Below, piece by piece: positions 1-64,000 of a DNA stretch of 64,000 nt. The notes beneath the pieces were generated by a model. It made no database searches. It was not told the origin of the DNA and saw only the letters and a list, made by a program, of their open reading frames with translations. The translations under genes were made by a program, and so were the position numbers. Where the stretch lies: contig LUVW01000011.1 of NCBI GenBank assembly GCA_001661515.1, positions 10,322 to 74,321 on the forward strand. Direction: 5' to 3'. How positions within the stretch are numbered: position 1 is the first letter of the stretch; the number at the start of each line of letters is the position of its first letter. The DNA comes from Capniomyces stellatus (taxonomy: Eukaryota; Kickxellomycota; Harpellomycetes; Harpellales; Legeriomycetaceae).

Positions 1-161
1 AACATGTTGTTTCCTTTGCTGGATAAACAGTTGAGACTTCGTGAATTCACACAATTGAAAAAGAGAGCAACAGCTTGATTAGAATTGACCCACATATCAA
101 CATCAGGTTCAAATACTAAATACTGGTTAGAACTCTTCCTTAACGTTTTAAATACAATACT
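1..161 (-). CDS. possible internal exon of an unidentified gene running off the window
   Basis: On the minus strand a frame of 53 codons stays open to the window edge, directly after a plausible splice acceptor (ggtgcag at 162-168). It reads SIVFKTLRKSSNQYLVFEP and continues with DVDMWVNSNQAVALFF. I do not recognise the family. An open stretch this short can occur by chance, so this is only a candidate exon. The rest of the gene would lie outside the window. Confidence 0.25.
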
Positions 162-510
162 CTGCACCAACAATCAAATGTAAACATCCACAACTTTATT
201 GCATCTTTCACAGCATATCAAGTGAAAAGCGAAAACAGAACAGCTGGATTCAATAATAGCCATCACGAAAAAAATAACTAATCTATAATAGGTACAAGCT
301 AAACCTCCTCACATACCCGCACCTAGCAAACGAGATTATAGACACCAGACTTCCAACCAGCAGTTTTGCTATCCAAGAAGCTCTGGCTTACAAATTTTGG
401 CTTTTTTGCCTTCATCGGGTTTACCCTAGCTCATTTTTCTTATTTTTAGCTTCTTGGTCAATATCTTTATCAACATCACCAGTTTCTGGTCTGCCAATCT
501 GGCTCTCAAC
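162..510. other. intergenic, no gene seen
   Basis: AT-rich sequence between the possible edge exon and the 3' end of the protease gene. It should contain the 3' UTR of that gene. I see nothing else. Confidence 0.5.
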
Positions 511-1407
511 CTAATTGGAAATAGGCACAGTCAAGTCCGCGGCAGATTTGTCTATAACGTTTATATTAACGCCCTCGCTGCCAGCCTTTTCTCTGATCCA
601 GTCCAGATAAGAACTAGCACGCGTAAAATACGTTCTGGAATCTTTTAGCCCACATGTATAATTGGTATATGGGTCACTAATTGGTCCATGTGTTTTAGCC
701 ACAATACCAACCAATATGTTATCCACAGTACTTGGTTTGTAGACAGGCCCGCCGGAATCTCCTTGACATAGTGACCCCATTTCAGATGTATATAAGCAAA
801 CAAATCTTCCGCCGTTTTGTAAATCCGATATTCCAAGTTTATTGCACGTTCCTGGGTTGGCTACAATAGCTTTGGTTTTTCTTAAAATTCTTGATGCTCG
901 TTTTAACGAAACGTTGTAAACTCCCCACCCGGAAACTTCCAAATCTAAACTTGTGTCAACTACGTCATTGTAGATTACTGCTGGTTTGACGATATCTGAC
1001 TCAACTTCCTCTTCCAATTCAAGTAACGCTATATCATATATTACTGATCTGGAAGTATACTGCTCATGGATTTCAACATTTCTAACAGCATAATTTTTGA
1101 CATTGGGGCCATATGGATTTTCTTCTCCGAAAACTACAGTTGGTTTTTTGAGAGTATTACTATAAGAAATGTATTTATTAAAACAGTGTGCTGCAGTTAA
1201 CACGCACTTCCTTGTTATTAAGGTGGCACCACAGCTGGTTGAAGTATTGCCATGTTGATAAACTAGAAGTTTTCCGATTGCAGAAAAGTCATTGATCTTT
1301 CCTAGTTCCCCTTTCACTATTCTTTTGTTCAGCTCATTCCCTGATACGGTTGATCCAGATACCAGTAAGGCGCATATGGAAAATGAGGCTTGTGATAGGA
1401 TACGCAT
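511..1407 (-). CDS. secreted trypsin-fold serine protease (S1A), apparently intact
   Basis: 298 aa, single exon. The N-terminus (MRILSQASFSICALLVSGST) is a signal peptide. It is followed by a short propeptide ending in Lys-Arg just before IVKG, the usual S1 activation site, so a Kex2-like enzyme probably matures it. The catalytic triad is visible: His in LTAAHCF, Asp in YDIALLEL, Ser in CQGDSGGP. The residue six before the active Ser is Ser rather than Asp, so cleavage after Lys/Arg is not expected. A chymotrypsin- or elastase-like preference is more likely. It is probably an extracellular protein-degrading enzyme; families of this kind are common in insect- and animal-associated fungi. It is related to, but clearly diverged from, the copies at 2885-3679 and 13426-14120. 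A TATA-like element lies about 120 bp upstream. Confidence 0.9.
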   Translation of the reverse strand: MRILSQASFSICALLVSGSTVSGNELNKRIVKGELGKINDFSAIGKLLVYQHGNTSTSCGATLITRKCVLTAAHCFNKYISYSNTLKKPTVVFGEENPYGPNVKNYAVRNVEIHEQYTSRSVIYDIALLELEEEVESDIVKPAVIYNDVVDTSLDLEVSGWGVYNVSLKRASRILRKTKAIVANPGTCNKLGISDLQNGGRFVCLYTSEMGSLCQGDSGGPVYKPSTVDNILVGIVAKTHGPISDPYTNYTCGLKDSRTYFTRASSYLDWIREKAGSEGVNINVIDKSAADLTVPISN

Positions 1408-1523
1408 TTTGTACTAGCAGCTGTTTTTTTTTTGTGTATTTGAGTTTGTTTTCAGTTACTATAATGGTTGTAAAATTGTTGTAGAAAGAATTTGTGCTTT
1501 TGGAAATGGCGAGCTACTAACTG

Positions 1524-1531
1524 TATTTATA
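1524..1531 (-). promoter_or_regulatory. TATA-like element of the 511-1407 protease gene
   Basis: Minus-strand TATAAATA about 120 bp upstream of the ATG. The same element at a similar distance precedes the paralogues (3794-3801 and 14235-14242), which supports a role. Confidence 0.45.
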
Positions 1532-2629
1532 CAGATTGTTGTTGTGCTAAAACCGAGTTTTGAATCATTGATAAAAACAAGCTAGTAGATATACCAACTT
1601 TTTAGGTCTGACAATGCGTATGGTTCAAAAAAAAGAACTAAAACTGATTATTGTTGAACTAAAGATAGTTGAAAAAGTGTTATTAAACCAGACTAAATAC
1701 ATATCAATCAACATTCTGTATTCTAAAAGCCAAGTCTCAAAACATGATGTGGTTTGTGAATAGATACTTTCCGGTATTAGTAACTGTGAAATTGGACATC
1801 TAGACCCCTGTGAATATCCATTGAGCTCTTTGGTCCTGAATATCTGTATCCGTGTAATATTCTTGTTATTGCTGTCTCTAACTTTATTCAGGTCTGACTT
1901 GGCATATCTTTTTTTTTTTACCTCATTAATATGTACTTGTCTAATGCTTTACACAAGAAGGTTTTAACCCAATTTAGGTATTTTATTCATAATTACTTTT
2001 ATTAAACACCACATCTCATATCTTGCTACTATGAATGCTAATACCCCTGCAAGTGCAATCAACTTGTATTTTAAGCCGTTTTAATTATGAAAAAGGGAAT
2101 GTGTATTCAACAATGAAGCACTAGTTGCGTTATTTGATTCCCACTAGTGCACTATGCGCAATACACAATATTTCTCATGAAGCTGATTCAATAGTCTCAA
2201 CGTACAAAATCACCGACTTGGACCCAATTGATGTTAATCGATATAATGGAACTCTTTAGAATCACATCAACTAAACGTGTGATAAGCTTTGACTTTGATA
2301 AACCGAACCTTAGTTTATTTGTACCAATTTATGGTCTGCTCAAAGGGTTAAACAAACGTTATTATCCCAAACTAAGTTGAATTTATATCGATTAGCTGGG
2401 AAAATTTTTATATAAATGGATCCATCAGCCTTTCTAGCAACACCCTTTCTTTTTTTACCAGGCTTATTTTGATTTTTCCTAAATTATTAACAACAGTTTC
2501 TAAACACTTTATTGGGCCAATTGAACCTATTAATCAGAATTATTACAAATTGGCTGTTCCCTGAATAATGGAAACTTAATCGGAAAAATTGTCGACAAAT
2601 CAGACGAACTGATTTTGTGAATCTGATTA
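1532..2629. other. intergenic, no gene seen
   Basis: AT-rich, stop-dense in all frames. No RNA gene or repeat family recognised. Confidence 0.5.
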
Positions 2630-2914
2630 CATATATTCTTCACAGTTCACAGAAAGAGGCAACATTAACCAAAAAAGTTCACTATGACTGTGCAAAACTG
2701 CTTTATACTAGCCCAACCGTTTACTAAATAAAAAAATATGTATCATAATCTATAATTAAAGTTGGCAATTTGATTATTCAGAGTCGTATTTGACATTTAT
2801 CCATTTGATCTGGCAACTGAATGCTTGCTAGCCTTCTACTGAAACAATGATCTAGTCTCCTTTACTAAAGAGTTAAAATGACGGTCACTGTGAAACACAC
2901 TTTACTCCCACATC
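2630..2914. repeat. protease 3'-flank repeat, copy R1
   Basis: About 285 bp, closely similar to 5390-5642 and 15790-16082. Shared landmarks are gactgtgcaaaactgcttta, cccaaccgtttactaaata, and the end tttactcccacatc. R1 stops exactly at the single N at 2915. In the other two copies the sequence runs on differently, so the fusion of R1 to the protease gene here is suspect. Confidence 0.7.
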
Positions 2915-3679
2915 NGGATCTTTTTCTGGTCCATTTCCAAAAGAAATAATACCAACCAATATGTTGTTAAACTCGTTTTCTGTATAAAGAGGCCCACCAG
3001 AGTCGCCAGAACATGGAGATGCTTTGTTTGATGTATTTAAACAGATTAAGTCGCCGTTGTTTGAGCTATCCCAGTGACCAAGCCGTGTTGAGCAGCCCGA
3101 ATTCGTAATAGTAACTCCTGCTGATCGTAAAAACCCCGACAAATTCATTGTGGTTACATCAGTGGCACCCCATCCAGCAACCCTAAAGTATGATTTTTCA
3201 GTTATTTCGTCCTTGTAGATCTTTGCTGGAGCAACAGCTCTCGACCTATACTCGTCTTTCAACCTGATCAGCGCTATATCATTTCGGTCTGTGGTCTTTT
3301 CAAGTCCTGTATACCCCTCGTGAATAGTAATGCGATCGACTGCAGCTCTATTTCCGATACTTCCACCACCAATTATGCTCTCTGGATTTTTTTCCCCAAG
3401 AACTACATAGGCCCCATCTGACTCATTAAAAAAAGTACCGTCATTTTTTCTGAAACAGCAAGCTGCAGTGATCAAGTGCCTCTTTGAGATCAGTGTGGCA
3501 GCACAGCCTTGATAAGCAAATAAATCTGCAGCCACATAAAGTTTTCCAATGGCAGAAAAATCCCTGTAATTTGCATGATTGCCTCCTACCACTCTTTTTT
3601 CCAGTTTATTTGCGGGCACTGCTGATCCTGAAATGATCAAGGCTTGCATGATGAATACGGCTTGTGGTAAGATACGCAT
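2885..3679 (-). pseudogene. trypsin-fold protease paralogue A, active-site His lost, 3' end at an assembly join
   Basis: 264 codons. It has a signal peptide (MRILPQAVFIMQALIISGSA), a Lys-Arg before VVGG, Asp in DRNDIALIRL and Ser in CSGDSGGP. The catalytic His position reads TAACC where the sister copy at 13426-13903 has TAAHC; the codon is TGC instead of CAC, two base changes. Loss of the general base should abolish normal peptidase activity. The reading frame crosses an N at 2915, and the last residues (DVGVKCVSQ) come from a flanking repeat, so the true C-terminus is probably missing. Position 189 by trypsin numbering is Ser. It could be a secreted, catalytically dead protease homologue rather than a pseudogene, because the frame is otherwise open. 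Confidence 0.7.
2915..2915. other. single-N assembly join
   Basis: An isolated n at the boundary of the R1 repeat and protease copy A. It is one of four such joins (2915, 13425, 13913, 18292), all at edges of duplicated sequence. Confidence 0.85.
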
Positions 3680-3793
3680 TTTGTACTAACAGTTGTTGTT
3701 TTTGTGTATTTGAGAGTGTTTCCGGTTACTAGAATGGTTGTAAAGCTGTTGTAGACAGAGTCTGTGCTTTTGGAAATGATGTGCTACCAGCTG

Positions 3794-3801
3794 TATTTAT
3801 A
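3794..3801 (-). promoter_or_regulatory. TATA-like element of protease copy A
   Basis: Minus-strand TATAAATA about 115 bp above the ATG, with the same spacing as in the intact protease gene and in copy C. Confidence 0.4.
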
Positions 3802-5850
3802 AATATTGTCGATATATTAAACCCGAGTTTTGAATCATTGATAATGACAAACTAGTAGAGATACCAACTTTTTTGGCCTGATAATATGTATGGTTTAAAA
3901 TATAGCTTTATAATTAATTTCTTTTGAGCAGAAAATTATTGGAAAAGTGTTATTAAACCAATTCAAATGCATTACCTGTAATATTATGTATTCTCAAAGT
4001 CAACTTTTGCAACAAGCTTTGGGTTGTGAATGAATATTACTTGATATTTCTAACCTTGAAATTAACTATTTAGGACTTTGTAAATCTGTATCAGGTATTT
4101 TGGTCCCGATCTTACTCTTTATCAATACAACATAAATAGTATCACTTTTCCAATTTATTCAGGTTTGGTTTTTATTCCTGTTCATTAAATCTATTGGTAT
4201 CTATAAATGTGCTATTCTACCTGCAATGACCTCTTTAGTTGAACAAAGATACACTAGTCAGCTTTTGTTATAGCCAAGACCCCTTACAATGACATATTGA
4301 ATTGCAACATTTCTATCAGAACAATAAATTCATTAATGTTGTTTTTGTAATCGACGATGTGAGTTTGTGTTTACTGACCAAGTTTTGGTTGCATACTTTG
4401 ATTTCCATTGGTATGCTATATAAAATCATTCCGATCAAACATGAAATAAACTTGGATTTGATAAACCAGATTTAAACTCATATATCTCTTGTTAGTGATA
4501 TCTGTTTAAAAAGTCTAACTCAGTTCTCTTATCCCTAAATTTATTTAGAGCTGGTTTTGGCCAAGCAGGAGTAGCTTAATGTGTGTCTTCAAGTTCTTTT
4601 CAGGTTGAGTTCTACTTAAATTTACTATGTTGGGTTTTACTTTCAGCACCTAGATTATTCTTGTTACTTGCCTGTAGGAATACTTTTTTGCTTGAAGTTG
4701 GCAGTAGTAGTAGTGGAGGTGGTGTTAGTAGTAGTTAGTGGCGAATCTTGCTACTTTAACCAAACATTGAACGTAGGTAGTGGAGCAATTATTATGACCA
4801 TTACTTTTATGTTGTTTTTTTATTATTATTGTTATTGTTACGTTATTTGATGTAAAATGAAAAGATCACTCCAATTCATAAGGTTTGCCATAAACCTATA
4901 CATGCTGAGGCACAGCTTATTAGCTTGGCAGCGCTTTATCAAAAAGGTGTCCCAATATCTTGATATCGGTATAACACTTAAAGTATGGAAAATACTAGAT
5001 AAATGGGAACAAGTCCAGTTTAATAAAATCGGAATCCTACCAAACTCGAGCTTCCCATTAATCTCAATAACCTTTAGAGCTCAGTGGCACTCTATCATAT
5101 ACCATCGGCTCTGCGCAACAGGTCATCAGAAATCAAATTAGATTGTGGTGATAAAGGTGTGATGAATTGTTAGTAATTTAGTGAGTAGTGAAATATGACA
5201 GAATAAACTGATACATTTACAACTTTCCAAGTAATCCCCTCCCCACTTTGAGGGAACCCCGTTTAAAGCCATACTCTTGCTTGTCGTTGGATTTAATCCA
5301 CAAAATATAGAAAAAGCCATCAAGGTTTTCTACTAAAACCCTTGATCAAAACTTAGACTAATGTATATAAGAAGTGTCAAGTGTCTTTCTGGCAAAATCA
5401 ACCAAAAAAGTTTACGACTGTGCAAAACTGCTTTATATTAGCCCAACCGTTTACTAAATAAAATATATATATCGTAATCTATAACTAAAGTTAGCGATTC
5501 GATTATTCAAAGACGCATTTAATATTAATTTATTTGATCTGGTAACTGAATGCTTGCTAGCCTTCTACTGAAACAATGCTCTAGTCTCCTCAACCAAGTA
5601 GTTACAATGGCAGTCACTGTGAAACACACTTTACTCCCACATCCAGTTGACCACCAAATCAAGAGTTCACACAATTTGGTTACACCCAAACACATCACTT
5701 TATTTCTACTGTGGAAATAATGCCGATACAAAGTATAGTATTGTTTTTGGCTTCCAATCCAGTGATAACATTAATTCAATAGTGGCAAGATGGTCTCTCA
5801 ACAAACATTGCTTATCCAATCCGACTGCTTTATAGCAATTCTCTGTTCTT

Positions 5851-5858
5851 TATAAAAG
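5851..5858 (+). promoter_or_regulatory. TATA box for the 6002-6631 secreted-protein gene
   Basis: TATAAAAG about 145 bp before the ATG. It is duplicated at 16294-16301, where the downstream gene is absent. Confidence 0.5.
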
Positions 5859-6001
5859 TTGTGAATATCAAAAAGTAAGTATTTAAACAGACTGATGTTT
5901 TGGAGTCGATAAAAGCCATCACTTTTGGATACTCAGTTTCTAGCTGATTAAAATATTCCTAGTTCTAATTAACAGAAAAAATAAAACTTAAAAAGTAAAA
6001 G

Positions 6002-6631
6002 ATGCTCAAGTACACAATTGGAGTTGTAGCAACTTTGTCATTGATCAATGCTGCTGTGATTAACAGTCGAATCAACACAAGATTGAGCAGATCCAGCAAG
6101 TACAACCCAGCTAAAGCCAGCAGACATGGATATACCAGCTCTAAGCTAGTCGGTAAGGGGATATCAAGGAAGAGAAGTGGTGGTAAACTTTTGAAGAGAA
6201 ACGATGGTGGCAGTGGTGATGGTTCTTTTGATGAAGAAATCCCCGAGCCGTCAGATCCTCAAAGTGAAGATGTGCCAGAGAGTGAAGACAGCCCTGATGC
6301 ACCTACTGAGAGTGAGAGTGAACTTGATCCATTGAATGAAGATGATTATGTAACTGAAGTTGTTGTCGATGGTGTCACTTACAAAGTCGATTTTGATAAT
6401 CACGGTCTTGAGTTCAATGGAAATGCTGTCGAATCCGCTGGAACAGAAGTCGATAATGCTCTATCAGAATACGATAATGCTCTATCGGAGCCCGAGAGTG
6501 CTGAAAATCAATCTGAAGATGATAAAAATACTGATGAGACTGATCCAGTTGACAGTTTGACGGCAGCTGAAGGACACGATACTATGGACACAGATGGTCA
6601 ATTGCCAGCTGAAGATATAAATTGGGATTAA
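6002..6631 (+). CDS. small secreted acidic protein, unknown function
   Basis: 209 aa. A signal peptide (MLKYTIGVVATLSLINAAV) precedes a basic stretch that ends in possible Kex2 sites (RKRSGG, LLKRND). The C-terminal two thirds are very acidic and rich in Ser, Glu and Asp, with a short tandem repeat at residues 148-163 (DNALSEYDNALSEPES). No Cys and no domain that I recognise. One small central part (VTEVVVDGVTYKVDF) could form a beta strand pair. Its promoter lies in the duplicated segment, but the coding region has no counterpart in the second copy. The likely role is extracellular (cell surface or host interface); function unknown. Confidence 0.75.
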   Translation: MLKYTIGVVATLSLINAAVINSRINTRLSRSSKYNPAKASRHGYTSSKLVGKGISRKRSGGKLLKRNDGGSGDGSFDEEIPEPSDPQSEDVPESEDSPDAPTESESELDPLNEDDYVTEVVVDGVTYKVDFDNHGLEFNGNAVESAGTEVDNALSEYDNALSEPESAENQSEDDKNTDETDPVDSLTAAEGHDTMDTDGQLPAEDINWD

Positions 6632-7052
6632 ATGTGTATGTGTTTCGTTAAAGAACGTTCGATATCAATAAAAAAAGCATCGAATTATCAGCTGTTTTAA
6701 TACTGAAAAAATTATTGATCAAATAAAAATAACTACACTTGCAGTGATAAAAATTATTACTTGTCCCAATCGAGTTGTACCAACTTATTTATATCTCCAG
6801 TTACGCTGATGTTTGCTGGACCAACATTTATACGATTAGCGTCATTAAAAGTTTCAGCAGACTCTCAAAAACACACTCAGAAATAAACTACAGTTCATCT
6901 GAACTTCCGTTAAATGACAAAATTGACAAAGACACAAGCTTTCGGTATTTTCTCGCAATCTACCTTTTGCGCTGAAAAAATATGACTAACATTCCCACTT
7001 GTGTAACTGGTATATTGTTTGTTGTTTGTCGTTGGAGCTAGAGTAAACTGAA
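6632..7052. other. intergenic, no gene seen
   Basis: Contains an aataaaaa-type poly(A) region just after the acidic protein gene (about 6669-6675). Otherwise featureless, and unique to this copy of the duplicated locus. Confidence 0.5.
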
Positions 7053-7774
7053 ACAAATCAGCTGTAATTGAGCCTCAGGTTAGAGTTTGGTAGAAGTCGA
7101 GCACCAAGCAAACAGGCTACAAATACCTTTCTTTTTCAGCCAACTTTGTTACTTTAAAATAATAAAGCTACCCGGCGTATCATTTCTGTTTGCACTTTTC
7201 TTGTTTTATCTTCATTGTATACAGTATGGCAGGCTTGGTACAGAAGTGAATAGCGTAAAGTTGGGTTTCACGATTAAGTTGCCGATCCATTTAAAACGCT
7301 TAATACCGCATATAACTGCTCTTCATACCATGAATTAAACAGTATGACCGAGCCTCGATGTTGTACATCACAAAACACTACAATGTTAAATCACAATACA
7401 ATACTCAATTAAACGTTTTTTATGCTTGAACTAGCTATTTTATTTTCTAAATTCGGCAGTTTATTGATTATTTGAAACAGTCCATACTCAAAGTAAAAAT
7501 TGATATTAATAATACTAGTGCGTTTGGTGTAAAGGGATTAAAAAAAACCAAATAAACACAAAAAAATGATTTCAAGGTTCACAAAAGCATTGTTAGTTCT
7601 GGTCGTAATTCTTTTTGTTGATTTTTACCGATAGTCGTTTAAAAAATCTGTCGATGGATTTCTTATTTTATCATGAATAAGGATTATTAACTTTTTTATT
7701 CCATCATTTTATGTAGTTTATTGGAAATAGAATCAACACAATAAAACATATAATATTAAACAATACTATAAAAA
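7053..7774. repeat. segmental duplication, second block, left copy (pairs with 18293-19014)
   Basis: About 720 bp, nearly identical to 18293-19014 at an offset of 11.24 kb. The short frame inside it (7087-7338) is disrupted in the other copy by a one-base insertion, so it is unlikely to be coding. The copies part at about 7774/19014. Confidence 0.85.
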
Positions 7775-8073
7775 TACTATAAAACACTGTGCTATTTTGA
7801 TATGTTAAATGACTCTATTAGCCAACAACCCTTCGTATATTACAGAAATTAACGCTCACTTCTGAGTAGTAGTGCTTTCAAAACTGTTACGAGTAGAAGA
7901 GAGTTCAGCGGTCAGTAGTGATGGTAATGTTTTAAATGGGTTTGTTTAATTTGGAAACTATTAGACCAAGTTTAAAGCTAAAAAGTAAACAGGCGGATAT
8001 AAAAAGTAGAGTAAAAATAGATAAATGAAAAGTGAAAAGTGAAAATAGTTGCCGGTATTTGTGTTTGACTGAA
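7775..8073. other. 3' flank of FAS2, no gene seen
   Basis: AT-rich sequence that should include the FAS2 3' UTR. No other feature recognised. Confidence 0.5.
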
Positions 8074-11000
8074 TCACGAAATAAGCGAGACAGCTGCCGC
8101 AACATCGTCAGTGTGGCTAATTGAAACACTGATACTTTTAATGCCATGTTTATCAACAAACAGTTTAGAGTCTCCATGAATACTGACTGTCGGCGCACCA
8201 CTACCTCCGCTATCAGTTGGGATTGCGTCAATCACAATATCCAACGAGTTATGTTTGGAAAAGACAAAAGACTCGTTTGATCTGTCTAGACTGCTTGACC
8301 CAACATGCATATTTATTGCTTTACACACTGCCTTTTTGGCAGCAAGCTTTCCAGCCAAGCTAATCTGTGGTGATGGACGCCTGCTACAGTAACTGATTTC
8401 ACCTGGAGTAAAATACTGGCTTATATACTCTGTGTTGTTAATATCCACCAAGCTGACAGGAACAACAGCAGATCCTATTTTGCTTGAGCCCGAGCTGATG
8501 TTTGAGCTGTTAAGAATATTCCTGAACTCAATTCCGGCATCACGCCTGTCCAAATTATTACTGGCGTTGTCAACCGATCCAATCTCGTTGCTTTGAGCCT
8601 TGATTGTGTAGCACCCTTTTTCTCCATCGTATTCAGCTCTAGCATTTGGATTTAACAGTATCTCTGATTCAAACTGTTCATCATAGATTCCATGTTCCTT
8701 TTTACCTAGGTACAGCTTTGTCCCTGTTATTGTATTGTGAAATATCTTATTTGCCTTGATGTTTCTCTGATTAACTCTGATTCTATAATCGTTGTAAACT
8801 GACTCTGGAATTGAGGCAAACACATAGTCTGGGTTGATCACCAATATTTCGCTTCCTATTTGACCAAAACCAAGAGACTTCATCAAGCAGGCTTTAATTG
8901 TTGGTTTTTTATAAGAGCGGGTTGGATGGAAAATGTAGTGATGGCCTTCAAATTCTGAAGATATGTTGTCGGCATTGTGACTACCCGGTATAATTCCAGT
9001 CAAAATGGATTGTACCATTCCGTTGAGCGCAAACGAAGCTGCTCCTCCTTTGGTGTGTCCCATTAGGCCCTTTTGACTAACTGCTGGACATACATTGCCC
9101 TTTGTCCTTCCAAGCTTGGTAAACTGTGTAGACAATATTTGCGACTCGTTTGCATCATTGGCATTTGTTGAAGTTCCATGGCAACTAACAAAGTCTATAT
9201 CGTCAACAGTAAGCCCAAACACTGCCAATGCTCCTCTAATGGGTGCTATTTGAGGGTTCTGAACCCAGAACTCTGAGCCCCAGTAGCTTTGTGCCTTTCT
9301 TTCCATCTTTTCCGCCTCTTTGTAAATATATTTGACTTTACTGTTGATCTTGTCTAATCTGGCAGTATCACTCTTTTTATTTCCTTCAACAGAACCATAC
9401 ACACCCTTGTACTCATTATAATTGCCATCCTCATCATCCATCAAGCAGGAAAGTTCCTCATTCACCCAGCTGCTTATCTCATGTCGTCTTTTTTCAAGCT
9501 GCTGCTTGCGATACCTGATGTTCAGCAGCGGGTTCACAGGCAAAATGGAGTTTTCACGAGCACTTGTTAGCAGTCCCTTACCCGGAGCAGGGAATGATCG
9601 GCCAACCTTGTCAGAACTGGTGCCGGAATACGCGATTACACCATAGATGGGCAGCCCCATTTCCAACGCGGTTTTCGCTGTCATTAATATCTGGACACCT
9701 GAGCCTTGAGAATCCATAAAGCCATGGCGGGTGCTGGTAAATGGCCTGCTCATCTCTTTGGCTATTCTGCCACAGCTATAGTCCAAAGTCGAGTTGGCAG
9801 TCGCCTGCATGTTGGCAAACTCCATTGAGCATTCCTCGGTAACATCATCATGGCCGCCTGCAAACACAATTTTGGCTTTTCCGGTTAATATTGTCTGAAC
9901 TGCAATGTCGACCGATACAGCACCAGTAGCACAGGTTCCTGAAGGCACGACAAATGGTCCAACGGACGAAAGAATGTGGTTATTAACCCAGCCGGCCATA
10001 GCGCTGCAGTAACACTCGTCAAAAATGCCCTTTGGCAGATCCTGGCTCAAGTGTCTGAGCTTCAGGGTATTGATGGCAACCGTTGCACCTCCCACAGCAG
10101 ACCCAATAGCATTTCCCAGTTCTGAAACATGGACGTACTTATAAAACTCGTAAGGATCCTCAATTCCAGCTCGCATCAAAGCATCGCAAGTAGAAACCAA
10201 GCAGTACGCAGTGAGATTGTCTACCTGCTTGCAAATGTCAATTGGCAATCCATACCTTTCGGCTGTCCACCATTTGGGCACCACTCCTGAAACAAACCAC
10301 TCAAACTTGGACGCTTTAGGAATAAGGATGGTTGACCCAGCTAAAAACTGAACAAACCACTCGCCCTCTCCCTTCTCCCAAACTTTGACTTTGTTTTCGT
10401 GTTTAAGCTTAAAGTATTCCGCCTCCTGCTCAGTAGTAACAAACGGCTCCATATCTCCTTCAATCACAACCTCTCTAATGTACTTTTTAGCGTGCGGGTT
10501 GTACCCACTAAACTGCTCAGGATCGATTTCACGGATTCCAGAGTTTTCGTTTATCTTCTTTTCGTAAATCGACTTGATTTTCCTATCTTCAACGGGCTGG
10601 CCACTGCTTGCATCAACCCAGCCTTGGTAACGAGTCCCATCCTTCAGCGTACCGTTGAAATATTTAATCATGCCCATGATCCACCCAAGCATAATACACC
10701 CTTCATTTGAATACTCTCCCAGTGTTTCCATGTCCCATCTGGTTTCAGCGCTGCCATAAGGCCCAACCTCGCCATACCCCACAACAACAACAGTCTTTTC
10801 CAAGTTGAGCATATCTTGCATATACATTTTGTCACCCAGCTCATTGTAATCCTTGAGCTCAGGAAACTCGATTTTAATGTTTGCTCTGGGCTGTGTCTCA
10901 ACTGTCTTGTACAGCCTCTCTACATGGTCGCCCTCCACCAAGTTAAAGTCAAACGATGTTTCTGATACAATCTGTTTTTGGGCGTTACTCCTCTTGAAAA

Positions 11001-13424
11001 TATCATTCCGAATCTTAATACATGCATTGTTAAACTCTGTCAATATCCCAAATCCACCACTGATATCGGCATAAATCGGATTCTGGTCACACATGTACCT
11101 GATTTCCGGGTGAAGCAACCCCAATATGTTATACGCCACCTCTTCGGTCGTAAACGTTCTTCCCCCATTCCCCTCCATTCCCTCGGCCAAAATATTGTTC
11201 TGATTCATAAGCCCAGTTCCTCTAGCCCATCCCACAACCGTACCAGCTATATTTATATACTCGCTCCAAGATTCTGCAATCCACTTGTCAAACAGCGTTT
11301 CCAGCCCTATCTTGCTCTCTGCATACATCCCATCATATCCAAACCCACCGTGATTCAGTGATAGCGGAACTATAACCATTGTGGGCCTTAGTGCTATATT
11401 CAGCCTCTCCTTGTTGTATTTTACTCTCCCAACCATTCTCAGAATATTAATCAGCATTGTTCTATGAGCAAGCTCAGAGTTAGAGTCCAGCTTTGACAAG
11501 TCTTTATCTGTCTCAGACATTGCTGCAAACGGAATCACCACGTCCAAATCCATTCCCAGTCCCTTGCTTTGTGTAGGCAGAAATATGTAGTCAATCAGCT
11601 GGTTTACATCCGTGTGTGAAGACTGGTTAAACGGAACCACGATCAGTCTAGACCCTTTAGATCCATATTCCTTATAAACTGATTCAAACATCTTTACAAC
11701 CGAATAGCTGAATCTTGACGTGGTTACCACAACATTGGCACCGCCAACTAACAACGCCTTAAGAACCGCCATACCAATAGACGTCTTGCCACACCCCGTA
11801 ATCAAAACATTTTTTCCAGCAAACGAAATCCCGTTGTACGAAATGTCTAACAACGCCCCCAAGAACTTTGAGGTTAGTTCTGGGCTGTATCCATAATGGT
11901 CATTCCCCACCCTTTCTCTAAAGTGCAAATAAGGCGCTCTGTCCTCTATCAGTACGCTTTTTGAAAACTCTACGTACTCCTCGTATTTACTGCCTCTACC
12001 AATTAAAGTTGGAATGTCCTCGTACCCATTTGGCAGCTCAACTTTACCAATAATTTTGTTCTTTGTCTCCTTGAGCATACTCAGTACTCTCTCCAAATCA
12101 GCCGACGAAAGATCGCTACTGTCTCTCAGTCTCTCCACAACACTGCTCAAAACATTCTCAACCTCATTGTTCGATTGCGAGTTGTATATCCTGGGTGTGC
12201 CTTTAACCATCGATTTTATATAATCAATTATGTTTGACACCTCCTTTCTAGGAACCTCCTTGTAAACAATATCCCCGCGGTTGGTAACTTCAGTCTTGGG
12301 CCCCACAAATTCTCTAACACCCGAGTACATTGGGGTTTTGTCTATCGATTTTAAGCACTCTTCAATTGTCTCTTCAAAAAACTGCCTCATCACTGCTTTA
12401 TTAGCAACGTTGATTTTGCCCTCCACCTTGTCAAATTTCACCAAATTGAGCTTGTATCTCAAAGATTCTACAAGTCTTGGGCTTGACCTATTTACCAACA
12501 CTCTCTTCTCAGGCTCCAGGTCTTCAACGGCTACGTTTTTATCTGATCGCAGGATTCTGTAAAAGATTTCCTCGGCGTGGTTTTCTGACCAATTCCAGTA
12601 TGAATCAAATATCCTGACCTTCATTGTGGTAAATACTGGCTGAACTCCAGTTGAAAAGTTGTCGTCAAACTCATTGTCCCAGTTGTCAATCTGTTTCTTG
12701 AGCTGGTTGTAGTTTTCCAGCAACTCTTCGTATTCCGTATCTTTGCTTGTCAGTCCTGCATTGAGATACTCTGACAATGCCTTCAGCTGCGATGCCAGCA
12801 ACTTTTTATAATTGGCTTGAGACTTGTTGAACTCTTCAGAGTTTATAGAAACACTTTGCGAGCTCGAGGGTCCTTGTCCTGAACTGCCCGAAGACATTGT
12901 GTACTCTAAACTGTTTATTGCCGCATACTGTTTAGCAACCGATGCCAGCCACACAAAGGCTTCGCTTTCTGACCCAACCCGTGTCTCCGGCTCCAAAGTT
13001 GTTCCCAGCAGCAGCATGGCATCTGATCTCAATGATCCCAGTCCATAGGTTTTGGTTAGATGCGTTTTGATCATTGGAAGACTGAACCCGCCTGGCATTT
13101 TTGAGTTTACCAATCTTGAAACCTTTACTGACGAGAATGCACCCAATTTGCCAGAGTCGTTGTGAACCATGTTAAACAGGTCGCTCAGTGGCAGCTCCTC
13201 AGCCTTATCGGGGATCTGGTTCACAAACTCCTTTTGCAAATCACCAACTATCTCGTTCTGCATAGCCGACTTTCCGTTCACCAGCTCCTTGATCGACTTG
13301 GTTGCTGGAATGTCCTCAAAGCTTTTCTTCAGCTTCTGCGCGATAATAGATATTATAATCTCACTTGATTTGATCTTTGCGTCCTCAATCGGGTTAGCCA
13401 CTCCACCAGACTGAACGGCAAAGC
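8074..13424 (-). CDS. FAS2: fungal fatty acid synthase alpha subunit, 5' end missing at assembly join
   Basis: About 1780 codons, no introns. The cytosolic type I FAS alpha chain elongates acyl chains with the beta chain. Domains in order: acyl carrier protein (Ser in NGKSAMQNEI, about residue 45), ketoreductase (LITGCGKTSIG; YAESK), ketoacyl synthase (Cys in GTCATGAVSVD; His in CHGTST and GHTKGG), C-terminal phosphopantetheine transferase. The KR and KS catalytic motifs look intact. In the transferase domain the usual GVDVE aligns with GSAVV and the usual WSAKEAV with LAAKKAV, so its acidic metal ligands are gone. The frame is still open at the N (13425), upstream of the GTG at 13401, through a linker (FAVQSGG). 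The N-terminal malonyl/palmitoyl transferase portion found in yeast Fas2 is therefore not in this assembly. The gene is flanked on both sides by the duplicated segments. Confidence 0.97.
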
Positions 13425-13425
13425 N
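13425..13425. other. single-N assembly join between FAS2 and protease copy B
   Basis: FAS2 coding sequence stops here and the protease coding sequence begins on the other side, both still in open frame. Neither gene end is natural. Confidence 0.85.
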
Positions 13426-13903
13426 TTATTTCACCCTTGTAGATCTTTGCTGGAGCAACAGCTCTCGACCTATACTCGTCTTTCAACCTGATCAGCGCTA
13501 TATCATTTCGGTCTGTGGTCTTTTCAAGTCCAGTATACCCCTCGTGAATAGTAATACGATCGACTGCAGCTCTATTTCCAATACTCCCACCACCAAACAT
13601 GCTCTCTGGGTTTTTTTCTCCAAGAACTACATATGCTCCATCTGATTCGTTAAAAAAAGTACCGTCATCTTTTCTGAAACAGTGTGCCGCAGTAAGCAAG
13701 TGCCTCTTTGAGATTAGTGTGGCGGCACAACCTTGATAAGAAAGTAAACCTGTATTTACATAAAGTTTTCCGATGGCAGAAAATGCACTGTAATCTGTAT
13801 CACTGCCTCCTACAATTCTTTTTTCCAATTTATTTGCGGGCACTGCTGATCCTGAAATTATCAAGGCTTGCATGATGAATACGGCTTGTAGCAAGATACG
13901 CAT
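13426..13903 (-). CDS. trypsin-fold protease paralogue B, C-terminal half missing
   Basis: About 160 codons of a secreted S1 protease. It has a signal peptide (MRILLQAVFIMQALIISGSA), Lys-Arg before IVGG, the catalytic His intact (LLTAAHCF) and Asp in DRNDIALIRL. The frame ends at the N at 13425, before the active-site Ser. It is very close to copy A, differing mainly after the activation site (SDTDYSAFSA versus NHANYRDFSA) and in having the His. The upstream promoter is cut off by the N at 13913. It is probably a real, functional gene whose remainder was lost in assembly. Confidence 0.75.
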
Positions 13904-13912
13904 TTTGTACTA

Positions 13913-13913
13913 N
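13913..13913. other. single-N assembly join between protease copies B and C
   Basis: The sequence changes from 10 bp upstream of copy B's ATG straight into the coding region of copy C. Confidence 0.85.
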
Positions 13914-14120
13914 CAAGTGCCTCTTTGAGATTAGTGTGGCAGCACAGCCTTGATAAGCAAATAAACCTGCAGCCACATAAAGTTTTCCAATGGCAGAAAA
14001 ATCCCTGTAATTTGCATGATTGCCTCCTACCACTCTTTTTTCCAGTTTATTTGTGGGCACTGCTGATCCTGAAATGATCAAGGCTTGCGTGATGAATACG
14101 GCTTGTGGTAAGATACGCAT
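13914..14120 (-). pseudogene. trypsin-fold protease fragment C, N-terminal third only
   Basis: About 69 codons: signal peptide, KRVVGG activation site, and body up to ATLISKRHL, where the N falls just before the expected catalytic His. It is nearly identical to copy A, including the 5' flank. This is either an assembly-truncated gene or a collapsed allele of copy A. Confidence 0.65.
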
Positions 14121-14234
14121 TTTGTACTAACAGTTGTTGTTTTTGTGTATTTGAGAGTGTTTCCGGTTACTAGAATGGTTGTAAAGCTGTTGTAGACAGA
14201 GTCTGTGCTTTTGGAAATGATGTGCTACCAGCTG

Positions 14235-14242
14235 TATTTATA
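14235..14242 (-). promoter_or_regulatory. TATA-like element of protease copy C
   Basis: Minus-strand TATAAATA, duplicated from the copy A promoter. Confidence 0.35.
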
Positions 14243-16293
14243 AATATTGTCGATATATTAAACCCGAGTTTTGAATCATTGATAATGACAAACTGGTAGA
14301 GATACCAACTTTTTTGGCCTGATAATATGTATGGTTTAAAATATAGCTTTATAATTAATTTCTTTTGAGCAGAAAATTATTGGAAAAGTGTTATTAAACC
14401 AATTCAAATGCATTACCTGTAATATTATGTATTCTCAAAGTCAACTTTTGCAACAAGCTTTGGGTTGTGAATGAATATTACTTGATATTTCTAACCCTGA
14501 ATTTAACTATTTAGGACTTTGTAAATCTGTATCAGGTATTTCGGTCTCGATTTTGCTATTTATCAATACAGTATACATAGTATTAATTTTCCAATTTTAT
14601 TCAGGTTTGGTTTGAATACCTATTTATTCAATCTATTGGTATCTATAAATGTGCTATTCTACCTGCAATGACCTCTTTAGTTGAACAAAGATACACTAGT
14701 CAGCTTTTGTTATAGCCAAGACCCCTTACAATGACATATTGAATTGCAACATTTCTATCAGAACAATAAATTCATTAATGTTGTTTTTATAATATACGAT
14801 GTGAGTTTGTGCTTACTGACCAAGTGTTGGTTGCATACTTTGATTTCCATTGGTGTGCTATATAAAACCATTCCGATCAAACATGAAATAAACTTGGATT
14901 TGATAAACCAGACTAAAACTCATATATATCTTGCTAATTATATCTGTTTAATTAGTCTAACTCAGCTCTCTTACCCCTAAATTTATTTAGAGCTGGTATT
15001 TGTCAAGCAGGAGTAGCTTAATGTGCGTCGTCAAGTTCTTTGCAAGTTGAGTTCTACTTAAATTTACTATGTTGGGTTTTACTTTCAGCACCTAGATTAT
15101 TCTTGTTACTTGCCTGTAGGAATACTTTTTTGCTTGAAGTTGGCAGTAGTAGTAGTGGAGGTGGTGTTAGTAGTAGTTAGTGGCGAATCTTGCTACTTTA
15201 ACCAAACATTGAACGTAGGTAGTGGAGCAATTATTATGACCATTACTTTTATGTTGTTTTTTTATTATTATTGTTATTGTTACGTTATTTGATGTAAAAT
15301 GAAAAGATCACTCCAATTCATAAGGTTTGCCATAAACCTATACATGCTGAGACATAGTTGATTAGCTTGATAGCTCTTTATCAAAAAGGTGTCCCAATAT
15401 CTTGATATCGGTATAACACTTAAAGTATGGAAAATACTAGATAAATGGGAACAAGTCCAGTTTAATAAAATCGGAATCCTACCAAACTCGAGCTTCCCAT
15501 TAATCTCAATAACCTTTAGAGCTCAGTGGCACTCTATCATATACCATCGGCTCTGCGCAACAGGTCATCAGAAATCAAATTAGATTGTGGTGATAAAGGT
15601 GTGATGAATTGTTAGTAATTTAGTGAGTAGTGAAATATGACAGAATAAACTGATACATTTACAACTTTCCAAGTAATCCCCTCCCCACTTTGAGGGAACC
15701 CCGTTTAAAGCCATACTCTTGCTTGTCGTTGGATTTAATCCGCAAAATATGGGTAAAGCCATCAAGGTTTTCTACTAAATCTCTTGATCTTTTGAATCTG
15801 ATTACATATATTCTTCACAGTTCACAGAAAGTGGCAAAATCAACCAAAAAAGTTTACGACTGTGCAAAACTGCTTTATATTAGCCCAACCGTTTACTAAA
15901 TAAAAAAATATGTATCATAATCTATAATTAAAGTTGGCAATTTGATTATTCAGAGTCGTAATTGACATTTATTTATTTGATCTGGCAACTGGATGCTTGC
16001 CAGCCTTCTACTGAAACAATGATCTAGTCTCCTCAACCAAGTAGTTACAATGACAGTCACTGTGAAACACACTTTACTCCCACATCCAGTTGACCACCAA
16101 ATCAAGAGTTCACACAATTTGGTTAGACCCAAACACATCACTTTATTTCTACTGTGGAAATAATGCTGATACAAAGTATAGTGTTGTTTTTGGTTTTCAA
16201 TCCAGTGATAAAATTAATTCAGTACTGGCAAGATGGTCTCTCAACAAACATTGCTTATCCAATCCGACTGCTTTATAGCAATTATCTGTTCTG

Positions 16294-16301
16294 TATAAAA
16301 G
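16294..16301 (+). promoter_or_regulatory. orphan copy of the secreted-protein promoter
   Basis: TATAAAAG and about 70 bp of downstream leader match 5851-5933. No coding region follows on the plus strand; the next gene is on the minus strand and unrelated. Confidence 0.5.
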
Positions 16302-16373
16302 TTGTGAATATCAAAAAGTGAGTATTTAAGCAGACTGATGTTTTGGAGTCGATAAAAGCCATCACTTTTGGAT

Positions 16374-16739
16374 AAACATGGCTCAAATTTTTTTTTATGA
16401 GATTAGTGATGCAAAAACTATAACTCAAATTACCGAATTTGTAGTTATTTTTGTACTTTTCCAATGAAATTTTTTATATCAGTGTTTTTTTTGAAAGAGA
16501 AGATAGCTGAATAACTCAATAACTGCATTATAACAACCTGATTGTTTTTAAACTGTATTCATAAACTGTAAAACACACAAGATGTATTTATTTATCTAAT
16601 AAAAAATACATCGGTATAAGTACGTAAATATATCATATTGGCTCCAAAATGTAAACAGTTGTCGCTTCACACTCCCACTAGTAAAAATAGTAGACGGATT
16701 CAAAAATGTACCTGGCAGTAATTCTATGTCACTTTGCGC
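16374..16739. other. intergenic, no gene seen
   Basis: Unique to this copy. AT-rich 3' flank of the minus-strand secreted-protein gene. Confidence 0.5.
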
Positions 16740-17480
16740 CTATTGCCTAATGATATACAGATTTGCTCCAATTAGGCCAGTTGGACCTCCTATCCAAACG
16801 TTTACAGGTGTTGAAAGTCTATATGTTGACCGATAAATACTAACCAAATTTGCATAAGCACTAAGTCGGCGACTTTGGGTACTATATGCGTTCCATCTTG
16901 GAATATTCTCTTTCTCTGCTGAGTTGATTTGAAGTCTAACAGCGTATCTTTTATGAATTGAATCTCCAGTAAATGGAATTACAACTGTTGTACCCTCCCA
17001 CGCACTACCAGATGATTTTAAAATTGCACACAGTGCTCTATCAATATCGCATTTTGTCAATATTATACCAGTGTCAGTTTTTTGATTTCTGTAGTTGTGA
17101 TCTGTTATTCTGAAATTGCCAACTTCATATGGTGCTGGACATTCGCTACACCTACCATAAGCATTGTGGTGAGGTTTATTGTGGTGAGGTTTATTGTGGT
17201 GAGGTTTATTGTGGTGAGGTGTATTGTGATATCTGCTTCGCTTGGTCATAGTATCCATATCACGCCTGGCACTCGCTCCATCATGTTCCTCATTGCTTTC
17301 ATCTTGGTCGTCTTCACCAAGTTGGTTGAGGTAGTTTTTTCTTTCGTACTGTCCATAATCCAAATTGTTCAGTCCACTGTTATGGCTCAGATTGTTAATG
17401 CCCTGTTCAGATACGTTTTCAATCTGAGCGTTGGTGACAGCTAAAAGCGATAGTATGGCGACCTTGGTTAGTGAAATCAT
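16740..17480 (-). CDS. small secreted protein with His-rich repeat, unknown function
   Basis: 246 aa. Signal peptide (MISLTKVAILSLLAVTNAQ), then an acidic low-complexity part, a possible Kex2 site (MTKRSRY), and four tandem copies of an HHNKP unit (15-bp DNA repeat, 17166-17225) that could bind divalent metals. The C-terminal ~140 residues (GRCSECPAPYEVGNF onward) look like a compact folded domain with four Cys (CSEC, TKCDIDRALC). That arrangement, with an Arg/Tyr-rich end, loosely recalls small secreted microbial ribonucleases, but I cannot place it. It sits in the right copy of the duplicated locus, where the left copy has the acidic protein. An extracellular role is likely; function unknown. 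Confidence 0.75.
   Translation of the reverse strand: MISLTKVAILSLLAVTNAQIENVSEQGINNLSHNSGLNNLDYGQYERKNYLNQLGEDDQDESNEEHDGASARRDMDTMTKRSRYHNTPHHNKPHHNKPHHNKPHHNAYGRCSECPAPYEVGNFRITDHNYRNQKTDTGIILTKCDIDRALCAILKSSGSAWEGTTVVIPFTGDSIHKRYAVRLQINSAEKENIPRWNAYSTQSRRLSAYANLVSIYRSTYRLSTPVNVWIGGPTGLIGANLYIIRQ
17166..17225. repeat. 15-bp tandem repeat, four units
   Basis: The unit gtggtgaggtttatt, with the last copy varied, lies inside the secreted-protein gene and encodes the HHNKP repeats. Confidence 0.9.
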
Positions 17481-18291
17481 TGTTTTCCTTTGCTCTTTGG
17501 TTGAAGTCTTGTATAAATACTCTAATAAATCTTTGGAAGTTTTTGATAATTTTTAAAATCCACGATTCCCACTGCTCTATTTATACATCTTTTTCTGGGT
17601 GAATCTGTTGAATTTTTCACACGGCCATTTCCAAAACACAGTAGCAACCTCAATAATAAATCAGTTTAGTAAGCTTAAAACAACATTTATACATGTACTA
17701 TTTATTTAGTAGCATCATACTAAAAACTCTATTCTACAACTCGGGACATAAAATGTACTGAAAACCCGTGTACATGTATTTTAAAAGTGCCGATCTCTAA
17801 ATATTTGCTTTATTCAAAACAGGTTTACATTTTCAAAAGCACATTTCCACTCAGCTTCGCTGTCACTCTATATCACTTTTAATAGTAAAAATCAAGCATT
17901 GTGTGTTGTGTAGAATTAAATTTATGTTGTGAATAAGAAAAGTCGATACCAATAATAAATTGTATTGAAATGTGTACAACTTGGAAATTTCAGTCAAGTG
18001 TATAGATATTAAGCGCTATTAGATTAGCTGATACCAAAATACCAATGTGCAAAACCAAATTAACCTTTAATACTTTAATTGGATCGATTTATAAACCTTC
18101 TTAGTCTTCAAATTTTGGTCAAGCCATAATTCATGCCAGAGCTTTTACATCGGATACCATGGACTTTAAAAATCAAGTTTGTTGTAGCGATTAAACTAGT
18201 TCAAAGTTAAAAACTCAATTATGCCACCAAGTCTAGACCTGGTTTTATACAAATTCAAGGAACTGATGTCAATTGCATTCATTTATAGTGA
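17481..18291. other. intergenic, no gene seen
   Basis: Promoter side of the His-rich secreted protein, ending at an assembly join. No other feature recognised. Confidence 0.5.
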
Positions 18292-18292
18292 C
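18292..18292. other. single-N assembly join
   Basis: An isolated n immediately before the second duplicated block starts. Confidence 0.85.
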
Positions 18293-19014
18293 NAACAAAT
18301 CAGCTGTAATTGAGCCTCAGGTTAGAGTTTGGTAGAAGTCGAGCACCAAGCAAACAGGCTACAAATACCTTTCTTTTTCAGCCAACTTTGTTACTTTAAA
18401 ATAATAAAGCTACCCGGCGTATCATTTCTGTTTGCACTTTTCTTGTTTTATCTTCATTGTATACAGTATGGCAGGCTTGGTACAGAAGTGAATAGCGTCA
18501 AAGTTGGGTTTCACGATTAAGTTGCCGATCCATTTAAAACGCTTAATACCGCATATAACTGCTCTTCATACCATGAATTAAACAGTATGACCGAGCCTCG
18601 ATGTTGTACATCACAAAACACTACAATGTTAAATCACAATACAATACTCAATTAAACGTTTTTTATGCTTGAACTAGCTATTTTATTTTCTAAATTCGGC
18701 AGTTTATTGATTATTTGAAACAGTCCATACTCAAAGTAAAAATTGATATTAATAATACTAGTGCGTTTGGTGTAAAGGGATTAAAAAAAACCAAGTAAAC
18801 ACAAAAAAATGATTTCAAGGTTCACAAAAGCATTGTTAGTTCTGGTCGTAATTCTTTTTGTTGATTTTTACCGATAGTTGTTTAAAAAATCTGTCGATGG
18901 ATTTCTTATTTTATCATGAATAAGGATTATTAACTTTTTTATTCCATCATTTTATGTAGTTTATTGGAAATAGAATCAACACAACAAAACATATAATATT
19001 AAACGATACCATAA
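18293..19014. repeat. segmental duplication, second block, right copy (pairs with 7053-7774)
   Basis: Near-identical to the sequence lying 3' of FAS2. It ends about 120 bp before a tRNA pair. Confidence 0.85.
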
Positions 19015-19131
19015 AAATTAGCTAACAATGGATTAAAAGCTAAAATGGGATGATCGAGTGCAGCTAAAAACACTACCAGTTCATCTGTATGTAAACGCGG
19101 CTATCAAAAAACAGTTTCAAAAGTCAAAAAT

Positions 19132-19204
19132 TGGAGAACCAGGGTATCGATCCCTGTACCTCTCGCATGCTAAGCGAGCGCTCTGCCATTTGAGCTAGAT
19201 CCCC
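19132..19204 (-). tRNA. tRNA-Ala (AGC)
   Basis: A 73-nt cloverleaf on the minus strand. It begins GGGGATC, has D-arm GCTC..GAGC, anticodon loop TTAGCAT with anticodon AGC, and T-arm CAGGG/CCCTG. The G3-U70 pair that identifies alanine tRNA is present. Position 6/67 is a U-U mismatch. No intron. Confidence 0.93.
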
Positions 19205-19213
19205 AAGTTGGGT

Positions 19214-19287
19214 TGATTCCTGCCGGACTCGAACCGGCGACCGTCTGTGTGTTAGACAGACGTGATAACCATCTACACCAAGGAATC
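19214..19287 (-). tRNA. tRNA-Val (AAC)
   Basis: A 74-nt cloverleaf on the minus strand. Acceptor GATTCCT pairs with AGGAATC, the anticodon loop CTAACAC gives AAC between TCTGT and ACAGA, and the T-arm is GCCGG/CCGGC. It lies 9 bp upstream of tRNA-Ala on the same strand, so the two may be co-transcribed. Confidence 0.94.
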
Positions 19288-19329
19288 AGATTAAAAAAAA
19301 AATTTATTTAAACGTGATGAGCTCAACTA

Positions 19330-19422
19330 TAGTTTATTTATTTATTTATTTATGTTGTCTATTTATCATTATTTATTTATTTACTGATGTTATTTATTTA
19401 TTTACTGATGTTATTTATTTGC
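19330..19422. repeat. imperfect TTTA microsatellite
   Basis: Runs of tttattta interrupted by ctgatgtta and similar spacers, between the tRNA pair and the 3' end of the next gene. Confidence 0.8.
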
Positions 19423-19513
19423 AACTGAATCAAAACATCAAAAAAATACAATATTTGTATTAAAAATAAAATAAAAATAAAAAATGGGTGTGTCAAATGT
19501 TATAGCTACTTTG

Positions 19514-21097
19514 TTACTTTTTACAATTTGAAACTTTTGTGCACTTGAATTTTGGTTTAACAATGGCTGCTTTTCCTGCTGCAGGAGCGAATACCAAGCT
19601 TTTAACAGCATATGCTTTCAGCTCGTAAGTTCGCTTGAGATTGTCATTAATATACATTCTAACTAACCCTTTGGATGACTTGATCTTGATACTATTTCTG
19701 ATAGCACGACTTATAACTCTGGATCGTTTATTAAGTCTGCTGTTTATTTTCTTGATTGAATTTTTGCCTGATGTTAGACCAAATCGAGTCTCAACAACCC
19801 CATTGGAATCCTTTAATCCTTTTTCAGATACCAACCAAACAATTAAATCTGAATCGCTGGAAACCTGTGCGCTAAACTCAAATTCTTGACCATCACAAGG
19901 GATGTTTATGCCCTTCATTGTTCTGTGTTTTTTATCATCTTTGCTGGCACTCAATGTGATGCTAGGACCAGTTAGCTCCAATGGACAAACTTTTCCATAT
20001 CCTGCGGATGGCGTTGTTGTGGCCTTTGTTGGCTTGACGCTGACAGACTTTGATCCATATTCTGTGGATGGTGTTGTTGTGGCCTTTGTTGGCTTGACGC
20101 TGACAGACTTTGATCCATATCCTGTGGATGGCGTTGAAACAGTTTTAGACTCAACAGAAGGCAGGGGTTTAACAAACTTTGGTGGAAGGGAGCAAGTTGG
20201 CGACTGATAATAACCCAAACAATTTGGACCAGTGCACATGATGTAGCTAGATAAAAAATCGTCCCAATAGCCATCCATTGACATGTATACATAAACAGTG
20301 TTGTTGGAATCACATGGACCATCGTCAGTTTTGATTACAGCAGTCTCCAATCCCAAGATACCATTACCTGGGGAAACAGTGTTGGTCATCATTAATACTG
20401 ACCCACTACCGCCAATGCATGATTTATTTTCCCCCTGCTGAGTCATGCAGAACACTTTCCTGTTTTTGAAATCCTCTGGATAATGCAAAGCGCACAAATC
20501 ATCTCTGGCCTTGTCAACGTTAGCTTTTCTGAAACTGTCACTTAATACATTGACATTTGGAACCTCACCAACCCACGCTTTGTATTTTTGGTTTCCCAAG
20601 AACTGGTCAAAGATTCCACCAACCTGTTTTCTGTACACATCAGTTGGACGCCCTGCTTGTGGTGTGAGGCATTTTTCAAATGTTAATATAGCCAGGTCAT
20701 CGGCAAATGGCTTGGTGTGTTTATACTTTGGATGGATTACTACATTGCTGACCCTGCTAATATAAGTGTCAGAGATTGAACTGGAGTCAAAACTGATACC
20801 AACTTTGATTTTTCCCCAGTTGGATTTATCAGCTGTACCTGATTCATGGAGACAATGTGCCGGTGTTATAAAGGTATCAAATGTAACCATAGCACCAAAA
20901 CATCTATAGTCATCCATTCCATCTACTTCAAAATATCCAATGCCCCACGACTCATTGAATGAACCAGAAGTGCCATTGAACTCGTTTGGGATCCCGTTCC
21001 CAAGATCTTTGCCTGTAAAAATATTGCCGCTTTGGGCATATACAGAGTTGATTGCAACAAGCAATATTGAAACGTTTTTATAGGTTTTGCTTGACAT
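19514..21097 (-). CDS. secreted trypsin-like protease homologue with repeat linker and C-terminal domain
   Basis: 527 aa, single exon. Signal peptide (MSSKTYKNVSILLVAINSVYA). The S1 fold covers about residues 30-290, with His in TPAHCLH and Asp in ADDLAILTF. The Ser region reads CIGGSGSVL instead of GDSGGP: the nucleophile is kept, but the Asp that normally salt-bridges to the new N-terminus, and the following Gly, are replaced. There is no normal IVGG activation site, so it would not be activated like trypsin. A linker of 20-residue repeats rich in Thr, Ser and Pro (60-bp DNA repeat) connects to about 160 residues with paired Cys that I do not recognise, possibly a binding module. Probably extracellular and of doubtful peptidase activity. 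Confidence 0.85.
   Translation of the reverse strand: MSSKTYKNVSILLVAINSVYAQSGNIFTGKDLGNGIPNEFNGTSGSFNESWGIGYFEVDGMDDYRCFGAMVTFDTFITPAHCLHESGTADKSNWGKIKVGISFDSSSISDTYISRVSNVVIHPKYKHTKPFADDLAILTFEKCLTPQAGRPTDVYRKQVGGIFDQFLGNQKYKAWVGEVPNVNVLSDSFRKANVDKARDDLCALHYPEDFKNRKVFCMTQQGENKSCIGGSGSVLMMTNTVSPGNGILGLETAVIKTDDGPCDSNNTVYVYMSMDGYWDDFLSSYIMCTGPNCLGYYQSPTCSLPPKFVKPLPSVESKTVSTPSTGYGSKSVSVKPTKATTTPSTEYGSKSVSVKPTKATTTPSAGYGKVCPLELTGPSITLSASKDDKKHRTMKGINIPCDGQEFEFSAQVSSDSDLIVWLVSEKGLKDSNGVVETRFGLTSGKNSIKKINSRLNKRSRVISRAIRNSIKIKSSKGLVRMYINDNLKRTYELKAYAVKSLVFAPAAGKAAIVKPKFKCTKVSNCKK
20013..20132. repeat. 60-bp tandem repeat, two full units plus a partial
   Basis: Two nearly identical 60-bp units encoding the Thr/Pro-rich linker of the protease homologue, with a partial third unit around 19990-20012. 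Confidence 0.9.
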
Positions 21098-24000
21098 TGT
21101 AGGTAAAGTAGTAAATGCTTGTTCTTATTTGATGAGTTTTATTTATTTTGCGTTTTAAATTGTACTGATGAGAAATGGGTGAGTAGGGTTTGTGAATTTT
21201 GTGAATGCTGTGGAATCACAATGTTCTGATGAGCTTCTTTTTATATCATCTCGAGACGAACAGCAAGAAAAGCCCTAACACTAATCTGCTTTTTCTTCAT
21301 ACACTGTTTGACGGAACCATATTAAGCTTGCTTGGGATAACACAATGTCTTTACTTCCTTTTAAGAGTCACCAACATAAATCGCTAATAATAGATCCATT
21401 GGTTTTTACAAATAAACAAAACCACAATTATCAAATATTTTACAAAATGATATATAACCTTTTAATACTTTTATGTCGCTATTGGAATACTATTAGAATA
21501 CTTTTATGTCGCTATTGGAATACTATTAGAATACTTTTATGTCGCTATTGGAATGCTATTAGAGTCACTTGCATCATTACTTTTAGCATAATTCGAATTA
21601 TAAGAGTCGTATACTTTTGCTAATGTAGCCGGTTAACATGCTATCACAACGTCGTAACCATACCAGTGGTATTTAATCCCAATCCGCTTTGTAAAATGTT
21701 TATTTTTAGATTTAAATCTTTGAAAAAGAAATCATGTAACAAGTTTTTGACAAACTGACTGGCAGTGGAATGGACTTCATCTTTGTGGTGTACTGATTGG
21801 AGATCCAAAAGTCAATAAAGTGATACCATTGCTCAAATTACGTTTAAAGTTGATTTAATGTTATGTAATTTTTTTAGCACTGGCATTGCGTTAACAAGTT
21901 TGGACCAAACCTTTTGAAAGATTTCGTTAGTTTGACCAAAAACGTGACCTTGGTTTGTTAAATTTTTAGCTTACTTAAGTAAGCTATATTCTCAAAAAAT
22001 AAAAACATTAGCGTGGTCAGGGCACTGGTACTTTGCAAACATAATTTTTTAAAGAAAAAAAGTTATTTGCAGGGGAATATAATAATTTGAAAATGACCTA
22101 AATATTCATAGTTGTAAAAAAAACTCCTCTCCATTAATTAACTCAAAAAACTAACCAACCCATTAGTATTGGTATTGGTCCACCTGTTGATGTTGGTACA
22201 CCTGTTGATGTTGAGAACCGTGTAATGTTTAAACAAATGAAAAGCAATTAGAATATTTTGTGGAAATAAGAGCGGTTAAAAGAGCGTGATTAGTAGTAAA
22301 ATATTCTGTGAATTGTAATTTACTCCGTCAGGACAAACTCTGTTGGGTATACGGAATGATAGTATCGGAAATATAGGTGTGTCTTCTTTGAAGACGACAA
22401 AAACATTGATAATTCAAACTGGCTAATATATTACTCTATCGTCTCTAGATTGGCCTTGCAAAGCTTTGCAAATCAAAGTTACATTGACTTAGCTAGTTGG
22501 AGAGCTTGATTTTCAAGTTTTAGAGTGAATAACATTGGTTGGTTAAATCGGGTTTGATGAATAACTTGCTACCACTATTCAGGTTGAAAAGAGCCTTGTT
22601 TGTACACACCCCTGAAGCAATTTATAATCAATGACTAATATCCAATAATTCAAAAGCAAAACACCATTATTGTACTTTTGCAGCCAACAGAACGCACTTT
22701 TTGCAGTTTCCGCAAGGTAAGTTTCCTTCCTGCTTTATATTTGGACTGGGCTGATAACGAATATTTCTTGGATCAAGTATATTTTTAACAGAATCTCTTA
22801 AATAAACACTGATTTTGTTTTATTTCAATAATATGAAAAGCAGGAGAGAATTATTTATAACCTCAACCGCCATTTAGTCCAACATTCATTCTGCGTATCT
22901 TTGACTCGTCAACCAAGACGTAACAGCAGTAGCAGGTTATACTACCACGTAGTATTGCAAATGAGCAAAACATGCAATTGCTAGATTGGTAGCTAATATA
23001 CAACACAAGAAGAGTTTTTTGGGGTTTTATAAAATAAGCAAAAAAATAAAATAAAGGGATTTGTCAACCTTTTACAATGAATTCTAGCTTGTAGCTAACT
23101 GTGTTTTATTTCAAAGAATGGTGAGACACACTATTGCACAATTCAAAATATTGTGACTTTTAAGGGATTGATAATGGTAAAAGCCAAAAACTGCAATTGT
23201 GTCTTGTTTATAAATTGAAAACACAGACACAATGAGCTTGAGATTAAAATTAACCTGATTGTTTAATAAAGTAAAGTAGCGTAAAAATGTATAATAAAAA
23301 TGGCTTTGAAGAAAATAATTGAAACAACAACTAATAACTAGACGATTGTATCGATTGAATAGAGGTGTTGAAATATAGGCTCCATGAAAAAAAATGAATT
23401 AAACGATACATTTCGCATTTGGAGAGTTGACAAATATGTTCATTATTGCTGATACTATTTCAAGGAAAGTAATAATATGGACTAAAATTAAGTTCTTAAC
23501 GCTCTGACTTGTGAAATAAGCCAAAAATAGCATTACTGGATTTATTTATGATATATCCTTTTTAAATGCGACTAATAGAATCCACATCCATTTTTAAAAA
23601 AAATAAAACAGACAAAAGAATATTTTTACTTTTTACTATCAACATAGCACAGTTTACAAGTTCTGCTCTGCCATTTTATTCGAGTTTTTCACAAAGTAAA
23701 AAGTCCCAAATTCGATACTCTAGAAATTGAAAAGTAAAAATAATAGTTATAGCAATAATAATAGTAATATAAATAATAATATAAATAATAATAATAATAG
23801 AATTAATACAAGCAATTGAAGCTGGAGCTTAAACAATTGATAATTAAAACGCAACTGATATTCTAAACTCAAAAAAAAACAATCAATTGTAATAAAGAGA
23901 AAACAAAAAACCAGTCAAAGTAAAGTAGCAATTTGAAAATCACATATTGCCTAAACCAAACCTCCTTATTACAGATTTTATGCCTTCCAAACAAGCTACC

Positions 24001-24252
24001 CTTTTCTTTTCTTTTATTTAAACTAATATCATAATCTGTAGCCGTATCCACTATCTAAGCATATACGAAACGCTTTCTATAACAGCGATATACAGTATAC
24101 ACTAGTAATATCAAAGACATACTGCGTTATATACAATAAAGCAAAAGTAAAAAGAGTTTTGCTTTTCTATTTGTAATTTTTATTTTTTTTAAAAAAAAGA
24201 AAGTAGATACCAAGTATTAACTAAAAGAGCTAGAATAAACATTTAGTAAGTA
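21098..24252. other. long intergenic region, no gene seen
   Basis: 3.1 kb of AT-rich sequence without a convincing reading frame, splice pattern or RNA gene. The only notable feature is the 33-bp tandem repeat. Frames such as 21345-21623 arise from that repeat. Confidence 0.5.
21467..21565. repeat. 33-bp tandem repeat, three units
   Basis: The unit starting acttttatgtcgctattgg repeats at 21467, 21500 and 21533. The third copy has two or three changes at its end. Confidence 0.93.
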
Positions 24253-26288
24253 ATGACAACCAAAAGCGACAAAAAAAATAAAGGAGGGAAGAATAAAAAG
24301 GGAGGGAAAAAGCTCAGTGCGACTAGTAGTAACGTGGCAGAAAAAATGGACTCTAGCGTTGAGATAGACGGTGTAGCAAACATCAAAAAGTCGATTAAAG
24401 AGCAAGGCCTAAAGGCAGCAAATGGCAACACTGCCGATGTAGGAACAAAAGCAGCCGAAGATGCTGCTATATGCGGTGATAAGGAAAAGAACAAAGACAA
24501 CAAAAAAGGCGGTGCAGAGGGGAATAAGACCAAAGCATCATTGGCTAGTGTTACACCGATAAAGGATCCAATAAAATCAAGCACCAACGGTGAAAACAAA
24601 CAGGCACAACCAAGCGATAAGCTTGGAAGAAAGAAATCACAAGCTTTAAAGGAAGCTGAAAAAAGCATAGTTGAGCCAAGCTCGAAGAAGCAGAACAAAA
24701 GTCAAAGCATAGACAAGTCAAATAACAAGTCTGATGTTCCAGAATCTGTAACTGGATCGAAAAAGATGGACGAGAGGAACGAGAGTGATAAGTTGATTGA
24801 GAGTGGTAAGTTGATTGAGAGTGATAAGCTGGTTGAGAATGATAAGCTGGTTGAGAGGAGTGCCAGTACTAAAGCCGTTCAGAGGAACTCCAGTATCAAG
24901 GCAGTTGAGAAAAATGTCAGTGGTAAAGCAACTGAGAGAAGTGATAGTGATAAAGCAGTTGAGAGACATTTCAGTGGTAAGGCGGTTGAAAACACAAAGA
25001 CACCCGCGTTGAATACAAAGGCTAGCCAGGGCGGGAATGGCCAAAAGAACAGTGAACATGGTGTAGAAAAGACAAATGATGTCAATACATCCTTAGCAAA
25101 GAAGAAAAGTATTGGTCATGGTAAAGAACTCAAGAAGCCTGCTGACTCAGAATCCAACATTGATGGAGACAAAGATGGGGTCAAAGATGGGGTCAAAGAT
25201 GGGGTCAAAGATGGAGACTCCAACGCACAAACAGGCTCAAAAGAAGAATTGGAAATCAAGCGCTCAAAATCAATAAAAAAAGCTCAAGATGCCCAGCCTG
25301 ATAGAGCATCCAAGATTGACACAGAGATTGAGAACACCAATGAAGATGTGCCAGAACAAATTACGGAGCCTGTGATTCAAGAAATCAAGATCGTTGGCGC
25401 AAGCAAATTACTTGAAAAAAAAGACAGCAAGTCAAAGCCCTCAGCAGATAATGAGTCTGCCATGGATATTGGCAAAGTCTCTAATCAAAAGGGCAACAAG
25501 TTGGGGAAAGAAAATGAGCAGCTAAGAAACGGGTCCGTTCAGGGTGGGGTTTTAGAAGGCAAGAGGAAGCAGTCGATTGGGCAGCTTGGCAAAAACAAAA
25601 GTGAATTCTCGTTTGATGCCGATAATGTGAACCAATCTTTGAAATTCGACTTTGAAATGTCTGGGGAGCCCGGAAAGAATGGCAAGTTGTAATCTGGTTG
25701 TAGTTAGAAATGTCTAATTAAAGCAATTATAAAAAAGAAACTGTGAAATAACCTTTGTGAAGTATTGTGATATATATAAACATTTACATTTGCATTTACA
25801 TTCATATAGAATTGAAGAAAACCGGTTTGAGCAAGAGCGGCGAAGGTGCTGATGGTGACTCTAAAACTTCAAGCAAAGGCTACTCCACCCGCAAACGATC
25901 ATCTGTATTTTCCAAAATCAGTGATTTGCTTGGCTCAAAATTCATTGTGGATAAAAGAAAGAGCATTGGGGCCATGCTTAACAAAGTAACAACCTCTAGT
26001 CAGAATACCGAAACCCCAAAGGACTCGGGTAATACGCTTGCAACCAACAAAAACCGAAACTCGGTGATAAACATATTTACTAGCAAGGAAAATGGGTTTA
26101 AATCGTTTAGAATTAAGGGCAAAAAATCTCAAAACCTAAACCTGTCAGAAGTCAACTCAAATAAATCTTCAACTCCAGTAAATAAGTCTATTCTCAACTT
26201 GACTGATGTGGGTGCCGATAGTGATTTTTCCACCGAAGTTCGCCAAAACTTGCTGGATAAAAAAATCAACATTCTCACAGCCAACTGA
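24253..26288 (+). CDS. Lys/Ser-rich low-complexity protein, probably two exons
   Basis: The first exon (24253 to about 25692) gives 479 residues dominated by Lys, Ser, Asn and Glu, with internal repeats: ESDKLIES-like units near residues 175-200 and four GVKD units near 307-320. It contains many RKxS-type sequences that resemble basophilic kinase sites. A second open segment (about 25810-26288, from ELKKTGLSKSG on) continues the same composition and includes RKRSSVFSKISDLL and DKRKSIGAML, but has no start codon of its own, so I infer splicing. The exact donor and acceptor are unresolved. No domain or signal peptide is visible; the protein is probably intracellular and largely disordered. Function unknown. 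Confidence 0.6.
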
Positions 26289-26695
26289 TATCTTTTTACT
26301 GATATTTTTTTACTTTTATTTTTTTGAACTTTGTTATTATCACTGATTCCCTACCTTCTATCCTAACTCTGTTTTTATTTTACTCTATGTTTTAATCCAA
26401 TTATTTGCCGCTCGCACAAACTAAACCGACGACATAAATAAAAAAAAGCCCTTTAAATCAAACTGGGATCAACCAACTCTCCTTAAAACTAAAATTATCA
26501 AAATATGCACTAGTACAAATATATACATATATTTCGACAACTATAACTTGGAATATTAGCCATAATTGATATTTCTTGTAACTTGATTTTTGATTTATAA
26601 GAATTTAGTTGATTCAAGAAAAGTAGAATTTAAAATATTTAGTTACGATTTTATTGTGTTATGATTCAACTTGGACATCATTTTCTAAGCTAGTA
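26289..26695. other. convergent intergenic region
   Basis: 3' flanks of two converging genes. No other feature recognised. Confidence 0.5.
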
Positions 26696-27157
26696 TTATA
26701 ATGATGTCTTATGCCCTGTCTTTTCAAGAACCGACTTCCAGTCTGAAGGGGTGTTAGTTCTGCCTGACCAAAAATCTTTGCTTTTAGATCTCTCCTCGTT
26801 GATCTTTTCAAGCACAACTTTTGTGGGTGTTTTTGCCTCTTCTTCGGTCATGCTTTTGTATTTTTCTGAGAGCGTATCTGATAGAGCCCATACCCAAACC
26901 TCATTATCCTCCCTACTTAATCGATTGTTGGGATCTTTCTTCATTTCAACTACTACACTCGCATCCCTAATTACCTTTGCTCGCACATGTCCAAAGTTCT
27001 TTAAATTTCTCAAATAAATCTTTTTAAGTGATGTTCGTGTTACTCCCTCAAACTCGTTTGGAAAGGTTTTTAGTAAATTTAAATATAAATTGTTGATCGT
27101 TTGGTGTCCTTTCATGCTCAAAAGCTTTTTGATTAAAACGCTTCGTGGATTTTCCAT
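26696..27157 (-). CDS. hypothetical basic protein
   Basis: 153 aa, ATG to stop without introns, charged and probably helical, rich in Lys, Arg, Glu and Thr, no signal peptide or membrane segment. The N-terminal 70 residues (LIKKLLSMKGHQ.. LKKIYLRNLKNFG) look like a small helical domain. The C-terminus carries TPSDWKSVLEKTG. I do not recognise the family. The sustained open frame in AT-rich surroundings and the ATG start make a real gene likely. Confidence 0.6.
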   Translation of the reverse strand: MENPRSVLIKKLLSMKGHQTINNLYLNLLKTFPNEFEGVTRTSLKKIYLRNLKNFGHVRAKVIRDASVVVEMKKDPNNRLSREDNEVWVWALSDTLSEKYKSMTEEEAKTPTKVVLEKINEERSKSKDFWSGRTNTPSDWKSVLEKTGHKTSL

Positions 27158-27873
27158 GTTGGCTAAAAACTCTATTTACTGATTTTAAACTTTGAAATCG
27201 AATATTCCAGTGAATTATACTTGCTTTGACTCTTTGACTCCTTGTCTTGCTAACTGATCAAGAAGAAGAAAAAGTTTACTATCAAGTCTTTCGGGTTTGT
27301 AGTGATAATAAAGCTACCAATATTATAAAGTTGAATGTAGTACTGGTCTAAAACTGAATAAGATTCACTTGCTTTTAATACTGTGGCTATATTTTATTTT
27401 TTTATCAATGTGTCGGTTATAAATTCACTAAAAAATATATATATATAAACTGACTTTGAGTTTACGGGGGAAAAAAAAAAAAAGCAAAAGAATTTGGTTT
27501 GCTAACTTTATATCACCAAGCTAAAAAAAAATGGAACTAAAGCTATATAAACAAGCTATCTGTAATTTATTTTTTTTAAAAAAGAACAATTGGCAATACT
27601 AAAGTTGATAAATTAGCTGATCAAAACTCCATTCACTCAACTCTAGTTGGCCAAAACCTGTTTTCCTCCAATTAAATCGCATGGCTTGATTACATTTTCT
27701 ATACACCCATTGGCAGGATAAACTTGCCAAATACTAAATCTACAGCACCACTATTAGTTGCAAAAAACTTATATAGCAATTTACTTGAAGAAAAAAAAAA
27801 AAACAAAGTAAACCAACTGAACTTAGAAATACACAAAACTATTGTTAAAAAAATAAAAAATGACTTGCACCTT
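27158..27873. other. intergenic, no gene seen
   Basis: AT-rich, with poly-A runs. Nothing recognised. Confidence 0.5.
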
Positions 27874-30800
27874 TTACAACTGATGCAAAATACCTGTCAA
27901 ATACGAGTACCCACATCCCCACCCAAGCTTTAACGCCGCCTGGATAGCTTTTGCACCACCATTTGAGCTTGGATTAGCACCAGACCTGACCAGCTCAACC
28001 AATACGTCATAATTTTTTCCTAAAACCGCCCAAAGTAGCGAAATGCTGTCAAACTTCTCGCAGTCCACGCCATGCTCTATTAACAGCTTAACAATGCACA
28101 AATGCCCCTTTAAGCATGAAAAATACAGCGACTTATTGTTCCTGAACCCAACATCAACTTTGTAAGTCAGCAGCGCCTTGACTGCATCGATTCTCCCATA
28201 CTTGCAAGCAAGCAAAAATGATAGGTTTACTTGGGCGCTGTTTCTTACACAGTAGTTGGCCGAGGCATCAAGAAATCCTAATTCTTTGATTGATAGCAGA
28301 AATATGTCTTTTTTTGCCTCAATTTTGCTCTTGCGCGCTTCAAGTCCAATATCAACTAAGTGCTTTAGTTTTTGAAGCATCAAATTTGCGCTATTGTTTC
28401 TTTTGGGCTCTAAACCAGTGTCATTTAAGCGCATCCCACACTCAACGATTGTATCAGATAAAAATAGAATGTTGTCCTTTATAAAAGCAAAATTATCACC
28501 AACACTGGAATTTGCGCTTCTTTCGAGATGCTCAAAAATACAGCCGAGCATAGCTGTGCCCTCCTTAACACATCTAGCATACATCGTTTCGCGCATGCCT
28601 GCGTATCTTTGGGTTAATGATGCTAAAGCGGTATGGATACCATCGACGCTATTGTTCTTACCTGATTTTATCAATAATTTAGAAACTACATGGTCATCTA
28701 AACCTTCTTCCGTTATTGTCATCTCTTTGCAATTCCTCATTAGCCTAGAGCTGCATTTATTAAGCTTTAGGCGTTTTCTCTTATTGCTTGTGCAGTCAAT
28801 AGGCATGCAACCTTTGAAGATCTCTTTAATTAGCGCATCATCGAGTAGTGCCCCATTTATTCCCATGTGGCCTTTTAAGGATTTGAGTAGACATTGTAAA
28901 CAATGTTTGTTTGCTGCGCCTGAAGAATCTGTATGTAGCAGTGCTTTGATCACCGGTATACACCCTATTCTAGCCGCCATCCTAATAGGCTCATCGTTAT
29001 TCACATGTCTATTTGCTCCATTCTCAAGCAATAACGACACCAATCTAGAGTTGCTTTTGCTAACAGCATTTAGGAGGAGTTGGCTGTTGTTTACTTGTAC
29101 ATTAGCGCCAAACCGGATCAACAGGTCTACAATCTGAATGTTGCTATAACGCACGGCATCTCTGAGAATACCTTCGTTGTCTACATGTACATTTGCACCG
29201 CTTGCTAAAAGCAGCTCTACAATTCTGCAATGCTGGTACTTTGTGGCTATTTTGAGCGGCTCGCTATTTTTGGCATGTATATCCGCACCAGCATCTATCA
29301 GAAGCTTAACAATTCTAAATCTTCCCCATCTACACGAATATCTTAAAGCCGCATTCCCTTTGGCTCTAATATTTGATCCGTGCTTTATCAACAGCTCCAC
29401 AAGCCTGATGTTTCCAATAAAGCAGGACATCAATAAAGCATCGCTATTGTCTACAACCTCAACTCCGCTCTTGATCAAATACTCCAACACTTTTATATTG
29501 CCACCTATACATGCACTAGTAACCGCGTAATTTCTTCTCAACGCCACCCCCTTCCCCAAATCACAAAAAAAATCCAGCACCTTCACCTTCCCACCCTTGC
29601 AGGCATTAATGATGACCTCCTTTTCATCACCTACTAAACTTGAGCCGGATTGTATCAACATTTTTGATATGTCAATGTTTCCTTGTAGCAAACTGGTCTT
29701 TAAAAGCAAATTTCCCAACATGTTGCCGTCTGCGCCATGCCTTATAACCAGCTTTATGACCTCTTCACCCGCGTTTATGGCTGCGCTGCATATTGAGGAT
29801 TTGTTTTTGCCGTGTATTTTTACACCATTTTGCAACAAAAGATTCACTATACTCAAATAACCATTGGTGATGGATGCTAGAATTGCCTTGTTATCGTCCC
29901 TGTTCACCTCCACGCCATTAAGTATCAGCAGCTCTGCTATATCCAAGTGGCCATTTGAACATGCATTTATCAATGGCTCACCGCCTTTAACATCCAGGTT
30001 AGCATTGCTGTTTATCAACGTTTTAGCAATATCGTAATATCCCTTTTTACACGCGATTCGTAGTGGCTCGCCGTCATTGATATCTATATCACACTCTCTT
30101 CCTATGAAAATGTTTACAAGCTCAAAATGATTTCCATTGCACGAGCTGAGTAAAAAGTGCGAGTAATCAATACCCAGGTCTTCCATTTTTTGCAATAAAA
30201 GCACAGCTACTGACACCAACCCATACTTGCTGCAGCAGTCCATTGCTTGGTATAGATCGTGGTAATCGAAGGAGGTAAAAGTAAACAGATATTCGACTGT
30301 TTCCAAGGTACCGTTTCTACATGCCCAATACAGCGTATGTGACTTGTGAAGCCTGACAAGGTCCCTATTCTCTAGCAATATGCTTACAATATCGTATCTA
30401 CTTCTCTCACTGCAGCTATACAAAGCGCTGATATAATCCTTTCTTGTTTTCAAACCTAAAGTAAGCAAAAGCTTGAACATATCTAGACTGTGATCCCTCA
30501 ATATTTGAGAAATCGTTGAGTCGCCCAATTTGTTTATATCCACTGCCTCGTGCGACTTGATCATGGTTATTCCATCAGTCACTGTAAACACTGACGCTGT
30601 GGTAACCAACTCACTATTTAGCACCCTGATTGAACTGGCATTAATCAAGATACTCACACACTCACTGTGGTTGTTTAAAATTGACAGTTTAATTGCTAAA
30701 GAGTGTGCAAGGTTGATATCTACAGCAGGCCTGACTAGGTATCTGTATCCATCTAGCCCACCATCATGTTCGCTACCTTGTATATTTTCTGCCCTAGCCT

Positions 30801-31212
30801 TGCCTTGTACTAGACCATTTTTGGTGTTTATTAGCTGAGAAGTGTTTGCTTTTGTATCAATAACTTTAAACGAGTGCAATACAACATCCAACACATCCTT
30901 CCAGCCTCTTTTACATGCTTCGTTGAGAACAACTTGGTCTCCTGAGCTACAATCTGCACCCTTGTTTAATAAAAGCTTTATCAAGTCTTTATTGTTCAGG
31001 AACTGGGGAAATATGCGTGGTATCCCAAAATCCAAATCAAACACATTTGACTTGCCAAACTTGTGCAACAAATAGCGTACCTTTACTGAAACTGCTAAGG
31101 ATATACTGTGGTTCGTTTTGTTTGTATACGACAGCTCGACATTTTGGGCAAAGATGAAAATGTTCTCTAGTACTTCAAGTGGAAGCGAGTCCAGCCTTGG
31201 GGGTTTTTTCAT
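27874..31212 (-). CDS. large ankyrin-repeat protein with F-box-like N-terminus
   Basis: 1112 aa, single exon. Residues 5-20 (RLDSLPLEVLENIFIFAQ) resemble the start of an F-box, suggesting recruitment to an SCF ubiquitin ligase. From about residue 70 there is a near-continuous array of degenerate 30-33-residue ankyrin repeats, with IVKLLIDAGADIHAKNSEPL as a clear example. A break at about 760-960 is basic and helical (including KRKRLKLNK, a possible nuclear signal), and further repeats follow to the end. Proteins with this layout form expanded families in several early-diverging fungi and probably select substrates through the repeats. The substrate cannot be read from sequence. Confidence 0.85.
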   Translation of the reverse strand: MKKPPRLDSLPLEVLENIFIFAQNVELSYTNKTNHSISLAVSVKVRYLLHKFGKSNVFDLDFGIPRIFPQFLNNKDLIKLLLNKGADCSSGDQVVLNEACKRGWKDVLDVVLHSFKVIDTKANTSQLINTKNGLVQGKARAENIQGSEHDGGLDGYRYLVRPAVDINLAHSLAIKLSILNNHSECVSILINASSIRVLNSELVTTASVFTVTDGITMIKSHEAVDINKLGDSTISQILRDHSLDMFKLLLTLGLKTRKDYISALYSCSERSRYDIVSILLENRDLVRLHKSHTLYWACRNGTLETVEYLFTFTSFDYHDLYQAMDCCSKYGLVSVAVLLLQKMEDLGIDYSHFLLSSCNGNHFELVNIFIGRECDIDINDGEPLRIACKKGYYDIAKTLINSNANLDVKGGEPLINACSNGHLDIAELLILNGVEVNRDDNKAILASITNGYLSIVNLLLQNGVKIHGKNKSSICSAAINAGEEVIKLVIRHGADGNMLGNLLLKTSLLQGNIDISKMLIQSGSSLVGDEKEVIINACKGGKVKVLDFFCDLGKGVALRRNYAVTSACIGGNIKVLEYLIKSGVEVVDNSDALLMSCFIGNIRLVELLIKHGSNIRAKGNAALRYSCRWGRFRIVKLLIDAGADIHAKNSEPLKIATKYQHCRIVELLLASGANVHVDNEGILRDAVRYSNIQIVDLLIRFGANVQVNNSQLLLNAVSKSNSRLVSLLLENGANRHVNNDEPIRMAARIGCIPVIKALLHTDSSGAANKHCLQCLLKSLKGHMGINGALLDDALIKEIFKGCMPIDCTSNKRKRLKLNKCSSRLMRNCKEMTITEEGLDDHVVSKLLIKSGKNNSVDGIHTALASLTQRYAGMRETMYARCVKEGTAMLGCIFEHLERSANSSVGDNFAFIKDNILFLSDTIVECGMRLNDTGLEPKRNNSANLMLQKLKHLVDIGLEARKSKIEAKKDIFLLSIKELGFLDASANYCVRNSAQVNLSFLLACKYGRIDAVKALLTYKVDVGFRNNKSLYFSCLKGHLCIVKLLIEHGVDCEKFDSISLLWAVLGKNYDVLVELVRSGANPSSNGGAKAIQAALKLGWGCGYSYLTGILHQL

Positions 31213-34200
31213 TTTTAAAGTATTGGTTTAATTGAAAATAAAAGCGCGTATATGTCTATTTTGATCTTTTTTTGTTAATACCATTTGTTATTTTTATCAA
31301 AGCTTTTGGTTATATTATAAATGCCGCAGTAATACATACTTATTCGAACTTTTCTAACAAAATTCCTGAAATTGGCTAGGAGGATAAACAAAAACAAATA
31401 CGCAAAACCGCAACATCCAAAGTTTTTATGAAGACTTGATTTCACTAAAAAAAAAGTGTTGTATTATATAAATGTATAATATGGCAAAAGGCTTTGAAAG
31501 TAGCATTAGCACTCGAAAAGTATCAAGTCAAAACACAAATCCTTGAGTATTCAATAAAACTACCAATTGCTCGCAACTTGAGCCCAAACACCCATTAAAA
31601 TTGTCAGAACCAATTGGTAGCTGAACGGTCTTATTTCCCCGCTTATTTAAAATATATCGACTATTAGTCTTGTCAAGAATACCAAGCACTCGTTTATTAG
31701 CGTTAATATTAACATTAATATTAATACACATGCTAATATGCTAATGTTAAAGCTAATGTTAAAGCTAATGTTAAAGCTAATACCAAAGCTAATGTTAACT
31801 CATGCTATTTGCACAAATGCATTGCACGAGTTGGTTTGTTAAATTTCTTATTCGGCCGTTCGAAAACAAATAAAAGTAAACAAAATTTGCATTACCAAAT
31901 TGGTATCAAAACTTCAGTTTAAAAATAAAGGGCTAGTGCATTGTAAAATTGTGATATTTATTACCACTATAAAGCATATAATTGCGCACTGAATGTTTGT
32001 AAAATTGTGGGTTCTGTAAACAAAACGGCATAAAGTGTCAAAACCCATAGAGTAGCTTATTATTTGACAATACAACTTTGCCTTCATTTGGCTTATTATT
32101 ATCTAATGGTGAAAAGGGGAGGTGACTAAAACCTTTTAAGCGTTGCCATCATGATTAAAATCATACTCACATTTTCAACTAATGAGCATTGGAACATTGG
32201 GACATTGAGCACCCACTACTTTTGGTACCTGTATCATGCTGCAATGCCCGTACAAAATTCTATAAAAAAAATAACAGTCTTACAAAGATGGTGTAAATGT
32301 TGTGGCATGGTGTCACTGTTTGGTATTGACGTGGTGATAAAAGATCCATCAATATCATATTAATAGATAGCTATATGAATAAGCATGGTGGTCAGACCAA
32401 CTTGGATGACAATATATACTGTGCCACCTCTGACAGTACTGGACATTGCTGGAATGTAAATTTAGATGAGTCACCTGGTTGCAAGCTTTGCATATGTTGG
32501 TGTTGCTTTAGAGTAATGTATTTGTTGTAAATGACAGGTTGTCTTGTGTTGGCTATGTTAAATGGCAGTGCTTTGAATAGAGTTTCAATAATTAGTTAAA
32601 TATTCCAGCCCGGCTGTTTTGCTGGGAATTGAAATGATAATTTAGTTTTAAACCCCAATTTTGGTAACACTAAGATTTAATGACCATTACTAGCCAACAG
32701 TAAAAGGAAAATAGAACCAGAAAGTAGAACCAGAAAGTAAAACCAGAAAGTAGGACTAGAAAATAGGGCTAGGCAATAAGACTAGTAAATAGGGTTATAA
32801 GATGAGATAAACGATTGCAAGTTAGCAAGAATCAGCGGAATGTTATATGTTCAAAAAGATGAATTGAAATGAAATACAGAATAGACGAGTAGTAGTAGTT
32901 AGTTAATAGTAAGAAAAGAAACTGGTAATAATGAATGGTTGAAGATGTAGAAAATGTAACTAGGTGAATAAGGGTTGACCTTTACCACGACCTTCATTGG
33001 ACAAACGGAAAGAAAGTATGAACCTGAAATGCAGATTATTAATCTAAAATGTTTATAAATTAACGGAATCAGACAGGATGAAAGATAAATAAATAATTGA
33101 ATGGCAAGTAGGGTTCGAAGGCGGCTTTTGTTTAAGCAAACAAGAAAGACAAACATAACAAAGTGAAATGGTAGGCCAAAATAATAGAGTTTGACATTTA
33201 AACAACAACCAAGTTTAAAAATAAATAAAATAAAGATAAACCCTATACAACAGCAAGAAACGTTTGCACTTGAATAACACAGTCAAGCAGGTTTAATGTA
33301 AATATATATAAAAAAAAAGTGGTGATGAGAAGAGTAGCCAATAGTATGGTGATAAACCATAGGATTATGTAATGTTGAAATCAAGTAGATTTAAAAGTAT
33401 TTAGGAATTACAAATCGCAAATAGTTTATAAACACCAAGCTCGAATTTGTAAGATAGTTGGAAAATTAAAACTAAAAAGAAAAAGCAAAAGGTAAAAAAA
33501 AAAATTAGGTTTGAAAAGTGGTGAAATGCAATAGAAAAAAATTGAAGAAATGTAGATGAAAACAACTAACGTTATTATGGGAGCAGAAACAATAGAAAAA
33601 AAAATGGAAAACCAATGCAATGCAGTAAAAGATAATCGATATTCAACGAGATTAACGTAATCCAATATTAACTTGGAATTGTATTATAGAGTATGAGTGA
33701 TAAAAAAAAAGAAAAAGATTCCAAAAATGTTGGATGTAAATCGGATTTTAGTATGACTAAAAGAGGGAAAGAGAAAGCGGTAAAGAGAAGCTGAAATTAG
33801 TAGAATTAAGCTGATGAATGAAGAAAAGGTGGAGAATAAATGGAGATTATTTGTAGCAAAATAAAAGATAGAATTTTACAATTGCCAACTAGTAGATTTG
33901 GCAAAGGTAATGGCATACCTTATTAAACCGTTTTTCTAAGCATACCTCAAACAAACAAAACAACCGTTTTATAAACATAAAGATATTTTTGCCTTTTAAT
34001 TTTAAAGGAAAACAAAAAGCAAAAACAAAAAAATAAAGTAGAATAGTTTGGTTATTATTAAAAGTTCTAGCCATTTCAACATATTCCACACCCTCTAAAC
34101 ATTCGTTTTATTCAAGTTGATACCAATACGGCAAAAAAATAAATCATCAGAGGTGATTTAAAGAATTGGTAGGAACCTTAACGCCAGTATCAAACCGAGA

Positions 34201-34515
34201 AGTACAATCAGCTTGTTGATTGGATACCGATAGACATAATAAATCAAGGCGGATAGCAAGAATTGAGAGAAGCTGGAATTCAAATAGAAGAGAAATACAT
34301 TCGAAAGTCGAAAGTGTGTAAAGATAATAGAGCAAAACAAGATCTCAATGTACCGATAGCCGTATATTTTTTTTTATATTCAAGTTTTGAAGCGAACAGA
34401 GAATTAAATAGAAATAAGCGAATAGTAGAAAGAATACAGCAGGGCTGAATTTATTTTATTGGGGTAGCGAAGATAAAGAAACTAGATACAAGTAAATAGC
34501 AGACAAGAAAAAGGA
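31213..34515. other. long intergenic region, no gene seen
   Basis: 3.3 kb. It holds a palindromic/tandem stretch of gctaatgttaaa-like units (about 31690-31800) and a degenerate 17-bp purine-rich repeat (about 32710-32800). The last kilobase before the Rax1-like gene is strongly purine-skewed on the plus strand. No convincing gene. Confidence 0.5.
31736..31798. repeat. 12-bp tandem repeat, imperfect
   Basis: Four to five units of taaagctaatgt beside an AT-rich partly self-complementary stretch (ttagcgttaatattaac). Confidence 0.7.
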
Positions 34516-36735
34516 ATGAATAAACAGAACAATGGTGGAAGTGGAGGTGGTGGAGGGGAGCAAATGGGTCAAGGGTTTGGGTATATTGATTTGAGCAACT
34601 ATACCTCGGATAGATCTCGGCATCAGGAGCTGAATAACAATAGCGAAGTGGACCAAGAAGCGATACTACTGGCAAAGATGGTGGTTGCAGATTTGGATGG
34701 AGAAATAGAGACACAGAATAGAGAGAATAACGGGAATTTGGGGGGAGATGGGCTGTCGTCTTCGGCGAGCAGTGTTAGTGGGGCCAACGAGGAGTACGAT
34801 AGGGGGTCATTCTACGACAACGGCTCGGTTACGCAGTTTTTCGATACGAGGCTTTGGAGGAGAATATCGAAAACGCTGCCAACATCAGTAAGGGATCCTT
34901 TGGACTTCAACGAGTTGGAGAGGGACGAGAAGGAGCGGGTCAAGATTAGGGGGAAGGGAGGCAAAGGGGGGCCTATGGGGCATGAAGGGGGGTCGGAAAG
35001 CAGCCTGGTTGGACATGGGAGAATTGAGTACAACAACAAGGTTGGAAAACCGATAGGGTTGAATATGAACAGGGTGATGAATGGGGGAAGGGGAGAGTTT
35101 GGAGATATAGAGAAGGGGGTTGGGGGGAACATGCTGGAGAATGGGCGGATTGTTCCAGGAGGGCTTACAGAGCAAGACTGGATATATCTGCAGGACCACA
35201 ACTTGCGGCATGGAGGACTACCAACGCTGGAGCAGGTACTCCGAAGAAAAACGTATGCACCGCTTTCGCTGCGAGACTTTGCGGTTCATTGTTCAGTGAG
35301 GCAGCCAGAAGCAAGGAAGTGGCTGGAGTTCTATATGGCAGCAGTGACACACGAAAAGATGTGTATTTCGTACCTGGGCAAGCAGCGAAACCTGGGCAAA
35401 TCGCTTCGGCCAAGAGACAAAAACTCGCAGAAAAGATCAGAGAAGAGGGGCGAGTACAATGACGGAGACAGCTCGCACTCAGGGTCAGAGAAGGGGTATG
35501 GAGGAGAACACGGGGGAACTGGCAAGATAAGAGGCGGCAGAAGAAGCAAGGCAAAGAGCGGAAGAAGAAACCTGTCAAGCGAAGAGCAAAAGGCCATTAT
35601 GAAGGAAGCGCTTCAGATCCAAAGCGCAGCCGAGTCGATTTTCCTGAGGTATTTCCGGGCAGCGCTGATCCCAAACAGCCAGAACGAGTGGGGAGACTCC
35701 AGCAAGGATATAGGGTGGCAGAGCCCAGGAGTCGGTGGGGGAGGAGGAGGAGGAGCAGGTGTAGGTGTAGGTGTAGGTGTAGGAGGAAGAGGAAGAGGTG
35801 GGTCGGAAAAGGGGAGAATGGACGAAAGCAAATCAAGAGGCGGGTTCCAGAGTCTTAGCGGAATAAAGCGGATGTTTAAGCAGCCAATAGAAACGCTGTC
35901 AAATGCACTAGCAGTAGGCGGGAAGCCAACAGTGAGGCTAGGACCAAACGGCCAAGATCCAAATGCACGGTTTATCCACATGGCAGACCCAGACAGCAGC
36001 TCAAGTAACAATGTAAGAGGAGGAGGAGGAGGAGGAGGAGGACAACTTCCATATGGATTTGGAATGGAGGGCGGGGATGGAATGAATTCAAATATGGGCA
36101 ACAAACGGTCTTCATACAAGAAACAAATCATATACTACATGCCATGGCCTCCAGAGATTCTGTCGAAGATCGAGATGCAGTTGTCAAGAGGAAATGCAAG
36201 CCTGGATCCACACCTGTTTTCTGAAGCAATCATGTATGCCTATGAGATCCTCGACGTGTACTACTTTACTGTCTTTTTGAGGGAGGGCACATCCAGAAAC
36301 GTCGCCCACGCACACGGCGTAATCCGCGTTGCCCTGGCCTGTCTACTCCTGCTCTTCGGGTTCACCTACCCACTGTCTCTCATTCTGATGGACTCCAACC
36401 CAATCACTCAGCGCATGTGGTGCATCATTCCCCTCATCGTTGGGTGGTGGAACATGGGTGTTGGGTTTAGCGGCGTTGACATCCTCCTGAGTCTCACCAG
36501 CAAGTATCAGTCACCAATGCCCAAAACCCAGACCGGGAAAAGTGGTGGCGGGTTTGGGTACCGGGGAACCAGCTGGAAAAACGCCTGGTTCTCAACAAGA
36601 GACAGCATTGACCCAACTGCATCCAAAATGGTCTACATCAACAGCCTCAAATGGTTTGGTATAAGCATGCTCTTTGCCCTAATCTCCTGTCTTATTCTCT
36701 GCCTAGTCCCAGGAACCATTCTTTACACCAACTAA
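34516..36735 (+). CDS. RAX1: Rax1-like RGS-domain membrane protein
   Basis: 739 aa, no introns. The long Gly/Asn-rich N-terminal part is low complexity. An RGS-type helical domain spans about residues 245-580 (LPTLEQVLRRKTYAPLS, RDFAVHCSV, ARKWLEFYMAAV, then SAESIFLRYF, and SEAIMYAYEILDVYYF at the end). It is split by two large Ser/Gly-rich insertions, including GVGVGVGV and an eight-Gly run. Three membrane segments follow (VALACLLLLFGFTYPLSLIL, IIPLIVGWWNMGVGF, ISMLFALISCLILCLVPG). This layout matches yeast Rax1, which marks bud-site/pole positions at the plasma membrane. Family assignment is by layout and motif; pole-marking function is inferred. Confidence 0.8.
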   Translation: MNKQNNGGSGGGGGEQMGQGFGYIDLSNYTSDRSRHQELNNNSEVDQEAILLAKMVVADLDGEIETQNRENNGNLGGDGLSSSASSVSGANEEYDRGSFYDNGSVTQFFDTRLWRRISKTLPTSVRDPLDFNELERDEKERVKIRGKGGKGGPMGHEGGSESSLVGHGRIEYNNKVGKPIGLNMNRVMNGGRGEFGDIEKGVGGNMLENGRIVPGGLTEQDWIYLQDHNLRHGGLPTLEQVLRRKTYAPLSLRDFAVHCSVRQPEARKWLEFYMAAVTHEKMCISYLGKQRNLGKSLRPRDKNSQKRSEKRGEYNDGDSSHSGSEKGYGGEHGGTGKIRGGRRSKAKSGRRNLSSEEQKAIMKEALQIQSAAESIFLRYFRAALIPNSQNEWGDSSKDIGWQSPGVGGGGGGGAGVGVGVGVGGRGRGGSEKGRMDESKSRGGFQSLSGIKRMFKQPIETLSNALAVGGKPTVRLGPNGQDPNARFIHMADPDSSSSNNVRGGGGGGGGQLPYGFGMEGGDGMNSNMGNKRSSYKKQIIYYMPWPPEILSKIEMQLSRGNASLDPHLFSEAIMYAYEILDVYYFTVFLREGTSRNVAHAHGVIRVALACLLLLFGFTYPLSLILMDSNPITQRMWCIIPLIVGWWNMGVGFSGVDILLSLTSKYQSPMPKTQTGKSGGGFGYRGTSWKNAWFSTRDSIDPTASKMVYINSLKWFGISMLFALISCLILCLVPGTILYTN

Positions 36736-36804
36736 TCTCAACGCCTGTTTTTTTATTTCCATTTATATTTATATTTCTATCTCTATTTCTATTACCATTA
36801 TTTA

Positions 36805-36857
36805 CCCCCCCCCCCCCCNNNNNNNNNNNNNNNNNNNNNNNNNCCCCCCCCCCCCCC
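36805..36857. repeat. poly-C tract broken by a 25-N gap
   Basis: C14, then N at 36819-36843, then C14. The homopolymer lies between the convergent Rax1-like and potassium channel genes and clearly stopped the assembly. Its true length is unknown. Confidence 0.95.
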
Positions 36858-37061
36858 TTTTTTTTACTCTTATAGCTTTAATCACAATTTTACTCTTAAT
36901 ATTACTCATGATCCTACTCACGGTTTTAATCCCATTTATATTTGTCTGGTTTATTAATAACAGAATACACATACTAATCCATATTTACCAATAATACTGC
37001 CTCCAACTGCTCATTTAAACTCAAATATATACATATTTAAATATAGTAAGGCTGCGAGTAA

Positions 37062-39451
37062 TCATGACTCTTTGGGCAAAGAGCTGGCTGTCAATTTGGC
37101 AACTTGGTCCAGTTTGTCCAGTCTGTCCAACAGCAAAAGATGCAGCTCCTCAATCCTAGCAAACTCTCGGGCTAAATCTGCGCGGATCTTTGACCTCAGC
37201 CTACGGTCGCGCCTTTTGTTTTGCTGCCTCCTTCGAGTGGCTTTTTCAACCATAGGACTGCATGACAACGGCTTGGCTATCGACACACGCTTGCTTAGGC
37301 CTTCTATATGGAGGATGTTTGTATTGTTGTTTTTGTTGTTGTTGTTGTTGTGTGGGTACTCGTCCAAGTCGGCTGTGTTTCGGCGCGAGTTTTGCTGCGA
37401 ATGCGAGTTTGACGATACTGGCGCGTACCTTGTGTGTAGCTTGCTGGTGCCCATGTTGAATAGCTCGTATGTCTCAATGTTGCTTGCTTGGCTGTTGCGT
37501 GTGCGGTCTGGTTGGTTGATGTCCATCGAAATGGCCTGTGAGTGCTGTGAGTGCCGTGAGTGCTGTGATTGGCTATGACTATCTTCCACATTTTCGGCCG
37601 CCTTTCTGGCCTGGTATCGCCGAGCCTTCTCCCAGACCTTGGTAAAACTGCGGCCAACAATAATAGACGGCAGGGCAATGAGCAGAATTCCGCACAGCAT
37701 AGCAGGAACGCTGAGCAGCTTCCCAATCCATGTCAGCGGCACCATATCCCCATACCCTGTCGTGGTCAGCGTCACAATCATGTACCACGCAGCATTCGGA
37801 ATGCTGTTGAACTGGCTTGGCTCGCCGTCCTTGGTGAGAAAAACCTGCTTCTCGATGTTCCATGTGCCACGCTCAACAAAGTACAATAACATGCTGAACA
37901 CCAGAACCGTGATCATGATCAGAAACAATAACGCAAGCAAAGAGTTCTTTGACCGCCTCACTGCAACCATCAACACCTCAATCGACAGCTGCAGTAACGA
38001 CGTGTATTTATACGCACTGAACGTTCGGAATATCCTGAACACTCGGAGAATCGAAAACCGGTACTGGTACGACCCTTCGCCCCCAAATAACAGGTTCACG
38101 TAAAACGGAAATATTGCCAGAAAATCTATTATTGTAAGTGGCGCTACATTTTTTTCATAATAATAATAAAAATAAAGGTAAAGATCAGATTCATAACCCG
38201 TTATTAGTATGCTTTTATACCTTCTTTCTCTTTCTTTTTCTTTACTTTTTCTTTTCTATTATACATTATATATCACCTATTTATACTATTCCCTCAAGTT
38301 ACATTTTATAAACTTCCATAGAAACTCCATCCTTGAACTATGGACCACTACTCTTGACACAAACTCTACTGTAAACACCATCACTATAAAGTACTCTGCA
38401 ACCATCAACATCCCACCTCCATGCGCCGCCCGGATCGTTGGAACCGTTTCTATTGTTGACAATATTGCCCCAAACACTATAAGTATCGTCAACGTTACAC
38501 TCAAAACGAACGCGCTTCTGCTTGATCTTGGATCGTACAACAGCAAGTATAGCTTTTTTCTCCATATTTCCTAATTTCATCATTTTTCACCTGTCAGTTT
38601 TCGTGTTTTATTATTAGTGACAAGCCAGCCGCTATATCATACTTGTTCGTGTCACCATGTACAATATACACCCATATTTGCCTTACCTTCATCGAGTTGA
38701 TTTCATAGTATCGACCATGTCCAAGCCTTGCCCTCAGATGCTCTCCATCAGCTCTACCCGACAGACCTCTTTCCTCAGAAATCCCCCTTAACTCCTTAAT
38801 ATCCACATCCATACTACTTTCATCACTACTAAACAGAGCACTACTTTTCCGACGAAAACGCTTGTTTCTGTAGTGCCTCATTCTCTTTTCTCCTTCCTCC
38901 TCATCATCATACTCGCTCAGGCCACTCATATCGCTATCACTGTCACTGATCCCACTGCTGTTATCATACCCTCTGCCAGCCCGCTCTTTCACTCTATTTG
39001 ACACTCCTTCTTTGCTCCTATACCCGTCAAACTCCACTTGCCCAGCAACACCTCCAGACCCCAATCCCTTATCTCTCAACAACCTGCTCTTCGCTTGGCT
39101 GTCACCCCCATTGTATCTATTTCCGTTATTACTATCGCTACTATATTTCCTTAATTTACTTTGCCCACCCCATCTTCCTTGTGCCTCTTTAGATCCCCCA
39201 CCTACTCCAGAAGCAGGCCCCACTCCTCGACCCGTTACCCCACCACTCTGTTTCATCTCATTCTCTTTTGATTTCCCTGCCAAAGTTCTCCTACTCGCTA
39301 CCAAATCATCCCCATCTCCTATTGCTCCTTTATTCTCTTCCCCAAAGCTCCAACTCGTTCTACCCGCCCCACTTTCTGGAGCTTTGCTTGATGTTTTTGC
39401 TTCCCCGTTTATTTTTCTTGGTTTTTTATTTACTTCGTTCCCATTATTCAT
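37062..39451 (-). CDS. voltage-gated potassium channel (Kv-type), three exons
   Basis: Exons 39451-38687, 38570-38303 and 38143-37062 join in frame (GTAAGG/ATTAG and GTAACT/GTAG) into 704 aa. About 255 N-terminal residues are disordered and acidic/basic, with no T1 tetramerisation domain. S1-S3 follow (FVLSVTLTILIVFGAIL; AEYFIVMVFTVEFVSR; SPLTIIDFLAIFPFYV). S4 has arginines spaced RFSILRVFRIFR. S5, then the pore with TTTGYGD, the K+ selectivity filter. S6 reads ALPSIIVG where animal Kv channels have a PVP hinge. The C-terminal tail is Ser/Gln-rich and ends in a coiled segment (LLLLDRLDKLDQVAKL). It probably sits in the plasma membrane and sets membrane potential. Such channels are rare in Dikarya. 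Confidence 0.92.
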
Positions 39452-41117
39452 TTTTGGCTTTTGGTTTTACTAGTATGTCCCTCTTGCTCCTATATTCTTG
39501 CTCTTATGCTTTTGCTCTTATGTTCTTGCTCTTTGCTCCTGCTTCTTCTCTTTTTTTCTCTGTGGTGCCGTTTCTACACACTCACCTTTGTATTTCTGTT
39601 TCGCCTCGATGAAAAAGTTTTGGTATGAACAAGAAACAAAACTAATAATGAAGCACAATAAATGAATAAAGTTGCTACCTAGTACAATGTAAATGTATAA
39701 TACAAAAGTAGCATTTACGTATTGTTGTTGTTGTTTTAAACCTTGGCTAGTAGTCTGTTTTGTTATTTCTTTTACTTTTTCGTGTTTTTGTCCCGTGTTT
39801 TCATTCAACTAGTTCTATTTAAAAAGTGTTAAAGAAAAAAAAATCACTTTTTACCATTTTTTTTATGAATATTTGCTCTTTGCCCATTTGACGATTCTCT
39901 AAAAAAATCCTTAATATCGCATCAACATCAAATAACTCGTTGATTAGATTAAACAAGCCTTAAGTGTATTGCATTGCTTAATTTTACTTGCCAATTATCC
40001 ATTTCATTTAATCTAGTCTCCCGTTGCTGATTCTTGTTGTCCAACTCCGACTTTTAATTTACAAAAATTAATATCGATTTATATTAAATCTGTCTTGGCT
40101 TCCTTCAGAATTTTCTTTTTTTTTTTTTTTTGAAACTGCAAGGTCGACATTGGTATTAAATAATACAACCGCATTGACAATAACAAAGCGGTCAACTTCG
40201 CTTGCCATTTCTCACCTACTAGACAACTTTCCAAACATTATTTTAATCTTCAACCTTGCGCTCATTACTTTGTGCACTCTTTGAAACATCCATTCTGAGT
40301 GTTAATATAAATTTATTGCCTTTAGCGACTTTTATGGAAAAGGACAGCTGCTATCGACAATCATTATCCTCATTAGCGACAGCCTAACAGTCGGGTATAT
40401 CGCCACGCCTTGGGGTATAAAATGTCCTTGATCTTCTCCGCTTTATTGCAAGAACTGGATCACAACACTGCCATAATCTGTCAATCGTATATCAAAAGAA
40501 GACAACTGAGCAAAAATGCATCAATATATATATATGTATCCCTTGCCAAACATGTCGTATATACAACAAGCTAATTGGTGCTCGGCTAGTCCACTAAAAT
40601 GTATTTGTTTGCAAGTTAACAATTTTTTGCTAATCGATTTTCCATAATCTTATTGGGCGGAAAAGCAAAGTCAAACAGCACTTGGAAAACGAGGCTGGTT
40701 TCCAATGGTATACAGAATCCTCGATTATCATCCAATTTAATCTATCTTGCAATGCTATGCTATTAATGATCTGAAATATAAAAGCCAACTTTCTGATATG
40801 GTTTGATTAAAAGTCTGATCTGTAGAGCAGGTTTACACACCAAAATAAATGAAAAGCTTATTTTCTAAAAACACATACTTAGCAATTGTGGCAATGTATC
40901 TCACACTCATGAGTCACAATATTCGTATACATATATATATATAGCACATTTGCGTTGCCCAGCGACTTTCTGTCCTGCTCTAATATCTAATTGCCTGATA
41001 CTCATCAATCAAATACTATATACACCTTATAATTTAAGTAAAGCTTGTTATAATTTTTTAATAAGCTAACCTCGAACATAAAAAAATCACTTTAAACTGA
41101 ATATAGAAATATAAAGG
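39452..41117. other. divergent intergenic region, no gene seen
   Basis: Pyrimidine-rich leader of the channel gene (39480-39600, ttgctct-like repeats), a poly-T run near 40120, otherwise nothing recognised. Confidence 0.5.
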
Positions 41118-41651
41118 ATGAAACTAGATTATAAACTTTCAATCATTACCACATTTGTTATAGCTAGCTGTCGGTGTGCGTGTGCAGCCAGAGAAAACAA
41201 AAAAACATTGTATCCGGACGAAAGATACAACAACGAACAATACCATGGTTTCATTGACATTTTAGAACTTAAAAATAACCCCAAAGGGCATGATGGTGAT
41301 GTAGATAAAGGCGAGAACGGCAATGTAGATAGTGATGGCAATAATGGCAATAACAAAGATCAGGTAGATCAACAACATGAGCCATTGGAAAACGTTAGCC
41401 CTACTGAAACCGTTTCATTGCACAATGACCACCACGAAAGAATTGAGCTATACTCGCTAGGACCACATCTTAAAGTTGATAGGATAGGCGTAGAATTGGA
41501 GAAAACTGTTACCGACTATACCTTTGATATTGCCAATGATCAATTCACAGTCCCGGTTGTTATAAACAAGGCGAGTAATACGCATACAGCAGATGAGCAT
41601 GCCCATGAAGCCGCCGCTATACACACCAGTACAGAAGAGAATGTCGATTAG
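41118..41651 (+). CDS. small secreted acidic protein, unknown function
   Basis: 177 aa. A signal peptide (MKLDYKLSIITTFVIASC, cleavage near the CACA stretch) precedes a hydrophilic chain rich in Asp, Asn, Glu and His, with a short DGNNGN-type low-complexity part. No cysteines beyond the leader and no recognised domain. It resembles the 6002-6631 product only in being secreted and acidic. TATA-like atatatatata sequence lies about 190 bp upstream. Function unknown. Confidence 0.65.
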   Translation: MKLDYKLSIITTFVIASCRCACAARENKKTLYPDERYNNEQYHGFIDILELKNNPKGHDGDVDKGENGNVDSDGNNGNNKDQVDQQHEPLENVSPTETVSLHNDHHERIELYSLGPHLKVDRIGVELEKTVTDYTFDIANDQFTVPVVINKASNTHTADEHAHEAAAIHTSTEENVD

Positions 41652-42896
41652 TTGGTCAACTCAGATATCATGAAATTCACAAAAAGTTTAACTCAAATTT
41701 ATGTTATATATCGCACCAATACTCTTTGTTTCTATTTTTCATCACCATTGTATTGAAAACTATAGCATTCAATTGTACTCTATCTATTAATCAGTATTCG
41801 ATTACAGCTGTTTGTTTGGGGCTTTTTTAGTTGTAACTCTCAGTAACAAATATAAAATACACTCATATCTTTAAAAACATTAACCAGTTAGCTTGGCTTT
41901 TGTAATTACCATGCGATATGCATCAACGCCTGTATCATCACTAATTATAAAATAAACTTTAAACACCAAGTACAAAGGATAAATTAAATCCAGGCTAGAA
42001 GATCAGCCCACTGGGCTAGGTTATTACTCTTTTGATATGCACAAGTAAAGCCATTTCAATAATAAAAGTCGAAAAGATAACTCCATAGAAAAAAAAAGAT
42101 GTAAAAACAACTTCAAGGGTTGATCCTTCTGCTAATAAATCACATAAATCAAATCAAACTCTTATAATGGGATTGTGTGTTGTCCAGGCACTTTAAAAAA
42201 CTGAAATGCAAAGCTAATCCACCACTGATATATATTACGATATGAGAATAAACCAACGCTAACACCACGCCTTCAAAAACATCAACGGTATGAACAAGAT
42301 GCTAAAAACTAACTGGTGGATATAAATTAGAGTGTAAAATATCGAGACAAATTCCCAAATGCAATTTGTGTGAGATGATTAATACGCCTAGTTTGTCTAC
42401 TAGATACAGACAACCCATTTCAACCATCTCTTAAAATAAGCCATACCACTTTTGTTCTATCAACCGAACTCGGCATTTTAATTGTTGGAAATAGTCCCTA
42501 GGTAAGCTGAAAGTACACAATTTGAGAATCTGGTATAGGTTGTGCTATCAGATACAATCCCATTGGCAAAAAAATGTTGGGATAAGCAATAAACCTTACT
42601 CAAAGGCAGCTAATAGCTTTTGGACTATCATTACTGAAACAAAAGAGTCAGCACCACTAACTTTTCTGAAAAACTGGCCCTAAAGCACAAGTTGCCAAAA
42701 CTCGCACCATTAAAGATCTAGTAAATTATCCTCTTGGTCCATTTATTCTAGACAATTCAAGCATCCTCACTTTGCCACTTGCTTCTTCAAAGTAATCACT
42801 ATATCTTGGTACTATTTATTGCATTTTTAAAAATATCAAAACAAAAGCCAAACGCCAATATAACAGCGTAGCATAATACAACACAGTACAGAATAA
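41652..42896. other. intergenic, no gene seen
   Basis: AT-rich, stop-dense. Nothing recognised. Confidence 0.5.
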
Positions 42897-43341
42897 ACTG
42901 TTACAGTGATTGAGATCGGAGGTTCGTACACCTACAATGTTATTGCAGCAGCTGCCATGGGATTCCAGTGCCAACTACTTGGAATCAACTGTATCCGAGC
43001 ACGTGCCAGGTACAATGTATAGTACCCAGATATGGGGTGCGGAAGTAATACAACCAAACTATCTGAAAATGATTGGGAAGAGTTCAACTCGGTTATAAGA
43101 GTACACCAGAATTATGTTGAACAGCTTCCTATGGCTATTCCACCCGCCCTTCTAAGCGGTATGTACCACCCAAAAGCCTCGATATACCTTGGCTATGCTT
43201 ATATTTTTGGGCGCATCGTGCATTCCATTGGATACATCTGCTATGGACCAGCTGGTCGTATCCCTGGTGCTGTGATTCAAAATGTCTGTCATCGCTATGC
43301 TTGTATTGACGGTTGTAGGTGTTGCCAAATCCTTAAAGTAG
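42897..43341 (+). pseudogene. MGST3-like (MAPEG family) microsomal glutathione S-transferase, broken
   Basis: The frame gives a typical MGST3 layout: YNVIAAAAMGFQCQLLGIN, RARARYNV, YPDMG, then VHQNYVEQLP, GMYHPKASIYLGYAYIFGRI and YICYGPAGRIPGA. The family consists of small four-helix membrane enzymes of glutathione or leukotriene metabolism. Three lesions are visible: no in-frame ATG at the start (the preceding codon is TAA, though an acceptor-like cag could imply a missing exon), an in-frame TAG at 43020-43022 between YNV and YPD, and a one-base shift in the A-run at 43279-43282. After the shift, the expected last helix (MSVIAMLVLTVVGVAKSLK) continues to a stop at 43341. It is probably a recent pseudogene. 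Sequencing error could explain the shift but not all three. Confidence 0.8.
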
Positions 43342-43782
43342 AATCATAGCTTTAAAATATATATCATTTATTTATTTGCTTGATTTAGTAATAAAACACT
43401 TGCTGCCAGTTTACTAATAATTGAGCCAAACTTGCCATTAAAATATATAAAGTAAGCCTCAGTAAGAAATATACATTGGAAAATAAAAATATATTTAGTG
43501 GGGGATAAAATACATATAGTTGATAATAAAAAAATTAGATCCAAGCCTGGATAATTCGACCAGTAGCTTTTCTGGCGTTATTGATTTCGTAAATGAAATA
43601 ATTTCAAGAACTGTTTACCTTTTTTTTTGATTATCGAAATAGGACTTTTTGCTTTTATTGAAAGCAAGAGCTGCATTTGCTTACTTTTATCCTTTCGCAT
43701 TGAATATTCTAACGTAAAAAAGGGAAAAGGTAAAGTTAAAAGATAGAAAGGCGAAATAAAGACCAAGAGATCAATAAATATA
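43342..43782. other. intergenic, no gene seen
   Basis: Promoter region of the BRAT1-like gene. Nothing else recognised. Confidence 0.5.
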
Positions 43783-46700
43783 ATGAAAAGTAGCAAGGAT
43801 ACATCACTTGATAATGTCAGCTTATTAATAAGTTGTCTTCCAGAAATGACACCTGGGATAGTTGACGAAACGAGACACGAAAAGGTTATAACCGTACTCG
43901 AGTCTTTTTTGTTTGGAGGACATAAAAAAACCCCTGAACTTAGTGCGCAGTCTTGTAAATATAGTTTTGTCAAATGTAGTGAGAATAAAGGAAACGGTCA
44001 CATATCTGAACTCGCCGAAAAGAATGGAACAATTCAAGAACTGGAGCGTAAAATTAGCTTTTTAGAGAGTAACTCGGTTTACGATCAAGTAAAGGTAAGC
44101 ACGCTGGTACGCGGGATAGCTGTCTTAGACAAAACGAGGACAAGCGAGTGTTTAAAAAAAATCAATGAGTAGTAATAAGAGAGCCAGAACTTTCAAACTA
44201 CTGACTCAAGATAACAACTGTAAATTCAACATAGGCATGTTTAGGTCCAGAAAAAGACCACAGAGTTAGCGCAATGGCAATAAGAATACTTTGTATTTTA
44301 CTAGAGGCGTACCAAGTGGTGAAGGAGTACAAAGCAGCTAATGGGGGGAAATATGCGGATGCAAAAAGAGTCAAAACTACGTACGTGCCTACTTGGGAAC
44401 GAGTCTTTGGGCTGAAGAGGGAAATTGAAGACGATGGAATAGTTCTAGAATACGCTATTAATAGTGCGAATTCTACGCACTCTATATTGAGATATTCGGT
44501 TATAGGGCTTTTTGTGACCGCTGCTGACGACCAAACTCAGTTCAAAATGTAAATACAGACTCTTTTTTTCTCACCACAAATTCTAAACTATCATATTTAA
44601 AAGCGATTTAGTGTGTATATAAAACCCTAAATGGCGGATATAGTGGAAACGGTATTTACTCTCAGTTGGTTTATTGGCTATATACTAAAAATGGTTTGAA
44701 TTCGGCAATGCTGGTAGAATAAGTGAACGGGTGAAGTTGGAGAGCTATGTAAAAGATAGGATTGTCGATGAGAGCAGCTACGTGAGTACAAATAGCTTGA
44801 CTGATAACTTTGTGTTTTATTGGGCTGCTGGTGTGCGGCCTTTTGCGTTGAAGCGAATAGCAATACCATTGCTGGCCATTGAAGTTGGCTTAACTATGGT
44901 GTTTTTCTAGTTTTGGTGGGGGGTCAAACAAAGCGGCTATGAATAATAATTAAAAGTGTAAAAAAAAAAAAAAAACATATAGGTTAGAAAGAAGTCAGCT
45001 ATTTTGGTGGGCAAGATTATAGACAGATATGGTGAATCCGATTTGTATAGCGGCCTGAAAGCAGAGATTGGTGGATACTTGGTTGGAGCAGTTCAAAGAG
45101 TAAAAATTGACACGAATTTTGCTAAAGAGAGATGTTGTATAATGGAGTTGTTGGTCGAACTGCACATAAATCCCGCAAGCAAAGATTATGCACAGAATCT
45201 GGTAAGCCCGATTTCTAAAAACACGTCTACAAATGTGGCGGCGATTGGTGATTATTGTAAAGGCAGCTGTAAAAGAGGTATTTAGAAGAACAACTAATGT
45301 TGCTATCTGTGTGTAATCTAGGTTGAGGAGAATCTGGACAGAATTTTGATGATATTGAAACAGATAAAAGGCAATAGGATGGAGTCTGGCGTAGTCATTG
45401 ACTTAATACAGCTATATGTACAGTCCTGTACTAATAGCAAAAACAATAAAGAGACGGCCACCAATAAGAGTGATAGAACTCTCGAAGACTTGTACAAGAG
45501 CATCGTACTAGGATTGTTGGACTTGGAAAATGGAACTGGTGTGTTGGTGGCAAATAATACAATTGATGAGCAAATGCTAGTGATTGCTCTCAGATTTTTG
45601 AAAGTTATTGGACGTGCAGCACAGCCAAACATTGAGCAAATTGGGTCTAGGGAGACTTTCCAAGACTTTGGCATACTGCTTAGAAACGTTTTTAAATGTT
45701 TTTTGGCAAATTCCATCGACCTGCCGGAAATCTGTGACTTGAAGCGAGACAGAATGCACGTATTCGGCAAGGACAACTCGGCATCATATTTGAGAGTCCA
45801 GGGATTGTTTGAAAGTGTAAGTTGGACCTTCTCGAACTATAAAGTTAAAAAAAAAATTACTTGGTTTAAAAACGAAAAATAAAATAAAAGCAGAGGAACA
45901 TGTAACTCGGTCTTTGGTGCCACCTAACTATTTTTGTTTTTTACTCTTACTTTGTCCTGCTTTTTTATTTTTATCAGTTTTTAAGTGTTAACAGAGGGAA
46001 CCAGGCCAGGGCTGGTAGGGTTATGTCTGAAATAGCATCTACTCTTGGGCTATATGCGGTTGAGTTGAAGGTAACCTTAAGTCCGGGCTTTATTTCTGAC
46101 TTTAATACAATCTCAGAGACATCATCTTGCGTATAGTTGGTATCAAAGACGTAAATTGATCACCCCCTTTTTTCTTTTTGTTTCTGTATTTTTTTTGTTT
46201 TATTAAACTTTTACGAAATGTGCGTGTTGTATTGTATTGTATTGTATTTTGATTTATTAAGGACATCTCGATATTCAAGCTGCTAGTTGTTGCTATTGAA
46301 AATATAAAAATACCGCAGCAACAAAAACTACTGAACTCGTGTCTGGACTCATTTACGTACTTTGCCGACCAAGGCGGATGTTCTGTGCTGGACCCTGAAA
46401 AGTTGGTCTTGAAGGTGGGTGCCATCCAACTCATTTAGCCTAGTTCTAACTCAATTCGGTATAACTTGATATTTGATGGTCGATATGTGGCTGTATTATA
46501 CTTTATTGTATTTTAACTATCTTGGTTTGGCATGACATCGGATCTGTGGTTTCAACGCAATTTATTTAGGCAATACTGAGGATGATTGGTAGCTATAATT
46601 TCAAAATACAGCCGCTTTCTAGACTGATAAAAATATCAGTATCGCTGCTGGCCTCATCCATGTCGATGGACAATGAAGCTTTGAATATTTTTGAAAGGTC

Positions 46701-47748
46701 TTTGACATTGAGATTTTCTGATACAGAGTTTGAAGTTCGCGAGTTGGCTATTTCCTTTGTGTCAGAAATCGTGTCGATAAACCCCGAGTTTATATCCACA
46801 AATCTCTTGGAAAAAGCCCTTCAGTCGCTGGGTGATTCAGAGGCTGAGGTCCGCTCGGCAGTTGTAAAGCTGGGCATCTCTTGTCTTGGGTCGCGAAAAC
46901 ACTCTAGCCGATTACACAAACTCATTGCCGACACTTTTTGCAAACAGAGCTTGGCGAGTATTTTGAACGACGCAGATGGTCTGGTTCGCCAATCTGGATT
47001 GGAGTACCTAGTTGTCCTAATCGCAAATATGCCAAACGACATTGAAACTGTTTCAACAGTTCTCAACCAGCGCCTAATCAGATGCTTTGCCACTGACACC
47101 AACATTGACATCCGCATAAAGGCAATAGACCTTCTACACAAGCTTTCTGACTACCTTATACACACAGCGTTCGATTTCTCACCTGTTGACATGGCTAGGG
47201 ACTGCTCCTATCTGGACACCTTTATCAAGTGGGACATTCATATATTCCTGACAGAGTTTGTAAGTTGACTTTCCAATTGATATTTTGACATGATTTTACT
47301 TGTATCATTACACCAACCTTCTTGCTATTGCTTTAAATTATCCTAACAGCAACAACATGCTCGTAGCCCAGCACTACAACCACCCCCTCCCCTTCATCAA
47401 CCACCTCTAACCCTTAACCACTATACTTGATAGGTCAATGACTTTTCAAGAGTCGTGAGAAAGTCTGCGGCAGACTGTTTGGTCGCATTGCAGTCTACAA
47501 TACACTCGTATACCAAAGACCTCAGACACCCTGTAAATAGATCACCAAACGTACACAACACCAAAGCAATGGCGTACGTTGACTGCTTATCTATATCTAT
47601 TGACTCACTGGACTTTGAATCCCTAAACCACCAAAATAAACACGAGTCTCTGTATGGGGAGATATTCGATTCTAAGGAATTCTACTTAGACCTGATGTTT
47701 GAGTCGTCAACCAGGAATACCGGAAACAACATACTGGAATGCTATTGA
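43783..47748 (+). CDS. BRAT1: BRAT1-like HEAT-repeat protein, nine exons
   Basis: Exons 43783-44094, 44235-44548, 44718-44898, 44983-45201, 45322-45816, 45978-46070, 46262-46414, 46570-47259 and 47434-47748 join in frame to 923 aa; human BRAT1 is about 820. All introns start GT and end AG; the third has a weak donor (gtgttt). The protein is helical throughout. The best matches to BRAT1 are in the C-terminal half: FEVRELAISFVSEI (HEAT), the VNDFSRVVRKSAADCL helix pair, and above all the last residues ILECY. Human BRAT1 ends in a Cys-Tyr tail reported to plug the active site of the Integrator nuclease INTS11. This protein therefore probably binds an INTS9/INTS11-type module in the cytoplasm. 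The assignment rests on motif recall, not a search. Confidence 0.75.
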
Positions 47749-48310
47749 TCCACAGTATGTACACCTGCTTGTTCATAGCGCTTGACTTTATATCCAAATA
47801 CAAGCAAATCTTTACCGTTTCTTTAATAAATTCGATTCGCCAGCTGGCGGTGTGTTTACATTATTGCACATAATTCAAATATAAACCAATACAGATTTGT
47901 TCAAAGTCGGAGTTTTATTCCCACTATTTATGACATCTTTTAATCTTAATAATTCATACATATAAACGAGCCAACCAGGAGAAATTATAAAGTTGGCATT
48001 CAACCACCACAACGTGAATTCTTGTCGAATAATTATATTTATTTGCTGCTTATTGCTGTTTTTAATTGTTAATTGTTACTGTTTATTTATTATTTGCTAC
48101 TGTTTGTCGACCATTTGTTGTTGATTGTCTATTATTTGCTACTGTTTGTTTATTATTTGTTGGTTTATGTCTTCTCATCAATGTATCCAAATTTATATCG
48201 TTTCGGAAATTCCCATAACGCCTTTCCCCTCCCCCATAAATTAATTGCTTGATTTAATTTCGATATGAGAACTTTCCGGAATTGCGATTTAGTATTTCTT
48301 TTATACCAAA
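47749..48310. other. intergenic, no gene seen
   Basis: Includes repeated ttatttgctactgtttg units at about 48060-48160. No gene. Confidence 0.5.
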
Positions 48311-48661
48311 ATGAGCTTCCGTGTATTGAAAATAGTGCTGTTCCATTTACCGAGTTACAAAATGTCGTGTGATTTTAATCAATTGCGACAAATTATGTTA
48401 TTAAACTGTTCGTATGAGTCAACTAGGCGAGGAAGAGGGAGAGATGACGGTATCGATGGTCAAGGATATAGCGTTTGGTTAGCTAGGCGGGTTCTTTTCA
48501 AATTAGAAGCATATTCTCGTACACCACTTGGTGATAACCGTCATCAACAAATTGTAAGAGCCAAGTTCAGAAATATAAAAGTGCCTGTAACATACTTCCA
48601 ACACTGTTGGCTACTAGTCTCCTGTTTTTCAGGTCGGTTACTCCCTACAACATACTCTTAG
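48311..48661 (+). CDS. doubtful hypothetical protein
   Basis: A 116-codon frame from ATG. The middle part (YESTRRGRGRDDGIDGQGY, then WLARRVLFKLEAYSR) has protein-like composition, but the ends look random. No family recognised. It could be a relic or an exon of an unrecognised gene. Confidence 0.25.
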   Translation: MSFRVLKIVLFHLPSYKMSCDFNQLRQIMLLNCSYESTRRGRGRDDGIDGQGYSVWLARRVLFKLEAYSRTPLGDNRHQQIVRAKFRNIKVPVTYFQHCWLLVSCFSGRLLPTTYS

Positions 48662-49509
48662 TCCAAACTGTTTTATAACAGCGTTGAATTTGTTTATCAA
48701 TCATTTTGCCCGAAAGTTGTAGTTATAAATACTGCACATTGCTTATATTATGGGTTTAATTTATTTATTTTTTGTTGGTCTTTTATTTTATACACTTGAC
48801 CAAATTCAACTTACCAGACCAAATTTGCTGAAACGACAACCATTGGCCGTCTGTCTATTTCTTTAGAAGCCAAGTCATTAAGTTTTAAAGCTCTTAGGCT
48901 TTTAAATCTAAAATTACACAAACTTTACTCTGCTATTGGTGGATAAATAACCCTCCTCCCAAAGAGCTTGTGGAATATAAACCAAATTGCAATGCTGCAT
49001 TTGCGCTGCAAAAAAAAGTAACAAGAAACAAGGAAAAAGGAACAAGTTCTTGCGTTTTAACTTGAGGCTAAACTTCGAACGTAGTGAGATTGGGATTTGA
49101 GATAAATATCCTGTGTTTAAAAAGAGAAAATTGGAAAATTTTAATTAACAAGCTTTAAACAATTATTTCAACCAAACTAAAAAAAAGCGATTTTTTTTTC
49201 CATTTAGTATATATATTTTTTGATTTAAAAGGTAGTGTTTCCAAAGATAAAATTGTGAAAGGCAACTCTACTTACTGGGAACGCAACAAGCTAGCTTTTC
49301 TTAAACCTGATTACTAAAGGTAGATAACAACCAAACTCAAGGTATTAATCGCTGCGTGCCTGGATCTGTCTTTTTTTTATCCTCTTGATTAACAACCAAC
49401 ATTCAACTTTAGCATATACTATTGATAAAGCCATAAACAAAAAGGCTCTGTCAATCTTGCAAAAGCACAGCCGAAAAAAGAAAGAAACAAAAGAAAAAGA
49501 AACAAAAGT
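48662..49509. other. intergenic, no gene seen
   Basis: Promoter side of YHM2. Nothing else recognised. Confidence 0.5.
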
Positions 49510-50614
49510 ATGGAAAGCAAAGAGGTACTGAGAGGCAGCACTGGAAAGGTAGAGAAAAAGACAATACCATGGAGAAATCTGCTGATAGGAGCAACCATTC
49601 AGGTTTTTGAAGTTTCTACCCTAGGACAACCCTTTGAAGTTATCAAAACGCATATGGCTGGTAATTTATGATGAATTTATATCACTGATTCACATTTTAT
49701 GATTTATATCACTGATTCGGGTGTTGTGTTTTGCAATCGTGATTTATACACTACGACTTCATTAAACGCAATTGCTATTCGCTCCTATCAACAGCGTGCC
49801 TACGCCTTCATGATTAATATCATGTCTAAACTATAAATGCTGATGTATTCACTTAGCTAATAGAGGGCAAAACCTTCGGGGCTCAATTACAGCTATTTAC
49901 CAGCGCGGAGGAATTAAAGGTTACTACCAAGGGCTGATTCCCTGGGCCTGGATAGAGGCTTCTACAAAAGGTGGAGTGCTGCTGTTTACTTCTTCAGAGG
50001 TAGAGACAGTTTCGCAAAGCCTTGGTGCTTCCCGGATTACCTCGGGTCTATTAGGAGGCATGATTGGAGGTATTGCCCAAGCATATACCACCATGGGGTT
50101 CTGTACTTTTATGAAGACGGTTGAGGTGACTAGAGATAAGATGCCAGGCGACAAAACATCAACATTTAGAATTGCCCAGCAGGTTTTCAAAAAGGAGGGA
50201 ATTAGAGGACTAAACCGAGGTGTTTCTGCTGTTGCTTTGAGACAAATGACCAACTGGGGTTCAAGATTCGGTATCTCTCGTTTCACCGAGAGCTTAATGC
50301 GTGGTGGCGACAAAAAGCGCAAACTGTCGAACAGCGAGCGTATACTATCGTCTATTGTAGGTGGCGCTTTGGCTTGCTGGAACCAGCCTATCGAGGTTAT
50401 CCGAGTTGAAATGCAATCCCAAACCAAAGATGTGAATAGACCTAAAAACATGAACGTGCTCAGCTGTGCAAAGTATATTTATAGCCAGTCTGGTTATCTA
50501 GGATTCTATAGAGGCGTAACACCAAGAATATGCTTAAGTGTTTACTTGACTACATGTATGGTGTTTGGAGGCGATAGTATCAAGGCATACTTTAGCAAAA
50601 CCCCTGCCAATTAA
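49510..50614 (+). CDS. YHM2: mitochondrial citrate/2-oxoglutarate carrier, two exons
   Basis: Exons 49510-49660 and 49857-50614 (intron GTAATT...TTAG, phase 1) give 302 aa. It is a mitochondrial carrier with three repeats and six membrane helices in the inner membrane. In yeast Yhm2 exchanges citrate for oxoglutarate, feeding cytosolic NADPH and acetyl-CoA. Family-specific stretches are clear: TLGQPFEVIKTHMA across the intron, YYQGLIPWAWIEASTKG, LGGMIGGIAQAYTTMGFCT, MKTVEVTR, RQMTNWGSRFG and NQPIEVIRVEMQS, ending YRGVTPRI. Length and motifs match the family throughout. The first exon supplies a short N-terminus and helix 1. Confidence 0.96.
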
Positions 50615-51228
50615 ACTTGCGTTGAATGGCTACGCACTCTAGTTTTTTTTTACTGTTGTAATAGTTTCACATTTTACCAAATAAAACAAAGGCCATTCCC
50701 ATTTCCACCCCAAAGTTTGTTTTGACTTTAATATATCTAGCCCAACCTTACATCCCAATACATTGGAGATGTGACTTGCCTCTTCAACTATCACCTTGCC
50801 TCCTACGTTGGTTTAGGGTGTTTGACTTTTGCTTTTTTAAGCGTACTATTATTGAAATTCTGTTATTTAAAAGTTGATGAGTAAAAAGAAATGTTGAGCC
50901 TTTACTATGCTGCGAATATTATCGTCTATTGGCTTATAAAAGCTATTCAAAATACTGATTAAAAGCATTGTGTTTCATCGATCAAAATCGATCAAAATCG
51001 CACCTAATGTTTTTATAGCAATACTTTTTAGTTTTCCAACCTATTTTTTTAACAAAAGTATTTATTTGACAGAAGTCGATTTTCTAAAAAAAATAAAAGT
51101 GGAAACAACCTAAGTATAAAAGCACGATGGGATCTAAAAGTATTCTAGAAAAGTGTCAAGTGCAAAAAACTTAAAATTAAAAAAAAAACCTCAACTTTGG
51201 GCGTCTTAACAAAGGAGGTTTGGTATAA
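50615..51228. other. intergenic, no gene seen
   Basis: 3' flank of YHM2 and promoter of GEP4. A direct repeat of atcgatcaaaatcg occurs near 50978-51000. Confidence 0.5.
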
Positions 51229-52427
51229 ATGGTACAGTCACTAAACACATCAGGTATCAAGACCTTCTTTAAAGTCATCTTCAATTTAAAGCTTGCTACT
51301 CCACATTTAACTGTTAAAGGTATTCATTTTTTCACAAAGTACACGTATTGTTTATATCAAATGCCGTTTAAAAAAGTCAATAGCCAATAGCGCCGAATTG
51401 AGGTAGGGTTGAGGTTGAGACGAATAATCAAACTAAGGTAAAGGGTTGTGCGATTTCGCTGTATAAATAGATTTGAGAAGCATTCCTTTTCAAGAATTAC
51501 ACAACAAAGGCATTCGATTTATAGCCTTTGACAAGGATAACTGTTTGACTGCGCCATACGAAAACGAGATTCACAAACCATTCCAAGTAAGGCTTAGACG
51601 CGACACGGTTCAATTCAATATAAAATGAATATACAGGAAATAGTACAATAAGTAATTGCCAAATATATTTCTAGAACATTAAAGAACTCGATTAATATCT
51701 CTGATTACATTAAACACACACGCAATTTTCAAATAAAGAGTGCCTGGGAAGAATGTGTAAAGGTTTTCACTAAAGAAAACATTCTTATTGTATCCAATTC
51801 CGCGGGAAGTAGCGACGATTACCAGTTCAAAAAAGTAATATTTCAAAGTTTATAATCAGTGGAGGTTAATGAATATATAAATAAAACGGCGGGAACCTCT
51901 GCTGGGTAAATAAAGTAGGTGTTATTATACTAACACACTGGCAATAACCACAAACATTCAACTCGGCAATAGAGCACTCAAATAGAAATAGACATGGGTG
52001 TGAAGGTATTGAGGCATAGAACAAAGGTAGCGCTCTACCCATTGAACACAAGGGTTGAGGATACTCAAACTATAAAAAAATCGAGCACCGAACCAACTTG
52101 AGCTGGTACAGCTTTTATTAACTAACTAATCTATGACATTCGGTTCAACTAGAAGCCCGAATGTGGTGATGAAATGATGGGCTCGATAGACGGAAAATGG
52201 GAAGCTAGTCAGATAGCTGTTGTTGGGGACAGACTGCTTACAGACATAGTTTTTGGGAACTTAAATGGTATGTACACCATTTGGACTAAAGATATCATCA
52301 CCGAGACCGGCGATAATTTTTTTGCTGTAAAGGTAACAACTAACTTGATTTCTTTTTTATCTTCTTGAAGCCAAAGTATATACAAATATACCTTGAAGCG
52401 ATTGCTAAACAGCTTCAGCTTGGTTAA
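51229..52427 (+). CDS. GEP4: mitochondrial phosphatidylglycerophosphatase (HAD family), seven exons
   Basis: Exons 51229-51319, 51471-51586, 51739-51834, 51865-51905, 51975-52026, 52153-52332 and 52371-52427 join in frame to 210 aa. Gep4 dephosphorylates phosphatidylglycerophosphate on the matrix side of the inner membrane, a step in cardiolipin synthesis. Visible motifs: FDKDNCLTAP (HAD motif I, nucleophile Asp), ILIVSNSAG (motif II), VLRHRTKKPECGDE (Lys motif) and VVGDRLLTDI (acidic motif). Between motif II and the Lys motif, exons 4-5 add a few residues compared with yeast (GTSAGTQIEIDMG); the exact borders there are the least certain part. Introns are very short (30 to about 150 bp; the last is 38 bp). 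Confidence 0.88.
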
Positions 52428-53301
52428 ATGTGTTGTTTGCACTATCATTAGATCCGGCGTTTTGAACACATACTACATAGCTCCGTTTTACACAAGATCA
52501 GGCCTCTCTTCCATCCAGCATCTATTAGCGAATGATTCTGGCGTCATGGCTTTAGAAACACACCTACTATTATAAACTATACAACTTAGCAACTCGTCTC
52601 CTTTTGTTACAATTCTCATGACCAAGCCCGTCTTTTTATCTTTTTTTTGTTGCTTCTTCTTAAAAAGCAAGCAACACCTGTTTTTGTGCTACTGAATCTA
52701 ATATTATTCATTTGGGGTTTGCGGTTGGTGTGTTTGCTGTCCTGTGAATTTGCTACAAACACCCCCATTCAATAATACATATACTCTGACTATAATTTTT
52801 TTTTTTGGCTAGTAAAACCTCGAGCCTCAAACTTTCCATTTTCCTGAGCAAAAGTCTAGCCAAGTAGACTTGTGCTTCAAACTGCTTTCTGAGCCAAGTC
52901 TTAGACAATTGGCTAGATACTTTGTATAATAAGAAATAAAAATAAATATAGTAGAAAACCCTAGAATGCGGTTTTTAGTGGTCTTGGTGTTGATTTTACT
53001 TGATTCAATGATACTATTGACCAACCATTATTGGCTTTGAACCAATTTCCATTAATTATAACCTTGGTTAAGCCTTAAAAAAAATTCTTCAAATTAACCT
53101 TTTTTTTCATAGTAAAAATTTGAAATAAAGAAAGGAAAAAAAAAAAAGGTGAAATTTTGAAATTTTGAAAAATTAAATACGATAAGAATGAGATTCAAGT
53201 ATAAGATTGAATCGTTCACTTTTTCCACAGTTTTCGCGTAGACGTATAGTTCCCAAGAAAATCAGGGTTAAATAGTACTTTACTTCACACGATCTAAAAC
53301 A
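52428..53301. other. intergenic and 5' leader of the P2 gene
   Basis: AT-rich. No gene seen. Confidence 0.5.
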
Positions 53302-53497
53302 GTAAGTTGAATTTAAAATCACACAAGTAATCATGAATGCATATATGTTATATACACCGATGGCGTCAGTATAATTGGATTTTTAACGGATTCGTTACTG
53401 AAAAGCAAGAAGTAAATTAAACATCCCAGATGTAAATTTGAATCCGTTTAAAAATTGCAAGCTGATTAATTTTGTGTAACTTTTCTTTAATTTGTAG
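53302..53497 (+). other. probable 5' UTR intron of the P2 gene
   Basis: Donor aca|gtaagt and acceptor tttgtag with pyrimidine-rich lead (cttttctttaa), ending just upstream of the start codon. Introns in leaders of ribosomal protein genes are common. Confidence 0.6.
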
Positions 53498-53507
53498 AAT
53501 AATAAAC

Positions 53508-53964
53508 ATGCGTTATCTTGCTGCTTACTTGCTTCTTAACTTGGCCGGAGCCAAAAACATCTCTGCTGCCGATATCTCAGCTGTCATTTCATCAGTTGGT
53601 ATTGACGTTGACCAGGAACGTATCACTGCTCTCCTTGCTTCAGTCAGTGGAAAGTCAGTCGATGAGTTGATTGCCGAAGGTGCCTCCAAGCTTGCTTCAG
53701 TTCCATCAGGTGGTGCTGCCCCAGCTGCCGCTGCCGCCAGTGGTGCTTCAGCCGGAGCTGCTGAAACAGCTGCTGCCGCCCCAGCTGAGGAGGAAGAGGA
53801 ATCCGATGACGTAAGTTTCTTACTATTTTCTTTGTTGAAATAAACTACCATGGATGTTGTACATTATTGTTGTTTTGCTTTACTTTGCTTTCTACATTTT
53901 ACTAACCATTAAATGTGTTTTTCTTTGATTTAAATAGGATATGGGTTTCGGTTTGTTCGATTAA
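53508..53964 (+). CDS. RPP2: 60S acidic ribosomal protein P2, two coding exons
   Basis: Exons 53508-53810 and 53938-53964 give 109 aa. P2 is a component of the ribosomal stalk that recruits elongation factors. It begins [15 protein letters not shown], has the helical dimerisation part ([20 protein letters not shown]), the Ala-rich hinge, and the conserved acidic end [16 protein letters not shown], whose last nine residues are supplied by the tiny second exon. The ATG at 53508 is preferred over an earlier in-frame codon because P2 proteins start there and a splice acceptor (tttgtag) ends 10 bases before it. A 5' UTR intron (about 53302-53497, GTAAGT...GTAG) is therefore likely. Confidence 0.95.
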
Positions 53965-55126
53965 ATTAAAAAATAGTCTAGCTTATAGATCATTCTTTAT
54001 AATCAAACTTGCTGTATTTTGAAGTACTTTGTCATTAATAAATACACATGGAAAATTATGTATATCAAACGTGAACAATCATGTTGTAAAAATTATTTTA
54101 TTGTCACTATATCATGTTATGAATCTGATCAGCAGTGTCCTGTCTTTTTTTATTTTTATCTTGTCATACAAGTGATATTTTACTGAAATGGATCGGTGGT
54201 TTGTAATTTTGGACTTTGTTGGTTGTGCTAGTTTGCCGTTTTATATGATCATTGATTTTCCTCTTGCCATGAAAATAGCCCAACTGTTACTGGTTTGCCT
54301 GCTATTTTCCAGCGTTGTCCGTTTTTACTACTATTATTGATATTTTGTCCGTTTTTTTAAGAAAAAACAAAGCTAGATATTACTGTCCGGATTTCTTCAA
54401 TTTATCAAAGCTATCCAGCAGCCTACAGAAATCAGTATGACCGCGATCAAAATATCATCCCAAACAACACAGTTTTGACAGCCAAAACTACACCTTATCT
54501 ACATCCACCTTACCACAACCGATCTTTTCATGACTTGATAGCCGTTTGCTACTTTGGAATACATAGTAGGACTGTATTTCTTTATTTAACATTTGGTTGC
54601 TCTAACTTGAATGAAAGCTACGCACAAGTTTGTGACCTCATTCACCTAGTTGCCACCGCATCAACACATCACCACTTGTAGTTTGAGCAAGTCTGTACGA
54701 CATTGATATATCTAATTACGACCTCTATTTATACTTTGATCACGTTACCATTGATTAGAACAACCAACAACCTAGCTGGCTACTTTAGCCTTACTTTCCC
54801 ACCATCGCTGTTGGTCTTATAGTAAGCAAAGCACGAGTCAACCTTTGTTTCAACACAGCATGCTGTGAAACTATAAGCAAATACAGTTTTGCTGGACAAA
54901 CATTCGACAATTAGATTACCACAAAAGCTGCCAAGTTTACTGGCACCGCTAGAGTACAATCAAAGTACTGGCTTATGTATCAGTTTATTATAGTCAAGGG
55001 TACATTGTATTTGAAAAAAGAAGAACCCTCCCCCCTCCCTTCCAACTATTTAAAAGCCAAAAAGTAAAGCAACGTAAAAAGTTCAGAGAAAAAGTCGTGA
55101 TTATAACAAAAGCCGGGCTGGAACTA
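53965..55126. other. intergenic, no gene seen
   Basis: 3' flanks of the convergent P2 and IF1 genes. Nothing else recognised. Confidence 0.5.
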
Positions 55127-55632
55127 TCATTTTTTATCTTTTTTTATTTGGTTGATTGACTCGGCAATTTCTTCAATGTCCTTTTTGGCCTTTTCCAACT
55201 TTTCGTGAAGGACCTTGAGTTTATCCTTTTCCTATATAATTGCAATATAGTCATTATATTTACATGAACTGTGCATCTTGGCCAACTTGCTTTTTAAAAG
55301 TGTAAAAACAACGAGTATTGTCGGTTTTAAATGGCGAATTCACTTACTTGTTGTTTGATGTACATGTCCTCTGATGCCTTTTCCTATTTATAACAATTGA
55401 ACACATAAATGTATACATTTAGTTAACTTTTCTGTGCTCAATTTATTTTTGAAACACTGTAAATGGCAGTAAATATACAAGCAGGTTCAAAGCGAAATTC
55501 AGTGCCTAAAATGTTTTACTATGGATTAATTACTCTTTTGTCAAAGACGCCATCCGAGTAATTTCTGATTGGCATGGCTGCTTTGGTTAAAACCGAGTTT
55601 GAGACGAGACGGGTAAGGTTGGTGCGCAACAT
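55127..55632 (-). CDS. INH1: mitochondrial F1F0-ATPase inhibitor IF1, three exons
   Basis: Exons 55632-55534, 55383-55348 and 55231-55127 join in phase 0 (donors GTAATT and GTAAGT, acceptors ATAG) into 79 aa. IF1 binds F1-ATPase when the matrix acidifies and stops ATP hydrolysis. An Arg-rich mitochondrial presequence (MLRTNLTRLVSNSVLTKAAM, then RNYSDG) precedes the inhibitory region FDKREKASEDMYIKQQEKDK, which aligns with the FxxRE+A.ED.(F/Y).+Q.EKE pattern of yeast Inh1 and animal IF1. A coiled coil (LHEKLEKAKKDIEEIAESIN) and a Lys-rich end follow. All exons are shorter than 110 bp, so the gene is easy to miss. Confidence 0.92.
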
Positions 55633-56769
55633 TTGTACTATTGTTCTATAAATATGGTATCGAGTATTCTTGTGAGCAACTGTTAAGTCAAGGGTGACGT
55701 TATAGTAAAGGAATATGTCATTAATAAAAGGCTTACCTTTTTAAATAATTCAATCTGTTTAGAAGATTAAGATGGGTTTGGTATGCTGGAAATAAAACTG
55801 CAATTAAATACCTTTTTATCAAGCGCCTAATTTCAAAACCAGTCTAGAGTTTATGGCTATTATTAGGTTTCGTACAAACAAAAGTCTAGGCATTATTAAG
55901 CTCTAAATGCTCTTGATTGTTGGATTTGTGCTGATTCGCTCAAAATATTGGCCCAGTTCATTAGATAATATTCCTATAATCCAATTTAAAACTCCAACTG
56001 CTTGAGAATAATACTGGTCAAAGTATATTCAACATTGTTGACTTGGGTTGCCTTAATGTAGGTCTGTTGGGACTTTTATCTGCCTCGACCGTGCTGTTTC
56101 ATAATAAGTCGAACCCATCCTGTTTTATATTGCATACTCTCCTAACCCAAATTGTGGAATTGACATATAAGGCTTGGTTATAGTCGTTTTAATTACCTTA
56201 TTCACTGTTCAAAGGATTTAGTTGATTATTTGGTTGACAGACTTGGTCTGTTTTGCCTATTTGTGAATTTTAAGCTCAAGTCGTTTTCCCTCTGCCGTTC
56301 AACCCAACTGGACTCAGCAGACCAAGTTGGATTCGATTACGCGGCCTTTAAATAAAACAGCGAATGGTAAAGTTGACCTATGCTTCCAGTGATCCAATAG
56401 AGAACTCGGGTTGACTAATTTCCGCGATAAGAGCCTGTTGGATCGCTTTCATTCGAAAATGTCGAATTGAATAACTTTTTTGTTCCAAACTCACGCTTTT
56501 TTAATTTTAATTTTAATTTTTTTTTTTACTTATACTTTTGCTAATTCTAGTTTTCTTTTCCCACTTGATTTTCATTTTTTTTCTTTTAAAAGCAATAGCA
56601 GCAATAAAAAATTAATGAAAGGAGTGAAAAAAAATAATATTGGACCTGGAAAAAAGACTCAGTCAAAACAAGAGAAAGGGAATTAATTAGCGGAAACAAT
56701 TTTGTTTTCGTTGCAGAATTTAAATACCATTTTTGTTTAGTAAACACAGCTAATAGTAAATAATTCGAA
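55633..56769. other. divergent intergenic region, no gene seen
   Basis: Shared promoter region of IF1 (minus) and SUMO (plus). Nothing else recognised. Confidence 0.5.
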
Positions 56770-57316
56770 ATGTCTGATACCGAAAAGGCAGAATCCTCGG
56801 TCAAGCCAGAAGCTGGTGATTCCAAATCTGAAACTGAACACATTAATCTTAAAGTCGTTGGCGCTGTAGGTTCAGTTACTTTATCAAAAACACTATAACT
56901 TGGTTTATTTGGTTATACTGTTCTAACAGTTAATCTTAACTCGTGCATGTGTATTTATTAATCTTAGGATAATCAAGACATTTTCTTCAAGATTAAACGA
57001 AGCACCCGCTTGGAAAAGTTGATGCAAGCCTACTGCGATAGAACTGGGCGTGCCTTGAGTTCAGTTAGATTTTTGTTTGATGGCCAAAGATTGGCACCAA
57101 ATCACACACCTCACGAGGTAAGTATAAAGAATTTCAATTACTCGCAGCTTTTAATCTATAAACTGGCGCATTCGGATTCCTTTTTATACACAACATAGGT
57201 TTATGTAAAACGACTAATTGCTATAAATTTGTTTTTGGATTTTAATAAATCAATAGTTGGATATGGAAGAGGGTGATACTATAGATGCTATGGTTGAACA
57301 GATTGGTGGCTGTTAA
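56770..57316 (+). CDS. SMT3: SUMO (Smt3-like ubiquitin-like modifier), three exons
   Basis: Exons 56770-56865, 56968-57117 and 57257-57316 give 101 aa. SUMO is conjugated to lysines of target proteins, mostly nuclear. The disordered acidic N-terminus (MSDTEKAESSVKPEAGDSKS) is followed by the beta-grasp fold: HINLKVVGADNQDIFFKIK, RSTRLEKLMQAYCDR, VRFLFDGQRLAPNHTPHELD and MEEGDTIDAMVEQIGGC. The precursor ends in Gly-Gly-Cys, so a Ulp-type protease must remove one residue to expose the diglycine. The splice junctions at GA/DNQD and PHE/LDME keep the frame and match the family without gaps. Confidence 0.96.
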
Positions 57317-58517
57317 GGTCTCCCGCGAAGAACAAGAATATGTCTATATATAGCCTTAAATCTAATTAGTTTCTACGATAATTGGGTTCTTATAGCAAAA
57401 GACCTGACCATTTCTTTTTTCTATAAACAAAAATACAAAGAATAATACGATGGCTTGATAGCCTTATAACTACTAGAGCTATGGTACATTTAAAGTGGGT
57501 GATTTTCCTTTCCATGTTATAATAGTAACCGGCTGTTCGGTAAACTTTAGCTATACTGTTAGATACTCGGCCTTGTGCCAAACGTACGTTGTTCCTGTTT
57601 TTAGGTGTGATTTGGTTGAATATATACATATGGTATTGGCATGTGCTTTGATATATTCTTTGCCACACACTTTGTTCCCTAACAAGCTATTTGCCTCCTT
57701 GCAAACTTTTTTAATTTATGTTTTACCACGCAAAGTCATATAGTATCATAGGAGTGCTGGGGTTTATATTGTTGTTGTTGAAATTTTTTTTATTTTGATA
57801 CCAGGTACCAGAGCCAAGCTATGTTGGGAATGGGATATCCCAGGTGTGAAAAAGATCTAGACGTTGACTCTCCAGGAATGCTGTTCTGAGCACAATTTTA
57901 ACGTGACGCACCAACGACTTTTGAAAATGATAATGCTACTAAAGACCTTTTTACAAGCAAGTAATGCGCTTAAAGCTGGACCGATTGCTGCATACTTGTT
58001 TTCAACTACAACTTGACTCAAAGATAACCAAAATATGAAAACACCTATACTACTCTTGATATATATTATATGGTTGTTGATGCCAGTTGTAGCTTAGTTT
58101 GCAGTTATTTGGGTGCCTTGGTGTAATACATGAGATTGATCCAAACTGCTTAGCAATTTATTTTTTTCTAGCATTAAAGTTTTAGAATTTTAAAATAACG
58201 GAACAAAAATTGGACTGAATTGAAAAAAATAAATTAAAATCAAATTAAAAAAGTCCAGGTTTTTTTAAGAAAAAAAGTAAAACATTTTCCATAACGACTT
58301 TGAAAATACGTAAAAATACGAATCAACAAAATTCAAAAGGGAAGCGAAATTGATTCTTGTTCATTTTTTAAACACAACAAAAACGATTCTAAATTTCAAG
58401 CTACTAGATTAATCTGCAAAGATTCTGTTTACTTTAAGAATATATACATCCTTGGCTGACGACTTTACTTTTGATCTTGTGAATACCAAACAAATATATT
58501 TTTTTCGATAATACCAA
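57317..58517. other. intergenic, no gene seen
   Basis: AT-rich. No gene or RNA recognised. Confidence 0.5.
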
Positions 58518-59103
58518 ATGGATGTAAGTATCATTATTTCTTTATTTTCACAATCACAATATTGATTCAAGTTCTGGTGTGGGTATATGTGCTAGTGTTT
58601 GTATGTGCGTTGGTTCTTTTATTGGTGTTTGTATTAGTATTGGTGTTTGCGTTGATATGGGTGTTTGTGTTGATGTGGGTGTTTGTATTTGTATCATTTG
58701 GATTGTTCGTATTGTCTGATGGTAAATACTTAACAAAGTTGATTCACTTTACTGGAATCTATTAGTTTAAGCCCGTGAACCCAAAGCCATTCCTACAGGA
58801 ACTCGTGGGAAAAGTTGTTTTAGCAAAACTAAAATGGGGCCAGGAGTACAAAGGAATTCTAGCATCTTCAGACTCGTACATGAACGTTCAGGTAAGAGAA
58901 TACTTGTGATGGTCCGATTTAGATTTTGTGGATTAATGTTCCAGTGCCATAAATAAACCTGTTTACTTTATATCTGCGCATAATTTGTATAGCTGCTCGA
59001 GACAGAAGAATTTCAAGATGGTGTATCAATGGGACCACCACTTGGCGAAATCCTGATTAGATGTAACAATATATTGTATATAAGAGAGGCTCCAGATATG
59101 TAG
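58518..59103 (+). CDS. SNRPF: small nuclear ribonucleoprotein F (Sm-F), three exons
   Basis: Exons 58518-58523, 58766-58891 and 58993-59103 give 80 aa. Sm-F is one of seven Sm proteins that ring the U1, U2, U4 and U5 snRNAs. Sm1 motif: [21 protein letters not shown], with MNVQL following. Sm2 motif: [14 protein letters not shown]. The N-terminus [15 protein letters not shown] is diagnostic of the F subunit. The first coding exon holds only Met-Asp (ATGGAT before GTAAGT). The first intron (58524-58765) contains a GT-rich stretch that produces a spurious hydrophobic frame. Confidence 0.95.
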
Positions 59104-61731
59104 TAAATTTGTTCCTATAGATCTCCTTCTACAATCAAGCATGGAAGCATTTTCACAATAAAACACCTTGGAAATATAAACATTTGCCAATATTTGCCAA
59201 CATTGCCACCATCATTATCATTTGTAAAACTGAAAGGTGCCAATTCCAAGCTCTTTGGAGTAAGAGCTGTGCTCTTTCAAAATATTACATTTCAAAATAC
59301 CACCACATTAGATCCTGACTCAGTGACATATAAGCCTAGTAACTATTTACTAGGCTTGGCCAAATGGCCTTGGCTACTTTTTTTTATTATTTAGTTTTGG
59401 CCACTTTATTTCTATTACAGTCTTATTTTAGTAAGTCTGCCCAAGTCGATTTGAGATTTCTTCTCCGCTTATAAGGGTTGACAGCTGCGCTTGGTATGTC
59501 CATAGTTTGCTTGCTTTTCACTGATTGTTCAGGGTCCTTTACTGCCGCTTAATGAGGCTCAAGTGATAGGATGCTGGTTAGACAGTTACCAAGACACAAG
59601 TAAAAACATCCACGTTCTGGGTCACAGCATTTAACATAACATACTTTGCTGGCTTATTATTTCACTCGAGCTTGTATTTTTTGCTAAAACTGAAGTCCAG
59701 CTTGGAAATATGTACTCGCGTTTTGATTGGTGGTTTCAGCGATCTGAGACTTGGTTTGGGTGACAGTTAATAGACGATGAGTTACAAAATAGCCGTTGCT
59801 AATTTTCGGGTAATATACTTTGGCGTAGATTTGCTGTGTAGTGGGTATCGGGCTAAGAACACCCCTCCCTTCGTAAGCAACAAAGACATTATAAACCCAA
59901 ATATTTCTGAGGCAAAGACACCTTGTCTACTCGATTGATTTATGCAACTGTTTTGCATCTTGATGATGCAAAACACGTTTGCTGTTTGCTAGGCCATTTG
60001 TTTACAACTAACAGCAACGGATGACTCTGTACTCTGTATTCATGCGTAAGGACAATGTGCGTTTTTAAAGCTTTGAAAAACGTGAAAGTAGCGTATTATA
60101 TTGTGCTTTGGTGGAATGCAACGGCATGGTACGGTGTAGAGTAGAGTACCATGCGGTGTTAACATTCAACACACTAGCCTATCCTAACTATCCGCAGTAT
60201 TCAGCAGTACGATTGGCATGTCCTGCTACTTTAAAGCAAATAGACAATTGGGATTCAGAAGCTTTTGTATTGAGCCCCAACAGATGGAAAATACGATTGA
60301 TTTCTGGCTGTACACAAGGGCCTATGGCTCGAATATGTTTGTATTAGCTTTTGGTGGGCAGGTCTACAAAGTCTAAATTGATTAGACTGGTTGTAACAAA
60401 GGGATTGGTGGGAGTATGTATAGTAGAAACGTTGATTAGACTGTAAAAAAATAAATTGGAATGATTGTTGAGTACACATACCAATGAATAATGGAAAGTT
60501 TAATAATTGGTAACACAATCAAATAAACAAGAATTTATAACTAGGTTTACAAAAAATAATAGAGACAAATAATGTAATTAAAAGACCAGAAATTCTATTA
60601 TTATAGGATTAATGGCTTACAAAAAACACCACCTTTCAACACCATTGTTAGGTCAAAAAAAGAAGTGTAAGTTGAAAATGTTGAGAGCACTAATTAAAAA
60701 AAAAGGTAGAATATCTAGGGTTGATATTTTCTAGCCTTGATTATAGCCAATAAAATCCGTGAATGTTGTTTGTTTTTACAAAACTGCAAGAGATTAAAAA
60801 GGCAAAAACAATAAGAGCACAAAAATATAAACGGTATAAATAATTGTACAAAAGTACTAAAATAAAAGAAAAACCATTCGGAAAAATCCATATTATTTAT
60901 AAACACAGTATTACGACATTGGTCAAGGCCAATTCCAAATAAGCCAATTGAAAGAGAAACAAAAGGATTTTTACAAATAAAATAAAAACACTAGGAAAAA
61001 GAGAGATTATTGTGCCTTGTAGGAAACTCGAGATAATCTCAATTGTATTAAATATGGTTATTGATTCAAGCTAAACCAGAATTTACGTTGAACACAATTG
61101 AACGTTTCTGCAAGAATAAAGTAGGTGTAAGGACAGAATGGAGGATTTGAAAAATCGATTATTGCAAAGTAAACAATTATAAGGACAATTGGAGTGCTAA
61201 ACAAAGTCAATAAAATTACATAATCATCATAAATGTTTTTGAACAAGAGCGTTATATGCAAATGAATTCAAGCTGGAAATAATTAATATACAGAATTGCA
61301 GTAGAATTGATAATAACAATACTTGGAAAAAGGTATTCACAGTAAGGACAACCATGATGCACCCAATTTGGTCCTAAAACAGGTATCAGCTAATTAGTAG
61401 TGGTAGAGAGAAAAGTTGATTTGAAAAGGATGCTGTTTTTTTTTTAGATTAAGAATAGTAGTAGTTTTTTTTTATTTACTAGTATTTTTCGACTTTAGCA
61501 GCATACTAAATGGAAGATTTAAGTAAATATATTGGGGGACTAGGATAGAAAAACCTTTTATTTTGATTTTAAATAAATCCATCTCGAGTAAAAGATTAAT
61601 TTTCCTTGCTTTGTTGTTTAAAAAGTATTAAAAATAATATATAAAGCTAATAATACAAAGTTCTGGTATTATCAGTCCTGATTAACATACTATTTTAAAA
61701 AAGTACTATAATATAAAAGGCAAAATAAAAG
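59104..61731. other. long intergenic region, no gene seen
   Basis: 2.6 kb between Sm-F and the septin gene. Reading frames here are short and unlike proteins. No RNA gene recognised. Confidence 0.5.
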
Positions 61732-63357
61732 ATGACTTACGAAGATAGCAGTGAGGGTTTGGAGAGCTACGTCAACAAGAATGTGTCGCAGTCTGGTATT
61801 GGAATAGCAAATCTTCCAAATCAGCTGCATAAGATTGTGACTAAAAAAGGAACCGAGTTTTCAATTATGCTTGTTGGTAAGTATAGATGAGTTTGAACAT
61901 GGTTGCTGTGTTGCATCGACCCCTTGCAAGCTGCATACACGTACATACATATTTTTCAAAAAAAAACGCGCCATCCTTTTTAGACAAACTAGGCAAAAAT
62001 AAATAAAAATACCAAGCAGCAAAAAGAAAAAACAGGGCGAATATCATACAAGCTCTATAGCTATCAATGACTTACAGTATTAATGATATGACATATAGGT
62101 GAGTCTGGCACTGGAAAAACCACATTTGTAAACACTTTGTTTACAACCGAGTTGATTACACCACTTGATGATGCAACCCGCCGCAAGAAGCAAAACGACA
62201 AGACAGTGGATATCAACATTCACAAAGCCGGTAAGTGTTTGTTTTGACTTGTTGATACAGTTCAGTTGGTTTGCTATACACAGCTTAGTCATGTTTTGCT
62301 TTGTTATATATTGCCTTGTTTATTTGATATGTATTCCCTCTTCTCCCCCTGGAGAGTGGAGAACAAGTATTTGTGTGCGTTTATGAGACAAACAGTTGCA
62401 GTGGCCAGGTACTAATGTGGTAAATACAAACATGATATAGAGCTCGAGGAAAAGAACTTCAATGTCAAGTTGAACGTTATTGATACTCCAGGATTTGGAG
62501 ATTATGTTGATAACAATGACTGCTGGCACCCAGTGGTTGATTTCATTGAGAATCAATACGAACAATATCTGCGCCAAGAGCAGCAACCAGTCCGCAAAGG
62601 GTTGGTTGACATGAGAGTGCATGCATGTTTGTACTTTATCCGTCCAAACGGGCACTCATTGAAGCCACTTGATGTTAGAGCAATGAAGGCAATTGGAGCG
62701 ATTTCAAACTTAATACCAGTGATTGCCAAGGCGGACTCAATGTCACCAGCATCGCTCAAGCTGTTCAAAAAACGTGTTTTGGACACAATCAACTCCCAAA
62801 ACATCCGTATCTACACGCCACCAATCGAGAGCGAGGATGAGTCTGTAACTGGTCGCAACCGTGACATTGTTACAGCCATGCCATTTGCCGTCATTGGCAG
62901 CACAACCGAGGTTGTTACCGCTGATGGCCGTGTAGTCAAGGGCCGAAAATACCCATGGGGAATTGCTGAGGTTGAAAACGACGAGCATTGCGACTTCAAG
63001 AAGCTCCGCAGCTTGTTGATCCGTAGCCACATGTTGGACTTGATCAACTCTACCGAGGAGACCCACTACGACTCCTACAGAACCGCACAAATGAAGGTCC
63101 GCAAATTCGGCGAAGCTAAGCCAAAGAACACAGACAACAAGGTCTTCAAGGACGAAGAGGAGGCTTTGCGCAAGCGATTCACTGAAAAGGTCAGACTCGA
63201 GGAGAACAGATTCCGCCAATGGGAGAACAAACTGATTGCTGAACGTGACAGACTCAACAAAGATTTAGAGAACGAACACACACTAGTTAAGCAACTTGAA
63301 ACTGAAACCGAGACTCTGCAGAATGCATCTCCTGGATCTAAATTCTACCGTAAATAA
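61732..63357 (+). CDS. CDC11: septin, Cdc11/AspA type, three exons
   Basis: Exons 61732-61876, 62099-62230 and 62441-63357 join in frame to 397 aa. Septins are GTP-binding proteins that polymerise into rings and filaments at the cell cortex and division site. GIANLPNQLHKIV precedes the P-loop GESGTGKTTF (the codon for its first Gly is split by intron 1). Switch DTPGFGDYV, G4 AKAD and the septin unique element (EVENDEHCDFKKLRSLLIRSHMLDLI) follow. The C-terminus has KFGEAKPK and a coiled coil (RFRQWENKLIAERDRL) that resembles Cdc11/AspA more than Cdc3, Cdc10 or Cdc12. Subgroup choice is from memory of these sequences; septin identity is certain. Confidence 0.95.
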
Positions 63358-63885
63358 CTTTAACTGACTCGCTTCAAAAATACTTGCCAATTATTGTTTT
63401 TAGTTTTAATTATCCCTTTTTTTATTTACAAAGTAAAAGCGACTTTTTCAAGTATTGACTACTCTCTCAAAATACCCCTCCCCTCCCCACTCCTTTATTT
63501 TTATTTTTACTATTGTTTTTGCCTTTGCTTTAACTTTTTCATTCTTTTTTATTTTTTCTTTTAAAAATAAAATAATTTGCCAATAAATAATACTACTTTA
63601 ACTCCAGCACTAGTCATTCAATATACTTGAATTGGCCAACACCGCCCCATCTTGGTGTTTGTCCGCTATCAATACTGATGTACCAACCCCCCCTCCCCCT
63701 ATACGCTATGCGCTATCTCGTACTTCTATCCTTTTGATCTTGGGGACTAAAACATCCGTATATGTTGGCTATTACATCAGCTATACTTTCCAAATACTTT
63801 TCGGTCCCGCTGTTGCCGTCCTATATATTGTCGGTGTTGTTTTGTGCGCAATTTTTATTTTTGCTCAATTTACCGAGCAAGAAAA
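63358..63885. other. intergenic, no gene seen
   Basis: 3' flank of the septin gene, pyrimidine-rich. The hydrophobic frame after 63632 starts at TTG and runs into the tRNA, so it is not annotated. Confidence 0.5.
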
Positions 63886-63959
63886 GCCTGGCTGGCGCAA
63901 TTGGATAGCGCATATGACTTCTAATCATAAGGTTGCGAGTTCGACCCTCGCGTCAGGTT
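63886..63959 (+). tRNA. tRNA-Arg (UCU)
   Basis: A 74-nt cloverleaf: acceptor GCCTGGC, D-loop GCGCAATTGGATAGCGC, anticodon loop CTTCTAA with anticodon TCT between ATGA and TCAT, T-arm GCGAG/CTCGC. No intron. The acceptor has two G-U pairs, and the discriminator base would be T, which is unusual for arginine tRNA. Confidence 0.9.
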
Positions 63960-64000
63960 AATTTTTTTTGTTTTGTTTTGTTTTTTTTACTTCATGAACC

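What the first reader, a model, noticed from the sequence alone, without database searches (positions are those of the whole stretch)
43783..47748. BRAT1-like protein in a fungus, with the Integrator-plugging Cys-Tyr tail
Nine exons join in frame to a 923-aa helical protein whose last HEAT segments resemble BRAT1 and which ends in ILECY. Human BRAT1 ends in EADCY, and that tail has been reported to insert into the INTS11 active site. BRAT1 is usually treated as an animal gene, and Integrator is absent from Dikarya. A conserved tail at the very C-terminus points to the same chaperone/inhibitor mechanism in an early-diverging fungus.
Basis: partly seen in the sequence, partly recalled or inferred. 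Interest (0 to 1): 0.82.

Follow-up and report, generated by a model that had tools for sequence, protein, structure and literature searches.

The report
Likely BRAT1 in a gut fungus
A fungus related to insect-gut fungi carries a gene that is probably the counterpart of animal BRAT1, a helper protein whose last two amino acids are thought to plug an RNA-cutting enzyme, which would make this plug older than animals.

Summary
In detail: nine exons at 43783-47748 (+) join to a 923-aa HEAT-repeat protein ending ILECY. Human BRAT1 ends EADCY, fly BRAT1 SDCY. A C-terminus-anchored tail profile from fly and six mammals, without the fungal row, gives the fungal tail 29.3: 0 of 3000 shuffles and none of 534 other open-frame ends reach it. 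Unanchored, the tail match is not significant. The same genome encodes INTS11, INTS9, INTS4, INTS2 and INTS3; its INTS11 is closest to Zancudomyces and Smittium, Harpellales fungi.

Against: HEAT similarity is not BRAT1-specific. INTS4 outscores the fungal protein on a BRAT1 HEAT profile, and its median score against 55 BRAT1s matches that of other HEAT proteins. Membership rests mainly on the terminal Cys-Tyr and on the partners being present. I rate BRAT1 orthology about 0.8. The INTS11 plug is inferred; the structural papers were not held. New member of a known kind.

The parts
43783..44094 (+). exon 1 (residues 1-104)
   Evidence: open frame, GTAAGC donor
44235..44548 (+). exon 2
   Evidence: open frame, ATAG acceptor
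44718..44898 (+). exon 3; 3' end uncertain (weak donor GTGTTT, alternative at 44901)
44983..45201 (+). exon 4; 5' end uncertain (alternative acceptor 44987)
45322..45816 (+). exon 5
45978..46070 (+). exon 6
46262..46414 (+). exon 7 (weak donor GTGGGT)
46570..47259 (+). exon 8, residues 590-819: HEAT repeats; residues 643-864 (running into exon 9) align locally with human BRAT1 514-750
   Evidence: Pfam HEAT, best stretch 758-784; local alignment; all-helical single-sequence model, low confidence
47434..47748 (+). exon 9, residues 820-923 and stop: last HEAT-like helices and C-terminal tail
47605..47625 (+). SLDFESL (residues 877-883), 40 residues before the end; human SLDLEGL and fly TIDLDQL lie 37 before theirs
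   Evidence: the match upstream of CY alone is modest (29 of 2000 shuffles with CY fixed reach the score)
47683..47697 (+). YLDLM (residues 903-907), placed against human LLQDML and fly LLDDIL
   Evidence: hand reading; loose
47737..47748 (+). terminal Glu-Cys-Tyr codons and stop: the presumed INTS11-plugging tail

Best explanation
The gene is the BRAT1 orthologue of a Harpellales-related (Kickxellomycota) fungus. As in animals, the protein would be a HEAT-repeat assembly factor that holds newly made INTS9-INTS11, covers the heterodimer before Integrator assembly, and puts its C-terminal Cys-Tyr into the INTS11 metallo-beta-lactamase site, with the penultimate cysteine next to the zinc ions, keeping the nuclease silent until INTS4 and the rest of Integrator take over. 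Shown here: the gene model, the HEAT repeats, the ECY end fitting the anchored fly+mammal tail profile, and the presence of INTS11 with its zinc-binding motifs, INTS9, INTS4, INTS2 and INTS3 in the same genome. Inferred: orthology of the HEAT part, binding, the plug, and the chaperone role.
For: Tail profile from fly + 6 mammals, no fungal row, anchored at the C-terminus: fungal 29.3 over all 47 columns; 0 of 3000 shuffles reach it; first of 535 open-frame ends, next 13.5; with CY fixed 29 of 2000 shuffles reach it. Anchored to a single (bonobo) tail: 18 of 1500 shuffles reach the score. Chance of a [DE]CY end from residue frequencies of long open frames about 5e-5. 120 of 120 listed BRAT1 proteins end [EQV]ADCY; fly BRAT1 in PDB 8uic ends SDCY. 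Fungal vs human BRAT1 C-terminal part score 86, vs bonobo BRAT1 85, z about 10-11, confined to residues after 600; fungal vs INTS4 z 2.9. Fly+mammal HEAT profile: fungal 17.0 bits, 10 own-genome control ORFs at most 7.5. The one fungal-fly segment (637-660) lies in the same repeat register as fungal-bonobo at the two positions sampled in both. INTS11 best match is INTS11 (1.7e-216), not CPSF73 (3.5e-104); motifs HFHLDH, GHVLG, TGDYN, SAHAD, LVHGE present. INTS9, INTS4, INTS2, INTS3.
Against: phmmer of the 923 aa against the PDB: 0 hits at E <= 10 although BRAT1 is there. BLASTP to human BRAT1 498-821 gave E 2e-4 in one run and 0.25 in another with different settings. Unanchored local alignment of the last 73 fungal and last 60 human residues: 548 of 2000 shuffles reach it. 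Mammal-only profile: fungal 0.7 bits, below a control at 1.1. INTS4 scores 26.8 bits on the BRAT1 HEAT profile against 17.0 for the fungal protein. Against 55 BRAT1 proteins the fungal local score has median 62, maximum 88; three HEAT controls have medians 53, 65 and 68 (maxima 60, 79, 91) and INTS4 65 (maximum 104). Profile of the post-HEAT part: nothing. Fungal vs fly C-terminal half z 0.8, where bonobo vs fly has z 15.0. Residues 1-600 show no similarity. Bonobo BRAT1 against the own genome: nothing at E <= 10. No relative found with residues 500-923 among 7977 scored candidates. The strict human+fly tail motif does not match (Phe for Leu, Glu for Asp).
Confidence: 0.78

Rival explanations
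1. It is an unrelated HEAT-repeat scaffold whose C-terminus happens to read ECY.
For: HEAT similarity to BRAT1 is not above that of other HEAT proteins; the exon-8 model resembles many HEAT proteins; nothing is detectable in residues 1-600; the unanchored tail match is not significant.
Against: A [DE]CY end has a chance of about 5e-5 per protein, and the anchored tail profile score is reached by 0 of 3000 shuffles and none of 534 other open-frame ends.
Confidence: 0.17
2. It is INTS4, the HEAT subunit of the Integrator cleavage module, or a duplicate of it.
For: INTS4 is a HEAT protein of similar length (963 aa in human). The Foldseek list of the poor exon-8 model holds 8rc4 chain d at rank 49; 8rc4 is among the entries with INTS4, and that chain d is INTS4 is my inference.
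Against: A separate INTS4 lies on contig C57 with collinear exon matches, one of 59% identity. Fungal vs INTS4 z 2.9 only. The INTS4_C family is not among the 8 Pfam matches.
Confidence: 0.03
3. It is a BRAT1-like factor that plugs CPSF73 or another metallo-beta-lactamase nuclease rather than INTS11.
For: CPSF73, of the same enzyme family, is also present.
Against: In the animal structures BRAT1 shares entries with INTS11 (8uib, 8r22) and INTS9 (8r22); INTS11 is present and well conserved here.
Confidence: 0.05

Closest known systems
Human BRAT1 (PDB 8uib, 8r22; named integrator complex assembly factor BRAT1 in some NCBI records)
   Same: HEAT repeats in the C-terminal half, SLDLEGL 37 residues before the end (40 in the fungus for SLDFESL), C-terminal acidic-Cys-Tyr
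   Different: 923 aa against 821 aa; no detectable similarity in the first 600 residues (bonobo sequence); Glu for Asp and Phe for Leu in the tail; 22-23% identity where aligned
Drosophila BRAT1 (FI02071p, PDB 8uic chain T, 974 aa)
   Same: C-terminal ...TIDLDQL...SLLDDIL...SDCY arrangement; EVR[DE] HEAT segment in the same register
   Different: direct local alignment to the fungal protein is not significant (z 0.8)
INTS4
   Same: HEAT repeats that match the BRAT1 HEAT profile; from recall part of the cleavage module with INTS9-INTS11
   Different: human INTS4 does not end in Cys-Tyr (sequence matched over its full length in the PDB); a separate INTS4 gene is in this genome

Membership tests
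BRAT1 | HEAT-repeat protein of 800-1000 aa | tested here: met
   923 aa, Pfam HEAT 1.9e-8
BRAT1 | C-terminal acidic-Cys-Tyr carboxyl end | tested here: met
   ends ECY; human, 120 of 120 listed BRAT1 proteins and fly end DCY; anchored profile 0 of 3000 shuffles
BRAT1 | tail elements upstream of Cys-Tyr ([ST][LI]DL[DE]xL and LLxDxL) | tested here: inconclusive
   29 of 2000 shuffles with CY fixed reach the score; unanchored local match not significant, 548 of 2000; strict human+fly motif not matched, loosened motif matched
BRAT1 | sequence homology over the HEAT region beyond that of HEAT proteins in general | tested here: inconclusive
   above 10 own-genome control ORFs but below INTS4, and not above controls on median score
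BRAT1 | N-terminal helical region homologous to animal BRAT1 | tested here: inconclusive
   no similarity of residues 1-600 to bonobo BRAT1; fly and mammals themselves barely match there (5.1, -3.5 and 3.2 bits)
BRAT1 | INTS9 and INTS11 encoded in the same genome | tested here: met
BRAT1 | binds INTS9-INTS11 with the tail in the INTS11 active site | not testable with these tools
   no complex modelling; structural papers not held
BRAT1 | WDR73 partner in the genome | not tested
INTS4 | INTS4 C-terminal domain (PF25458) | tested here: not met
   not among the 8 Pfam matches at E <= 10; PF25458 was also not found anywhere in the own genome exon by exon, where INTS4 is present, so the family may simply be too diverged here

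The most novel reading that the evidence does not exclude
The BRAT1 plug of INTS11 by a C-terminal cysteine is not an animal invention but part of the ancestral Integrator pathway, present before fungi and animals split and kept in fungal lineages that retain Integrator.
Probability: 0.68. Interest if true: 0.65.

Novelty: new member of a known kind. Interest (0 to 1): 0.52.

Why it matters
A 2022 review states that Integrator is restricted to metazoans (PMC9006982, passage). Here a fungus holds INTS2, 3, 4, 9 and 11, and probably the assembly factor BRAT1 with its tail. If true, the inhibitory tail has been kept since before the split of fungi and animals, which argues that it is functionally important; the few residues still shared would show what it needs. 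It would also offer a fungus with a 24.5-Mb genome for comparative study of a human neurodevelopmental disease gene.

Tried and rejected
Protein search with residues 500-923: none of 7977 scored candidates at E <= 1. phmmer of the protein against the PDB: none at E <= 10. Mammal-only BRAT1 profile: fungal not above a HEAT control. Unanchored local alignment of the tails: 548 of 2000 shuffles reach it. AlphaFold of exon 8 alone: pLDDT 55.8, Foldseek generic HEAT with no match at E <= 0.001, BRAT1 rank 34; not usable either way. Post-HEAT profile by local HMM: nothing. Bonobo BRAT1 (P0008) against the own genome: nothing at E <= 10; the tool itself says an empty answer shows nothing here. Searches in the own genome for INTS1 (PF12432 none; PF22928 4 matches, all below cut-off), INTS13, INTS4_C and INTS15 gave no accepted match; in four of these five no control genome rang and in the fifth one rang below cut-off, so they do not show absence. 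INTS4 as identity of the window gene: rejected because a separate INTS4 exists. The ten control ORFs include four opposite-strand frames and one duplicate, so about five are real HEAT proteins; one search used three of them for the comparison with 55 BRAT1s. P0008, used as the reference mammal, is bonobo BRAT1, not human. The loosened tail motif was fitted to admit the fungal letters and is not an independent test.

Full report
What is there. The junction between exons 3 and 4 is uncertain by a codon or so. Exon 9 alone sets the C-terminus, NNILECY. Of 8 Pfam families listed at E <= 10 only HEAT passes its cut-off (1.9e-8). The window lies on contig 3 of an unnamed 24.5-Mb genome of 59 contigs.

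Which organism. The INTS11 of the same genome was searched against 5.8 billion proteins; the best 120 of 7432 hits are listed. The best is Zancudomyces culisetae (66%), followed by Smittium mucronatum, S. simulii and S. culicis, then Martensiomyces and Coemansia. Zancudomyces is Harpellales, Kickxellomycota; that Harpellales live in insect guts is recalled. So the host is an early-diverging fungus. By my reading none of the 118 named rows is a Dikarya species; that is a list of best hits, not a test of absence.

Is Integrator present. Three Beta-Casp matches were found. L010 is INTS11: E 1.7e-216 to human INTS11 against 3.5e-104 to CPSF73, with the zinc-binding motifs in place. L009 is CPSF73. 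L011 carries a divergent Beta-Casp domain and is CPSF100-like by exclusion only. With human INTS9 as query the top two matches are the CPSF73 and INTS11 genes, but two further exon matches on contig 24 (41% identity each) lie in no other Beta-Casp gene found here; on that locus INTS9 183-237 and 289-346 match in order (E 2e-9 and 4e-7). INTS4 matches lie in order on contig 57 (139-471 of human INTS4, the outermost weak). INTS2 (E 1.1e-39) and INTS3 (E 1.2e-31) pass their Pfam cut-offs. A 2022 review says Integrator is restricted to metazoans (PMC9006982, passages), and PMC9418311 calls it conserved across metazoans (passage). Public annotation already names INTS11 in many early-diverging fungi, so Integrator in fungi is not itself my discovery.

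Is it BRAT1: the tail. Human BRAT1 ends LQGDEADCY. All 120 proteins listed (of 710 hits) end [EQV]ADCY; these are isoforms and close species, so they are not 120 independent cases. Fly BRAT1 (8uic chain T) ends ENMISDCY, with TIDLDQL and SLLDDIL at the positions of human SLDLEGL and SLLQDML. The fungal end reads SLDFESL-(19)-YLDLMF-(12)-ECY. A profile from fly and six mammals, with no fungal row, anchored at the carboxyl end, gives the fungal tail 29.3 over all 47 columns. None of 3000 shuffles reaches this, and the next best of 535 open-frame ends in the window and loci scores 13.5. Most of that comes from the last residues: with CY held fixed, 29 of 2000 shuffles reach the score. Against the bonobo tail alone, anchored, 18 of 1500 shuffles reach the score; without anchoring, the human and fungal tails match no better than chance (548 of 2000). 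A [DE]CY end is expected about once in 20,000 proteins from residue frequencies of long open frames here. A motif loosened to admit the fungal letters is met by 106 of 120 listed BRAT1s and by fly, and by 0 of 200,000 shuffles with CY fixed; the strict human+fly motif is not met.

Is it BRAT1: the HEAT part. Residues 643-864 align with human BRAT1 514-750 in one collinear stretch, score 86 against a shuffle mean of 36.1 and maximum of 52 in 300. A fly+mammal HEAT profile gives 17.0 bits, while the own-genome controls reach at most 7.5. But INTS4 gets 26.8 bits on that profile. Against 55 BRAT1 proteins of 801-829 aa the fungal median is 62, and three other HEAT proteins score medians of 53 to 68 and INTS4 65. 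A mammal-only profile fails, the part after the HEAT repeats is not found by a local profile, and the first 600 residues show nothing. Fly and mammals themselves match by only 38 bits with a ten-sequence profile, though their direct alignment is clear (z 15.0); BRAT1 evolves fast and weak similarity is expected. I therefore treat the HEAT evidence as compatible, not as proof. The exon-8 structure model was too poor to help.

What it does. [quoted passage not shown] PDB entry 8r22 holds BRAT1 with INTS11 and INTS9 and is titled INTS9-INTS11-BRAT1-WDR73 complex. Given the shared end and the partners, the most likely role is the same: to hold and silence INTS11 before assembly. Shown: gene, tail, partners. 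Inferred: orthology of the body, binding, plug, chaperone role.

Novelty. Searches of the paper library for BRAT1 with fungi, and for Integrator with fungi or early-diverging lineages, listed no report of a fungal BRAT1 (listings only). One search returned four papers, three of them on plant bromodomain proteins including the unrelated Arabidopsis BRAT1. The library lacks most subscription journals, and I could not see whether annotated fungal proteins already carry the name. I file it as a new member of a known kind, with orthology at about 0.8.

Noticed in passing
window 37065-38255, minus strand: Voltage-gated potassium channel-like exon with a TTTGYGD filter (Pfam Ion_trans 1.5e-21, Ion_trans_2 2e-13). 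Kv-type channels are, from recall, unusual in fungi.
   Followed up: partly
window 514-1413, 2885-3685, 13394-13909 and 19517-21124, minus strand: Several trypsin-like serine protease genes in one region; two of them tested by Pfam Trypsin (4e-26 for 514-1413, 6.5e-8 for 19517-21124), the other two read only from their similarity.
   Followed up: partly
window 8074-13425, minus strand: 1783-aa open frame that reads, from recall, like a fungal fatty acid synthase alpha subunit; its translation starts with X, and X also occurs in the nearby protease frames 2885-3685 and 13394-13909, so the assembly seems to hold unknown bases there.
   Followed up: no
window 27877-31227, minus strand: Single 1117-aa open frame made largely of ankyrin repeats (Ank_2 1.5e-68).
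   Followed up: partly
window 34486-36732, plus strand: 749-aa open frame with a glycine-rich part and hydrophobic segments but no Pfam family at E <= 0.001.
   Followed up: no
L011 (G000 contig 2): CPSF100-like Beta-Casp gene inside a 3268-aa open frame rich in Gly and Ser inserts; the very long frame is odd.
   Followed up: no
HEAT profile comparison: Human INTS4 matches a BRAT1 (fly+mammal) HEAT profile at 26.8 bits, above every other HEAT protein tried; BRAT1 and INTS4 may share ancestry.
   Followed up: no
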